Shown one piece after another: positions 1-64,000 of a stretch of 64,000 nucleotides of DNA. The DNA is from Ilex aquifolium (Eukaryota; Streptophyta; Magnoliopsida; Aquifoliales; Aquifoliaceae), in NCBI GenBank assembly GCA_951799425.1, contig OX637393.1:496001-560000 (forward strand). Reading direction: 5' to 3'. Numbering within the stretch: position 1 is the stretch's first letter; every line of letters begins with the position of its first letter. The notes under the pieces were generated by a model. The model was not told the origin of the DNA and made no database searches. It saw only the letters and a list, made by a program, of their open reading frames with translations. Made by a program: the position numbers and the translations under genes.

Positions 1-175
1 TAGCAAAATTGCTTCTGCCACACAATGGTTGTTGTTGTTTCTCTCGGATCTCAATTTTTCTCACATCCCTTGCTTTTCTCATTATCACAGCATGCACATC
101 AGATGGGAAAATGCGTAGAACTCCTAGACTAAACCAAAAAAGTTTAGGATCCATGCTTGCTAAGACTAAAGACAT
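1..175 (-). CDS. Cysteine-rich basic protein, copy A, cut by the left window edge
   Basis: The first 58 codons of a second copy of the 2159-2590 protein. The frame is open from the ATG at 175 to base 1, with 40 of 58 residues identical to copy B, including FWFSLGVLR, FPSDVH, IMRKAR, and PLCGRS just before the basic arm. The zinc-finger-like part lies off-window. The same internal Met-Asp (residues 8-9) is present, supporting either Met1 or Met8 as start. Confidence 0.55.
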   Translation of the reverse strand, partial: MSLVLASMDPKLFWFSLGVLRIFPSDVHAVIMRKARDVRKIEIREKQQQPLCGRSNFA

Positions 176-712
176 TCTATCTGGTTCTTTAACGTCTGCC
201 AGTCACAAAGACAGTTGAAGCTGCATCCGATGTGATCATGAAATACAGGTACAAATACTAAAAAAAACGCGATCCAAAAAAAATAAATTTTTTTTTTTTT
301 TTTTTTTTTCAGATCTAAAACTAAAATTACAAATACGAAACTAGAGAAAGTATACCAAAATACAAGCGGAAGGAAGAAGATTTAGGATGAAACAAACAAA
401 TTAACGAAGAAGGAATAAACCCAGAATACATAGGATTGAGGAGGATTATTTGGCAAATTATCAGATCTTACTGTAACAGCAATTACAACATAGTCATTGG
501 AGGGCATAGCAAATTCACAAGGAATCTTATAAAGACAAATAGCCATGAGAATCACAAGCTGTAGATATCAAATTTCAAATATATATATAAATGAAATTAC
601 AAACAAGCAATACTTACAACACTAGCACTAGTGGGCTAGTGGAGATAAGGTTGTAAGGTACAGATCTGTTCATCTGCCGAAACCTACAAACAAAATACAA
701 CAATTACTCAAC

Positions 713-844
713 TCAAGGAATATCTGGGTTTCTCTGGAAACTCCTCATCCTAAGTGTGAGAACACAAAGAGCACCCAGGTACAAATACAAACATATAAGG
801 CAAATTATTAAACAAAAGACTGGATCATCGGCGTATATGGTCAT
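713..844 (-). CDS. Small hydrophobic protein, accessory ORF 1 copy A (43 aa)
   Basis: This is the diverged counterpart of the 48-aa ORF at 2916-3062. It starts M-T-I-Y-A-D-D-P, carries one long hydrophobic segment (about 9-31), a basic R-M-R, then SFQRNPDIP and a stop. The DDP near the start and NPDxP at the end are kept although much of the nucleotide sequence has changed and the hydrophobic core is substituted with other hydrophobic residues. An upstream extension exists in the frame but is low-complexity and lacks a counterpart. No known family; a single-pass membrane peptide is the most that can be said. Confidence 0.45.
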   Translation of the reverse strand: MTIYADDPVFCLIICLICLYLYLGALCVLTLRMRSFQRNPDIP

Positions 845-975
845 GGATTTACAGAGAACAGAAAGAACGACGACGAAGAAGAAGAGAAGAAAAAGAAAGA
901 GAAGAAGATAAGGGAAAGAGAAAAGGGGGAAAACCAACACCGGTAATGGTGGAAGAAAAAGAAAAAGGTGGAAGG

Positions 976-1015
976 CCTAATAAAGGCATTCCTCAGATTT
1001 TTTTTTTTTCTTTTT

Positions 1016-1063
<48 letters not shown>

Positions 1064-1126
1064 AAGTGTCGGCAGCAGCTGGCAGACAGAAGAAAAGAAA
1101 AAAAAAAAGAAGAAAGAGAATGGGAG

Positions 1127-1162
<36 letters not shown>

Positions 1163-1190
1163 ACTTTACTTTCGGCAGTGTCGGCAAGCG
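976..1190 (-). promoter_or_regulatory. Candidate internal promoter of accessory unit A
   Basis: The 13-mer GTGTCGGCAAGCG (plus strand, 1178-1190) is identical to the one ahead of unit B. A weaker TATA-like CCTTTATTAGG is at 976-986, about 130 nt before the ATG at 844. Two poly-T runs and a purine-rich insert separate the blocks here, so the promoter may be damaged. Confidence 0.3.
999..1161. repeat. Poly-T and purine low-complexity tracts
   Basis: Runs of T at about 999-1059 and 1131-1161 flank an A/G-rich stretch. On the element strand these are poly-A tracts. They generate several meaningless Phe- or Lys-rich ORFs. Confidence 0.9.
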
Positions 1191-2158
1191 CAAATCATGG
1201 CAGCAGGCGCAATAATGGTGCATAGTAATAAAAATGAGTAGGGTAAGAGAACACCTCGCACTTGAGCTTTGACCCATGCACCGATATCTGAAACTAGGAA
1301 CAACAAAATTATACAACAAAAGAAAGTGACATGCATTAAAAATAACATTAATAAATAAAAGCAACTGTACTTCACTCACGGTTCCAACAAAGAACCAGAC
1401 ACACACTAAATTTTATACCATTAATTGCACACACCCACATTTTCTAAAATGTAATGAATGAACGGCTGCCTACTTTTGACTTTTGTTTTTTTTTTTTTTT
1501 TTTTTTTTGCCAGTCTTCACGTGGCTGAAGACTCAATTATCATAAAAGTTAAAATAGTTATACTTTGCTCCCCTATATTTCACTTATTATATACATTAAC
1601 CACAAAACTTAACTATTCCTTATACTTTCCCATCAAAACTCATAATATATATACTTAAACTATTTTCAAAAATTTCAAAAATTTGGGATCTCACAATCTA
1701 CCCTCCTCAAAAGAATTTCGTCCCTGAAATTCCTTGATTCACCAAGAATCCCAAAATTTGTAGGGGTACAAAGTGTAACACAAGAAAGAAAAAAAATATA
1801 AAGTGTTTATTATTCAAAAGAAAGGGGTGTTATTGAATTTTTTTTCAATAAAGTTGTAATTATTCTCAATTCACTAAACCGAATGAATATAAAATTTCAG
1901 ATTTTACACTACTAACCCCTTTATTTTACTTATTATATATTTCAACCTCTCTATTTTACTTATTATATATTCCAACCCTTTTTTTTTTTTTTTCTACACT
2001 ACATTATGCATACTAAAAGGAATCAAAATAAACATTCTTAAGCCAAAAGAGTTTGTACAGAACATAAAAAAAAAATAAAATAAAATAAAATAAAATAAAA
2101 TTTACAGACTCGGACCTTCAGCTTTCATTCCCAACCTCAGTACACTTTTCCACAGAGG
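1191..2158. other. AT-rich spacer between the two accessory units
   Basis: No gene is seen. It holds poly-T runs (near 1487-1508 and 1978-1993), a repeated phrase TATTTTACTTATTATATAT (near 1922 and 1952), and an AAAAT microsatellite at about 2070-2100. Nothing here has a second copy in the window that I noticed. Confidence 0.6.
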
Positions 2159-2590
2159 TCAATCCGATTCCCCCTCCGTATCTGTGTAAAATGGACAACT
2201 AGTAACTCTCCCAACTTCCTCTCTCACAAATCGGTTAAGCACAGTACCGGAATAGCATGGCGTATCAGGGTAATCCTTACTCAGCCCATGTTTTATCCAG
2301 TTTAATCGATCGGTTGCGCGACCGGAAATTGGTTCAGAACATTTGTTGTATCTTTTCTCATGAAAGTATCTGCCACACTGTTTACAGGCACCAAGTCGTG
2401 TAGCACGACGACGTTTAGAATAACTGCTTCGGCCACAGAGGGGTTTCGCTTGTTTTTCTTTGATTTCAGCCTTCCTTACTAATCTTGCTTTTCTCATGAT
2501 CATGGTATGTACATCAGATGGAAAAGTACGTAGGACTCCTAGACTAAACCAAAAAAGATTTACATCCATGATTGCTACTCTATGACCCAT
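2159..2590 (-). CDS. Cysteine-rich basic protein resembling viral nucleic-acid-binding protein, copy B (143 aa)
   Basis: The protein has an N-terminal segment (1-50), then a compact motif: LCGR, an Arg/Lys-rich stretch at 57-65 (YSKRRRATR), and a zinc-finger-like C69-x2-C72-x4-H77-x6-C84. A DRLNWIKHG-type segment follows at about 94-102, and the tail is acidic (DTEGESD). A basic arm directly before a CCHC-like finger is the hallmark of the small nucleic-acid-binding proteins of carlaviruses and vitiviruses, some of which suppress RNA silencing; the resemblance is from memory of the family and unsearched. The partial copy at 1-175 matches at 40 of 58 residues. Residues 2-7 differ between copies, so the true start may be Met8. 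The ORF is on the same strand as pol, 3' of it. This could be capture of a viral gene by the retroelement, or an unrelated Cys-rich retroelement protein. Confidence 0.6.
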   Translation of the reverse strand: MGHRVAIMDVNLFWFSLGVLRTFPSDVHTMIMRKARLVRKAEIKEKQAKPLCGRSSYSKRRRATRLGACKQCGRYFHEKRYNKCSEPISGRATDRLNWIKHGLSKDYPDTPCYSGTVLNRFVREEVGRVTSCPFYTDTEGESD

Positions 2591-2915
2591 TATCTGGTTC
2601 TTTTACGTCTTCCAGTCACAAAGACGATCAAAACTGACCCACAGATATTATCATTAATACAAGGTACATAATATGAACAGATACAACAATAAAAACAAAA
2701 AAAAAAAATTTACAGAAAATTTTACGGGTTCAACCTGCGCAGATCAACTACTGTAAACTGCAGATCAACTATTGTAAACTGTAGATCTCACCCCCCAACC
2801 TAGACTGAACATTGTCCCCAATGTTTCGAGTTTTTCGGTTTGTAGAGCTTGAATACGCAGTTAACTGTGGAGATCTGTTCAATCGCCGATGACCTATACC
2901 AAAAAAAAAAAGAGA

Positions 2916-3062
2916 TTAAGCATCTTTGGGGTGGTCTGGGTTTTCATTGGGACAAAAACCCTTGATCATCAGTGCGGCCCGAAGAAGAACAGCCATAAGT
3001 AAATAATACAAACAAATGTAGATCATGAGAAGGAGGATAGGGTCATCGAAAAATGCAGACAT
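2916..3062 (-). CDS. Small hydrophobic protein, accessory ORF 1 copy B (48 aa)
   Basis: I recognise no family. The 48-residue product begins M-S-A-F-F-D-D-P, has one strongly hydrophobic segment at about 9-32, then a basic and polar tail (L-R-A-A-L-M-I-K-G-F) and a Pro-rich end NENPDHP. It reads as a single-pass membrane protein. A longer frame extends upstream to 3272, but the match to copy A (713-844) starts at this Met: both share M-x4-DDP, the same hydrophobic length, a basic residue cluster, F, and NPDxP. That shared pattern after extensive nucleotide divergence is the argument that it is coding. It lies between a TATA-like box and the cysteine-rich ORF. By analogy with small membrane movement proteins of plant RNA viruses it could act on membranes, but that is speculation. 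Confidence 0.5.
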   Translation of the reverse strand: MSAFFDDPILLLMIYICLYYLLMAVLLRAALMIKGFCPNENPDHPKDA

Positions 3063-3209
3063 GGTACTGTTATGGGTTGGATCGTGGTACAGAAGACCAG
3101 ATGCAGTGGAGAAGAAGAAGAAAAGAGAAGAAGCAGAAGAAGAAAAAGAAAAGAAAAGAGTAAAGGTGTGGTGAGGAAAAGAAAAAAAAGAAAAAAAAAG
3201 CGATGGGAG

Positions 3210-3275
3210 CCTTATAAAGGCAGTCCATCGTGTCGGGTGTCTGACTGACCCGACCCTTTTTTGTGTCGGCAAGCG
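3210..3275 (-). promoter_or_regulatory. Candidate internal promoter of accessory unit B
   Basis: Two blocks are conserved ahead of both accessory units: a 13-mer (plus strand GTGTCGGCAAGCG, 3263-3275) and a TATA-like CCTTTATAAGG (3210-3220). The TATA box ends about 148 nt before the ATG at 3062 and contains the TAA stop of gag-pol. Conservation between two diverged copies is seen; promoter activity is inferred. Confidence 0.4.
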
Positions 3276-6200
3276 TAATCTCCGGAGTGATATCCGGAGA
3301 TACTTTCTGGATCCATTAAAAAAATGGTCTCCACATTTTGGACAAAATTCTCCACAAAGGGTTTTAATCTCTGACCATTGACGGTAAAAATGTTACCGTT
3401 TGATGGGTTCTCCACTTCCACTGCCCCATGTTCAAATACCTTTTTAACAATGTATGGTCCAGTCCATCTTGATTTTAACTTACCAGGAAATAGGCGAAGT
3501 CTCGAATTGAAAAGTAGAACCTTTTGATCAGGTTCAAAAGATTTTCGCACTATGTTCTTGTCATGAAAAATTTTCATCCTGGTTTTTGCAATCTTAGCAT
3601 TTTCATATGCTTCATTTCTCAATTCCTCCAATTCATTAATCTGAAGCTTCCGTGACAGTCCAGCCTTGTCTAAGTCAAAATTCATTGCTTTAATAGCCCA
3701 GTATGCCCTATGTTCCAATTCCACAGGCAAGTGACATGGCTTTCCATAGACTAATCGATAGGGAGACATGCCCAAAATTGTTTTAAAAGCAGTTCGGTAT
3801 GCCCAGAGCGCATCAGCTAGTCTTAATGACCAATCTTTGCGATCTGGGTTCACCGTTTTTTCCAAAATTAATTTGATCTCCCGATTAGCTAACTCAGCTT
3901 GTCCACTGGTCTGTGGATGATAAGGGGTTGCAATTTTGTGAAAAATCAAGTATTTTTTCATTAAATTCCAGAAGGGACGATTGCAAAAATGAGAACCCCC
4001 ATCACTTATAATGGATTTTGGAATTCCAAACCGAGATAAAATATTTTCTTTTAAAAACTTGATCACCGTTTGATGATCATTATTTCGGCATGGAATTGCT
4101 TTAACCCATTTGGATACATAGTCTACGGCTACTAAAATGTATAGATAGCCAAAGGAGGGGGGAAATGGTCCCATAAAATCGATACCCCAACAGTCAAAAA
4201 TTTCGATCACCAAAATTGGGTTTAAGGGCATCATGTTTCTTTTTGAAATGTTTCCCAACCTTTGACATCTATCGCAAGTTACGCAAAAAGCATGGACATC
4301 TTTGAAAAGTGTGGGCCAGTAAAATCCACACTGCAAGATTTTTGCAGCGGTTTTTCGAGATGAAAAATGACCACCGCATGCTTCTGAATGACAAAATGTT
4401 ATTACCTGTCTACTTTCCTGAGCGGGGATGCAACGTCTTATGATCTGATCCTTACAGTACTTGAATACGTAGGGATCTTCCCAAAAGAAATTGCGGACCT
4501 CCCTCAGAAACTTCTTTTTGTCCATGGGAGTGAAAAATGGAGGAAGTGTTCCGGTAGCAAGGAAATTAGCAATATCAGCGTACCATGGGGTTTCATCAAT
4601 CCTGAATAGTTGTTCATCGGGGAATTTTTCATTGATTGGCAGTCCATCCTCATGAAATTCATAAGTTAATCTTGACAGATGATCTGCCACCACATTTTCC
4701 ACACCCTTTTTGTCCTTAATGACTAAATCAAATTCTTGGAGCAAAAGGATCCATCTCAAGAGCCTTGGTTTAGCATCTTTTTTTGTAAGCAAAAATTTCA
4801 GTGCTGCATGGTCAGTAAATACAGTAACAGAAGAACCAACAAGATAAGATCGAAATTTTTCCAATGCAAATACTACAGCAAGTAATTCCTTTTCAGTTGT
4901 TGAGTAATTCATTTGGGCATCATTTAAAGTTTTACTTGCATAGTAAATTACATGTGGCTTCTTATCTTTTCTTTGTCCCAAAACAGCACCTACAGCATAG
5001 TCACTAGCATCACACATCAATTCAAAGGGTAGAGTCCAGTCAGGAGGTTGCATTATTGGGGCAGAAATTAACATGCCTTTGAGTTTGTCAAAGGATTTTT
5101 GGCACGCTTCATTCCAGTCGAAAATGACATCCTGACACAAAAGATGACACATAGGTTTTGCTATGGTGCTGAAGTCTTTTATGAACCTTCTGTAGAATCC
5201 TGCATGACCTAAGAATGATCGAACATCCTTCACAACCCTAGGAGCAGGAAGATTCCTTATCAAATCAATTTTTGCTTTATCAACTTTCATGCCTTCAGAC
5301 GACACAATGTGACCCAAGACAATGCCTTGATTCACCATGAAATGACATTTCTCCCAGTTAAGCACCAGATTTGCCTCTTTGCATCTCATCAAAACTTTTT
5401 CTAGGTTAGCTAGACACAAATCAAATGAGTCACCATATACCGAGAAATCATCCATGAAGATTTCCAAAAATTTTTCGACCATGTCACTGAACAAGCTTAG
5501 CATACATCTTTGAAATGTTGCAGGAGCGTTACAAAGTCCGAATGGCATCCTTTTGAATGCAAAGGTGCCAAATGGACATGTGAATGTGGTCTTTTCTTGG
5601 TCATTCAGAGCTATCTCAATTTGATTGTATCCGGAATACCCATCTAGGAAACAGTAAAATTCATGGCCTGCTATTCTCTCGAGGACTTGGTCAAGGAAGG
5701 GAAGAGGAAAATGGTCTTTTCTAGTCACCAGATTGAGTTTTCGATAGTCAATGCACATTCGCCATCCTGTGACGACTCGTGTTGGCACGAGTTCATTTGC
5801 ATCATTTTTGACTACTGTGACTCCAGATTTCTTTGGTACAACTTGGGTTGGACTAACCCATTTGCTATCGGAGATAGGAAAAATTATCCCTGCATCCAGG
5901 AGTTTGAGCACTTCCAGTCTCACAACCTCTTTCATGTGAGGATTCAATCGTCGCTGCATTTGACGAGAGGGTTTTGAGTCCTCTTCAAGGTATATGGCAT
6001 GATTACAAATTAACGGGCTTATACCTTTCAAATCAGCGATGGTCCACCCAATGGTGCTTTTGTGACTTTTAAGAACTTCAATTAATTGAGCTTCTTGCAA
6101 GTCTGTGATTTTTGAAGAAATTACCACTGGGTAAGATTTATCCTCACCTAAAAATGCATACTTGAGATCAGATGGGAGCGGTTTCAGTTCAGGCTTTGGT

Positions 6201-8812
6201 GACCTGTCACTTGAAGATAGTGGTTTTGTACCACTTGATGAAATTTCTTCAAATTTAGGAGCCCATGTCCCCACATTGAAGGTAGGACACTCAATGGAGT
6301 TTTGTTCCAGAGAGTCAGATGAGTCAGATTTTGACAAAATTGATTCACTAAGATCCTCACAGAATGAGTCATTCAGATGTGCTTGTATCAATGACTCAAT
6401 GGAATTTATTTCTCCTACCTCCTCGTACTCTCTTGGGTGTTTTGCAATGTCAAAGACGTTCATTTCGAGAGTCATATCCCCAAAAGTCAATTTCATAATA
6501 CCATTCCTGCAATTGATTAGTGCATTGGAGGTTGCTAGAAAAGGTCGACCAAGAATGACAGGAATTGGAGTTTCTGAATGAACTTCTGGATGAGTATCTA
6601 GAACAATGAAGTCTACAGGGAAGACAAAATTATCCACTTGGACAAGTACATCTTCAACAATACCCCTAGGAATTTTTACAGATCTATCTGCCAATTGGAG
6701 TGTGGTGCAAGTGGGTTTCAGTTCACCTAAACCCAACTGCTGGTAGACAGAGAAAGGAAGCAAGTTGACACTAGCTCCAAGGTCTAACAATGCTTGCTCA
6801 ATTTTGAAATTTCCAATGACACATGACACAGTGGGACACCCTGGATCTTCGCACTTTGAAGGGATTTTTTGTTGAAGTAGGGCACTGGCTTGTTCTGTGA
6901 AGAAGGCTCTTTTTTGAACATTTTGGCTTCTTTTGACTGTGCACAAGTCTTTTAGAAACTTGGCATAAGCTGGAACCTGTTGGATTGCATCCAGAAGTGG
7001 GATGTTGATTTTTACTTGCTTGAAAAGCTCGTAAATTTCAGACTGATTGTTTGCTTTCTGTATGCTCTTGAGTCTATGAGGGAAAGGAGCAGGAATAGAA
7101 CACGAGGGTTCTTCTTCCCTTGATGGCTCTGGTTCTTGTTCAATCATGGGATCACAGTCATTTTTTTTTTCAAGTTCTGGCTCACTTAATGGGTTGGCTG
7201 GAATTGAGACTGGTTTTGGGTCTGGAATCAGCATGTTTCTGATGGACTTGTCAATCTTTTTGCCACTTCTCAATGTGGTGACAGTTTTGGCTTGGTCTTG
7301 TGGAGTTTCCATAGTTGATGGATTTCCCACCTGAAATTGGCCTTGTGGAGGCTTTGGTTGGGCAGGAAATTTTCCCTTCTCATGTGTGCTCATGGACTGG
7401 GTCAGCTTTTGAATGTGGCCTTTGAGATCCTCAAAAGATTGTGTGGTCTGGGCCTTGAAATCAATAAAAGCCTGAGTAGAACTATTGTTATAGCTCATTT
7501 GGGTTTGCATGAATTGATTCAATGTATCTTCAAGGTTCCTTTTATGTGGTGGTTGATATGGAGGATATTGTGGAGGTACTTGAGGTGGATGTGGTGGCCC
7601 TTGTTGATGAGGATATTGTGGAGGTCCTTGAGGTGGTTGTTGTGGACCTTGTTGCTGATTCATGGGGGTTGGTTGTGTGTTTCTCCAACTGAAATTTGGG
7701 TGGTTCCGCCACCCTGGATTGTATGTTTCAGAGTATGGGTTGGAGTAAGGCTTGTTGAAATTAGAAATGGCATTTGTTTGTTCCAACAAAACTTCTTTGA
7801 ATGCCGGAATGGTCGGGCATTCCCCAGTAGGATGCCCTGTTAGCGCACAAATCCCACACACTTGTTCTGTGGGAGGGACAACATCAACTTGATGGACCTT
7901 TTTCATCTCTAAAGCTTCAAGCTTTCGAGACAAAGTGGACATTTTTGCTCTAAGATCATCATCTTCTCTCAAGACATACTTACCCCCTTGGAAAGTAGGT
8001 GGTTTGGCTTCTACAGTGGTAGGAGAGGCTGAGTCCCACATTTGAGAACTGTCAGATATGGTATCAAAAAAATTGAATGCCTCCTCCGGACTTTTTCCCA
8101 TGAACTCTCCTTGAGCCATCATTTCGACAAACTGTCGTAACCTAGTGGGCAAGGAATCATAGAAAAAACCTGCCAAAGTCCAATTTTCAAAAGCATGGTG
8201 TGGACAAGATTGGAGAAGATCTTTGAATCTCTCCCAGCTTTGATAAAAAGTTTCCCCTTCTTTGACCGAAAAATTCATGATTTGTCTTTTGAGTGTATTA
8301 GTACGGTGCAGAGGAAAGAATTTTCTGAAAAATTCATTCTGTAGAGCCTGCCAATTAGGGATTGAAAGAGATTTTAAAGAATGTAACCATTGTTTGGCTT
8401 TATCCCTCAAAGAGAAAGAAAACAATTTCATTTTTGTCAATTCAGAATTGTCTTGAAATGTTCCACACACTTCTTCGAAGTCTTTGATATGCAGATACGG
8501 ATTTTCTGCATCCAATCCATGAAACACGGGCAATAACTGCACTGTCCCCGGCTTTACAGTAAAGAGGGGAGCATTTTCAGGAAAAATAAAACAAGAGGGG
8601 ACACTATTCCTTGTGGGATGTAAGTAATCCCGCAATGTTCGAATGTTGGGTACTTCCCCCTCTCTCACATGATCTTCACCCTGCCTGTCAATATTTGCCA
8701 TATTGAAGTTACAAGAATCGGCTTCTGATTTGGGTGAAGGTGGTTCAAGTTGATTTACAGACCCAGAAGATTCAGCAGGCAAATTTTGAAAGAGGCGATT
8801 GGTGTCAGTCAT
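3212..8812 (-). CDS. Athila gag-pol polyprotein, 1866 aa, intact
   Basis: One uninterrupted frame encodes capsid-nucleocapsid plus all replication enzymes. Gag occupies about 90-480, with a CCHC knuckle at 319-332 ([14 protein letters not shown]) and a Pro/Gln-rich repeat stretch at about 385-425. The protease has LLDLGAS at about 675-681. RT is about 940-1200, with [10 protein letters not shown] near 1018 and FMDD at 1119-1122. RNase H is about 1260-1390 ([19 protein letters not shown]). Integrase has an HHCC finger at about 1475-1516 and DD35E residues D1545, D1604 and E1640. All catalytic motifs I can identify are present, with no frameshift between gag and pol. The ATG at 8812 lies about 100 nt after the primer site. 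The stop codon TAA overlaps a TATA-like sequence placed for the downstream accessory ORF. The C-terminal 30 or so residues look unlike integrase. Confidence 0.95.
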
Positions 8813-8915
8813 AAAACAAAATTATTCACAATAAGGCAAAAATATAAACAAAAAGAGAGTTTTTTTTTTTTTTTTTTTTTTTCACTTTTTTCTAAAAAAA
8901 ACACCTTTTATGATT

Positions 8916-8932
8916 CCCCGGCAACGGCGCCA
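8916..8932 (-). other. Primer binding site, tRNA-Asp type
   Basis: The minus strand reads TGGCGCCGTTGCCGGGG, the perfect complement of the 3' end of plant tRNA-Asp including CCA. This is the primer commonly used by plant Athila-group elements. It starts 6 nt inside the LTR end. The gag ATG follows about 100 nt later. Confidence 0.9.
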
Positions 8933-9691
8933 AAAACTTGACTTGATCCGAAATGTGTACACCCAAGTGCAGGCGGTCAAGTTGTAGTAATAATCTGGTT
9001 TGAGTCCAGAGTCGAATCCTCAGGGAACTATGGTTGGTGTTCTTTGAAGTAAATAGTGAGAAAGACTTGTAACTGGAAATATTATGATTTTGAAGTTGTG
9101 GGAAGTTTTGGATAGAATGTAAAATTCTTTCCAATGGGTATTTTTCTAGACAAAATATAAGATGATTAAATGTAACAAACACTCTTTGGTTCGGGAATCA
9201 GAATATGTAGTTGATTATCCGGTGCATTATGTTTATGCTTTATAACTCAATTAACTCCCGTGTCAACGGCAAATTAATCGGAAGATAGGAATGAAGTGCA
9301 ATAATGGTGGACATTGAAAGTTTGTCATGAAGAGTTAGTTAGGGTACTTGCCTTGAATCAATGGATCTTTCCATGTAGGAGTCATCCATTTATCATAGAA
9401 AGATCCGTTGATTATACAAAGTACCTTTACTTTGCTAGGTGCATTCAATCACCCAAAAATCAAGTGGAGTATAGAACATTTAAGCATAAAGGTGATACAC
9501 AAACATAATGTCCGGATTAATCTTTTACATATCTATCATCCCTTCCCAAAGAGTGAATGAGGACTACTCACCCTTCATAGCTATGGTAAAGCTAGAATGA
9601 TGAATGATACTCATCCCCAAAAGGTGTTACAAAGTAAAATGCTCAAGCAATGGAAGTAAAAGAAAACAATACTTAAATTAAAAGAAAGCAA

Positions 9692-9915
9692 TAATTACTT
9701 GGTGTTTAATTCACAACCAAGAGATAATAAAAACATAAAAGAAAACAACAACTTCTTGGTGTTTAATCCACAACCAAGATATAATAAAAACATAAAAGAA
9801 AACAATAACTTCTTGGTGTTTAATCCACAACCAAGATATAATAAAAACATAAAAGAAAACAATAACTTCTTGGTGTTTAATCCACAACCAAGATCTAAAA
9901 CATAAAAGAAAACAC
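9692..9915. repeat. 57-bp tandem repeat in the LTR, about four copies
   Basis: The phrase CTTGGTGTTTAAT(T/C)CACAACC recurs at exactly 57-bp spacing (near 9698, 9755, 9812 and 9869). The last copy is incomplete. Because 57 is a multiple of 3, the array gives a spurious open reading frame. Confidence 0.9.
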
Positions 9916-10184
9916 TTAGTAGAGGAGGCTCAGCCTTCCATTATATTTATATAAGCAAGTAAATATAAAAGCTATAAAGAAATGACAATTATAAGAAAGA
10001 ACTCTTACCATAAGAACATAAGCATAAAATCTTCAATACATGAATTGAAATGGAAGCTACAAAAGATGAAAGAAAATTTGCTCTCTAAAAACTCTTCTAA
10101 AATCTCTCCTAACTCTTAGTTCCTCTCTTGGTTTTTCCACCAATTCCACCCTCAGATCTCCCTTTGAAATGCAGAAGGAGCAGC

Positions 10185-10195
10185 CTCTTTATAGG
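10185..10195 (-). promoter_or_regulatory. Probable TATA box of the Athila LTR
   Basis: The minus strand reads CCTATAAAGAG about 330 nt into the LTR, a good plant TATA match that would start transcription inside the LTR. Position and sequence are seen; function is inferred. Confidence 0.45.
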
Positions 10196-10206
10196 CGTAG
10201 GAAGGC

Positions 10207-10335
10207 TGGGCAAGTGGGCAAGTGGGCAAGTGGAGAATGAACGGTGGTGTTGCTGAATGCTGATTTTTTAAATGCTTTTATTACACTTTGTCCTGCTTTT
10301 ATTACACTTTGTCCTGCTTTTATTACACTTTGTCC
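10207..10335. repeat. Short tandem repeats in the LTR U3 region
   Basis: A 10-bp unit containing GGGCAAGT is repeated three times near 10207-10231. A 21-bp unit (TGCTTTTATTACACTTTGTCC) is repeated three times at 10273-10335. Both lie upstream of the LTR TATA box on the element strand, where enhancer repeats usually sit. Confidence 0.8.
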
Positions 10336-10779
10336 TTCATTCTTTGCATTCTCCTGACATTGCTCCCTTGGTCTTGCGTTAATTCGGCATTTGTCCCTCA
10401 GATGTACTTCTTTGATGCCTTTGGACTTTCCTTCACTTTAGAACCTAAAATATCATCATTTAAACTCCATCAAAGTATAATTAGTCCAAAAAGAGTGTAA
10501 CAATATGCTACTTTTGAGTGCTAATCACATGCATTGAGCTTCCAAGATGGATAAGTTAAGAATCTAATTTACTCTTCAGGCACATTATAGCATTTTAACC
10601 ACCTCTGAACTAGATTACTAGATTTTCTCAAAGAACTGTCATTTATGTTTTTCTTGATAGAACAATGTCATGATAAAAGGAGTTCAGAAAATGGGTTCAT
10701 CTGGTGAAAAAGAAAGGCGCAAATGGAGACCTAATTGCTTGGGTCTTTGGTTTTAAAAGTTTGTCCCAATTCCATACCA

Positions 10780-10826
10780 CCCTCTCTCTCTCTCTCTCTA
10801 TCCCCCCCCCCCCCCCCCCCCCCCCT
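10780..10826. repeat. (CT)n followed by a poly-C run
   Basis: A CT microsatellite runs directly into about 25 C residues within what would be intron 2 of the CASP-like gene. Homopolymer length is likely to be unreliable in the assembly. Confidence 0.9.
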
Positions 10827-10909
10827 TCTTCAACCCAAGAAAAAAAGGGAAGAAATGAAGAAGAATATCTCTTGGAGGCAGGTGTAGTCTTTTAACAGTC
10901 AATACATAC

Positions 10910-11392
10910 CTGATCACAAGAGAAAACAACCCAAGCCAAGGGCTTATTGAAGAGCCCACTTCCCCTAGTCATACTCACAACACATCTCAACACTTGGACC
11001 AGAGAGTAGGCAGCTGCTAACCCATTGGTTACCACCAAAAAGCTGCAACAACAAAGATGATACATTCAAATTCGAACCAAAAAACAAAAAGATACTTAGA
11101 TCTATTTGTTTGTGTATGTGTGTGTCTCTATGTACATAAACTATGACAGAAAGACATTAAAGTCTTACAAAAGAGCTTTCATGTCTGTGAATCTAGCTTT
11201 CTTCTGAATGGAGAAGATCTCTTTGACCTGTGTATCATACACTATAAGAACAGCAGAAAGAGTGGCCAAACCACAGGTCACACACCTCAAAACCAGCTCT
11301 GCAAGCCTAACTCTCTCAACAGCAACCTTTATATTGCTCCCATGATGTGATGGGACATTCCCAGGACTCATACCAACAGCCAAGTAACTCAT
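10910..11392 (-). CDS. CASP-like membrane protein (CASPL2-type), exons 1 and 2 only
   Basis: Exon 1 is 11169-11392 and exon 2 is 10910-11042, with GT donors (GTAAGA, GTATGT) and a TTGCAG acceptor. The joined frame gives 119 residues. It opens [14 protein letters not shown] and contains RLAELVLRC, then [21 protein letters not shown], then [20 protein letters not shown]. This matches the N-terminal half of CASP-like family 2 proteins: four-helix membrane proteins related to the Casparian strip scaffold, with the first two membrane segments in these exons. The family has a third exon with helices three and four. It is absent between 10528 and 10909, where intron sequence ends at the Athila LTR, so the element appears to sit inside intron 2 in the same orientation as the gene. 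Exon 3 may lie left of the window or be lost. Confidence 0.88.
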
Positions 11393-11523
11393 CCTTAATT
11401 ACCAGTACCAAATTAACAACATTCACTAAACACAACAACGTGAGGGAAAAGAGACAGCTCTCAAACCCACACAAAGCACACTATCTATAAGACATTACTC
11501 ACACAAACAGCACGAGTCCGGCC

Positions 11524-11530
11524 ATATATA
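11524..11530 (-). promoter_or_regulatory. TATA box of the CASP-like gene
   Basis: TATATAT on the minus strand, about 130 nt before the ATG at 11392, in a clean non-repeat flank. Confidence 0.5.
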
Positions 11531-11534
11531 CGCC

Positions 11535-12246
11535 TTCAGGGGGAAAAAAAAACGTCCTATTGTTTAAGATAATACTTTTCCACATTATATTAAAAAATAA
11601 TTTATTAATAAAACTTATCAATCGTTATAGTTTGGGTGAATTACAAATTACACCCTTAAAATATTAATGCGGTTCCTATTTGATCCCTAGAATTTCGATT
11701 TGCATAATTTATATTCTTTAAAGTATTGATTGTATTTCAATGAGATACTTTCGTCCATATTCGTCATAAACACCAAACGGACTAAAACTAACGTCACTTG
11801 GCAGAGAGGCATTTTCGTTAAACTCAAATGTCTCATTGAGAAGTATATACTGTCTCAATGAGATACTTTAAACCAATTTTCATGTATTGAATTGACGAAA
11901 TAGTCTAAATTGAAACTTATCGAAAGTTAGAAGATAAAATTAACAAAAAAAAAAAATTTGAGGATTAGAGTATGAATCAGCATGCACATTGAGGATGGAA
12001 AGTCTATTAAACTTTTTTTTTTTTTCGTTTTTTCTAATTGGTAAAAAGATAAAGCTGCAAAAATGATTAAATTGACCTTGTTTAACCTTGAGTTTGTGCA
12101 TGGAATAACTGTGTATGGGCCAAGGAGGGCTGTGGCCCTTCTCACATTTTTTAAAAATCCTATGACTCTTTCTTTTTCAAAAAATCTTATATTTTTAGGA
12201 AATCCTATACATAAATATCTCACTCAATGTATTTGGAAAACTTAAC
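11535..12246. other. Intergenic sequence, no gene seen
   Basis: AT-rich sequence with poly-A/T tracts near 11944 and 12012. ORFs here are short, have no recognisable motif, and lie on both strands. Confidence 0.6.
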
Positions 12247-12251
12247 ACCTT

Positions 12252-12840
12252 TGTTGGAATATGTGACTAAAATCCCTCGATGTTAATTAAGTCACGGTTG
12301 ATGGTCAAATTCGGAATATATATAAAACCCCAATCCGTTGGTTAAATATTACATTATTCATGACATATATCATATATGCATTTTTTGTGAAATTATTATG
12401 TATTAAATATTATTTTATAATGATGCATGCATATATATATTACATTGATATAATTGGATGTTTGAGTTCAATATTTTCTAGTCAGTATGGGTGACTTGGC
12501 TAGAGGGATCCATCAAGTAGTGAAAGACTAGTCAATCATACTTGAAGTATAATTAGTCTACTTTGACTGCAGAGGGTTGAGGAAACTACTTGTAGAGTTG
12601 AGAAAATATTGGGGAGTTGAGGATATTTTGCTAAGTGGTAAACGGCTAGTTGAATCCTCCTTTATAAACAAGGTTCTCTGCATATAGAGAGAACACACCA
12701 AGAAAACACCAAACTTGTAAGAAAACCCATTGAGGAAAAATCTCAGCCTTACTATTTTCATATCAAAGAGAATTTTTCATTCTCAAAGGCTAGCTCCTCA
12801 TTCATCAAATTTATCAAATTGTGTTCTATATATTTTTACA
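12252..12840 (+). repeat. 5' LTR of copia copy 1
   Basis: Begins TGTTGGAATATG, ends TTTTTACA, 589 bp. It differs from the 3' LTR by scattered substitutions and small indels, so the insertion is not recent. Confidence 0.93.
12661..12668 (+). promoter_or_regulatory. Probable LTR TATA box
   Basis: TTTATAAA, conserved in the 3' LTR and, as CCTATAAATA, in the second family copy (near 60001). An alternative TATATATAAAA lies upstream near 12317. Confidence 0.4.
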
Positions 12841-12857
12841 TTGGTATCAGAGCACCA
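12841..12857 (+). other. Primer binding site, initiator tRNA-Met type
   Basis: TTGGTATCAGAGCACCA directly follows the LTR; TGGTATCAGAGC is the standard plant copia primer site. Confidence 0.85.
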
Positions 12858-13301
12858 GGCGGTCATGATCAAATCTGATAAGAATCTCTGATTCTTTTAT
12901 TTTTTTCTTGTTTTCTCTCCCACCTTTTGCCATCACATTGTACGAAACAGAGAATTGGTCAAAGATTACTTTGTTGCAAGTTCTTTGAAGTCCAAAGAAC
13001 AAAGCTCAAATTTTACTTCTTTCTTGTTACTAGAGGTTCTTCAACGTGTTTGACTGAAACACCAACTCTTATTAATCTTTCGGCACCAAATCACTGAGAA
13101 GGTTGTTGGTGGTTTTTCAACAATTTTTCATTGTGCTGCGGGACTGAGCTATGAAAAATATATCGTGATTATTACAGACTTAAGCAATTGGTGTTGTAGT
13201 CTACTCGAAGCACTTTTGTAACCACACTTTGGTAACAAAATTAAATCGGGTCAGTTCTAACCAATTTTACCTAGTAATTTATTTTTCTATAATTTGTCAA
13301 T

Positions 13302-16300
13302 ATGGGGTCAAAGGCTGTTAGTGTAGAACTTAGCAAAACTGAGAGACTTAATAGTACAAATTATTCAACTTGGAAACATAGAATTCATCACATATTATTC
13401 CAAGATAAAGTTGAATATGTCATTGACACACCATACCCAAAAGAACCATCTCTTAGAGCCGGAGAGGCTGCTAGAAACACTTATGAAAGGTTTATAGAAA
13501 ACGACAAATTGGCTAAGTCAATCTTGCTCACTTTTATGGAACCTGATTTAGAGGTTATTTTTTAGGAACATGAAACTGCTAAGTCTATGTTTGATGCTAT
13601 AACACAAGCCTATGGTACTGCCTCTAACACATATATTCAACTCTTGATTGAAAAATATAATGGCACTTTTATGAAAGAGGATGAGTCTATTGTTGAACAT
13701 GTCAATAAACTTGTGGTAATAGCAAAAGAGTTGACATCTCTAGGCAACCCAATTCCCGATAAAATGCAAGTTTCTGCTGTTTTACATAGTCTTCCTAATT
13801 CATGGGAGTCTGTAGTGATTTATTTGAATATGTTTGGCTAAGACTTAACAATGACAAAGTTACCTATGTTGCTAGGCATTGAGGCATAGAGAAGGGCTAA
13901 AAAGAAAACTAGTAATGTGTCAAACATAGTTTCTAGTGCCCCATCTTCCCAATTTGTCACGGGTGCCCCATCTAATAATGTGTCAACTACTCCATCTTTT
14001 CTTAAGCCAAGACAAGACAAACATTTTAAAAGGAACAATAAGAAATATAATAAGTTCAAGAGACATAATAATTTTAAGGGAAAACAAATAGGTACTTGTT
14101 ATAATTGTGGGCAATCCGGTCATTACAAAAGAAATTGCACACAAAAGAATAATGGTCAAAATTTTAAAGGATCAAGAGACATTGTGTCTGTGGTTTCTGA
14201 GTCGCTTCTTGCAGACTGTGACTCTCTTGCTTGGTGGATTGGTTCTGTCTCTTCTCGGCATGTGGCTAAGACTAGAGATAATTTTGTTGAAATAAAGGAG
14301 ATGAAAATCGGCGACCACAAGTTATACATGAGAAATAATACTTACTGTGATGTGCATGAAATTGACACTGTGAGAATTTCGTTGCCCGAGCAAAACAACC
14401 TCCTCTTGACTGATGTATTTTATGCGCCTAATATACAGCGTAATCTCTTGTCTGTGCCACGATTAGATGATAAGGGTTTTGAAGTCCGTTTTCGGTTTTC
14501 TAAAGTTTCTATTGGTAAACATGGTCGTATTCTTGCATAGGGGACTAAAGTTGATGGTATTTACCGTTTGAATGTTGCTAGTGACAATAATAAAATTGGT
14601 TCTTTTTCTGCTTATATCGATGTCTCTTGTGATATTAATGTTGATTCTATTTTATGGCATATGAGATTAGGTCATATTAATTATAATAAAATGAAAAAAA
14701 TGGCTGACATTGGATTGATTACAAATTTAGATCTTGACTTGAAACCATGTGAATCTTGTATAAGTGGAAAAATGACTAGAAAGCCATTTGAAAAATTAGA
14801 AAGAGCTAAAGATTTGCTAGAATTAATACATTCAGATATTTGTGGTTCTCTAAATGTTAAAACCCATCGTGGTATGAAATATTTTATTACTTTTACCGAT
14901 GACTATTCAAGATGTGGTTATATATATTTACTAAAGAATAGATCAGATGCCTTACAAAAATTTATTGAATTTAAGGCAGAAGCAGAATACCAACTAGGTA
15001 GAAAAATTAAAATATTAAGAATGGATCGAGATGGTGAATACATGACTGAAATTTTTGAATCCTTTTGTAAAGAAAATAGAATAATACATCAATTAACAAT
15101 TTCTTATACACCTCAACAAAATGGTGTAGCTGAAAGGAGAAATAAAACACTTCTTAACATGGTTAGATCTATGCTTAGTCATGCACACTTAAGCACTACT
15201 TTTTGGGGTGAGGTTATTTCTACCGCCATTTATATTCTTAATAGAGTACCCTCTAAAACAATATGAATGACACCATATGAAATTTGGAGGGGTACAAAAT
15301 CAAGTCTTTCTCACTTAAAAGTTTGGGGTTGAACTCGACTTATGTTAAAATTTTAGGACCTAATAGAGGAAAATTAGATCCTAAATTAATAAAATGTACT
15401 TTTATTGGATATTGTGAAATTCTATTAGCTATAGATTTGTAATTCACCATAGTGATGGATCAGTGGGAGTCATTGAAAGTAGAGATGCATTTTTCTTTGA
15501 AGATGACTTAGATAAAATTGAGAAAATGGTTGAACTATTTGAAATTACTAAAGAAAATGAAAATAAACAACCACAAGAACAAATAATAAAAGAGCCTCCA
15601 CCCAATGATACCTTAACTAGAATACAAAGGGAAAGACATCCACCTAACTACTTAAAAGATTATTATGCATTCAATAGTAAAGAAATTTCAAATGATCCTA
15701 TTGATTTTAATGATGCTATAAATTCAATTGATCATCTAAAATGGAGAGAAACAATTAAAGAATAAATAGAATCTATAGAGAAAAATAAAGTTTGAGAGTT
15801 AGTTGATTTACCAATAGATATAAAAGCAATTGGGTGTAAATGGATCCTTAAAAAGAAATTTAAATCGGATGGATCTATAGATAAATATAAAGCTAGACTA
15901 GTAGCTAAGGGATACACACAAAAGGAATGTATAGATTATGATGAAACCTATTCTCCCGTAGCTAAGTTTACCTCAATAAGAATATTAATGTCCTTGGTTG
16001 CATACTTAGACCTAGAGTTGCATCAAATGGATGTTAAGACTGTTTTCCTTAATGGTGAACTTAAAGAAGAAATTTATATGTATCAACCGCAAGGATATGA
16101 AGTTGAAGGTAAAAAAGATAAGGTGTACAAATTGAATAAATCCTTATATGGTTTAAAATAATCCTCAAGGCAATTGTATCATACTTTTCATAATGTAATT
16201 ATATCTTATGGTTTTGTTCCAAATAACTACGATCATTGTATATATACTTGGAATAGTGGGAGTTATTATATTATTCTTTCCTTGTATGTGAATGACATTT

Positions 16301-17259
16301 TACTTGCCGGAAATGATATAAATAGAATCTTAGAACTAAAAGATTGGTTAAACACCAAGTTTGAAATGAAAGATATGGGTGAAACACATTATGTACTTGG
16401 AATTAAAATTTCTAGAGATAAAAAACAAAGAAAATTGAGTTTATCTCAAAAATCTTATTTGGAAAATATTTTAAAGAAATTCAAAATAGATTCTTGCAAA
16501 CCTATTGAATCACTCATTTACAAAGGAGCAAATTTGTCTAAGAATATGGCTCCTAAAACTGAAGAGAAAATACAAGAAATGAAATCTAAACCCTACGCGG
16601 AAGTTGTTGGTAGTCTTATGTATGCTATGTTATGCACTAGACCAGACCTTAGCTATGTTGTTGGTTTGATTAGTCGATATCAAAGTAATCCAGGAATACC
16701 TCATTGGTTAGTTGTGAAACGTGTACTTAGATACATACAAGGTACATTAAACTTTTCTTTAACATATCAAGTTGATGATATAAATGTTAATGATTATTGT
16801 GATGCTGATTTTGCTGGTGATATTGATGATAAAAAATCCACCACGGGTTATATATTTGTTTTTTGTGGTAGTGCTATTTTATGATCTAGTAAAAAACAAA
16901 GTTGCATAGCTAAAAGTACTATGGAAGCTGAATATGTTGCTTGTAGTATGACTGTCTCCGAGGCCGTATGGTTAAAATGGTTTCTAACTGATTTAAAGCT
17001 TGCATGTGTAGATAATATGCCTATTCGTATTTTTTGTGATAATGAGGCTGTGATAAAAACCATTAAAAATGAGAAAATCGGGCCCAAAGGTAAGTATATT
17101 GAGTTACAATATCACTATATAAGTGATATAATACAAAAACAACATGTTACTATTGATTATCTTTGTACAAAAGATATAGTTGCAGACCCATTGACAAAAC
17201 CTATTGGAACCGAAGAATTTAAACGACATGTCGTTGCTATGAGTTTAAGTTATGAATGA
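13302..17259 (+). pseudogene. Copia gag-pol polyprotein, degenerate (copy 1)
   Basis: Starts ATGGGGTCAAAG at 13302. Gag has a CCHC knuckle CYNCGQSGHYKRNC near 14095. The protease reads WWIGSVSSRH near 14230, where the active-site Asp is Gly. GAG-pre-integrase is near 14640-14790 and the integrase core follows to about 15260. RT spans about 15770-16350, with YVND at the active site in place of YVDD. RNase H extends to the stop at 17257-17259. In-frame stops include 13563 (TAG), 13839 (TAA), 13887 (TAG), 14538 (TAG), 15264 (TGA), 15763 (TAA), about 16159 (TAA) and 16882 (TGA). Comparison with copy 2 shows a 2-nt gain near 15330 and a 1-nt loss near 15418. It cannot encode active enzymes. Confidence 0.93.
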
Positions 17260-17278
17260 ATATCTCGGGTTTGTAGCT

Positions 17279-17288
17279 AAGTGGGAGA
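17279..17288 (+). other. Polypurine tract
   Basis: AAGTGGGAGA immediately before the 3' LTR. Confidence 0.8.
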
Positions 17289-17887
17289 TGTTGGAATATG
17301 TGACTAAAATCTCTCGATGTTAATTAAGCCATGGTTGGTGGTCAAATCCGAAATATATATAAAACCCCAATCCGTTGGTTAAATATTGCATTATTCATGA
17401 CATATATCATAGATGCAGTTTTTGTGAAATTATTATATACTAAATATTATTTTATAATGATGCATGCATACATATATTACATTCATATAATTGGATATTT
17501 GAGTTGGATTTTTTTAGTCAGTATGAGTGACTTGGTTAGAGGGACCCATCAAGTAGTGAAAGACTAGTCAATCCTACTTGGAGTATAATTAGCCTACTTT
17601 GACTGCAAAGGGTTGAGGAAAATACTGGTGGAGTTGAGAAAATATTGGGGAGTTGAGGATATTTTGCTAAGTGGTAAACGGCTAGTTGAACGGCTAGTTG
17701 AATTCTCCTTTATAAATAAGGTTCTCTGTATACAGAGAGAACACACCAAGAAAACACCCAACTTGTGAGAAAACCACTGAGGGAAAATTCCAACCCTATT
17801 GCTTTCATATCAAAGAGAATTTTTAATTCTCAAAGGCTAGTTCTTCATTCATCAACTTTATCAAATTTTGTTCTATATATTTCTACA
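17289..17887 (+). repeat. 3' LTR of copia copy 1
   Basis: 599 bp, TGTTGGAATATG to TTTCTACA. It carries a 12-bp local duplication (CGGCTAGTTGAA near 17680-17702) that the 5' LTR lacks. Confidence 0.93.
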
Positions 17888-17892
17888 ACCTT

Positions 17893-19697
17893 GATATTTA
17901 ATAACCAAATGATAATTTTTAACACCTTAGTGAGTGTTATTTTTATAAAGAAAGACACTGCTTGGATGAGTTTGATGGACACAAGAAAAAATCAGTAAAC
18001 TTATTGCAAAATCGGATTACAAATGCTACTTTCGTTTGAAGTTGGGCATTGAATGTACATGGGGTATATTTTTTTTGTATATGCATGGTTTGAGTTAGTA
18101 GAAATCATATTACTTACCCAAAAAAAAGACAATATTGCAAATTAATTTTTATGATAATAATAAAGAACTGATTTTTTAGGTTTTATGACCTAAATTGATT
18201 TTTACGATGGCCTCGTAGGAAATTTCTTTTTCTATATATGTTTCTATTCAACTGAAAATTTACCATTTACAATAACTTGTTTATTAATCCTGTTGAATAA
18301 AATTTTGACTATGCTATTTATTTGGCCTCCTGAAAATGAAATTCAAGTTCCGTCACTGTTTGTGGAAATAGTGGAACATTGTGGGTTCAGACTCTTTGGT
18401 GTTAACATATTTTCATATGCAAATCATTGTTTGGTCACACTCATAGGGTCCCAAGGATATGACCAAATATATTTCTTTTCAACAGAAGCAAATATATCCA
18501 CTTTGAATTACAAAAACGTGTGGCTAGAAAATTGAGATCTTGATTCTTCCTTCTTCCTTCTTCCTTTTGTGTGTGTGTGTGTGGGTGTGAGTGAGAGAGA
18601 GAGAGAGAGAGGAAAATAATGAGGCATCAAAAGTATAAGCAAATGGAAATATCCCTTTGGTATCTGAATTTGGTTTGGTGAAAGGAACAATACTAGTGGT
18701 GTATGCAAGCTTGTTTGATGTCTAGTTATCATATCTTCGTCTACCAGAGACAAAATTGATGGCATGTTTCAAGGGTGGACTAATTCCATCAGGCATTAGG
18801 GAAATTCTACAGCATTGAATTAATGAAAATCCGGATCACAGTTTGAAAAATTAAAAAAAAAAAAAAAACGATTATATAGAACTGAAATCAAGAACTCATC
18901 ACACTATTGATCTTGAATTTCGTAATACAGTTTTGGCGACGACCATTTTACCACAAACTCTACCTAGCAAAGAGCAGGATGGAAAGTTATCTACCCTGGA
19001 TGGAAGAAACAATCAATCTTCAGCTATTGGTTTAGGGAAGAAACTCAAACTTGCACGAATTATGGCCTGTCATCAAACAAAAGGAAGAGTTAATCTCTCA
19101 TGTAAGTATATGGTGTGCGATAGTGAAAGAACTCGGTTGCAAGACTTGTGAGAAGATCATTCAAATCAGCTGATTCATATTACGTGACATTCTCATCTTT
19201 AACCACTTTAATTTGCAATGCTATATGGAATGTAGCGTTGATATCTTTAACTGTCACTCACAATGCTAGGGCTGAGGGGAGGGGTGGAGGGGGGATCTGG
19301 TTGGGCGAGTGGAGGTGGTCTTGGCCTGGGTGGAGAGAGACACACAACAGAGTGCAAATGGGTGTTCATCTGGTAAGGAGAAGCTCATAGTTTGATTGTT
19401 TATCTGTGCTTAATTTTGCTTCAAAAGCAAATAATCTCACATGGGCTAGACTCTTTAGGCACATGGATCTGCTAATCTGTCTCATCATTACCCTTTGAGA
19501 GATTCCTTAATCCACAAGCAAGTTCAATGCTTAGATAGTTCCACACTTCCACTTTAGAGATCTACTACAGAAAACTTTATGGAAGAATTGTCTGTCAATG
19601 TCGGTAACCTAACACGATCATACAGATAGAAAACTAACTGATAAGAACATGGATTGAGCTATATTGCTGGAAAGACATAAGGGATTTGATTCCTTAC
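17893..19697. other. Intergenic sequence with microsatellites
   Basis: No gene is recognised. A GT run and a GA run lie near 18569-18612, a poly-A near 18851, and a G-rich stretch near 19268-19300. The third exon of the X8-domain gene should lie in the right part of this interval, but I could not place it. Confidence 0.5.
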
Positions 19698-20332
19698 TTG
19701 GGTCAAGAGCAGTGATAATGGCAGCAGAATTGAAATAACAACTTGCTCCTTTGTGCTTCAGCTTCTGATAGTAGCTGTTGAATGCATAAGAGGCATGGTC
19801 CTTCACTGTGTTTGGAAGGTAGCAAGGTTTGTTTATTTGTATCTTACTACAATCTGCACCATTGCCACAAGCCCAACCAAGGGCCTTCTGGAGCTCTTCA
19901 TCTGGGGTCTGCTCATCAGCTATGCACCAGTCCTCAAATTGCCCATCTAACGTCATTGAAAAATAAAAAAAAAGCCCTATTAGACCACAATACTAGGGAG
20001 TATAAAAATACCCGACTCCAAGTAGTTGGACAATACTCGGGTTGAGTACTAAAGAATATAAAAATCACAGAGGGAGAGGGAACATGGTTTTCGAAAATTA
20101 TAATGATCGAAACAGATAAAGAAATTGAATCTCCTTCTCTTGGAAGAACTATTCCTGCACCACATAGTCACGGGGCTGGGGAGAGGAGAGATGACCACGG
20201 AGCTAATCGTATCGTAAGAACCTATAATGTATGCAGAAATGCAATGGAGTACGAAAAATGTTTACCAGATTTTTGTGGAATTGATGACAAAAAGATCAGA
20301 GTAAGCAGAAGCAATATCAATGAAGAAGCCAT
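19698..20332 (-). CDS. X8-domain (CBM43) secreted protein, exons 1 and 2
   Basis: Exon 1 (20266-20332) encodes 22 residues, M-A-S-S then a leucine-rich core ending SSIPQKS, a clear signal peptide, and ends in phase 1 at GTAAAC. Exon 2 (19698-19946), after a TTAG acceptor, restores S-DGQFEDWCIADEQ and continues through an X8 domain: WACG, ADCSKIQ, PCYLPNTVKDHASYAFNSYY and SCYFNSAA. Five of the six conserved X8 cysteines are present. The frame ends at LDP plus one base before GTAAGG. X8 domains bind beta-1,3-glucan (callose); small ones of this type act in the wall or at plasmodesmata. The sixth Cys should be in a short third exon that I could not identify, so the C-terminus is unresolved. Without splicing, exon 2 reads on to a stop at 19618. 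Confidence 0.85.
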
Positions 20333-20450
20333 TGATCCTCTGAATCTGTTGCAGGGGCCTCTACTACAAGTAGTGAAACTGGACATCCTCAAGCAAAAGA
20401 GTTTAGCTTTATATAAACTAAGGAATCTCAGAAAAAGAAGAAAATCCTTG

Positions 20451-20459
20451 GCTTTATAG
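20451..20459 (-). promoter_or_regulatory. Possible TATA box of the X8 gene
   Basis: CTATAAAGC on the minus strand, about 120 nt before the ATG. A second candidate, TTTATATAAAG, lies nearer at about 20407-20417. Confidence 0.3.
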
Positions 20460-20460
20460 A

Positions 20461-21645
20461 GAGTTGTGATTCTAGAGTCTTGAAGTCCCTTTAATAGTAT
20501 AGGCTACATATTCAATTGAGATTTTCAAAATTACCCTTGTTACAATATTGAATATCCAGATCACACCCTAAGTTTAATTATGGTAAGTGAACCGAGCAAA
20601 TCAATAACTTGAAGACAGATTTAAAAATAAGAGATTTGCTTTTAACAGGCAAGTCATATGCCTTGATATAAGTAGCCTTACTGAACATAACAGAGGATTG
20701 ATCTTCCATCCAATTTGAAGATGTAAACAGAGTTTCCAACATTTCCTTGCCTTTATTTAAACATTCTTCATATTTTTTGCTTTCTTTTCTTTTTCCCTAT
20801 AAATAAATCGTGAAATATGTATTATTTTCTAGGTTTCATTTTTTATATGTGGGTAAATGAGAATTTTGTCAGTAGAGCATCAAGATCTCCTTCCCGGTGA
20901 AGCAAACTTAAAAGAAGTGATAAATATTCCTCCCCATTGCCCCTGCACATACTTTTTTCTTCATTCTTTTGATTGTCTATCATGCATTTATACCAGATAT
21001 TGCTGAAATTAGACTAAAGATTATTCCGCTGAATCCATTCTCTGGTATTTTATGTATATAAAAATCAGTAGAATACATCGGTAGATTATTCCGCTGAATC
21101 ACAATTTATCAGTCCCATTGACCCCTTGGATGTCAGAATTTAAGAAAATCAAATGACCAACTCGGCTAGGCGCAGTGATTTCAATTACTTGATATGTATG
21201 TAACCAGCATCTTATGCTCTTAACCAGCCAACTTGTTGAATAGCATAAGGTTACTATGTGGAATTTAACCGGCATTTATGCTCTTCACCAATTACAAGTA
21301 TATAATACCCAACTCGTGGAATAGCGTAAGGTTATAGGCGATACGCACAATCCCCGAGCCCAAGGCCTACAGGGGTATGCACTCTTATTTGCTCTCATAA
21401 CATTGTAAGAATGGTCATAGTATGAAACTCCATGAGGTTTATGACAACTATACTTGCTGACTAAATTCTGCCTTCACAATTTGGACAACACAATGCATTA
21501 ATCAAAACCCCCATACAAAGTAATGTGGCGATGGCATTGTTGTAAATATAATGTCACTACATAAATACATAATTCACAAGTGAAACAACAGTTCTAAGTC
21601 ACATAAATTAAAAACCTCACACAGTCACACAACATACATACTTAC
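20461..21645. other. Intergenic sequence, no gene seen
   Basis: Between the divergent 5' flank of the X8 gene and the 3' end of the OBERON gene. A partly repeated phrase (ACC.GCAT.TTATGCTCTT, then GGAATAGCGTAAGGTTA) occurs near 21207 and 21270-21333. Nothing else is noticed. Confidence 0.5.
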
Positions 21646-24600
21646 TCATGGAATAGCACCAAGAGAGTGGAGATCATTTGATTGGCCATCTGCCTTTGAA
21701 GTTACGTTATACATGTTCTTGAGCAGGTCCTGGATCTTGCAATACATCAGCATTTGGGAATGATCACTTCCTCCAGCACTGCTCTGTGATGCCCTCGAGC
21801 TCTCTTGGAGCTTAATCTTTTCAAACAAATATTGTTTCTCAGCTTCAGCCTCACTCAAACGTTGTTTGAGGTACCTGCTTGCATAATCCTCCTCTGATTT
21901 TTCAGTTTTAGCAAGTGCAATCCTTTGTAGCTTCTCAGCTTCCCGTCTAGCCTCACTGGCTTTGAGCTCAAACATATCAGCCTCAGCCTGCTTAAGCCTT
22001 ACGATGCTTTCAAGCTCATCAATTTGTTGCTTCTTTCTCTGCCTCTCCATCTTTAGTGCTGCCACTTCCCTAGCTTTATCCTTGAGCTCCTGATCACAAG
22101 CCTCAACAGCTAGTCGGGCTTTCTTTACCTTCCGCATCTTCTCCTCTGCTACCATTTCCATTTTTCTAGTGGCTTCCTGCACTACATCAGCAATCCGGTT
22201 GAATGCCTCTTGTGGAGCTATCAGCCGCCCACCTTCCTCACTTTCGGTAATCTTGGATGGGTCCACCTCAAGCTCTACACAAATACCAGAATGTTAAAAA
22301 AGAAGTGAAAAAAGGGAGAGAATTTAACCTGTTAATAGCAGAAAATACTGTGTGATGGCTATAATAGAGGGTGTTTAGACTCAGACTAACATAAATACAT
22401 ACTGGTTCAAGTGTTCAGCAATCACTCTCACTCAATTTGCGGCACCAAAGGAATGAAAACAAAATTGCTATATTCACATCATTAAAAAAAATTTGAAGGT
22501 AAATAACATACCAGACTGTTATCAAATCAAACTTTGCAATAAATTCTTTATAGAACCATAATACTAATCAACTATCAAACAAAACCATATACTCAACTGA
22601 CAAGGTAACACAGGTGTCAAACAGTGATCAAGCAATGAAGTTTACATGCACATTTATTCTTATAAACATTTACTTCAATTTATTGGGAAAAATAAATGTT
22701 TATAAGAAAACACTTTCATTGTTAAAAGGGAACAAGTATTAGTCTACAGTAGTATACTAAACACTGTTTTAACTGAGACATAATTTCATATAATTTATAT
22801 GGTAGCTATATGCTACCTCAGTTGAAAGAACCAAGTCTTTCTTACTTACTTCTTTTTTCTTTCTGATTAATAAATAATACCCTACATCTATCTGCTCCAG
22901 CAGTTGAAGAGGACACCCAGGTTTACATGCAGCACAAATAGAATATCAAGAAATTAAGAATAAATGTGCATGTCGATAAATTGAATTGGAAGAGAGCTAG
23001 CATAATTGCTCTAGACCGATCTTCAAATAACCACAACACCACAGACAAGAATGTTAAAATTATTAAACATAGTAACATATCAATATAAAAATATCATTGT
23101 CCTTCTATATGAGTGACATTTGTGAACAAAGAGAATATAGTAACCCATGTTAAGAAGCTTGAAACAAATCCTCCATCTTTCTACTGTCCACCAAACATGC
23201 AGCAGGTAAGAAGGTGAAAGAACATGCATCCCACATAACACAGGTGCTCTATTCCTTTTGTTCTTTCCAAATAATCACAAATTTCGTTATAGCAGAGCTG
23301 TTACGCCAATATAACCCTATGTGTCCAGCTTTGAAAATCATATGTGCATCAAAATTTTTGACCAATGGAACAGATGCAATAGAGCAACCCATCCACAACC
23401 TGATAATGTGTCTAATTTGTGCACTTTATGTTTACTTGTACATATGCAGCCTTCTTTCCATATCTTACTGAGGCATTGTTGTGAACTGTCACTTCAGCTA
23501 CAAGTTAACAGAGCTATCTTGCAACGAGTAGTTTGTTGCAGAAATTTCATGCAAACTTCACCATACAAAACATGGACTCTCCAATTGTCTATAGCAGAAA
23601 ATGATATGAATTTAGAGGGTGGGTCTTGTAATGGTAAGATTGCTCTATTGTCATTTAGGAATCACAGGGTTGAATCATGGAAACAACCTCTCTGCATCGG
23701 GCCATCCTCCAAGACCCCACAGGCCTGGCAGACTCGTATCATGGGGCAGCCTATTTTAGAGTATAGTCAAAGCTTAATACAAGCATGCAACAAAAGATGC
23801 ATTGTACAGCTACTCAAACATTAAAAAAAATGCCAAGAACCCAGCCATGGTTCTGTCTACGGTGCCTATAACAGCAAATAATTAATACGGAAAAAATGAT
23901 GAGATCAAACAGGTACAATGGGCTACTACAGATTCCTCCTAATCAAATTATTGGGGCACTACCTGTAGATGCAATTTTCTCTTCCTCCCATCCAGCTGGG
24001 AAAAAGAATTGACATAAAATGTAAACAAATCCAATCACACATAAGTAATTTAACAAGTTCGTGTTTCACTGTAAAAGCAATTTATCAGTTGTTGTCTTCT
24101 TGTGATTTACTTTTTCTTTAAAGCAATTTTCTGAAGATGAATACAGTTAATACTACGCATAATAGCCTAATGCTTACCTTGAAAGAGCATCAGTATTACT
24201 TTGCGAGCCACAGGTTCTGCCACCCCACCTTTGAGTTTTTCTACGAGTTCCTCGCACTTCCAGAAAAGTTTCCTCCCTCTGGAATCCTCACTTCTACGGA
24301 AGATTCTACTGACATAGTCTAGTTCTCTTATCAGAGCTTCCCTATCCCAGTTTGGTGCACAGTGCTGGAACACATCTTTAACCCACCCTAGTAACTCAGA
24401 TGTCCGACTGCAAGCTCGGCATCTAAAAAGCATCTCTGCTGAGCCTGTTCCACTCTTAACACAGGATCCCATGTCAATCTGTCCGTCATGAATGGCACAA
24501 TCCGTGTGTGTCCAGTGAGAACACAAATCACAGCCAATCCACCGGCACGTGTTCACCTCAAAATCAAACTTATTACAGATCACACACATGCAAAGGTTGC

Positions 24601-25318
24601 AGAAACCATTTCTTTTTGAGCAAATTTCGCAGGTACAGTCCTCTGCAGGAAGTGGACTTCCACATATCATATTCCTGCACCTCTTGTAAAAGAAAACCTC
24701 TATAAGAGAAGCTTGTGAAAGACTGACATTTGGATGCAGAAATGCCAGAATTCCAGTCTTGATTGCAACTAAAATTTCTAACTGGACCCGGTGGGCTATG
24801 TTCAGTGTTTTATCTGTCAAATCACCCCTACTCTGAATCAGCTTCTGCAGAAACAGAAACTCTTCTCTTTGCTGAGAACCACCAGTTCCTTCAAGAAGAA
24901 TCCGAAGTTCAGTCTTGAGCTTTTCCAGATGCTCATCTGGGAGATGCTGCATTCTTTCTGCTACTATATCTACTCTATCTCTGGCAACATCTGGGAGAGA
25001 CATCTTATCTGAGCTTGAAATATAGCGGATGTTAGAATTTTCAGCAAAACCATTCTCCATTTCCTTCTCTTTCTCCAGTTTTTTCATCATCAAAGCATCA
25101 GTGGTGGGCCAGGTTTCACGTGAACTGGCACTTTCCGTTGGGGACTCACGGATCTGATCAGAATTCGAACCACGCTCTTGAAGATTGGGAGATCCACAAG
25201 CATCAGGGGAAACCAGGGATAAGGAAGTCTGCAGTCCTGCAGATCGTGGCTGTTGACGTGGAGGCAGCATTGTTTGTGGTGGTTGGTGATTGAAATGAGA
25301 CCCAGAAGATGTTCCCAT
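21646..25318 (-). CDS. OBE1: OBERON1/2-type PHD-finger protein
   Basis: The coding exons are 24178-25318, a 33-nt mini-exon 23963-23995, and 21646-22274, all with GT-AG borders and compatible phases. The protein is 600 aa with the mini-exon or 589 aa without, close to the usual OBERON1/2 length of about 570. It opens MGTSSGSHFNHQPPQ. The helical region around EEFLFLQKLIQSRGDLT is followed by a Cys-rich PHD finger (CEICSKRNGFCNLC, then CRWIGCDLCSHWTHTDC, then FRCRAC) at about 228-305. The C-terminal third is a long coiled coil (about 410-560). OBERON proteins are nuclear chromatin readers needed for root and shoot meristem maintenance, and are known hosts of potyvirus VPg binding (PVIP). I cannot separate OBE1 from OBE2. 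All exons look intact. Confidence 0.93.
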
Positions 25319-26335
25319 CTAGAATTGCAACAGCTAAATCTGCAAGCAGAAGAAATAAGGATCCAACAATCGTTAACTTAATGATGTTTAACTTCTAAGG
25401 CGTCAAACCCAATTGCTTAATTGTGCCCTTTATGAAGTTAAGTGCAAGTTGCGATGAGAACACAAATCACGCACATCCCATGATATTCAAAACCCAAAAG
25501 AATATTTAAACAAGCAGCACATAACATTGTGTAAGAGTAAAAGTGGTGTCCCTAACTTCTTCCCATCTTGTAAAATCAGAATTTTTTTCCTCCAAAGCTC
25601 TTTTTGTTTTCCCTTTTTTTCTTGATTCATTCTAGCACAACCGACTTTCTAAATTCATCATTAACAAACAAAAAAAGGTTTCTTTGAAAAGAAAGCCAAA
25701 GTAGGAACTCAAATTTCAGGACATAAACAGATTTAAACCAGAAATTTCGTAATGTTTTCAGTTTCGTAATATTCACCAATACCCACACATACGTGACAGA
25801 TCTCTAGCAGGCAACAACAAAAGCTTAAAAATCAGGAAAACACAAAATCAAGGAGTACTTAATTTTAAATCTATATAACATCTCCAACTCCCATTAAACA
25901 AAATTCTAGTCTTCACATAATAAACAATTCACTTCCCAACTTAACCTAACATCAGATCAAAAAGATAAACATATGATTACAACAACAATTTAAGCTAAAA
26001 GCTGATAAATCGGCCAATCAATCGGGCATAAAACGAAAGAATTCAACACAATGGGCAAGATCTAGATCTAGTCAGATGAGATCACTCACCAGAAAATCGT
26101 AGATTGAAATCCACCCAATTTCTCTTTCCTCCCCCTAGTGTTCGATTCGAACAGAAAACCCTAGTCCACCACGCGCAACAGAGACGAAGCGGTTGATGAT
26201 GAAGGAAGGAAAGAAAAGGAACGACGGAATGACCGGAATAGCCGGTAAGCAGCTTAGCTACACCCACAACGTTTCTCTTCGCCGCCGCTGGGTTTGACTT
26301 TGCATCTCTGATTTGTGAGAGCTTCAAGTCATCAA
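25319..26335 (-). other. 5' leader of the OBERON gene with a 5'-UTR intron
   Basis: Upstream of the ATG, a 21-nt exon piece (25319-25339) follows a CTGCTTGCAG acceptor. A matching donor CTG/GTGAGT sits at about 26089-26090, implying an intron of about 750 nt and a first non-coding exon at about 26090-26330. The 81-codon ORF at 26082-26327 is in this leader; it lacks homology I recognise and is better read as UTR or a uORF. Confidence 0.6.
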
Positions 26336-26339
26336 AGAC

Positions 26340-27166
26340 TCGGACCGAATTAAAAAAAAAAAAAAGGATTAATTACATTTATCTCGAGTGAGGTATGTTT
26401 AAATAACGGATAGACCCTCTTATGTTTCGATAATAGTATTGGCTTCCCTGCTACTTCGGTATTGGGTAACAGATTCGCCCAACCATTAGACTTCTGTTAA
26501 AAAGGCGTCCACAATTTGATGATGTAAGCATTAATATTTTGGACAATTCTAAGATTACCCCTTATTGAATGACGTGCAATTAAAAAGACACAAACATTAC
26601 ATGATTTTGGCAAAACCTTGGGGGTCAGAACTTCAAATATTTGTACAGTTTGATTTTTTTTTTTTTTTTTTAAATTCTAATTCAACCAAATAAGAATATT
26701 GTTAAAATCTTTGAAACTCCTAAGACAGGCACTTAGATTGAAACTCCTCTTCCAATCTCTCCATTGTTTTATTGTTAAGGTCAAGTCCTAAAGAATCTTT
26801 TGTATCTCAGTTGGAAAAAACTGAATAGCCGTCTCAGACAAGGGGAATGAGTGCTAATTGCAATATGTGAGGGGGTCCTAGTTGTTATTTGGACAAATGT
26901 CAAGGGAAGTGAATGTAATTAACCCAATAAAAAAAAGTTATGGGATCGAAGACTCCGTCGTTTGGTAGCCTACATATAAATCCATCATTTGTGTGTGTGT
27001 GTTGGTCTGTTATTCCAAGCCGTTTGATCCACATACACATAAGCAATCACAATTTTAATGTCTGTTTGGCATGATATATGCAGTTTTGTAATATTTTGCA
27101 AGTATAAAAATAGAGCATGTGGGAATCCTTAACATGGCCAACCAATTAAACATATTAATACGAAAT

Positions 27167-27201
<35 letters not shown>

Positions 27202-27492
27202 ATGCTTTTACTTTCATGGGTCTTCTTGTTATAATCAAATCGATATTCTCAATTCTGAATCGACTGAGTGCTACTTAAGCCTTCCAAACTACTATTTAAA
27301 AGATAAGTGCAAGGGTACAAATTAACCCCGGCAAATAGTTTGACGATGTGGATAAAATTCTAGGTTGCATCCTAAAGTCGAATATATTTGTTATTATCTT
27401 TTAGATTTAATCAGTACCTATAATTTGCCAGTGATTATAAGTGTAGGGGATGTGATTTACTCTGCAAATTATTCTAAAGTTGGGTTAAGGAA
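26340..27492. other. Intergenic sequence with a (TA)n microsatellite
   Basis: No gene is seen. Poly-A at about 26350-26366, poly-T at about 26656-26671, a GT run near 26991, and a TA run at 27169-27197. Confidence 0.6.
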
Positions 27493-27878
27493 CGTTGGAA
27501 TTTGACCCAAACTCTCTAATTAATATGAATGAGAGTTTGTTGGGTAATTAACATGAGAATTCTATATGGAATATGATTATATTAGAAGAGTTTTAATATA
27601 CCATGAATAGGTATATTAGACATGTGATAAGAAACATAAAAATTAAGTTGTATCTGAATAGGTTGGGGTTATAATATTTTATCTCTATAAATAAGGGTGT
27701 GTACTATGTAATCAGTTACTAGATGAACAATTTTTCAATGAATAATACATCGATGTAAGTTTTTGGTCCGTGGATATAGGTACGATGTATCAAGGTAGTT
27801 ATGCTGTATCAAACCACGTTATATCTTTGTGTCATATTTTTTATTGTTTTCCTATCTTTGAATTCCTATATTCCAACA
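27493..27878 (+). repeat. Left LTR of the short element
   Basis: 386 bp, closely similar to 28549-28936; carries TATAAATAAG near its middle. Confidence 0.75.
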
Positions 27879-28548
27879 AGCATTATTTGTGTTAATTATC
27901 CACTGTGCAAAATCAATAAATGATATCAGAGTTAGATTGATGATCTTGATAGAATAATCAGAGTTAGATTGACAACCTTGATACAATAATCAAAGTAAGG
28001 TATTGGTGATTCAATGATCAATTGATGTTCATATTGAAAAATACTCTCTTGCCACATATGTACAATTCATATTTTTGTTTAGATTCAAAAAAAAAAAAAT
28101 TAAAGTTGGTATGAAACCAAATGAAAGACTAAGTTGTTTTCTGATTGTTTGGATTTCAAGAATTACCACACGTGTTGTGTTGAAGATATTTTTTCAGGTT
28201 TTTGGGCTCTTAGAGTTGAAGTCGCGGTATTCTAATGGTTTGGGAGCTATTGGATTAACATAAACTCAGTAGTTATGATGTGGTGTCTTGTGGGTTACGA
28301 GTCATTGGACTTTACCTTTGAATGGTGAAGTATTAATCATTGAGACCTCCCAAGAACAAGTAAGACGCGAGCAAAGATGCATAGATGATGCAGGTCAAGA
28401 CACAGGTTCTTGAAAGACAGAGAGGGTTGTGACGACTCAGAAGAGTAGGTTTGCACGTGGTGGTTGAAAAAATTGGTGGATCAAAATTAAGGATGCTAAG
28501 CCCGATCTTAGGTATGACCAAATTTGAAGAATTTGGTTCAAGGGAGGC

Positions 28549-28936
28549 TGTTGGAATTTGACCCAAACTTTCTAATTGACATGAATGAGAGTTTGTTGGG
28601 TAATTAATGTGAGAATTTTATATGGAATAGGATTATATTGAAAGATTTTTAATATACCATGAATATGTATATTATACATGTGATAAGAAACATAAAAATT
28701 AAGTTGTATTTGAATAGGTTTGAGTTATAATATTTTATCTCTATAAATAAGGGTGTGTATTATGTAATCAGTTACCAGATGAGTAATTTTTCAATAAATA
28801 ATACATCGATGTAAGTTTTTGGTTAGTAGATGTAGGTACGGTGTACTAAGGTAGGTATGCTGTATCGGACCACGTTATATTTTTGTGTGTCATGTTTTTT
28901 ATTGTTTTCCTATATTTGAATTCCTATATTCCAACA
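28549..28936 (+). repeat. Right LTR of the short element
   Basis: 388 bp, begins TGTTGGAATTTGACCC right after the polypurine tract. Confidence 0.78.
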
Positions 28937-28959
28937 AGCAATATTTATGCTAATTATAA

Positions 28960-30365
28960 CCGATTGCTAGAGTTGGATGGTCGTTAATTAGGTTTGCTAA
29001 TGAGAGACCAGTCAAGTGTGTGGGACTAGCCTAGATGGTTATCTCTAATTCTTCCAATTAAGAAATTAGTGGATCAATCCTTATGGAAAGTCAAAATTGA
29101 TCTCTCATGTGTCTTTCTTTCCGAATTGTATTGTATTATTATTTTTATACCTCTTTTCCATTTCATTACATTAATTATTATATGTTTAAGTTTCAATATA
29201 CAACAATTCCTTCACCGTTGTATATATAAGAAAGGTGGCGAGTCAGAGTTTTGAACTATAAGTTAGCTTGTGTGTTTGAATTGATAGGACAAAAATCTCA
29301 TCTTTTGAGTTTGCAAAAACTCAAAGATCAACAATCAATTGGGTTTAATTTAGTGGATCACCTTTGATTAGATTCTGCAATCAAGAAGTTAAGAAGCCAA
29401 TCTTAGCATAAGGCAAGGCTTGATTATTTTATCCCCATATGTGGATACGTTTTGTCTATTATAGATGCATTAATCTAAAGTTGTAGTAGTCGATTTTCTA
29501 TAGTAACAGTGATTCATCAATCTATATATATGTATATATGTTGCAATGTATTAGTGATACAATTGAATCAATCATACTATAATCCAAGTCCATACACTGT
29601 GAACTGAGCAACAAAAACCCAAAGATGGATAATAGTACAATCAAACAACAACATGAGCAGAGGAACAAATATTCAAAGAGGAGCTAGAGGTTTGAATAGA
29701 GCACTTAAAGTGGAACAGAACAGAACAGAACCATTAATGCTACTTTAACCCTTTGTCACCACATTTCAATCAAATCTTAACATGTAGTAATTATTTGTAT
29801 CTGTTCCTATCAGCAACCTTGGACCACCACTCTTTCTAGGCTGCAATCATTTACTGCTAAAAATAAATAATTTTTGTGAATGGTTCTAGGATAAACAGTC
29901 CCTCTCGATATCAACTTTTGTAGCAAAGGATGATAAAACCTCATGAAATCAATTAAAAACTCCTAATCTTTTCTCCGACAGTCACTTTTTTTTACTTATT
30001 TGCACTGTCCCTTGATTGAACTAGGTCGATTTTGAATGCTTCATTTATTTCTTATTGTTCAAACACCCCCCCACAATTATCGAATAGGAATATTAAGCTT
30101 GAAGTGGTACAATGATCTTGATACGAGAAACACCCTTCTTTCCACCTATACAATGGCCTCTCAAGACATATGTAGTGTCTGTTAAAAATGGAGGTTTTGC
30201 CATGGAGATTTTCATTAAATATCATCTGTGCCAACTAAAGCAACTATTTTGTGGTTGTGGGTATGTATGTATGGTGAAATCATGAAGCTTAAGAGCAGAT
30301 GAAAAAATTACTATAAAGACACAAAATATATATCACATATATATAATATATATTGCAGTTTCTGG
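28960..30365. other. Intergenic sequence, no gene seen
   Basis: AT-rich sequence downstream of the short LTR element and 3' of the small gene at 30366. No conserved ORF or repeat was noticed. Confidence 0.55.
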
Positions 30366-30758
30366 CTACAGATGAAGAGAAGTATCAACATCGGAATCAG
30401 AGCCATCAAGTTTGATCGATGAAGGTCGAGCCAAGTTTGTGTCGGCGAGCCGTGACTTGGTCAGTTGTGGGGTGGTCTCTGTGGCCTTGAAATTAGCATG
30501 CCTGATCTGTGTGTTTGGCGACAGGGAGAGAGAAACGTGGGAAGGTGGCTTTTGTGGAAGGATCAATTCAGACTGGAAAAACAGCTTTGATGGCTCGTGA
30601 GACATGGAGGCATTAGTACATCTTTCCGATTCAGATAACATTTTTAAGTACTCTCTCTCCTCCCTCATCTGCTTCACTCTCTGCAACTGTCTAAACCTCT
30701 CCTGCAACAAAGCAATGGAGGAATGAACGGATACGTGATCATTACTTTCCCTACCCAT
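30366..30758 (-). CDS. Conserved plant protein of unknown function, 130 aa
   Basis: Single-exon frame beginning MGRESNDHVSVHSSIALLQ. It then has a charged helix (ERFRQLQRVKQMREEREYLK, about 21-40), a middle segment with FFQSELILPQKP, and an acidic-hydrophobic C-terminus ending DGSDSDVDTSLHL. I recall this layout, especially the SSIALLQERFRQLQRVK start and the DVDTSLHL end, from a family of small uncharacterised plant proteins. No enzyme motif, signal peptide or membrane segment is visible; the helix could be a short coiled coil. A TATA box sits about 150 nt upstream, and a GT/GA microsatellite occupies most of the leader. The frame looks intact. Confidence 0.75.
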   Translation of the reverse strand: MGRESNDHVSVHSSIALLQERFRQLQRVKQMREEREYLKMLSESERCTNASMSHEPSKLFFQSELILPQKPPSHVSLSLSPNTQIRHANFKATETTPQLTKSRLADTNLARPSSIKLDGSDSDVDTSLHL

Positions 30759-30761
30759 ATT

Positions 30762-30762
30762 T

Positions 30763-30834
<72 letters not shown>
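30762..30834. repeat. (GT)n(GA)n microsatellite in the leader of the 30366-30758 gene
   Basis: A GT run followed by about 25 GA repeats, lying within about 5-75 nt upstream of the ATG on the gene strand. Confidence 0.95.
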
Positions 30835-30837
<3 letters not shown>

Positions 30838-30910
30838 AGAAATATGAAAATTGGGTGCAGGTAGAAGTGGTCTCTCTTATCTTAAGAGTTGAAGCTGCAA
30901 CTGCATGCCC

Positions 30911-30920
30911 ATATATATAG
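30911..30920 (-). promoter_or_regulatory. TATA box of the 30366-30758 gene
   Basis: CTATATATAT on the minus strand about 150 nt before the ATG. Confidence 0.5.
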
Positions 30921-30924
30921 CATA

Positions 30925-32993
30925 CGTGTGTATAGTACAGTGGTGAGTATGTTCTTTTGCCATAATTTATGCCTGTTTTTGCACTCTAATAGGATTCTAA
31001 AATGATTCAAAACGGATATGAGAATCGGCAACTAAGCCACAAAGTCCAAAAGCTAAAGGTCGTCAAGGCAATCTGAGTACTTTGTTTAGTATATTGCCAG
31101 GGAGAGAGGCCAAAGTGTGGCTAAAGCACAAAAGGGTGTGAAGGAAAGTCCAAAACAAGATTAAAACTAGCTCATGGAAGGGTGTGAGATTGGGAATAAT
31201 AAGTTTGGTGATGGCCATGGACTGTCAAGATTGTCCCCAAAAACCCTCTTTAGCTTTGGAGAAGATGGTGCCTCTTTTGTTGGGCTTTGGATGCGTATCA
31301 ACTTTTTTTTCTTTTTTCAAATTTTCTCTTTCTCTTTCAAATTCTATGTTGAACTTTTTCTGCTTGTTGTGGCCTAGGAGGAAGAGGCGGGGGCTATGTT
31401 GGAGGAAGAAGACAAGTATTAGAAGCGAGAATAATCTTAGGAGGGCATGATGCTCTGATTGACCCAACCAAAAGCTATCTAACATTCTCTCTATCCCTCC
31501 GATCGATGATTAATAACTATTAAACCTAACCGACATTCTCTCTCTCTCTCTCTGTCAATTCACGTTTTGTCTTGGAGTTGTTGGATGGAAATGGCATGCA
31601 GGGATGAAAGCTGCAGATGCTAGTTTTGACGGACAGAAATTATAGGAGGCTGCTTGATTTGATGAAATTATACTTTAGCCCCTTAATTATGATCAATATC
31701 TCATATTATCCCTCCATTGTAAGGTTTCTCAGGTTAGTTTATTTTACACTTTCCTAACGGTTAATGTTGTTATAAAATTGAAGGACCGGTACCTCAGTTT
31801 CCCTGGAATTATGAAATTTTTATCTCATTTTGCCTTGACATGTGTACATTTTTCATCCAAATGATGAGGTATATGCTTGTGTTTGGATTAATATGAAATC
31901 AATTCAAAGTAATTTGGTCCTTGAATGAATAATGCACGAGATTCAGTTATGCTAAGGACAAAGTGAGATGGAGAGAACAATTAAAAGGATCAAAGTGTAA
32001 TTCATTTGAATGATTTCATCCCCACACACGCTCCCTCCATTATTTCGTTGTCTATCCTCGGAAGAAGGGGGGGCGTAGACAAGGAGGTGCACCACGCCAT
32101 AGATTTGGCAAAGATCGATGATCATTGGACTTAAAAATTTGACTTAATTTCTTAACTTAATGATGTGATTTCATTAGAATCATTTGATTAATATCAAATT
32201 CTAATGTTTAATGAGGCTTAAAATCAGGTTAGTAAATTAATTCTCAATGTTAACATTGCTTTATACGAAATGTTTGATGATAAACACGCAAAATAATCCT
32301 ATATAAACTCCATTGTTTATTAAAATACTTGCAGAGTAGCTCAAAATAGAATTATAAAAACCTTTTATTTTCAAAATAATTTTATTTAACAAAAGAACAA
32401 TGTTTTTAGAGCTTAGCTTATAGAGACCTAATTTATTACAATCTCTAGCTCAGTCGACACGAGTCTCATACATTAACATCGATAACATACCGATTTCATA
32501 ATCTTACCTTTTACATCCACTCAAACAAACCCTAATCGTTTTCCTAAAAGCCAAACATCAAAATCCAACTTATAGTTACTGTTATTCATAACTTTTATGT
32601 TTTCTTGGGTTATTTTGACCATCTTGATGGCGGGTGGCTGCTGCACCAAGTAAGAAGAGAAAAGTTGTAGACAAATTAAACTGTCTACAACGAGATATAT
32701 TACCGAGAAATATGTCGGTATATACCATCTGACCTTGCTATTAATCAGATTAATCTTTGTGGCCTCCAACATAATGTGTGCACCTAAGTTGATAATCTTG
32801 AACTTTGTTAATTAAAAAAGGTGCTTAATACACAACTGATCACGTTACTATCACAAAGAGTAAAATTGGATTTCACTCACCTCATCATTCAGTCAACCCA
32901 TTGGTCGTAAGATGACTTAGAAGACACAAGCGAGAGAATTGCAGCTCTTAATAGTCTCTTGGATTACATGTTGATTCATTTTTTATTTGTGTC
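30925..32993. other. Intergenic sequence with one short TIR-like repeat
   Basis: A pyrimidine microsatellite lies near 31530-31552 and a short repeat at 32125-32247. ORFs at 31174-31485 and 32521-32772 show no recognisable protein. No gene is seen. Confidence 0.5.
32125..32247. mobile_element. Decayed MITE-like element related to 56080-56237
   Basis: It starts TTGGACTTAAAAATTTGACTT and ends in a sequence whose complement is TTGAGAATTAATTTACTAAC. Both ends and the interior (AATGATGTG.TTTCAT) align with the element at 56080, with a shorter right part. Confidence 0.5.
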
Positions 32994-33500
32994 TGTTGGG
33001 AATCGTATACATATTGCGAAAGTATAGGATCAAAGACATACATTGTTCACTTTAATCCTAAAAACTGTTTGAAGATGTTCTACGTACTTTAGAATCTGAA
33101 AATTGTCTTTTCTTCGATTGCTCGAGTAGTATAGTGTTGTTACATAATAGGAATCAACACCGAGTTTCCATAGTACAAAAGTCTTTCAACGTTACGTAGG
33201 GAGAGAGAGAGAAATAGAGTAGGAAACTTTAACGTTTGATTAACTTTTTGGAGATGTCATCTATTGGATTGCCTTGAGTTTATATAAACAACCAATAAGT
33301 ATCATTAAGAGACATATCTTATAGGGACATGTCTGTTAATATTTAACAGACATGTATTTTGGGTGAAGGATACCTTTTGGTAAATGATACCTCTTAGTAA
33401 ATGATACTTCCAAAAGACAAGCCTCTTTGGGCATTCTTTAATTTGGGTCGACCCACTATGGGCGCTCGATTCGGGTCCATGACCCAACCAATATCTAACA
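32994..33500 (-). repeat. 3' LTR of the minus-strand copia
   Basis: 507 bp; plus strand TGTTGGGAATCG to ATATCTAACA. It is preceded on the element strand by GCAAGTGGGAGA, the polypurine tract (33501-33512). Confidence 0.92.
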
Positions 33501-33512
33501 TCTCCCACTTGC

Positions 33513-34614
33513 ACGTGGTGGGCACGACAGTGTCATCTCTCTCAATCCATTATATACATCAACATCAATTCATACAGGCTAATGGGTCGTGCGACCGCTG
33601 AGCACACCTGTAATTTGGGAGCTCTACACTAGAAACTCTACAGAGCTAGCATAGAGACATCAACCAAAAAAAAAAAAAATGAAAATGGTGTCTCAAGTAC
33701 TCTAGACCCATTCGGATACACCGGTTCAAACATCTCTAATCCCTCACAATATAAGAGCATGCATAACCCCTCGAAGTTTTCGCCTATACATTCACACTTT
33801 GTCACTATCTAAACTAGCGCCTAAAGTTGTCGACAGTGAATATATCGCCGAATGTTCCAAATGGTTTTCCTTTCGCCCTCATGTCACTTAGTTCAAAATT
33901 AACCGCTTTCCCAGCAATGTCCCGAAAGACCGAATCACTCATGATCGTAAGTAACATGCCAAAGTAGCTGAACATTAATTCTTTCACTTTATGACATAGT
34001 CAAAAGTCAGAGAGTACATAGAATGTTTGGTTAAACAAAATAACTTGGTCATGTAAAAATGACTCGGAGGGCTCACATAGTGAGGAAGCAGGGATCCATT
34101 CCTTCACCTCCTTAATTGTCGCCAAACACATGTAGTATGGAATACATGCTACGGTTGAGTGTCTCGATCCTAATGAGAGCGTATGTCATACTCAGACACC
34201 GTACAAATCTTAGTCTAGTCGCTCTATAAGCGTCTAACCCGAGTTCTCTATTTGCTCGCCCTCCAAAGACGTTAAATTAAGATCTCACATCTGGCTAATC
34301 AACAAACACAAGCATAATGGACATGGAGTTGTGTCTATTATCGATTCTCAAATGTCAGATCTCATTCTGTGTACAAAAAAGAGCGATATTATATACTAGA
34401 GTATCTCATCTTTGCTCGTCATATCAAGCGCCAAAGACGATTGCTCGTGTGAGTGAGCCAATCACGCCCGCTGACATACTTAATGCGTGTGCTTTCTCAA
34501 ATTTCAAGGTAATCAAGCAATATAACATTTAATTATAATTAAAACCATGTATTAATATCCCAAAAAAATGTCAATACAAATGACTGTGTGATCCATACAA
34601 TCTCTAGCACATAA
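33513..34614 (-). other. Long 3' non-coding region of the minus-strand copia
   Basis: About 1.1 kb lies between the end of RNase H and the polypurine tract, unusually long beside the 19 nt in the copia at 12252. I see no protein in it on either strand. Confidence 0.6.
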
Positions 34615-37600
34615 TCAATACCTACGAAGTCCTAGAGTTCTAACATGAGCCATATATACATCTCTAGCTATAGACTTAGTTAGGAGGTCTGTAACCATCT
34701 GAGTTGTAGGTATGTGTTTCAAGATTACTTCTTTTTATGTAATCATGTTTCTGATGTAATGATATCTTAGATCTATGTGTTTGGTTCTTCCATGATACTT
34801 AGGATCCTTAGCATAAGCTAATGTAACCATGCTATCACAATGAATCGTCACTGGGCCCAAGGTTTTTGTGACAACTCCTAGATGTTGAAAGAACCTTCTT
34901 AACCAAACAGCTTCTTGTACAACAACAGAACAATCCACGTATTTTGCTTCCATGGTGGATAAGGATATGCATGATTGTTTTTTACTACTTCATGTAATGG
35001 CCCCACAATTAAGTAAGAAAGCATATCCTGATGTGGACTTGCATTCATCTATATCACCACCCCAATCAGCATCGCTATAACCAACCATCTGTAAATCTAG
35101 AGACTGGTAGCATAACATATAATCTGAAGTCCCCTTGAGATATCGTAGTATCCTTTTGACTGCCTTCCAATGAGCTATTCTAGGATTTAACTGAAAATGA
35201 CTAACTAGGTCTACCGCATAGCAAATATTGGGATGGGTACACATCATAGCGTACATTAAGCTACCTGCAACACTGACATAGGGAACACAGACCATCTTTT
35301 CCTTTTCCTCAGGAGTCTTAGGACACATCTTTAAGCTTAAGCTCTCGTCTTTCGCTACAGGAGTGTCTATGGGTTTGCAGTTTTGCATCTGGAATCGTTC
35401 AAGAACTTTCTTAATGTAAGTTTCTTGAGACAAACCAAGAAATTTCTTAGAACGATCCTTTAGGATCTTAACTCTGAGCACATAACTTCCTTCGCCCAAG
35501 TCCTTCATCTCAAATGTTGAGGACAATCACTTTTTAGTAGTGATAATCATCTCCTTATTATTTTCCGCCAATAAAATATCGTCAACATACAAAGATAGAA
35601 TTAAGAAGCTATATTTAGACCGTTTAACTTACACACAATGGTTTTCATCGATCATCGTAAACTTATTAGAAGTGATAGCTCGATGAAACCTTAGATACCA
35701 CTGTATGGATGACTACTTCAGACCATAAATGGATCGTTGCAGTTTACAAACTTTGTTCTCCCGACCTACCACCACGAAGCTTTCAGGTTGATCCATGTAG
35801 ATTTCTTCATCCAGTTCTCCATTAAGAAATGCAGTTTTAACATCAATTTGATATATTTTGAAATCCAAATGTGCAACAATAGCTAGAATCATGTGAATCG
35901 AGACAAACCTTACAACTGGAGAAAAAGTTTTCTCGTAGTCCACACCCTTTCTCTGGGTATAACCTTTTGCCACTAGGCGAGCCTTATATCTTTCTATGGA
36001 TCCATCCGCCATGCGCTTAATTGTGAGAACCCATTTGTTCTCAATGGCCTTGTGCCCAAGCGGAAGGTCAACAAAGTCTCAGACTTGATTAGCCTTCATT
36101 GAATCCATCTCGTCATTCATTACAGCTATCCACTTATTATTAGCAGGTGATGATAGAACCTCTTTAATATTTTTAGGTCCGACATCATCATGTGGTGCAA
36201 CCATTAAAACTTCCCATTCAATCTCAAAATGACGTCGATGGATGGTTCCACGCTTGCTTCTACGTAACTTTGTATCGTATGGATCTACATCCATTAGAAC
36301 TGATCCACCATTGAATATATCTCTCCCCCTGTCCCTAGGAGGTGATGAGACTATTTTCTCGATTTCTACTTGGTTAGTGGGTATATCTCTTTGGGGATCA
36401 TCTAACTCATAGAGTTATATTCCTTTAGACACATCTCTTCTGCTAGGGAAATCATCTTCATGGAAAATTGCATCTCGTGACTCAATTTCAATTACCCTTC
36501 CATCAAGCTATTCACATATAAACACATAGCCCTTAGAGTGCTCAGAATAGCGGATGAATATACACTTCTTCCTTCTAGGACCTAACCTCCCATATTTATG
36601 AGAAGTATTGTGTACATAAGCCACTGAACCCCATGACTGTAAATTATTTAAGTCAGGTTTTGTGCCTATCCATAACTCATATGGGGTATAAGGAATTAAT
36701 TTAGAAGACACTCGGTTAAGGATATAAGGAGCAGTCAATAAAGCATCTCCCCAATATGAAATCGAAAGATAAGCCTGTGCCATCATAGACCTAATCATAT
36801 CAAGCAAGGTGCGATTTCGTCTCTCCGCTACACCATTTTGTTGCGGAGTGTTAGGTATTGTCAATTACCTGATTATTCTTTTTTCTTCACACAGCTTTTT
36901 AAACTGTTCAGATAGATACTCATGACCTCGATCAGTTCTAAGAACCTTAATGTTATTGTCTCGTTGATTCTCAACCTCTATAATGTAACGTCTGAAGCAA
37001 TCCAATAAATCGGACTTGTGAGAAATCAAATAGACATGACCGAAGTGCGTAAAGTCATCTATAAAAGTGATGAAATATGATGCACCATCTCTTACATTCA
37101 CATTCATTGGGCCACATATATCTGAGTGTATTAATTGCAATGGAATAGATGCTCTTTTGGCCTTACCAAATGATTTTTTAGTTGTCTTACCTGCGAGACA
37201 ATTATCACATGTGGGCAAGTTAATTTTTGCGAGTGGGCCCAAAAATCATTCTCTAGCTAATCTATACATTCTGTCCTGCCCAATATGACTCATAGATGTA
37301 ACATAAACATAAATTTCATTACTAGAATGATCAATATCTAATACAATAAAATCATATGTGGTATAACCAGATCCATAGAATGTAATTTCCTTATAAATGC
37401 CAACATGCTGGCCTTCAAAACGAAAAATAAAACCTAGTCTCATTAAGCTAGTAACTGACAACAAATTTCGTCGGATTCCTAGAGCATATAATACATCATG
37501 AAGGTATAGAGTGCGTTCATGTTGCAATTCCAGTTTGTATGTGCCAATCCCAAGCACATCTATACTGGTCTTGTTCCCCATGTAAATTCGTTTGCTTCTA

Positions 37601-38580
37601 GCTGGAACTTGACGGTACTCCACAAATCCGAATTCGTGTCTCGTTATGTGGTTTGTTGCTCCTGAGTCTACAATCCACGAATTAGGAGAGTGAGTAACAA
37701 AAACTTGACTAGTAACTAAACAGTCAATGCGAGAGACAGAACTAGAGAGTACCTTCTTCGGCTCAGTCCATTCACGAGCGAAGTGACCTTTCTTGTTGCA
37801 GTTATAACAGATCATGTTGACTTTATTCTTCTTACTAGCTCTTTTACCCTGTTTGTGCTTGTTATAACTAGAGTGACCGCCCCCGTTTGAGCATCAGACT
37901 TATTTCCACCGCACTTGCGCTTAGACCCTAAGGTCTTGCGCGAGCCAACTTTAGCCACATAAGAACTACTCTCACCTTTGGTAGCCTCCAAATGCTTAGC
38001 CTCAAGTTCAAGGTGACGCGATGCATTCTCGAATATTTTCACACTCTCATTATGCGTCATGTATCGTTTCATATGCTCTCATGATGGTGGAAATGAGCGA
38101 AATACAACTTGAACTTGTTGTTCATTGGTCAACACATGACCAGCAGTGCCTAAATCACGTATCATAGATGTCATAGCTCTCAGATGTTGTTTCATTGTAT
38201 ACTTTGATTTTTTTTTTATACGAGTCAACCCTCATGGTCAAACCACGAAGTCTAACAAGAGAAATAATACCAAACTTCTCTTTGAGGGCCTTCCACATGC
38301 CGTGAGCAGTGGAATAATTCTTAAATTCAGGAATAAGGTCATTTTGCATGCTTGCTTGCATGGTATAGCGCACAAGTCAATCCTTATTTTGCCAAGACTG
38401 GTAATTCTCTCGTTCTTGGCGGGTTTGAGGTCGTTCAGGCTCTGGCAACACAGAGTCAAGGGTATCTAGGACTTGTTGCTCATACATGACAAATTGAATC
38501 TTACGACGCCAGACATCATAGTTATTGCCGTTCAATTTGTCGCCATTAATTAATTCAGCCACTATGCTTTTAGTAGTCAT
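34615..38580 (-). pseudogene. Copia gag-pol polyprotein, degenerate (minus-strand element)
   Basis: Gag starts MTTKSIVAELINGDKLNG at 38580. The knuckle CYNCNKKGHFAREW has lost its last Cys. Protease WIVDSGATNH is intact near 37680. Integrase is about 37240-36510. RT starts near 36010, has YVDD near 35597, and runs to about 35000. RNase H ends at the stop 34615-34617. Almost all segments are in one frame; one local frame change lies between 38155 and 37815. Stops include TGA 38377, TGA 37246, TAA 36865, TAG 35713, TGA 34990 and TAA 34735. Those I checked against the expected codons (CAA or CAG at 36865 and 35713, TGG at 34990) are single C-to-T or G-to-A changes, as methylated silenced elements accumulate. 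Confidence 0.92.
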
Positions 38581-39663
38581 TATGATTTAATTTACATGCA
38601 GAGACAACGCGTATGAGATATTAGCACAACACATTCTATAATTTTGCCGCAAAAAATCTAAATTCAAATATTAACAACTTTTACAAGTCGCAAGATCGAA
38701 AGTTCACTAAGTTCCCAATCATCTCCCGCATCATAGACGATTATTAATAATACTTAATTTAATTAATGCGCAAAGTTTCGGTTCCCTAAGACCGAGCAAA
38801 ATAAAGACTCTCACTCGATTTAGTATCTCTAGGCAATACTAATCACAATTAATCCAATTTAAATCATGCCAAATAATGAAATAAATGCAACTAGCATCTC
38901 AATCATGCTAATATATATTATTCTTTGCAGAATATCAGTATTTCATAAAAATTGAGCATTTATTTCAATTCTTTTCTAAGACATTAATAAACTCATAATC
39001 CAGTAACAAGTTTTGTTTGTAAAAAAAAAAAATGGGTCCCACTTAGAAATTAGAGTATAAACAATAAGGTAAATATGATTGACAGAACCAATCTAGGTCT
39101 CTACTATATTTTTCACTAATATTTTAAAACTGTAAATATTGTATTCTATTGCATTTTGTACAATATGCATCATTATAGCAATAAAATAAGAGACCAAAGG
39201 CCATGAGTCCCACAAGAAAAACAAATCTGTCAAGTAGCTTTTATGCCTTTGGTTTTGATTTTTCTTATTCCTTATGTCAAGAACGTGAAAGACACAATAA
39301 AGAAAGGACAAAAACAAAATTAAAAAAAACAGTAACATGTCTTGCCTCATCATCATGCATTCCTTGACTCGACAAAAACATAAAATTAAAAAACCAAACA
39401 CAACGGTGCGTCGATGTTCAGTCTGGCCGGTGGGTTCGCAATTGACAAGTCGAACTTGAAATTTTCAAAAAAAAAATTGAAGTCGCAAACCGTGAGATCG
39501 TTTCTCACGAAACTTTACAGATTAATTCATATATATATTAAAATTTTAAAGCATTTGAAGACCGTTTGTTCGAGATGTCATTAAAGCCTGTTTGAAGCTT
39601 TTCATAAAAACAGTATTTCTAAACAATTAATAATTGATTCCAAAAGTACCAGAACACTCTTAA
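38581..39663 (-). other. Untranslated leader of the minus-strand copia
   Basis: About 1.1 kb between the primer site and the gag ATG. It is AT-rich and without a recognisable ORF. Confidence 0.6.
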
Positions 39664-39679
39664 CCTGACTCTGATACCA
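39664..39679 (-). other. Primer binding site, initiator tRNA-Met type
   Basis: The minus strand reads TGGTATCAGAGTCAGG, one base inside the 5' LTR. Confidence 0.82.
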
Positions 39680-39680
39680 T

Positions 39681-40185
39681 TGTTGGGAATCGTATACATA
39701 TTGCGGAAGTATAGGATCAAAGACATACCTTATTCGCTTTAATCTTAAAAACCGTTTGAGAATGTTCTCCGTACTTTAGAATCTAAAAATTGTCTTTTTT
39801 TTTATTGCTCGAACAGTATAGTGTTGCTACACAATAGGAATCAACACCGAATTTTCACAGCACAAAAGTCTTTCAACGTTACGTAGGGAGAGAGAGAAAT
39901 AGAGTAGGAGACTTTAACGTTTGATTATTTTTTTGGAGATGTCATCTATTGAATTGCCTTGAGTTTATATAGGCAACTAATAGGTGTGTTTAAGAGACAC
40001 ATCTTATAGGGACATGTCTGTTAATATTTAACAGACATGTATTTTGGGTGAATGATACATTTTGGTAAATGATACTTCTTAATAAAAGATACCTCTAAAA
40101 GACATGTCCATTTGAACATTTTTTAATTTGGGTTGACCCACCATTGGCGCTCAATTCGGGTCCATGACTCAACCAATATCTAACA
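39681..40185 (-). repeat. 5' LTR of the minus-strand copia
   Basis: 505 bp, same termini as 32994-33500 with scattered differences and small indels. Confidence 0.92.
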
Positions 40186-40190
40186 GTGTC

Positions 40191-42412
40191 TTTGCACACC
40201 TGGTTGTGTAAGATAACTTAGTTTATGGATAAGGTGTACAAGTACTCCGCAAGGCCTTCGGGCATGTGTGGAGCTTCTGTGTTTGATTTTATGTTTTGTA
40301 CTTTTTTTTCTCTTAAGCTCACAAAAATAGCTTTGCTCTTATTTTATTTATTTATTTAAACTTAATTATTTTTTTTGAATTCTGTCACATTTTTTATGAA
40401 CATACCTATTTCTATTGCTATTAGATTCAATTTGGCTCAAATTGATAGAAAATTTTCTTTATAGTGGAACTCAAGTAGAGATCACAACCACTCCACTCTT
40501 ATACTGCCAGGTAATTTTCAAAACATTAGAATTTTTCAGTTTTTTATGTTATACATTCCTTCACTCTCTTAAAATTCCACATATCTATGAAGATAAATCA
40601 TATTTTTTGCACATAAAATGAATATGCAAATGAGTAATTTCCCATATCAATGAAAAAATATTGTCCCTCAGCACCATAGAGCTATCTGCAAGAGACCTCA
40701 TTGCACCTACGTCAGGGACGAAGCTAAGGTTTCATTACACGCTCTGGGCGCTGAAGATCGAGTAGATTTAACCTTATTGAGCCATCATAACTTTGAAGAC
40801 TCGAACTCGAGTTTTAAGCGAGAGAAAAAACAGTGATCTTAAATTTTTATCATAGTAATTTTAGGTGCGAGTTATTGCTAATAATAAAATAATGTTAATA
40901 TGACAAATGCACTTCTCATCTCATTCTTCACCCTCCTGATATGGCCTATGTGATAATGTGATCAATTGCAAACTTAAAACGATGTCGTTTTTCAGTGATG
41001 TAAATCTGTTTTAAGATTGGTGACAGCCTGTTCTGTACCAATCCATCCAAGTCAATTCTCAATAATTGAACCAAAACATAAAGACCAAAGCTCAACCAAT
41101 CAGATTGGTCAACACGTACATTACATTATTGCATTGCAAAGAATAAAGATGTTGGCCGACGACCAAACTTGACTTCTCTCTCCAAGAATGCATTTCATCT
41201 TCTCATCCCAACATCAATGGCTGCCTCAACTCAACTACTATGCATAGATCCAGTTTTCAGTATACTTTCTAAGGTAAGTTCTAACATTTATATTTCAAGC
41301 CACTATGAATATGATCCTCGTAGCTGCTTCTATTGTCTGTTTAAAGTTTACGTACACTCACATTCTGCACATTGTTTCCTATAATCCTTTGATCTGCAGT
41401 AGCAGTGTAGCTTTCTATGGTTTTTGTCTCTCCTGATTCTTGCACACCCCCTCCATAGTTGCATTGTCTCGAAGCTTTTTACTTGGGTGAGAACGTTTTG
41501 AAAATAGAACAGGAATGAATAAAAAGTTATAAATTTTTATTTCTGAAATATTTGTCGAAATACATCGAAATATTTTTTCAAACATTAATCAAAACATACC
41601 GAAAAGACCTCAAAACATTTCAAAACATCTTCAAGCACTTGAACACATTGAAATTTCGACATTCAATCATTAATTCTCAATTTATATGGAAGCAGTAACA
41701 AGATATGTATGTACTAACAGCTGCATGTTAATTAGTTCTCTATAATCCTTTTATGCTCACTTTAGTTGCTGAGGAACAGTACGGAAGGATAACAAACTGA
41801 AATTCTAAAAGCTAAATTCTCAACCATGAGGATATGGGATCTGATAAAACTGTGCTTATTTCCTCTAAAAACCACACTCATACATAAATATGATATACAT
41901 ATATCATATTTATTAATTAAATATTATGTATACATTAATTTTATATATAGATATCATGGTAAAATATGTATTTATATTTTTCTAAAAAAATAAAATATAA
42001 AAAAAAGGATTATAGAGAACTAAATATATAGAGAACTAAAAATAAAATATGTATTTATATTATGCACATTGTATTCCCAGGATATAATGTCTAACATTTA
42101 AAACTCTCAAAGACATAATGTCTAACATTTAAGACTATCACATACCGCATTTCTAAGTAGTCTTGAAATCAGAACTCAACCCAAATGAAACTCATAAGAT
42201 CAATCACAAGAAAATATGATAATAGAATTAGAAATTAACGCCTGACTTCATCATGACTCATTCTTTTGGCTAATGAATAGGAACTCTATATTTATAGTGT
42301 TTCATGCACCTCTTTACAAGAATTGTAATTCTTCATTTAAATGCCAATAGATACCTTTATTTGGAAGGTTTAACTCTTGTCTTCAAGAGTCACTCTAACT
42401 ACCAATAAATAA
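40191..42412. other. Intergenic sequence, no gene recognised
   Basis: A 71-codon ORF at 41169-41384 contains MAASTQLLCIDPVFSILSK followed by AAG/GTAAGT, a good splice donor, so a first exon is conceivable, but I find no partner exon. An AT-rich tract with repeated TATGTATTTATATT lies near 41960-42065. Confidence 0.45.
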
Positions 42413-43203
42413 TTAGTTATATAATTTATCATTGTTAGTAAATATTAGTATATCTCCGTATATATACAACAGTGCAACCGCTGCAAGCGGATGAGTGAAC
42501 GTTTTAGCACATTGGAAATATTTTTGCACCGAGTCGGTGCCCTTCTTTCGAGCTTGAAGCTCCATACAAAGTTGTAGGATTCGCGTACGAGAATGTGCTG
42601 CGAAGGATGCTGCGAAAGTGGTCCAAACTTCATGAGAAGTGGATAGACCCACTACTTGGGCATGGACTTCCTCAATAAGGGAAGCAATTAACCAACTCAA
42701 AAGGAGTTGATCTTGTCGATGCCATGAAATATACTCCGGGTTCGGGGTAGAAGAAATGCCAGATAAGGATGAAAGAAATTTTGATGGAGCAGGTATAGTC
42801 CCATCAACATAGCCAAGAACACCATGTCCACTGAGTTGAGGCATAATTTGGGAATGCCAAATATGATAGTTGTCAGCACAAAGTTTGGTGGTGAGTGTAT
42901 TGGTTTGCGGTGACATTGCTGGAAAGAGAGTGATGGGTGATGAAAAGGTTGTACCGGAGGTAGAGTAGGAAAGACTCATGCAAAGTTTTTTTGCAAAAAT
43001 TTTTTTACAGGTCGTACATCTTTGGTTCTGATACCATGTAAAGACTAAATAATTGAGAGACGAATTATATATTTTCCATTGATATGAGAGTTACATTTAT
43101 ACAAAGATTTGTTACAATTTGATAAACAAGGAATGTATTGTTCCTTATCTTATCAATCCTATTTATTATCTGATACATTCAAACTTAAGCAGTATCCTTA
43201 ACA
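42413..43203 (-). mobile_element. Fragment of a copia-type element: 5' LTR, primer site and partial gag
   Basis: The 5' LTR is 43037-43203 (167 bp; plus strand TGTAAAGAC to CCTTAACA). The primer site is 43024-43036 (minus TGGTATCAGAACC), and gag begins at 42979. No matching 3' LTR or pol is seen to the left, so most of the element is deleted. Confidence 0.75.
42440..42979 (-). pseudogene. Partial copia gag protein
   Basis: The frame starts MSLSYSTSGTTFSS and contains the plant copia gag pattern: LCADNYHIWHSQIMPQLSGH, then GYVDGTIPAP, WHRQDQLLLSWLIASL, and a helix with SRTRILQLCMELQ. Homology ends around KTFTHPLAAV; the last residues of the open frame (to 42413) are AT-rich read-through. The zinc knuckle, protease and pol are missing. 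Capsid role only by family; non-functional here. Confidence 0.8.
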
Positions 43204-43355
43204 ATTACTAAAAATACCAAAATAATTAGGAAGAAAAGAGACAACTCTCTAAATACTGTGTTAATTCATCAAAAAGTTATTGAGCCATAAAGCTTACAAC
43301 TATTTATACAATAGCAAAAACCTAATCAAAGTAGGAAAGTAGAATCTAAAGTAAA

Positions 43356-45719
43356 TTAGGAAGATTGGCTTATGAGTCGGTGATGAAGATTGGGGACTGA
43401 TTCTGGGAGAAGAGATGATGGATTCGACATCCGACCGAAGATAGACCTAATTCTAGACCAGCTGTTTCTGGTAAAAACCATTTGCGATACGTACTTTCCG
43501 GCACAATCAATGAGAAGCGAGCCCACAGCAATCAAAAAACAGCCTAGCCATAGTATCCACTTTAAACGTGCTCCGGTGACAAGAACAAACCCCACTTGCA
43601 ATACCACAAAAACACCTAAAGCCACCCAAAACCAATGGTTTTGTTTGAGGCCCCCGAAAAAATTCATCTCCTCCAACTCCCTAGCAGTGAACAGGTTGAA
43701 AAACTGGCAGAGACCAAAGCAATTGAAGATCATGGATTTTTTAACATTGCCACTGATGCCCGGTATGGCATTTCCTTTGTATTGAAGAGTGACTAGAGTG
43801 GCAATCTGATATAAAGCTTGGGTCAATGTGTTTCTCCACATGGCCTTGGTTATGAGTGATTTAGCTTTGTTCACTGGAGGATTATTCATTAGCCTCTCTG
43901 TTGGTGGCCCTGTCAGCACTGCAAAACCACCTACAAATGCCACAACCAGGTTCACCCAGAACAATTGGAGTGTTGTCAATGGGGCATCTCCCAAAAATGC
44001 TATCCCTATAAAGTTTATCAATAGGCTAGAGATGGTCATAATGAGCTCCACTTGGATAAACTTCTGAATATTCTCGTAAAGACATTTCCCACACTTGATT
44101 GCATCCACTGCAAAACTAAAACTCCCATCCCAGATGATAATATCAGAGTTCTCTCTTGCCTTGTCTGAGCTCCAAGTCCCCATGGCCAGTCCTATGTCAG
44201 CTTCTTTTAGTGCTGGAGCATCATTTGTTAGTTGTCCAGCCATTGCAACTACTTTACCCTTTCCCTTCAAACTCTTTACCAGGAGAAGCTTGTCATATGG
44301 ATCGCAGTTTCCCATCACACGAACTCTATCTATTATCCCCCTCCTCTCTTCATCACTGTAATTTCGAAACTCTTCACCTGTAAGCACCAGATCATTTGAG
44401 TCAGAATTGAGTAACCCGAACTTATTGGCTATGGTTTCAAGTTCAGAGACATCATGTCCTGAGACTATTATGGTTTTGACTCCAGCTGCTTTAGAAGTGT
44501 CGATGGCTTTCTTTATATCCTCTCGACTTGTGATTTTCAGGCCTAGCAACCCCAACAAGGTTAAGCCATTTGCTTCAGGTGTTGGGCCATCAGTTTCTTT
44601 GCAAGCAAATGCAATTGTCTTCCGATTTTTTGCCACCATACCCTTATCAACTCGCTGAAACACCACCCTTTTCTGATCATCTATGGCATGTTTCTCTCCT
44701 TTACAGTCATAGTAATGGGAACACATGGCCAATACCTTCTCACCAGGCCCTTTCCAATGCGAATACATCTCTTTTCTACCGTCTTGATTTTTCTCCACCA
44801 ACACTCCACAATGTTCTTGATCATCACTTTCCCGTCCTCTTTCAGTTTTAATATTGGTGCAATGTTGTTTCAAAGTCTCCTTTTGCATACCCAGCTTTTC
44901 TGCAGCCCAGGAATGAAGTGGTTCCTCAACACTGGAGTCACTCTCAGGTATCCAAACTGACATGCCAATTCCTTCACACAGCACTTCAAAAACAAATGGG
45001 GATGTCAAGAAGCTCTCACTGATGACAGTGATGAGTTCTTCGCCAATAAATAACTTGTCAACTTCCATCGAATGCTTTGTCAAGCCACCGGTGGTCTCCG
45101 TACAGATAGTCGTAACTGATGCCATGGAGACACAAGCTAGAAATTCCTGTTCTGTGGCCTTATCCGACATTGTCTTGTGATTCCAATAAGTGATCGCCAA
45201 TGAAACAACAAAGGGTAGGCCTTCCATTATCCCCACAAGTGACACGCTCAATAAAGTTGTCAAAGCTCTTGCTGTCCCCTTTTGTTCTACGATAATCTTC
45301 TTTATGGCGTTTATAATCATCCTTGTTGCAGTTGGTTCCCCCTTTGATTCTGGTCTGAACCCATTCTCATCATCTATTTTTCTCAATACAAATCGCAGGA
45401 ACAACACTACAAGCATGAGGATAGTGATTAGAAGCCCTATAGTGTGTATGCAAGTGCTCAACTTGTCAAGTCGAGCTTCCAATTTGGTCTTCTTGTCAGG
45501 AGATTTAGTCGCCTTGCTCATCGTGGCACCCCACTGTGTGTCTACTCCAACAGAAGTCACAATCATTCTAGCATCGCCATTGATCACCCTTGCACCATAA
45601 AACAAAAATGGGTTTTGGCCATTAATGAAAGACTTCAACCCATCATCCAATACTAACCCTTGACCATCTACAAACAAACCATCAGCAGGAACTTGAGACC
45701 CTCTTTCCAGGCATACTAT
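43356..45719 (-). pseudogene. ACA-type Ca2+-ATPase-like gene, 3' portion of exon 2 (split by transposon)
   Basis: 787 codons from VCLERGSQVPADGLFVDG to the stop at 43356. It covers actuator end, membrane segments, P and N domains and the C-terminal membrane block of a type IIB calcium pump (ACA12/13-like). Segments fit the family: HWKGPGEKVLAMCSHYYD, LKEADIGLAMG, NFIGIAFLGDAPLTTLQLFW. Key catalytic motifs are altered. The phosphorylation site CTDKTGT reads CTETTGG, so the Asp is Glu. The hinge TGDGTNDAP reads AGQLTNDAP. The membrane-4 PEGLP reads MEGLP. The frame itself has no stop. It is separated from its 5' part (54075-55419) by an 8355-bp Harbinger element; the duplicated TAT at 45717-45719 is the left target copy. 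A catalytically dead pump, or a protein kept for another role before the insertion. Confidence 0.9.
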
Positions 45720-46307
45720 GGGGGCGTTTGGGTAGTGGGATAAAGGTGGTTATCCACTAGTTGGATAGGATAAAATAAGAGTGGGACCCATATAACCCTT
45801 GTTTGGATAGTATTTTTGACATTGGCTACAAATCCCGGGTACATGCTTGACCCGGTTGCTACAGTTCAAATTTAACCCCATACACCGGCTTCTGAAAACC
45901 CAGCCCCCCCCTGGGTTACAAACCTAGACAAACGGATACAGCCCTCAAAGACATCTTTGCCCTTTTCTCTTTCTCCACAGCCCCCCTCTTCTCTCGTTCT
46001 GTCCAGCCCCTCTTCTCTCATTCTGTCCAGCCCCTCTTCTCTCCTTCTCCTGAGCTAAGCTCGTCCAAGGGTTCGCACATAGGCGAAGACGACATAGCTG
46101 GAGAGATCGAAGAACACAGATTTGGAATTCTTGAGGTAAGTTTCTAATCGCTCACTATCTGGGTTATTATCTCTCTCTCGATCTCGATCTCAATCTCTCT
46201 GGACAGAACGAAATGTGCACACACCGAAGACCACAACTGTTTCGTTCACAATAGGCACCGAAGAACAGATCTGTTTCGTTCAGGCAGCGAGACCAGATCT
46301 GATTCGG

Positions 46308-46313
<6 letters not shown>

Positions 46314-46366
<53 letters not shown>
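46314..46366. repeat. (GT)n microsatellite
   Basis: About 24 GT repeats inside the Harbinger left arm, flanked by TATATATA on both sides. It generates spurious Cys/Val and Thr/His ORFs. Confidence 0.95.
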
Positions 46367-46369
<3 letters not shown>

Positions 46370-47798
46370 TATATATATATGCCGAATACCTTATCTGCTG
46401 CACACACAGACACATATATATATACTAGAAGGAACAAAAGACTGAATCACCAAAAGTTGATAGGACTGAGTAATGTATTAGCAATTTGACCTTTATATGT
46501 TTTGGAATCTGGCATAAGATCCAAAAAAATGCTGAAAGATGTCTCGGCCAGAACTGGAGCAACATTGCATATTGTTTTTTAATAAAGATTTTGGGGATTT
46601 CTACGTTGGTGATTTTGGGGATTTCTACTGGTAAATGATTTTGGGGATTTCTATGTCTCGGCCAGAGCTGAAAGATTTTGCACATTGACCTTTATAAGGG
46701 TTTTTAGTAGTCTTTTCATTTACCAGCTTTTAATATTTAAGGAGTACTGTTAATATATGTTATTCCAATTCCCTTCATTTTTCGTCAACCAAAGCAATTG
46801 CTCATGAAATGAACTCATCCTCTTTGGACTTTGCAGCATAGCAGCATGTGAAACTTGCAATTTGTTTTCTTTGTGGCTAATCAATTGTAAGCATGGTTTT
46901 TTATGAAGGTGTATGTCGGTCAAAGATCCATATCTCCAACAAGGTACTCAATGAGTAGTTTGTTGGTGGTTATGGGCACTTTCTCTGTCATTTTTCATTT
47001 TTGTCTATTCTCATTTTTTATAATTTGATATGGTATATGACATTCAGTTGCTTCTCATGTAGCTCAATTTTTTTTTGATTATTGCACAAGATATAAAATT
47101 TTGCTTTTAGTATAAGGAGGGTCTGTAAAAATTTCTAGGCCAAAGAAAATTTATATATATATATATACTACTCATAAAATCAGTAATTGATAAAAACTTT
47201 TGATTTCATTTTTTATGCTCAATCAATTAAACAAAGTCAATCATATCCTAACCCATCTTTTGATTTTAACTTCCATATTTCTTTGATATCATATTAAATC
47301 ACAAAAGCTAGAACTCATATTAGAGTTGTGTGTTGTTTGGTTCGTTCAAAAAAAAAAATATTAGATCCTTTGACTTACAAATCGTTTTTACCTCATAAAA
47401 TTTTTATCTCACAGGTTCTTAGTTGCATTTAAGTTTTTATGTCTACTTCACCTTGAGTTATTAAATTTTTAAAATTGTTTATTTCACTTTTTGACCACTA
47501 CATCCACATAAAAGTATACTTTAGTCACCATCAAACCACATTATATAAACCATGCACATACAACTTTTAAAAAATGTTAATTGTAAGATATTTTAATTTA
47601 TTTTTAATGTTATTGGTGTAAAATTTTTATCCTAACAAAGGGTTACTTCTTGTTAACTACAAAAAAATCTAAAACAGTAGTTGAGAATGGTCCATGTACA
47701 ACGTACGTGTGCATTAATTAGTCAAATCTAAAGGTTAACTGACGGATGCTCTAACTTGTCGATCTCTGTTTGTGACTCCAGCTATTTGGTTCATGCAG

Positions 47799-47914
47799 TT
47801 TTGAGGGTACGAGAGGATCTGTTTGTGAACGAGGAGGCTAGTGCTGTTGGAGAATTGGTTCCACTGGTCTACGATAAAGCTGCTGAGAAAGGCAAGTCCT
47901 CCGATTTGGTGTGA
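47799..47914 (+). other. Possible orphan exon, unrecognised
   Basis: After an ATGCAG acceptor, the frame reads LRVREDLFVNEEASAVGE, then a similar acidic-amphipathic stretch ending KSSDLV and TGA. Composition and codon use look more protein-like than the surrounding AT-rich arm. I do not recognise the source. It may be a captured host-gene fragment or chance. Confidence 0.25.
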
Positions 47915-48835
47915 TTCCATGGTTTGTTAGCATGTATATTCATTTTTCAGTAATGGGTCGATCGGCTTAAATCTTAGATAAAATATATTCAAACATTTGT
48001 GATTTTATAAATCATTTGAATTTTAAAAATTGATTCTCAAAGATTATGCCATTAATAGACAAACTTCATATTATTCAGCCATTTACGTTTTGTGAAGTAA
48101 CAGTCAGAATTTGTGTGTTATTTAGCCATTGTTGTTTCTTCAAAAATAAAAAAATAAAAAATTTGTATTCTTCAAATATTGACGTTTTTTTGAAATATTC
48201 ATATTTTTTTCCTGTTATGTGTTCTTATATTTTTATGTCTTATATTTTAGCTTTTTATTAATTCCTACTAAAACACATCCACATATTTATATCAATATAA
48301 CCATTAACTCATAAAACAGTGTACAATACATCAACTCAAAATAAAGCATTTAAACTTGAACATTCAAAATTAAAGAACCCTCTCAAATATCTTCTAGTTC
48401 ATTAGCTTGTTTTGATCAAGACAGAAACCAATGCTCTTTTGTATTTTTCAGGTCCGAGTCATTGGGAATTGTTGTTGGGATTGTCTTTTTGGTCTTCGCA
48501 ATTTTGTTTCAGTATTTTAACTTCACATCAGATTCAGTTGTAAGTATATTATATTCCAATATTGTTGCTTCTTTTCTTTTTTCTTAATCTTCCTTTTGTT
48601 TTTAAGTCTGCTAATTTTTTTATCATCAATGATTCCATAAATATTAGCACCATGTGTGATATATTGCGCACTATATTACCACATGAGGGAACACAGCAAT
48701 GTTTGCTACTATATTGTGCACTATGTTAGGCATTAATGTGTTCTTTTGCTTAGCTTCAATTGTGTTACATGAATACTCTATTTAATATTGACATGACTAT
48801 TGTAAAAAAAATTCAGAGGACGTTCAGCAGATACA

Positions 48836-50218
48836 ATGCCAAACCGTATTGATGACATTGCTGGATTGATTGTTGTGTTGGATAGGACAAGAAGAGAGAT
48901 GATAGTAATGTTCTATTTGTTTGTGGTCCTTATAGTTGTGTTGTGGGAAATGGAGAGACAATCAAAACCACAATCATCAAACACCTTGTCTAGAAATCGA
49001 TTGCAATTTGAACACTTGTACCGTCTAATTGGTGATAGTGACATTAATTGCATAGAACAACTAAGGATGGATAGACACACTTTTCGTGTTCTTTGTAATT
49101 TGGTGGAACAAGTAGGTGGTTTACATCGCACGAGATGTGTAAGCGTTGAAGAAATGGTGGCTATGTTCCTAAATATATTGGGTCATGATGTGAAGAATAG
49201 GCCAATAAAGTTCAACTTTCTTAGATCAGGCGAAACTGTAAGCAGACATTTCAATGCTGTGTTGAAGTCAGTTATTAAGTTGCATCGTCTGTTATTAACG
49301 AGACCCAATCCAGTAACTGAGGACTGTACAGATAACAAGTGGCGATGGTTTAAGGTAATGAAACCTTACAATTGTGTCATATGTCATTGTATAGAATATT
49401 TATGAATGGTAACAAAATATAATTTGTTTTCTTATTTTTTATTTGTAGAATTGCGTAGGTGCATTAGATGGCACGCACGTTAGAGCAAGGGTACTAATGG
49501 TTCACCAAGCCAGATATAGGAATAGACATGGTGACATTTCAACAAATGTCCTTGGTGTGTGCTCCCAAGAAATGAAATTCATTTATGTCTTGCCCGGTTG
49601 GGAAGGGTCGGCTGCTGATTCTAGGATACTACGAGATGCGGTAACCAGGACGAATGGCTTTAAAGTGGCTCGGGGTAAGTTATGTATGACCACTAGTATT
49701 ATTTTCTCTAACAGTTAGTAGGAGTGTTCTTACAAAACCACAATTTCAACGCAGGCACCTACTACCTAGTGGATGCCGGTTACACAAATGGGGAAGGGTT
49801 CTTAGCTCCATTTAGAGGCCAAAGATACCATGTGCAACAGTGGGCCGAAGGGGCAGCTGCACCTCGTAATGCTGAAGAACTCTTCAACCTTAGGCATTCA
49901 ATGGCTAGGAATGTTATAGAACGTTGTTTTGCCTTACTCAAAAATCGCTGGGCAATCCTAAGGACTCCTTGCCACTACCCAGTACGCACACACAATCGAA
50001 TCATTGCTGCATGCTGCTTGTTGCATAATTTGATTAGAAATGAAATGACATTTGACCCAGTGGAAGATGAGTTGCCAGAAGATGGTCAAGCCGATGGTTA
50101 TGGTGATATAGAGCCGGATGTCATCGACATGGTCGACACATCTAATGAATGGACTGCATTTAGAAACGAACTAGCCAACAATATGTACAATGATTGGTGT
50201 GAGAGTAGGGGTGGCTAA
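48836..50218 (+). CDS. Harbinger DDE transposase (ALP1-like / DDE_Tnp_4)
   Basis: Three exons: 48836-49354, 49449-49674 and 49755-50218, joined by GT-AG introns in matching phases, give 402 aa. The N-terminal part has a helix-turn-helix-type region (FRVLCNLVEQVGGLHRT, then VEEMVAMFLNILGHD). The catalytic triad is visible: D in CVGALDGTHV, D in YLVDAGYTN, E in RNVIERCFALLKNRW. The transposase cuts the element ends and inserts at 3-bp sites, acting together with the Myb-like protein encoded next door. The frame and splice sites are intact, so this copy could be active. The start at 48836 is the first ATG of the open frame after a possible TTCAG acceptor; a downstream Met (MERQSKPQS) is an alternative. 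Confidence 0.92.
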
Positions 50219-50387
50219 ATGCTTTACCACTTTTTTAGTAACAGACCAATTAAGTTGTATGTATTTCATTTGGGAGAATTTATGTCAACTATTTGTGTTT
50301 TCTTATGATTACTTTACCCAAGTGATATATATTCGTGTGTTTGTCGGTTAATTAATGTCATTTGGCTTGTACGTATGTAAGTAGGTC

Positions 50388-51413
50388 ATGTCAAGTGTTG
50401 GTGCCAGCAGCCAAGTTGAGCGTGGTCCACGCCGAACATGGACAGTTGCGGAGGAGAATTTTTTGATTCAAGCACTGAAAGAACTATGTGTGAACGGATG
50501 GAAGTGTCAGAATGGCACATTTCGCCCGGGTTATCTTCAAACCTTAGAGAACAATTTAAAGAAAGAATTCCCAACGACTGACCTTAGAGCATCACCGCAT
50601 ATTGAGTCGAAGATCAAAGCATGGAAAAAACAGTACAACTCTTTGTTTTCTATGCTAAGCACATCCGGTTTTGGATGGAATGATCGGGAGAAGAAAGTTG
50701 ATGTTTATGGTGAAGATATATGGGTGGAATACTTGAAGGTTTTACTACTCACTTGCATCCATTAATAATAATAAACCTACATAACTTGTATATATTATGC
50801 CTTATTAATTTTTCTAATGACAATGTAGAAAGACAAGAATGCCAAGGGGATGCGTGGTAGATCTTGGCCATTCTATGATGATTGGGTCCTTATATTTGGG
50901 AAAGATAGGGCAACAGGTGAGTTTGCCCAAGGACTAGAGGAAATGATTGAAGATAATTCAGCTGCTGGGGATGTCCCTGATGATGCCAATGTAGAGGCTC
51001 ATCCAATTGGGGGAACGGATGATGTTAGCCACTCTCAAAGTGTGAATGTCACCCCACAGACACGCAAGACCAAAAAAAGAAAATCTAGTGATATAAGCGA
51101 TTCAATGGCTACAAGTCTTTCCCAGATATGTAAGGTATTTGGTGATTATGTTGTTTCAAGCGAGAACCAACTAGCAAGCATTGCACAAAGAGTAGGCTAC
51201 GAGCAAGATGCATCTACAAGTAGACGTGCCATCCTAGCAGAGTTGTCGAAAATAGATGGCCTCACAATGGCAAACCGACACGAGGCAGCATACAAAATTG
51301 CTTCAGATAACATAAAAGTTGACATTTTCTTTAGCTTGCCTGTGGAAGAGCGACCACTCTGGGTTGGTAGCATACTGTGGCCTGATTTAGATGTTTATCA
51401 AGGTCGTATGTAA
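50388..51413 (+). CDS. Myb/SANT-like DNA-binding protein of the Harbinger element
   Basis: Exons 50388-50738 and 50829-51413, joined K/GTTTTA...TGTAG/K, encode 311 aa. A Myb/SANT-like domain (Myb_DNA-bind_3 type) spans about 14-105: RRTWTVAEENFLIQALKE, NGTFRPGYLQTLENNLKKEF, KIKAWKKQYNSLFSMLSTSG, FGWNDREKKV. The next exon has the usual GRSWPFYDDWVLIFGKDRATG, then an acidic linker, a KTKKRKSS basic patch (possible nuclear signal) and a helical C-terminus ending ERPLWVGSILWPDLDVYQGR. In PIF/Harbinger systems this protein binds the transposase, brings it to the nucleus and to element ends. Intact and adjacent to the transposase. Confidence 0.9.
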
Positions 51414-51623
51414 AGTTACTCGTGCCCTTCTTGTGAACTAAATTTTGGTTGACCCATGTGTCACAATTTTTTTGCAACTAATGTATGATGTGGATGTTTT
51501 GGATGTTTGACTTTTTAATTAGATGTTTCACTTTAATGTTTTGCTTGTATGTTGTTCACTTATTATGGATGATGACTTGAAAATACTTTTTTTTTTTTGG
51601 AATTGTTGTGGTATTAGTACACA

Positions 51624-52216
51624 ATGAAGCTACCCGACATGACTGAGGATGAAGTTGATGTCATGCTAGACTTATTAGTTGACTTTAAGAATCGTGGGAA
51701 ATTACCTATAGCTGGCAGGTATTCTGAAAGACTGCTTGATGCACTGTTTACACGTATACAACGAAGGATGCCTAGGTTTCAACTGTCATTGAGTGATATG
51801 TTGAGGATAATCATTTTCTGGGAGCGTCAATATAATAGCATTGCTGAGATGTTAAACAGTGGCATGTTTGTTTGGAACACACAGACATCGTGTGTTGTTG
51901 AAGGCCCATCGCCCGGTGGTTTGGATTCCATTCAAGTTAGTGATTCTAATTAATTTGTTTCACGTTTGTATAGATAGGGAGAAATTTCTGAATGTTGGTA
52001 ATTTTATAGTTTCACTTTACACATTTTTTACAGGATGATGGCTTTGCCTGTAACTATTGTTTGGATCCTTGTCCAAACTTTCCATTGTTGGAAATAATTT
52101 TCAAGAACGATGTACCGACTTCAAGCCAACTACGCATTGATAGCAGTGTTGGATCATGCCCATCCGTAAATTCGAGGCGGAAGGAACTGGATGTCATAGT
52201 TATTGATGATGATTGA
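51624..52216 (+). CDS. Third Harbinger ORF, divergent Myb/SANT-like small protein
   Basis: Exon 51624-51935 ends Q/GTTAGT and joins exon 52034-52216 after TTTACAG, giving 164 aa. Residues 8-85 (EDEVDVMLDLLVDFKNRGK, then RLLDALFTRIQRRMPRF, then IIFWERQYNSIAEMLNSGM, then FVWNTQTSCV) can be laid over the Myb/SANT-like domain of the neighbouring 311-aa protein: helix, helix, W..QYNS...ML..SG..W. The second exon adds CNYCLDPCPNFP, which has three Cys, then an acidic tail ending VIVIDDD. Autonomous Harbinger elements normally encode two proteins, so a third, open, spliced ORF is unexpected. It may be a duplicated and diverged Myb partner. Function unknown. Confidence 0.65.
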
Positions 52217-54054
52217 CCTCGTCCTTTGTCATGTAACAAACATTTCGAATGTTTCTCGGGGTGTATTTACGTTCAGTTTGATTATGCCAAATGAATGTTG
52301 CCGCATGTTGTTATGTATTATGCTAAGCACATTAATTTCACTTGTTATTGTTATCAAATATTCACCACGGTGCCTTATGTTTTGTTGTATTTTTGTATAA
52401 GGCAACATTTATTACAATTACGTACGTATAATTCGTAACCATTATGTTTTTCTATGGGGATTGTACCAATATGGCTTTTGATTAGCGCGCTGATGTACGA
52501 GCTTGTTCTGCCAATGTGAAATGACTTTGTACTGATATAATTTGTAATTTTGTACTGGTATGTTTATGTAGTGGATTTGGTTTTGAGGTTTTTGCATTTT
52601 GTATAGGAATATATATTTTTCTCAAATCTGTTGATTGTGGAGTATACAGGAAGTTTAAGGCGAAAAATTTGTGTACTCTGAATAATGGCTGAATTGTTGT
52701 TGTTAATTTGGTATGATTTTGAAATTTGGAGTTTCAGTGGCATTTTTTGATTACATTGACCTGGATTGTGTTTGTTCTGCCAGATCTGATTTTTGGAGTT
52801 TTGTGTATAGCTGCATCATCACTTCTTCTGGTCATGACCTTTCTGGTTTTGTGAATTAGCTAAGGAGGCTTAAGAGTGATTTTGCTTAAAAACCTGCTAA
52901 AAATCCAGCTGAAATCCAGGTGAAAAACCAGCTGGACAGTATCGTTGAACAGCCTAAAAAATCAGGTGAAAGAAATCCAATTGTAGCAGCAACTAAAAAA
53001 GCACATGAACAGTCACATAAACAGTGACCTGAACAGTGACATGAATACCAAAATAGACTACAACCAGCTGGAACTCCTCCACAGGCGAACAGAGCTGCTA
53101 ATGTTACTACCTCAGTATATTTATGGGGCAAATAATTGAGCCAGCTGAAATTCTGCTGCCCGAAAATCTGCTGCAAGAAGAAGCAGCCCACTCCATTTAG
53201 TTACAATCAATAAATTTCCTACTACAAAAAGAATTAAAGACAAGAAAGATCTCATATACATATAAAACAGTCCCCAAAATGCAAATTTTAGCCCCATCTA
53301 TTCACTATTTTTTCTCTCAAATAAAACAGAACTTAATTATATATAAACAGCTATATGAAAAAAAAAAAAAAAACTGAGACTACTCTTTAGCTAGTTTAGC
53401 TTTAACAATTTATTTGTTTTCTTTATTTTTAAATGTATTATGATGTAATTGCATGCATTTTTATTTATTTATTTTGTTTTACTCATAATGTATTTAGATG
53501 CATGTCGAGGTAAGGTACATACGTCCCCCTCGGTAGGTGTAATTTATTTTCAAAATCAATAAAATTTGTGTTGGATGCCGGTTTTGTAATTAATTTTTTC
53601 CCAGTCATGTGTTGGGGACTACTTTTATATTTTCATTGTTTTGGTTGCTTTATCATATTGTTTTAAGGCATGGTTGTTTGCCTTTCTCCCATTGTAATTA
53701 ATTTTTAAGAAATAAAATAAAGTGTTGATTTGTTTGAAAAAAAAGTATTAACTTTTCTAAAAAAAAATTTATTTTATTTTTATATTTTTTTATGTATATG
53801 TGAAAATTTAAAAATTTTATTATGATAATTCATCAATCCAAACATGGGATAGGATTTGAATGGATAGAATCATGGGTATAATGGTAAACTACTACAAATT
53901 ATTTGTGTAACCTATGGGGCCCACTGAATTACACCTTTGTTTGCCAAACAAAGGTTAGGATTGGATATATTTCAAGGTTAGGGTTTTAAAGTGGATGAGT
54001 GGGTTTGGATTGGATGGGTTAGGATATAAAAAAAGATAACCTATCCTATCCAGT
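52217..54054 (+). other. Right arm of the Harbinger element, no gene seen
   Basis: It holds a repetitive stretch near 52900-53060 with recurring CAGCTGAAA and GAACAGTGACCTGAACAG phrases, an AT-rich part, and subterminal repeats of GGTTAGGATTGGAT and ATCCAAACA types near the end, the kind of motifs Myb-like partners bind. Confidence 0.5.
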
Positions 54055-54074
54055 CCAGCTATCCAAACACACCC

Positions 54075-55419
54075 TATGTCACCACGCACAAGTCCCGAGA
54101 TAAAGATCGGGCAATGGTTTCCTGCTCTGATGACTTCAACTTTCATTTCCCTTTCCTTGGGAGACGATTTTTGTTTCTCTTTCTTCCGAGACCTTCTTGC
54201 TTCCCAGTATTTCTGGGTGGAAGTGAAAATAATGAGAACAATGACGGTGATAGCTACAATAACTCCATCAAACCAACCATTCTCTGGGCCTTCCTCCTTC
54301 ATCCCAAACACAAAGGACAGTACTGCAGCCAATGAGAGGAGGAAAATGGTGTAGTTGTTGCTAGCATCTAAAAGGAAGTGAGTGAAATTGAGTGCAGGAG
54401 CTTGAATTTGGAGTTTTCTTGTTTGGCGTTGAATAATATCTTCAACATCACCAGAAATTCCATTTTCAAGATCAGTGTTTAATGCCTCTGCAACTCCTAT
54501 CACACCTCCGAAAGCATGAAGGGATGGCAAACTCTTTTCTTTTAGAATCTCGGGGATCCTTGAAAATTGGCAAAGTTGGAGCTCACCACCATTGACAATC
54601 GCTTCGGAATGAACGTTCAAGGCTTCCCCAGGTAAGCAATCCTCGAGTACTTCAATTTCAGAGTCCTGAAAAGCAGCAAACGGTTGATTAATTATCATCC
54701 AAATACTTCTCCGCCAATCATAAGGTAACTCAAAATACATCTACTTTCAAATTCTTCATGCAGTGTATAAGGACTTCCAATATCATGAAGCTGCAGTTTT
54801 ACCTACATCCCCAGACACACTTAGACCTCATCAATCAACTGATCTGGGTAGGGCTATTGCTCTCAAAGACTGGGGAGTTGTAGGCATAAATGCGTGACAT
54901 TTTAATTAAAACCAAGTGATCTCATATACATAATCATATTTTAGACGGGTATAAATATTCAAATTCAGATTCATGAAATACTACCATATGTCGGATTCAG
55001 CTAACCAACTAATCAAACAGTATTGGAACTGAATTCAGATTAAAAAGTGATCCATTGAGCAGATTATTTTTCATTATGAGAAGCTCTACAGCGTGTCTCA
55101 GTGACTATAATATTTTTTTTCCTGAAAAACAGTTTAGTGTAAGACAAGAAGAGTGAAGTTCAGAAAATATTACTGCTTCTTTAGCATCACAGCTGTTATC
55201 AAGAGTACTGTAAGTTGGAGATGATGATGAGACTCTGGAGAGAGATGGAGAACTCCCAGCAATGTTAGCTGCAGCAATGAAGATTTGGGTTGAGTGGATG
55301 AACAAGCATATTCGTCGCAAAATCTGACTGGGACTGAGACTGGGAGTCTCATCAGACATAAGGAAAGGTTCATGCTGAGCTTCGAGGTCATACTTTTCGT
55401 CTGCAGGTTCCTCTGACAT
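54075..55419 (-). pseudogene. ACA-type Ca2+-ATPase-like gene, exon 1 and 5' portion of exon 2
   Basis: Exon 1 is 55174-55419 (82 codons, MSEEPADEKYDLEAQ), ending A/GTAATA. It holds an N-terminal segment with ILRRICLFIHSTQIFIAAAN, where ACA pumps carry their calmodulin-binding autoinhibitory region. After a TTTTCAG acceptor, exon 2 starts at 54665 with DSEIEVLEDC and runs through FGGVIGVAEALNTDLENGI and two membrane segments (SLAAVLSFVFGM, VIVAITVIVLIIF) to GLVRGDI at 54075. There the coding sequence stops at the transposon border. Codon phase continues exactly with VCLERGSQV at 45716 if one TAT copy is counted, giving about 1065 aa in total, normal for the family. In the window as it stands the gene cannot make a full pump. 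Confidence 0.9.
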
Positions 55420-55498
55420 GTTTTCTTCTGAATAATCAGGGACCCAAATGATTAGTATAGTATATACTTAGAATCAAACATAATGAGCATGCTGTAAA

Positions 55499-55501
<3 letters not shown>

Positions 55502-55531
<30 letters not shown>
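55502..55531. repeat. (GA)n microsatellite in the leader of the ACA-like gene
   Basis: About 15 GA repeats, 83-112 nt upstream of the exon 1 ATG. Confidence 0.9.
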
Positions 55532-55533
<2 letters not shown>

Positions 55534-55669
55534 CAGTTGAAATGCAATATGTGCTTCTCCGGCCGGAAAAACTTTTCCGATTGATGGGTACCGAACTGAA
55601 TGGTAATGAAAGAGAAAAATGAGTGAGGATCAGAGCAATTGGGTTGTGATGGTGTGGTGTCTGGTGTGG

Positions 55670-55677
55670 TATATATA
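55670..55677 (-). promoter_or_regulatory. TATA box of the ACA-like gene
   Basis: TATATATA on the minus strand about 250 nt before the ATG, leaving the GA repeat in the leader. Confidence 0.5.
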
Positions 55678-55739
55678 GAGTGGTGCGATCATGTTAAGTC
55701 TGTAAAGGAAGCTGCCATGGAACTTCCTTCCCCCCCTCC

Positions 55740-57657
55740 CGGTAACTGCCATGCAACTTTCAATTTTTTCAATAATCATAATTGGGGGTAAAATAATGGT
55801 ATAATCACAAGTTTTGGGTAAAATTATAAATTTGCATTAATAGTACAAAACAATGGCAGCATCATTGCCTTGCCTGAATCATCAAATGCCCCAATTAATT
55901 AGTTCAAAGCTTGTCACGTAATTTTTTCCAACTAGAACTCGCACGCGGAAACTACGCGTTGCACTGTGTACTTAATAACGTAGAGTATGCATTGGTCACT
56001 TCCATGAAGTTAAATTCTATCCTGTTGGCACTTTCACGAAGTTTCCGTCCAGCCAATACTGATAGACGAGTAATATTATTTGGACCTAAAAATCTGACCT
56101 AATTTGCTGACATAATGATGTGGTTTCATAGGAATCATTGGATCAACACCAAGTTCCAATGTTTGATGGGGTCTACAGTGAATCCAAAGATTACAGTGAA
56201 TTAGGTCAGCAAACTATGTCAGTAAATTAGGTCCCAATAGCATTGCTCTACACCTATTATTTTTTACAAGCTCATTGTAAAATTATTCACGCCAACAATG
56301 ATTATATATAATTCAACCCAAGAACTTGGCTACGGTACTCCAAAAAAAAAAAAAATTCAGTACCTTTAAATTTTATTATTTTAATAGATTTTTTTTATAA
56401 TTTTTGAGTTATTTTACAATAAAAATTTCATGATGAATTTTGTATTATTAGATCAAGGTAGATGAAAATTAAATCAAACTTAATTATTGTTGTGATTTTA
56501 TAAATTTAGTATTCAACTTCCTAACTATAAATATTAAATAACGAAATTATTTTTTGACACGGTAGTTAAATCCGTTAACAATTCTATTAGTGTCACTACT
56601 AGTGCAATAATGAAGATGATCACTAATGCTATGTAATAACTCATACAAAAAAAATATTATTTTATTTTGATTCATTGGCTACCTAGAAGTAATTATATAT
56701 ATATGAATAAAAATAATTAAAGAAGACTAATATGTCTCTAAAAAAAGTCTTGCTCTAGAGATACCTAATAGGACTATTCTACACATGCTTTAAATATGGT
56801 AATATTATTGGATAGGTCAAACCCATGATTGTTAGGTATAAAATGTGCTATTTGTACATAGATATGCTTATGTATTGTTTATTGTTTATTTGTATTGTAT
56901 CTCATGCATAAACTCATGATGTTTTTTACTGACATCATTCTCACTACCATCTTGCATTTGTTTTTTGGTTCTCTTTGTCTCTATGTATATTTTTTTTATT
57001 CTACTGTCAGATCTTGCTATATGGATGTGGATGTATGTTTTTGCTATATGTGACTTTTCAATAGATAAGTTTGGTAAATGTGTGTTTTTGCTATTGTTTT
57101 TTTAATTCACACATAGTTTATACTATATGTGCATTGTTATGAGATAAATTTATCTCAATGTGAATATGTATCCACCCACCCCTCTTCCTCATTTTTGGCA
57201 CTAAACTAGAATGTAGATTGTAGTTGTCTATTTTATTGTGATAATGATGTATGTATTTGCTTTTAGTCTTATCACATTGTTGTGCAATGAACTTAATGAT
57301 TAGTGATTTAACAAAAGATTCAAGCATGTATTTTAGGGATAGTAAAGAAATAGGAAGGAAGATTCAATTCTTTCTCACTTTATTTGAAGTTCAACTCTAT
57401 TACATGTGCAATGAACCTAAATGGTCGAAGTGAAGTTCAACTCTATTAGATGTGCATGTATGATTTTTTTTTTTCCAAAATAATTCTTGTTTTATAATTT
57501 TTGTTCTCTAACGATTATGACTGAAAAAAAATATTGCTTAACATTATCATTGTGAAATAATGAAGTTAATTACCATAGATGTCAACCATGTGTATGGAAA
57601 ACTTAACGCTATTTTTGACCTTGATTTTTTGTTTTGCTGTTAAAGGTTGATGAGTAT
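55740..57657. other. Intergenic sequence with one MITE
   Basis: AT-rich, poly-A near 56341. No ORF of interest. The MITE at 56080-56237 is listed separately. Confidence 0.55.
56080..56237. mobile_element. MITE-like element with imperfect inverted repeats
   Basis: The left end TTGGACCTAAAAATCTGACC and the right end complement TTGGGACCTAATTTACTGAC form an imperfect terminal inverted repeat, with the phrase GACCTAATTTGCTGACATA (left) echoed in the right arm. About 158 bp, no coding. Target duplication not clear. A diverged relative is at 32125. Confidence 0.65.
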
Positions 57658-57665
57658 ATGGTAAT

Positions 57666-58364
57666 TAGGGGTGTCCATGGGCCGGAATGGATTAGGCTCG
57701 CGAAATTTTTTTCAGGCCAGGCCTGGATAGTGTAGGCCCAAATCCTTATCCAAGTGAGTTATCAGGCGGGCCAGGCCGGACTTCGTGTAAAGGTAGGCTA
57801 CCCGCAGCGCAACCCACGAGCCTATTGGGCGGGCTTGCTGGGCGGGCCTACTCGCGGGCTTTTTTATATATAACTTCCATTAAAAATAATGAATATTTTT
57901 ATAACTTAATATTTTTGTAAATTATATTTTTGAATCAAAAGTAGAGTCAAAATGGATAAAAATAAAATAATGAATAATTTTATTTTTGATTAGGGGATGA
58001 ACTATATCCAATAAAATGAATACATTTCAACTAGGTTGACACCTACTCACTTATCTATCATTTTCATTACTCTATCATTTAAAACTTGTATGCTTAATAC
58101 ATGAAAAAGAAAATAATACATTATTTATAGTATCTAAATTTTTAAAACTTTAAATTTCGACATTGAGATACTTATTTCAAAGTTTCAAACGTAATGGTCT
58201 AAAAGTATAACTTTTTTTCAAAAAAAGGGTCGGCGGGCGGACTCTAGGCAAGCCCTCTTTTTAAGGATATTGGGCTCGGGCAGGCCAACTATCGGGTTTC
58301 GGGCCTATTTTTTTTTTGGCCGGGTAACGAGATCCATGGGTAACCCGGCCCATGGACACCCCTA
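57666..58364. mobile_element. Non-autonomous hAT-type element, 699 bp
   Basis: Perfect 20-bp terminal inverted repeats TAGGGGTGTCCATGGGCCGG at both ends, flanked by a perfect 8-bp duplication ATGGTAAT (57658-57665 and 58365-58372). The TAGGGGTGT end and 8-bp duplication are hAT hallmarks. The ends are GC-rich and the centre AT-rich, with no transposase ORF. Confidence 0.93.
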
Positions 58365-58372
58365 ATGGTAAT

Positions 58373-59579
58373 GTGTTTCGTTTGTAAAAATTGTACAAAA
58401 CTGCATTACTTCAATCTATTATAGTATAATGCTAGAACTATTGATTAATGATCTCTTTGCTTAAAGACACCGAGTACTGAATTTTAGATCTTTGTAAATA
58501 TTATGCGGCAGAGACTTCGTCAACTAGACCTGTACGGATGTGGGCTGGATTCTCTTCAAAAGCCAATGGAAGCTCATATCTTGAAAGTGAGACAACTACC
58601 GTTGAATAGTTGTTTCTATTTGATTATGATTATGTAAAATCGTTATTTATTTTTTTTCTACTTTCACGCAGTGTTTTTAGTCTATAATGAAGCTATGTCA
58701 CGTATAATTCATATCTAAAATGTTTCTTCTTAGTGGTTAGTTTTTTGTTCTTACTTTTTTTAAGGAAAGATTAAATTGTTTGTTCCAAGTTTTTAAATTG
58801 GATTGTGTTGATGTTAGGAATGTATGATAATGAATTTTGTGGCTTCAAAAAATTAATTTTTATTGTATTTGGTTTATTATATGTTTTTGGATTTAATTAT
58901 GCAATAAGTTAGAAATTGGAGAATAGTTAAAGATTGGGTTATCGTAGTTCAAGGAAGAAAAAAAGATAAGGTTTTTAAGCATTGACAATTATTTAAGGTT
59001 TTTTGTTTGTCACGTAATACTTTTAGGCATGGACAGCTACTAGCTATGACATTGTCATATGACATTGTCATAGCTATGATTATGAGCGATATAAATACAA
59101 ATAACTATGATTGTTTGTATTGTAGACATGTTTAAAATTTTTTTTAGACTCCTATTTTTAGAGGAAATTATGCCGAAATTTTTGAAAAATAGTAGAGATT
59201 AACTTGATTTCAATTTCTTATATTAAAACAATGAAGTAAAAACTATTTCAAATTGATGTTTTATTTTAAGTTGCAAAGTGCCTTTACACAATATAGTATT
59301 ATTCGAGTTTTAATTTAATTTTTTGTTACGTCATGCCTTCAGGCACGAGTAATTACTAGTAACTAATAAAACAAAGACAGAGTGTGCCCATGCCTCATAT
59401 GATTTAACCAAACGGATATGGGCACAAGTCAACTAGAATTGGAAAACTGTTCGGTCAGTAAAGTGTGTGTTTTGTGTAAGGGTGGGGCTATTCCCACCCC
59501 ACAAATCTCAATTTTCATCTCATTTAATTTCTCATTATCAAACTATTAAGTTCACCATTTTTATACCCACCTCATTAGT
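58373..59579. other. Intergenic sequence, no gene seen
   Basis: AT-rich, with a small direct repeat GACATTGTCATA near 59048-59075. Nothing else noticed. Confidence 0.55.
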
Positions 59580-60170
59580 TGTTGAAATATGTGGCTAAAA
59601 TCTCTTGATATTAATTACGCCACGGTTGGTGGTCAAATTCAGAATATATAAAACCTCAATCCGTTAGTTAAATATTGCATTATTCATGACATATCATAGA
59701 TGCATTTTTTGTCAAATTATTATATATTAAATATTATTTTATAATGATGCATGCATACATATATATTATATTGATATAATTAGATGTTTGAATTGAATCT
59801 TTTCTAGTCAGTATGAGTGACTTGGCTAGAGGGACCCATCAAGTAGTGAAAGACTAGTCAATCCTAATTGGAGTATAATTAGTCTTCTTTGACTGCAGAG
59901 GATTGAAGAAATATTGGTGGAGTTGAGAAAATATTGGGGGAGTTGATGATATTATGCTGAGTGGTAACGACTAGTTGAACGGCTAGCTGATATATCCTCC
60001 CCTATAAATAAGTTTCTTTGCATACAGAAAGAATACACCTGAAAACACTCAATTTAAGAGAAAACCTATTGAGGAAAAATCTCAACTCTACTGCTTTTAT
60101 ATCAAAGAGAATTTTTAATTCTCAAAGGCTAGCTCTTCATTTATCAAATTTTATTCCGTAAATTCCTACA
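59580..60170 (+). repeat. 5' LTR of copia copy 2
   Basis: 591 bp, TGTTGAAATATG to AATTCCTACA, clearly homologous to the LTRs of copy 1. Confidence 0.92.
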
Positions 60171-60187
60171 TTGGTATTAGAGCAACA
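60171..60187 (+). other. Primer binding site of copy 2, mutated
   Basis: TTGGTATTAGAGCAACA; differs from the copy 1 site by C-to-T at position 8 and a change near the end. Confidence 0.75.
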
Positions 60188-60741
60188 GGCGGTCATCAAA
60201 CATTGCAATTTTTTTTTCTCAGTCGTTTTTTCGACTGTATCTAGTCTTCGTACTTTTCACATCCCAGGAAGCCTAGAGGAGTTCACCACTTTTTTGTCAA
60301 AAATTTATTGTTTTTCATCAAGTCCACCAAATTCCACAAGAATACAAGAACCTATCAATTATTTCACATTTTTAGTGGATTGTTTCTTTCACAATTCATA
60401 TTCGGTCAAACTTCACCAAAGATTCCACACGTTCTATGAAGTCAAAACAAAGACTTAAATTCTTTTATAGTCTTCAGTCATACTAGGTGCCTTGGCCTAA
60501 AAATTGTGTCATATTTTAGCCATAATTGCGGAATCCCAGTTATCGAGTGATTTTTGAAGTGCAACAAAATTGTCATGGTATTGCCTTCTTGCTATTATTC
60601 GATTGACCAGAAGTGGTGATTACTGCGGAGGAGATAGCAGTTCACTTGAAGCACTCTTGAAACCATACATCAGTAACAAAATTAAATCGGATCAGTTCTA
60701 ACCAATTTTACGTAGTTATTTTTTTTCAATAATTTGTCAAT

Positions 60742-63700
60742 ATGGGGCCAAGGCTACTAGTGTAGAACTTAGCAAAACCGAGAGATTTAATTGTACAAAT
60801 TATTCAACTTGGAAACATAGGATTCGTCACATATTATTTCAAGATAAAGTTGAATATATCAATGACACACCATACCCAAAAGAACCACCTCTTAGAGCCA
60901 GCAAGACTGCTAGAAACACTTATGAAAGGTTTGTAGAGAACGATAAATTGGTTAAGTCAATCTTACTCACTTTTATGGAACCCGATTTAGAGGTTATTTT
61001 TTAGGAACATGAAACTGGTAAATCTATGTTTGATGCTATAACACAAGCCTATGGTACTGCCTCTAACACATGTATACAACTCTTAATTAAAAAATATAAT
61101 GACACTTTTATGAAAGAGGATGAATCTGTTGTTGAACATGTCAATAAACTTGTGGTAATAGTTAAAGAGTTGGCATCTCTAGACAACCCAATTCCTGATA
61201 AAATGCAAGTTTCTACTGTTTTACATAGTATTCCTAATTCATGGGAGTCCATTGTGATTTCTTTGAATATGTCTGGCCACGATTTTATAATGGCAAAGTT
61301 ACTTATGTTTCTAGGCATTGAGGCCTAGAGAATGACTAAAAAGAAAACTAGTAATGTGTCAAACCTAGTTTCTAGTACCCCATCTTCCCAATTTGTCACG
61401 GGTGCCCCATCTAATAATATGTCAACTACTTCGTCTTTTCTTAAGCCAAGACAAGATAATCATTTTAAAAGAAATAATATGAAATATAACAAGTTCAAGA
61501 GACATAATAATTTTAAGGAAAAACAAATTGGCACTTGTTATAACTGTGGGTAGCCCGGTCATTACAAAAGAAATTGCATACAAAAGAATCATAGTCAAAA
61601 TTTTAAAAGATCAAGAGATATTGTGTGTGTGGTTTCTGAGTTGCTTCTTGCAAATTGTGACTCTCTCGCTTGGTGGATTGATTCTGCCTCTTCTCGGCAT
61701 GTGGCTAAGACTAGAGATAATTTGGTTGAAATAAATGAGGTAAAAATCGGCGACCACAAGTTATACATGAAGAATAATACTTACTGTGATGTGCTTGGAA
61801 TTGACACTATGAGAATTTCGTTGCCCGGGCAAAACCACCTCCTCTTGACTGATGTACTTTATGCGCCTAATATGCGGCACAATCTCTTGTTTGTGCCACG
61901 ATTAGATGATAAGGGTATTGAAGTCCATTTTCGGTCTTCTAAAGTTTCTATTGGTAAACATAATCGTATTCTTGCATGGGGGACTAAAGTTGATGGTCTT
62001 TACCGTTTGAATGTTGTTAGTGACAATAATAAAATTGGTTCTTCTTCTGCTTATATTAATGTCTCTTGTGATATTAATGTTGATTCTATTTTAAGGCATA
62101 TGAGATTAGGTCATATTAATTATAATAAAATGAAAAAGATGGCTAACATTGGATTGATTCCAAATTTAGATCTTGACTTGAAACCATGTGAATCTTGTAT
62201 AAGTTGAAAAATGACTAGAAAGCTATTTGGAAAAGTAGAAAGTGCTAAATATTTGCTAAAATTAATACATTCAGATATTTGTGGTCCTCTAAATGTTAAA
62301 ACTCATCATGGTATGAAATATTTTATTACTTTTACCAATGACTATTCAAGATATGGTTATATATATTTACTAAAGAATAGATCGGATGCCTTACAAAATT
62401 TTATTGAATTTAAAGCGGAAGTAGAAAACCAACTAGGTAGAAAAATTAAAATATTAAGGACGGATCGAGGTGGTGAATACATGGCTGAAATTTTTGAATC
62501 TTTTCGTAAAGAAAATGGAATAATACATCAATTAACAATTTCTTATACACCTCAACAAAACAGTGTAGCCGAAAGGAAAAATAGAACACTTATTGACATG
62601 GATAAATCTATGCTTAGTCATGCGCACTTAAGCACTACCTTTTGGGGTGAGACTATTTGTACCGTTATTTATATTCTTAATAGAGTACATTCTAGAACAA
62701 TATGAATGACACCATATGAAATTTGGAGGAAAACAAAATAAAGTCTTTCTCACTTAAAAGTTTGGGATAGTTCGGTTCATGTTAAAATTTTAGGACCTAA
62801 TAGAGAAAAATTAGATCTTAAATCAATAAAATGTACTTTTATTGGATATTGTGAAAATTCTGTTTGTTATAGATTTGTAATTCACCATAATGATGGATCA
62901 GTGGGAGCCATTGAAAATAGAGATGCATTTTTCTTTGAAGATGACTTAGATAAAATTGAGAAAATGGTTGAACTATTTAAAATTACTAAGGAAAATGAAA
63001 ATATACAACCACAAGAGCAAATAATAAAAGAGCCTCTACTCAATGATACTTTAATTAACTAGAATACAAAGGGAAAGACATCCACCTAGCTACTTAAAAG
63101 ATTATTATGCATTCAATAGTGAAGAAATTCTAAATTATCCTATTGATTTTAATGATGCTATGAATTCAACTGATCATTTAAAATGGAGAGCATCAATTAA
63201 AGAAGAAATAAAATCTATAGAGAAAAATAAAGTTTGGGAGTTAGTTGATTTAACAATAGATAGAAAAACAATTGGGTGTAAATGGTTGTTTAAAAAGAAA
63301 TTTAAATCGGATGGATCTATAGATAAATATAAAGCTAAACTAATGGCTAAGGGATACACACAAAATGAAGGAATAGATTATGATGAAACCTATTATCCCG
63401 TTGCTAAGTTTACCTCAATAAGAATATTAATATCCTTGGTTGCATACTTAGACCTAGAGTTACATCAAATGGATGTTAAGACTGTTTTCCTTAATGGTGA
63501 ACTTAAAGAAGAAATTTATATGTATCAACCGCAAGGATATGAAGTTGAAGGTAAAGAAGATAAGGTGTACAAATTGAATGTCATACTTTTCATATAAATT
63601 TATATGTATCAACCGCAAGGATATGAAGTTGAAGGTAAAGAAAATAAGGTGTACAAATTGAATGTCATACTTTTCGTAAAGAAGATAAGTCCTTATATGG

Positions 63701-64000
63701 TTTAAAACAATCATCAAGGCAATGGTATCATACTTTTCATAATGCAATTATATCTTATAGTTTTGTTCCAAATAACTATGATCATTGTATATATACTTGA
63801 AATAGTGGGAGTTATTACATTATTCTTTTCTTGTATGTGGATGACATTTTACTTGCCGAAAATGATATAAATAGAATCTTAGAATTAAAAGATTGGTTAA
63901 ACACCAAGTTTGAAATGAAATATATGGGTGAAGCACATTATGTACTTGGAATTAAAATTTCTCGAGATAGAAAGCAAATAAAATTGAGTTTATCTCAAAA
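60742..64000 (+). pseudogene. Copia gag-pol polyprotein, degenerate and partial (copy 2)
   Basis: The gag start (ATGGGGCCAAGG at 60742) has lost one base relative to copy 1, so the frame shifts within the first codons. Stops include TAG 61002, TAG 61326, TAG 61551 in the zinc knuckle, TGA 62205 and TGA 62703; a frame change lies before 63160. The protease keeps its Asp (WWIDSASSRH), unlike copy 1. The RT keeps YVDD near 63838. The region 63512-63675 contains an 84-bp tandem duplication. Gag, protease, integrase and RT are present in order; RNase H is off-window. Confidence 0.92.
63512..63680 (+). repeat. 84-bp tandem duplication inside the copy 2 RT region
   Basis: The phrase AAATTTATATGTATCAACCG occurs at 63512 and again at 63596, and both units end AATGTCATACTTTTC. 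Copy 1 has one unit, and its sequence continues AATAAATCCTTATATGG instead. Confidence 0.9.

What the first reader, a model, noticed from the sequence alone, without database searches (positions are those of the whole stretch)
2159..2590. Virus-like nucleic-acid-binding protein encoded inside a plant Athila retrotransposon
The sequence shows a 143-aa ORF, on the same strand as and 3' of an intact gag-pol, with an Arg/Lys arm (57-65) directly before a C-x2-C-x4-H-x6-C finger and an acidic tail. This arrangement is characteristic of the small Cys-rich nucleic-acid-binding proteins of carlaviruses and vitiviruses, some of which are silencing suppressors. If real, an LTR retroelement has acquired (or shares) an RNA-virus accessory protein, possibly to counter host silencing. 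The family assignment is from memory, not from a search.
Basis: partly seen in the sequence, partly recalled or inferred. Interest (0 to 1): 0.9.

Follow-up and report, generated by a model that had tools for sequence, protein, structure and literature searches.

The report
Viral zinc-finger gene inside plant retrotransposon
A jumping element that is abundant in a plant genome carries intact, duplicated genes for a small nucleic-acid-binding protein of the kind that filamentous plant RNA viruses use, in some cases against plant gene silencing, which suggests that retrotransposons and RNA viruses share an accessory gene.

Summary
The finding holds and is larger than reported. The 143-aa ORF (2159-2590, minus) scores above the curated cut-offs of PF05515 Viral_NABP (E 7.6e-11) and PF01623 Carla_C4. 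A profile built from 11 virus proteins alone finds it at E 5.6e-23, first of 636 window frames. It lies in one young Ty3/gypsy element of Athila type (14.29 kb, identical LTRs, 5-bp target duplication), 3' of an open gag-pol. A second intact NABP gene (141 aa) follows and crosses the window's left edge. A short hydrophobic ORF precedes each.

In the 800-Mb genome the 150 copies scored (the best of 4099 candidates) all have an open frame at 99-100% identity. In 19 of 19 held loci that show gag-pol, the gene is 3' of it on the same strand, including old copies with 52-81% gag-pol identity. dN/dS is 0.19-0.35. So it looks like an old, selected element gene, not a stray insertion.

Its relatives suppress RNA silencing in several viruses, so counter-silencing is the likeliest role, but that is inferred. 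The direction of transfer is unresolved.

The parts
8939..10527 (-). 5' LTR (1589 bp with TG...CA ends); the 3' LTR lies outside the window at G000:C3:492240-493828
   Evidence: Identical to L009 4740-6330 over 1591 bp; both flanks then show CATGC (read)
8912..8932 (-). Primer binding site, six bases after the LTR; looks like the complement of a plant tRNA-Asp 3' end (tRNA recalled, not from a call)
   Evidence: Sequence; tRNA-Asp is among the primers of non-chromovirus Ty3/gypsy elements (PMC6317226 passages)
3212..8812 (-). gag-pol, one open frame of 1866 aa
   Evidence: Retrotrans_gag, aspartyl protease, RVT_1, RT_RNaseH, Integrase_H2C2, rve
2916..3062 (-). TM1: 48-aa ORF with one long hydrophobic stretch (seen by eye; no predictor run)
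   Evidence: present in 8 of 8 loci L001-L008; no Pfam family
2159..2590 (-). NABP1: 143-aa homologue of flexivirus nucleic-acid-binding proteins (the finding)
713..844 (-). TM2: 43-aa ORF, diverged copy of TM1 (15 of 43 aligned residues identical)
   Evidence: present in 8 of 8 loci L001-L008; no Pfam family above cut-off
1..175 (-). NABP2: first part of a second intact NABP gene (141 aa); it runs on to C3:495750, left of the window

Best explanation
This is a young LTR retrotransposon of Athila type with open genes, whose region between pol and the 3' LTR encodes two paralogous proteins of the flexivirus nucleic-acid-binding (cysteine-rich) family, each preceded by a short hydrophobic ORF. 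Shown: homology, position, open frames, duplication, dN/dS well below 1, recent amplification, and presence in old diverged copies. Inferred: the proteins are made from element RNA, bind nucleic acid through the Arg/Lys arm and CCHC finger as viral NABPs do, and protect the element's RNA from RNA silencing. Also inferred: the gene came from a flexivirus, perhaps by RNA recombination during reverse transcription, in an ancestor of this lineage. My own weights: homology and membership of the element 0.97; selected element gene 0.95; virus-to-element direction 0.7; silencing suppression as main role 0.5.
For: Pfam matches above cut-off and virus-only profile E 5.6e-23; profile against profile 99.4%, E 3.4e-21; colinear alignment with the peach mosaic virus protein, 42 of 128 identical; named virus proteins retrieved. 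Both genes lie between identical LTRs with a 5-bp target duplication. 150 of 150 scored NABP1 copies have no stop and 147 of 150 scored PF05515 copies have none. 19 of 19 held loci with gag-pol have the gene 3' of it. dN/dS 0.19-0.35 in 16 of 17 comparisons, one undefined. Viral relatives suppress silencing: potato virus H (PMC3689765), GVA p10 (PMC9104223), mandarivirus CYVCV (PMC12172455).
Against: No expression, binding or silencing data. Not every viral relative suppresses silencing in every assay: chrysanthemum virus B p12 failed in one (quoted in PMC3689765), and the CYVCV protein acted on ssRNA- but not dsRNA-induced silencing. Scored copies are the best-matching ones, so the share of open frames is biased upward. 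The trees leave the base open, so direction is not shown. NABP2 against its near copy L022 gives dN/dS 0.55 on very few changes. The AlphaFold2 model was too poor to use (pLDDT 45).
Confidence: 0.7

Rival explanations
1. Same gene, other job: the NABP acts as an RNA chaperone or packaging factor, or as a nuclear transcription regulator, rather than as a silencing suppressor.
For: The arm and finger are nucleic-acid-binding features in the viral family (PMC3689765 and PMC9104223 passages). Mandarivirus and allexivirus proteins carry a nuclear signal and a finger described as features of transcription factors (PMC12172455). L042, L045 and L047 keep gag or protease and a NABP while most of pol is missing between them, as a Gag partner might.
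Against: The element already has gag. The role reported most often for the viral relatives in the passages read is silencing suppression.
Confidence: 0.35
2. Reverse or third-party origin: flexiviruses took the gene from a plant retroelement, or both took it from a host gene.
For: Tree bases are unresolved; the gene is old in this element lineage.
Against: The family occurs in several flexivirus genera, and no element-free host gene was seen among the held loci; the set is small and biased.
Confidence: 0.25
3. Stray insertion: a piece of RNA virus was copied into one retrotransposon copy by chance and is junk.
For: Non-retroviral RNA virus pieces, betaflexivirus replicase included, are known in plant chromosomes (PMC3136472 passages).
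Against: 150 scored open copies, same place in 19 of 19 loci, old copies too, dN/dS 0.19-0.35, two intact paralogues.
Confidence: 0.02
4. Ordinary retroelement or plant zinc-knuckle or ribosomal-type finger protein.
For: Weak sequence matches to ribosomal L37Ae/eL43 among solved structures (best E 0.0048); one metagenome relative carries the source's name L37AE/L43A.
Against: Viral families match far better and colinearly over 102-128 residues. A frame in the window that holds a CCHC knuckle (+13890-14537, knuckle seen) scores only 5.6 bits with the virus profile.
Confidence: 0.01

Closest known systems
Trichovirus nucleic-acid-binding proteins (peach mosaic virus P0021/P0022, cherry mottle leaf virus P0030)
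   Same: Colinear over most of the length; basic arm, Cys finger and the downstream W-I/V-R/K-x-G block
   Different: Only 33% identity; lies in a positive-strand RNA virus; the finger spacing differs
Vitivirus p10 (grapevine virus A)
   Same: Arg-rich motif followed by a C..C-x4-H..C finger, then a DRL-type motif (PMC9104223 passages; P0045)
   Different: 90 aa, lacks the N-terminal part; finger C-X-C-X4-H-X4-C against C-x2-C-x4-H-x6-C
Carlavirus and allexivirus cysteine-rich proteins
   Same: Match PF01623 or PF05515 as the window protein does; several are silencing suppressors
   Different: Carlavirus finger C-X2-C-X9-C-X4-C (PVH); low identity outside the arm and finger
Athila-lineage retrotransposons with extra 3' ORFs
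   Same: Non-chromovirus Ty3/gypsy domain content, extra ORFs between pol and the 3' LTR; a sunflower Athila has a 70-aa antisense ORF with one membrane helix (PMC11728184 passages)
   Different: The known 3' ORFs in the passages seen are env-like or Athila ORF-1; no viral NABP named. The 2019 survey took only ORFs of 250 codons or more (PMC6317226 section 20)
Orchid Ty3/gypsy elements with an AlkB demethylase gene (PMC9289625)
   Same: LTR element with an added RNA-acting gene of a kind also found in flexiviruses
   Different: Another protein; NABP is not named in the text of its screen of 121 angiosperm genomes (section 12; its supplements were not read)

Membership tests
Flexivirus NABP / cysteine-rich protein family (PF05515, PF01623) | Profile score above the curated cut-off | tested here: met
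   42.8 bits (cut-off 23) and 26.3 bits (cut-off 20.9); both families match in 12 of 12 members of A1, at E up to 0.1
Flexivirus NABP / cysteine-rich protein family (PF05515, PF01623) | Basic arm directly before a Cys finger | tested here: met
   Arm 59-65, finger 69-84. C72, H77 and C84 are invariant in 12 of 12 and C69 in at least 90%. Spacing is not identical to the GVA or PVH fingers
Flexivirus NABP / cysteine-rich protein family (PF05515, PF01623) | Encoded by the 3'-proximal gene of a flexivirus RNA genome | tested here: not met
   It lies in an LTR retrotransposon: a member of the protein family, not a virus gene
Flexivirus NABP / cysteine-rich protein family (PF05515, PF01623) | Nucleic-acid binding and silencing suppression | not testable with these tools
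   Needs experiments
Athila lineage of Ty3/gypsy | Non-chromovirus gag-pol without chromodomain and without the extra RNase H of the Tat clade | tested here: met
   at E up to 1 lists no such domain; criterion from PMC6317226 passages
Athila lineage of Ty3/gypsy | Full-length tRNA primer of non-chromovirus type (tRNA-Asp) | tested here: inconclusive
   Primer site read; the tRNA-Asp end is recalled, not compared with a tRNA gene
Athila lineage of Ty3/gypsy | Position in an RT/RNase H/integrase tree with reference elements | not tested
   No reference elements were at hand
Athila lineage of Ty3/gypsy | Athila ORF-1 domain PF03078 (in 16% of Athila elements, PMC6317226 passage) | tested here: inconclusive
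   0 matches in the genome, but the 14 control genomes gave none either, so the answer does not show absence

The most novel reading that the evidence does not exclude
A plant LTR-retrotransposon lineage has carried a flexivirus-type silencing suppressor since an old ancestor, raised its dosage by duplicating the gene (two copies in this element, five open copies in the stretch L061), and owes part of its recent burst to it; RNA viruses and retroelements thus exchange counter-defence genes.
Probability: 0.4. Interest if true: 0.95.

Novelty: new variant of a known kind. Interest (0 to 1): 0.87.

Why it matters
Extra ORFs of plant LTR retrotransposons have mostly had no recognisable relatives or function (reviews seen in passages). 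Here one is tied by strong homology to a viral protein family with known activities, is duplicated and conserved, shows selection, and sits in an abundant, recently active family. That makes the question whether plant retrotransposons encode their own suppressors of RNA silencing directly testable, and it documents a gene shared between positive-strand RNA viruses and a retroelement.

Tried and rejected
Searches of IMG/VR for the protein and its relatives and for gag-pol gave no confirmed relative; GTDB contigs, the phage collection and PHROGs gave none. An AlphaFold2 model from A2 (17 sequences) had pLDDT 45 and pTM 0.22, so no fold search was made. The comparison with solved-structure sequences gave only weak ribosomal-protein matches. 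The trees could not place the element proteins relative to single virus genera. A splice structure between the TM ORF and the NABP was considered by eye and dropped, since the candidate sites did not recur in both units. TATA-like sites before each unit (minus strand, about 3215 and 985) were seen by eye and not tested. The PF03078 search was inconclusive. Stray insertion and ordinary zinc knuckle were rejected (see rivals).

Literature: no paper reporting an NABP in a retrotransposon was seen in the listings (asked about function). These cover open-access PMC only, the lists are capped, and no supplements were read. Passages were seen in PMC7264820, PMC11728184, PMC9289625 (also section 12), PMC11963269, PMC6317226 (also section 20), PMC3136472, PMC3689765, PMC12172455 and PMC9104223; no paper was read whole.

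Full report
OBSERVATION. Upstream on the same strand is a single-frame 1866-aa gag-pol with gag, protease, RT, RNase H and integrase domains.

FAMILY. hmmscan places the protein in PF05515 Viral_NABP (E 7.6e-11, 42.8 bits, cut-off 23) and PF01623 Carla_C4 (E 7.3e-6, 26.3 bits, cut-off 20.9). A search of about 5.8 billion proteins returns 11 relatives of 65-82% identity from metagenome-type sources, with no organism named. Profile searches then return named virus proteins: peach mosaic virus, and cherry mottle leaf virus, Mexico trichovirus, grapevine virus A, carrot vitivirus 1, shallot virus X, garlic virus D, elderberry carlavirus A, potato virus H and hemp virus T (profile A3, which holds element-type, metagenome and peach mosaic virus members). 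The alignment with the peach mosaic virus protein covers 128 columns, 42 identical. As a test without circularity, a profile from 11 virus proteins alone scores the window frame 76.8 bits (E 5.6e-23) and the second copy 20.7 bits; no other of 636 window frames exceeds 8.3 bits, and the best of 2000 shuffles gives 11.6. hhalign of A1 (12 sequences) against A4 (11 virus sequences) gives 99.4%, E 3.4e-21 over 102 columns.

THE ELEMENT. The window is G000:C3:496001-560000 of an 800,232,872-base assembly in 103 contigs. The stretch to its left (L009) holds an LTR identical over 1591 bp to the one in the window. With TG...CA ends (8939-10527), both flanks show CATGC, a 5-bp target duplication (my reading). 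The element is then C3:492240-506527, 14,288 bp. Identical LTRs mean a very recent insertion: at a recalled plant rate of 1.3e-8 per site and year, one difference is expected per about 24,000 years. The lack of a chromodomain and of an extra RNase H fits Athila by the criteria in PMC6317226 (passages), and the primer site looks like tRNA-Asp (tRNA end recalled). A tree with reference elements was not made, and the Athila ORF-1 search was uninformative.

A DUPLICATED UNIT. A second NABP gene starts at window position 175 and ends at C3:495750. It is intact (141 aa) and shares 94 of 141 aligned residues with NABP1, dN/dS 0.33. DNA of the two units matches at 73.6% over 299 columns round the NABP start and weakly, at 60% over 379 columns, further upstream. 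Before each NABP lies a short ORF with one hydrophobic stretch, seen by eye (TM1, 48 aa; TM2, 43 aa; 15 of 43 identical; dN/dS 0.60). Both are found in 8 of 8 loci L001-L008, and a related frame is in 30 of 30 loci L012-L041. It is found in only 3 of 8 loci L042-L049 and in 0 of 3 old copies L050-L052, so the NABP is probably the older partner.

COPIES IN THE GENOME. The NABP1 search scored 150 of 4099 first-look candidates. All 150 are at 99-100% identity with no stop inside, and 18 are at 100%, the window's own included. The PF05515 search scored 150 of 3095; all are over the cut-off and 147 have no stop, with 0 of 14 control genomes ringing. Scored copies are the best ones, so these are not unbiased rates, and the first-look numbers are not confirmed copies. 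Of 57 held loci with a NABP match, 19 show gag-pol in the stretch held, and in 19 of 19 it is upstream on the same strand. Eight of these 19 are the nearly identical L001-L008. Three older copies were fetched with longer flanks (3 of the 20 that I first asked for). Their gag-pol is 52-81% identical in its pieces and broken, yet a NABP frame of 132-136 aa stands open 321-344 bp after the pol match, and each scores over PF05515's cut-off. In L042, L045 and L047 most of pol is missing between gag or protease and the NABP; L042's match region holds three stops.

SELECTION. NG86 dN/dS of NABP1 against 17 other copies (NABP2 and 16 loci that I chose) is 0.19-0.35 in 16 cases and undefined in one (L046, no synonymous change). 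The comparisons are not independent, and some dS values exceed 1. NABP2 against its near copy L022 gives 0.55 on very few changes. In the second tree the NABP1 type groups with metagenome proteins P0001-P0005 (100/100) and the NABP2 type with P0007 and P0009 (93/83), so the duplication probably predates the split of these lineages. P0004 and P0013 are both listed with a longest contig of 2941 bases from JGI, probably one contig with two NABP copies. A more distant metagenome group (P0015) has no near copy here: best identity 47% among 150 scored.

MECHANISM. Shown: a conserved element gene with dN/dS below 1 and the arm and finger of viral NABPs. Inferred: expression, RNA binding and counter-silencing. 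Viral relatives suppress silencing in potato virus H (abstract and passages, PMC3689765), GVA (PMC9104223 passages) and the mandarivirus CYVCV (PMC12172455 passages). But chrysanthemum virus B p12 failed in one assay quoted, and the CYVCV protein did not act on dsRNA-induced silencing. Chaperone and transcription-regulator roles remain open.

DIRECTION. The first tree (41 rows) needs four changes for the virus label, two of them forced by well-supported branches. The second (44 rows, without two of the longest virus branches) allows one, with support 76/90. In it the trichovirus and carlavirus proteins sit in an open fork with the element proteins. Virus-to-element transfer is the simpler reading but is not shown.

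KNOWN OR NEW. Athila extra ORFs are known. The passages seen report no similarity to viruses for antisense extra ORFs (PMC7264820), and the 2019 survey took only ORFs of at least 250 codons (PMC6317226 section 20), which would miss this one. No paper on NABPs in retrotransposons appeared in the listings (open-access PMC only). I rate it a new variant of a known kind: an LTR element with an extra gene, the gene being a flexivirus-type NABP.

Noticed in passing
L061 (G000:C12:1119800-1129700), 645-9206: One NABP1 frame followed by four tandem, about 99% identical 2.13-kb units, each with an open NABP2 frame but without another TM2: five open NABP genes in a row. Recent cassette amplification, or an assembly artefact.
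   Followed up: partly
L013 and L039, NABP2-type frames: These NABP2-type genes carry the arm region of NABP1 (letters), which suggests exchange between the two copies.
   Followed up: no
L042, L045, L047: Copies with gag or protease matches directly upstream of a NABP and most of pol missing between them: possible non-autonomous derivatives that keep the NABP.
   Followed up: partly
metagenome proteins P0032, P0036, P0038-P0040: A separate group of 118-182-aa PF05515 proteins, one on a contig of 8723 bases; the carrier is unknown.
   Followed up: partly
window 12251-17887 and 59577-64000: Another repeat family: a pair about 5.04 kb apart at 90% identity, and a stretch 13203-16137 repeated at 60644-63579 at 92%.
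   Followed up: no
window 9679-9914: About four 57-base tandem units inside the 5' LTR, present in the 3' LTR too.
   Followed up: no
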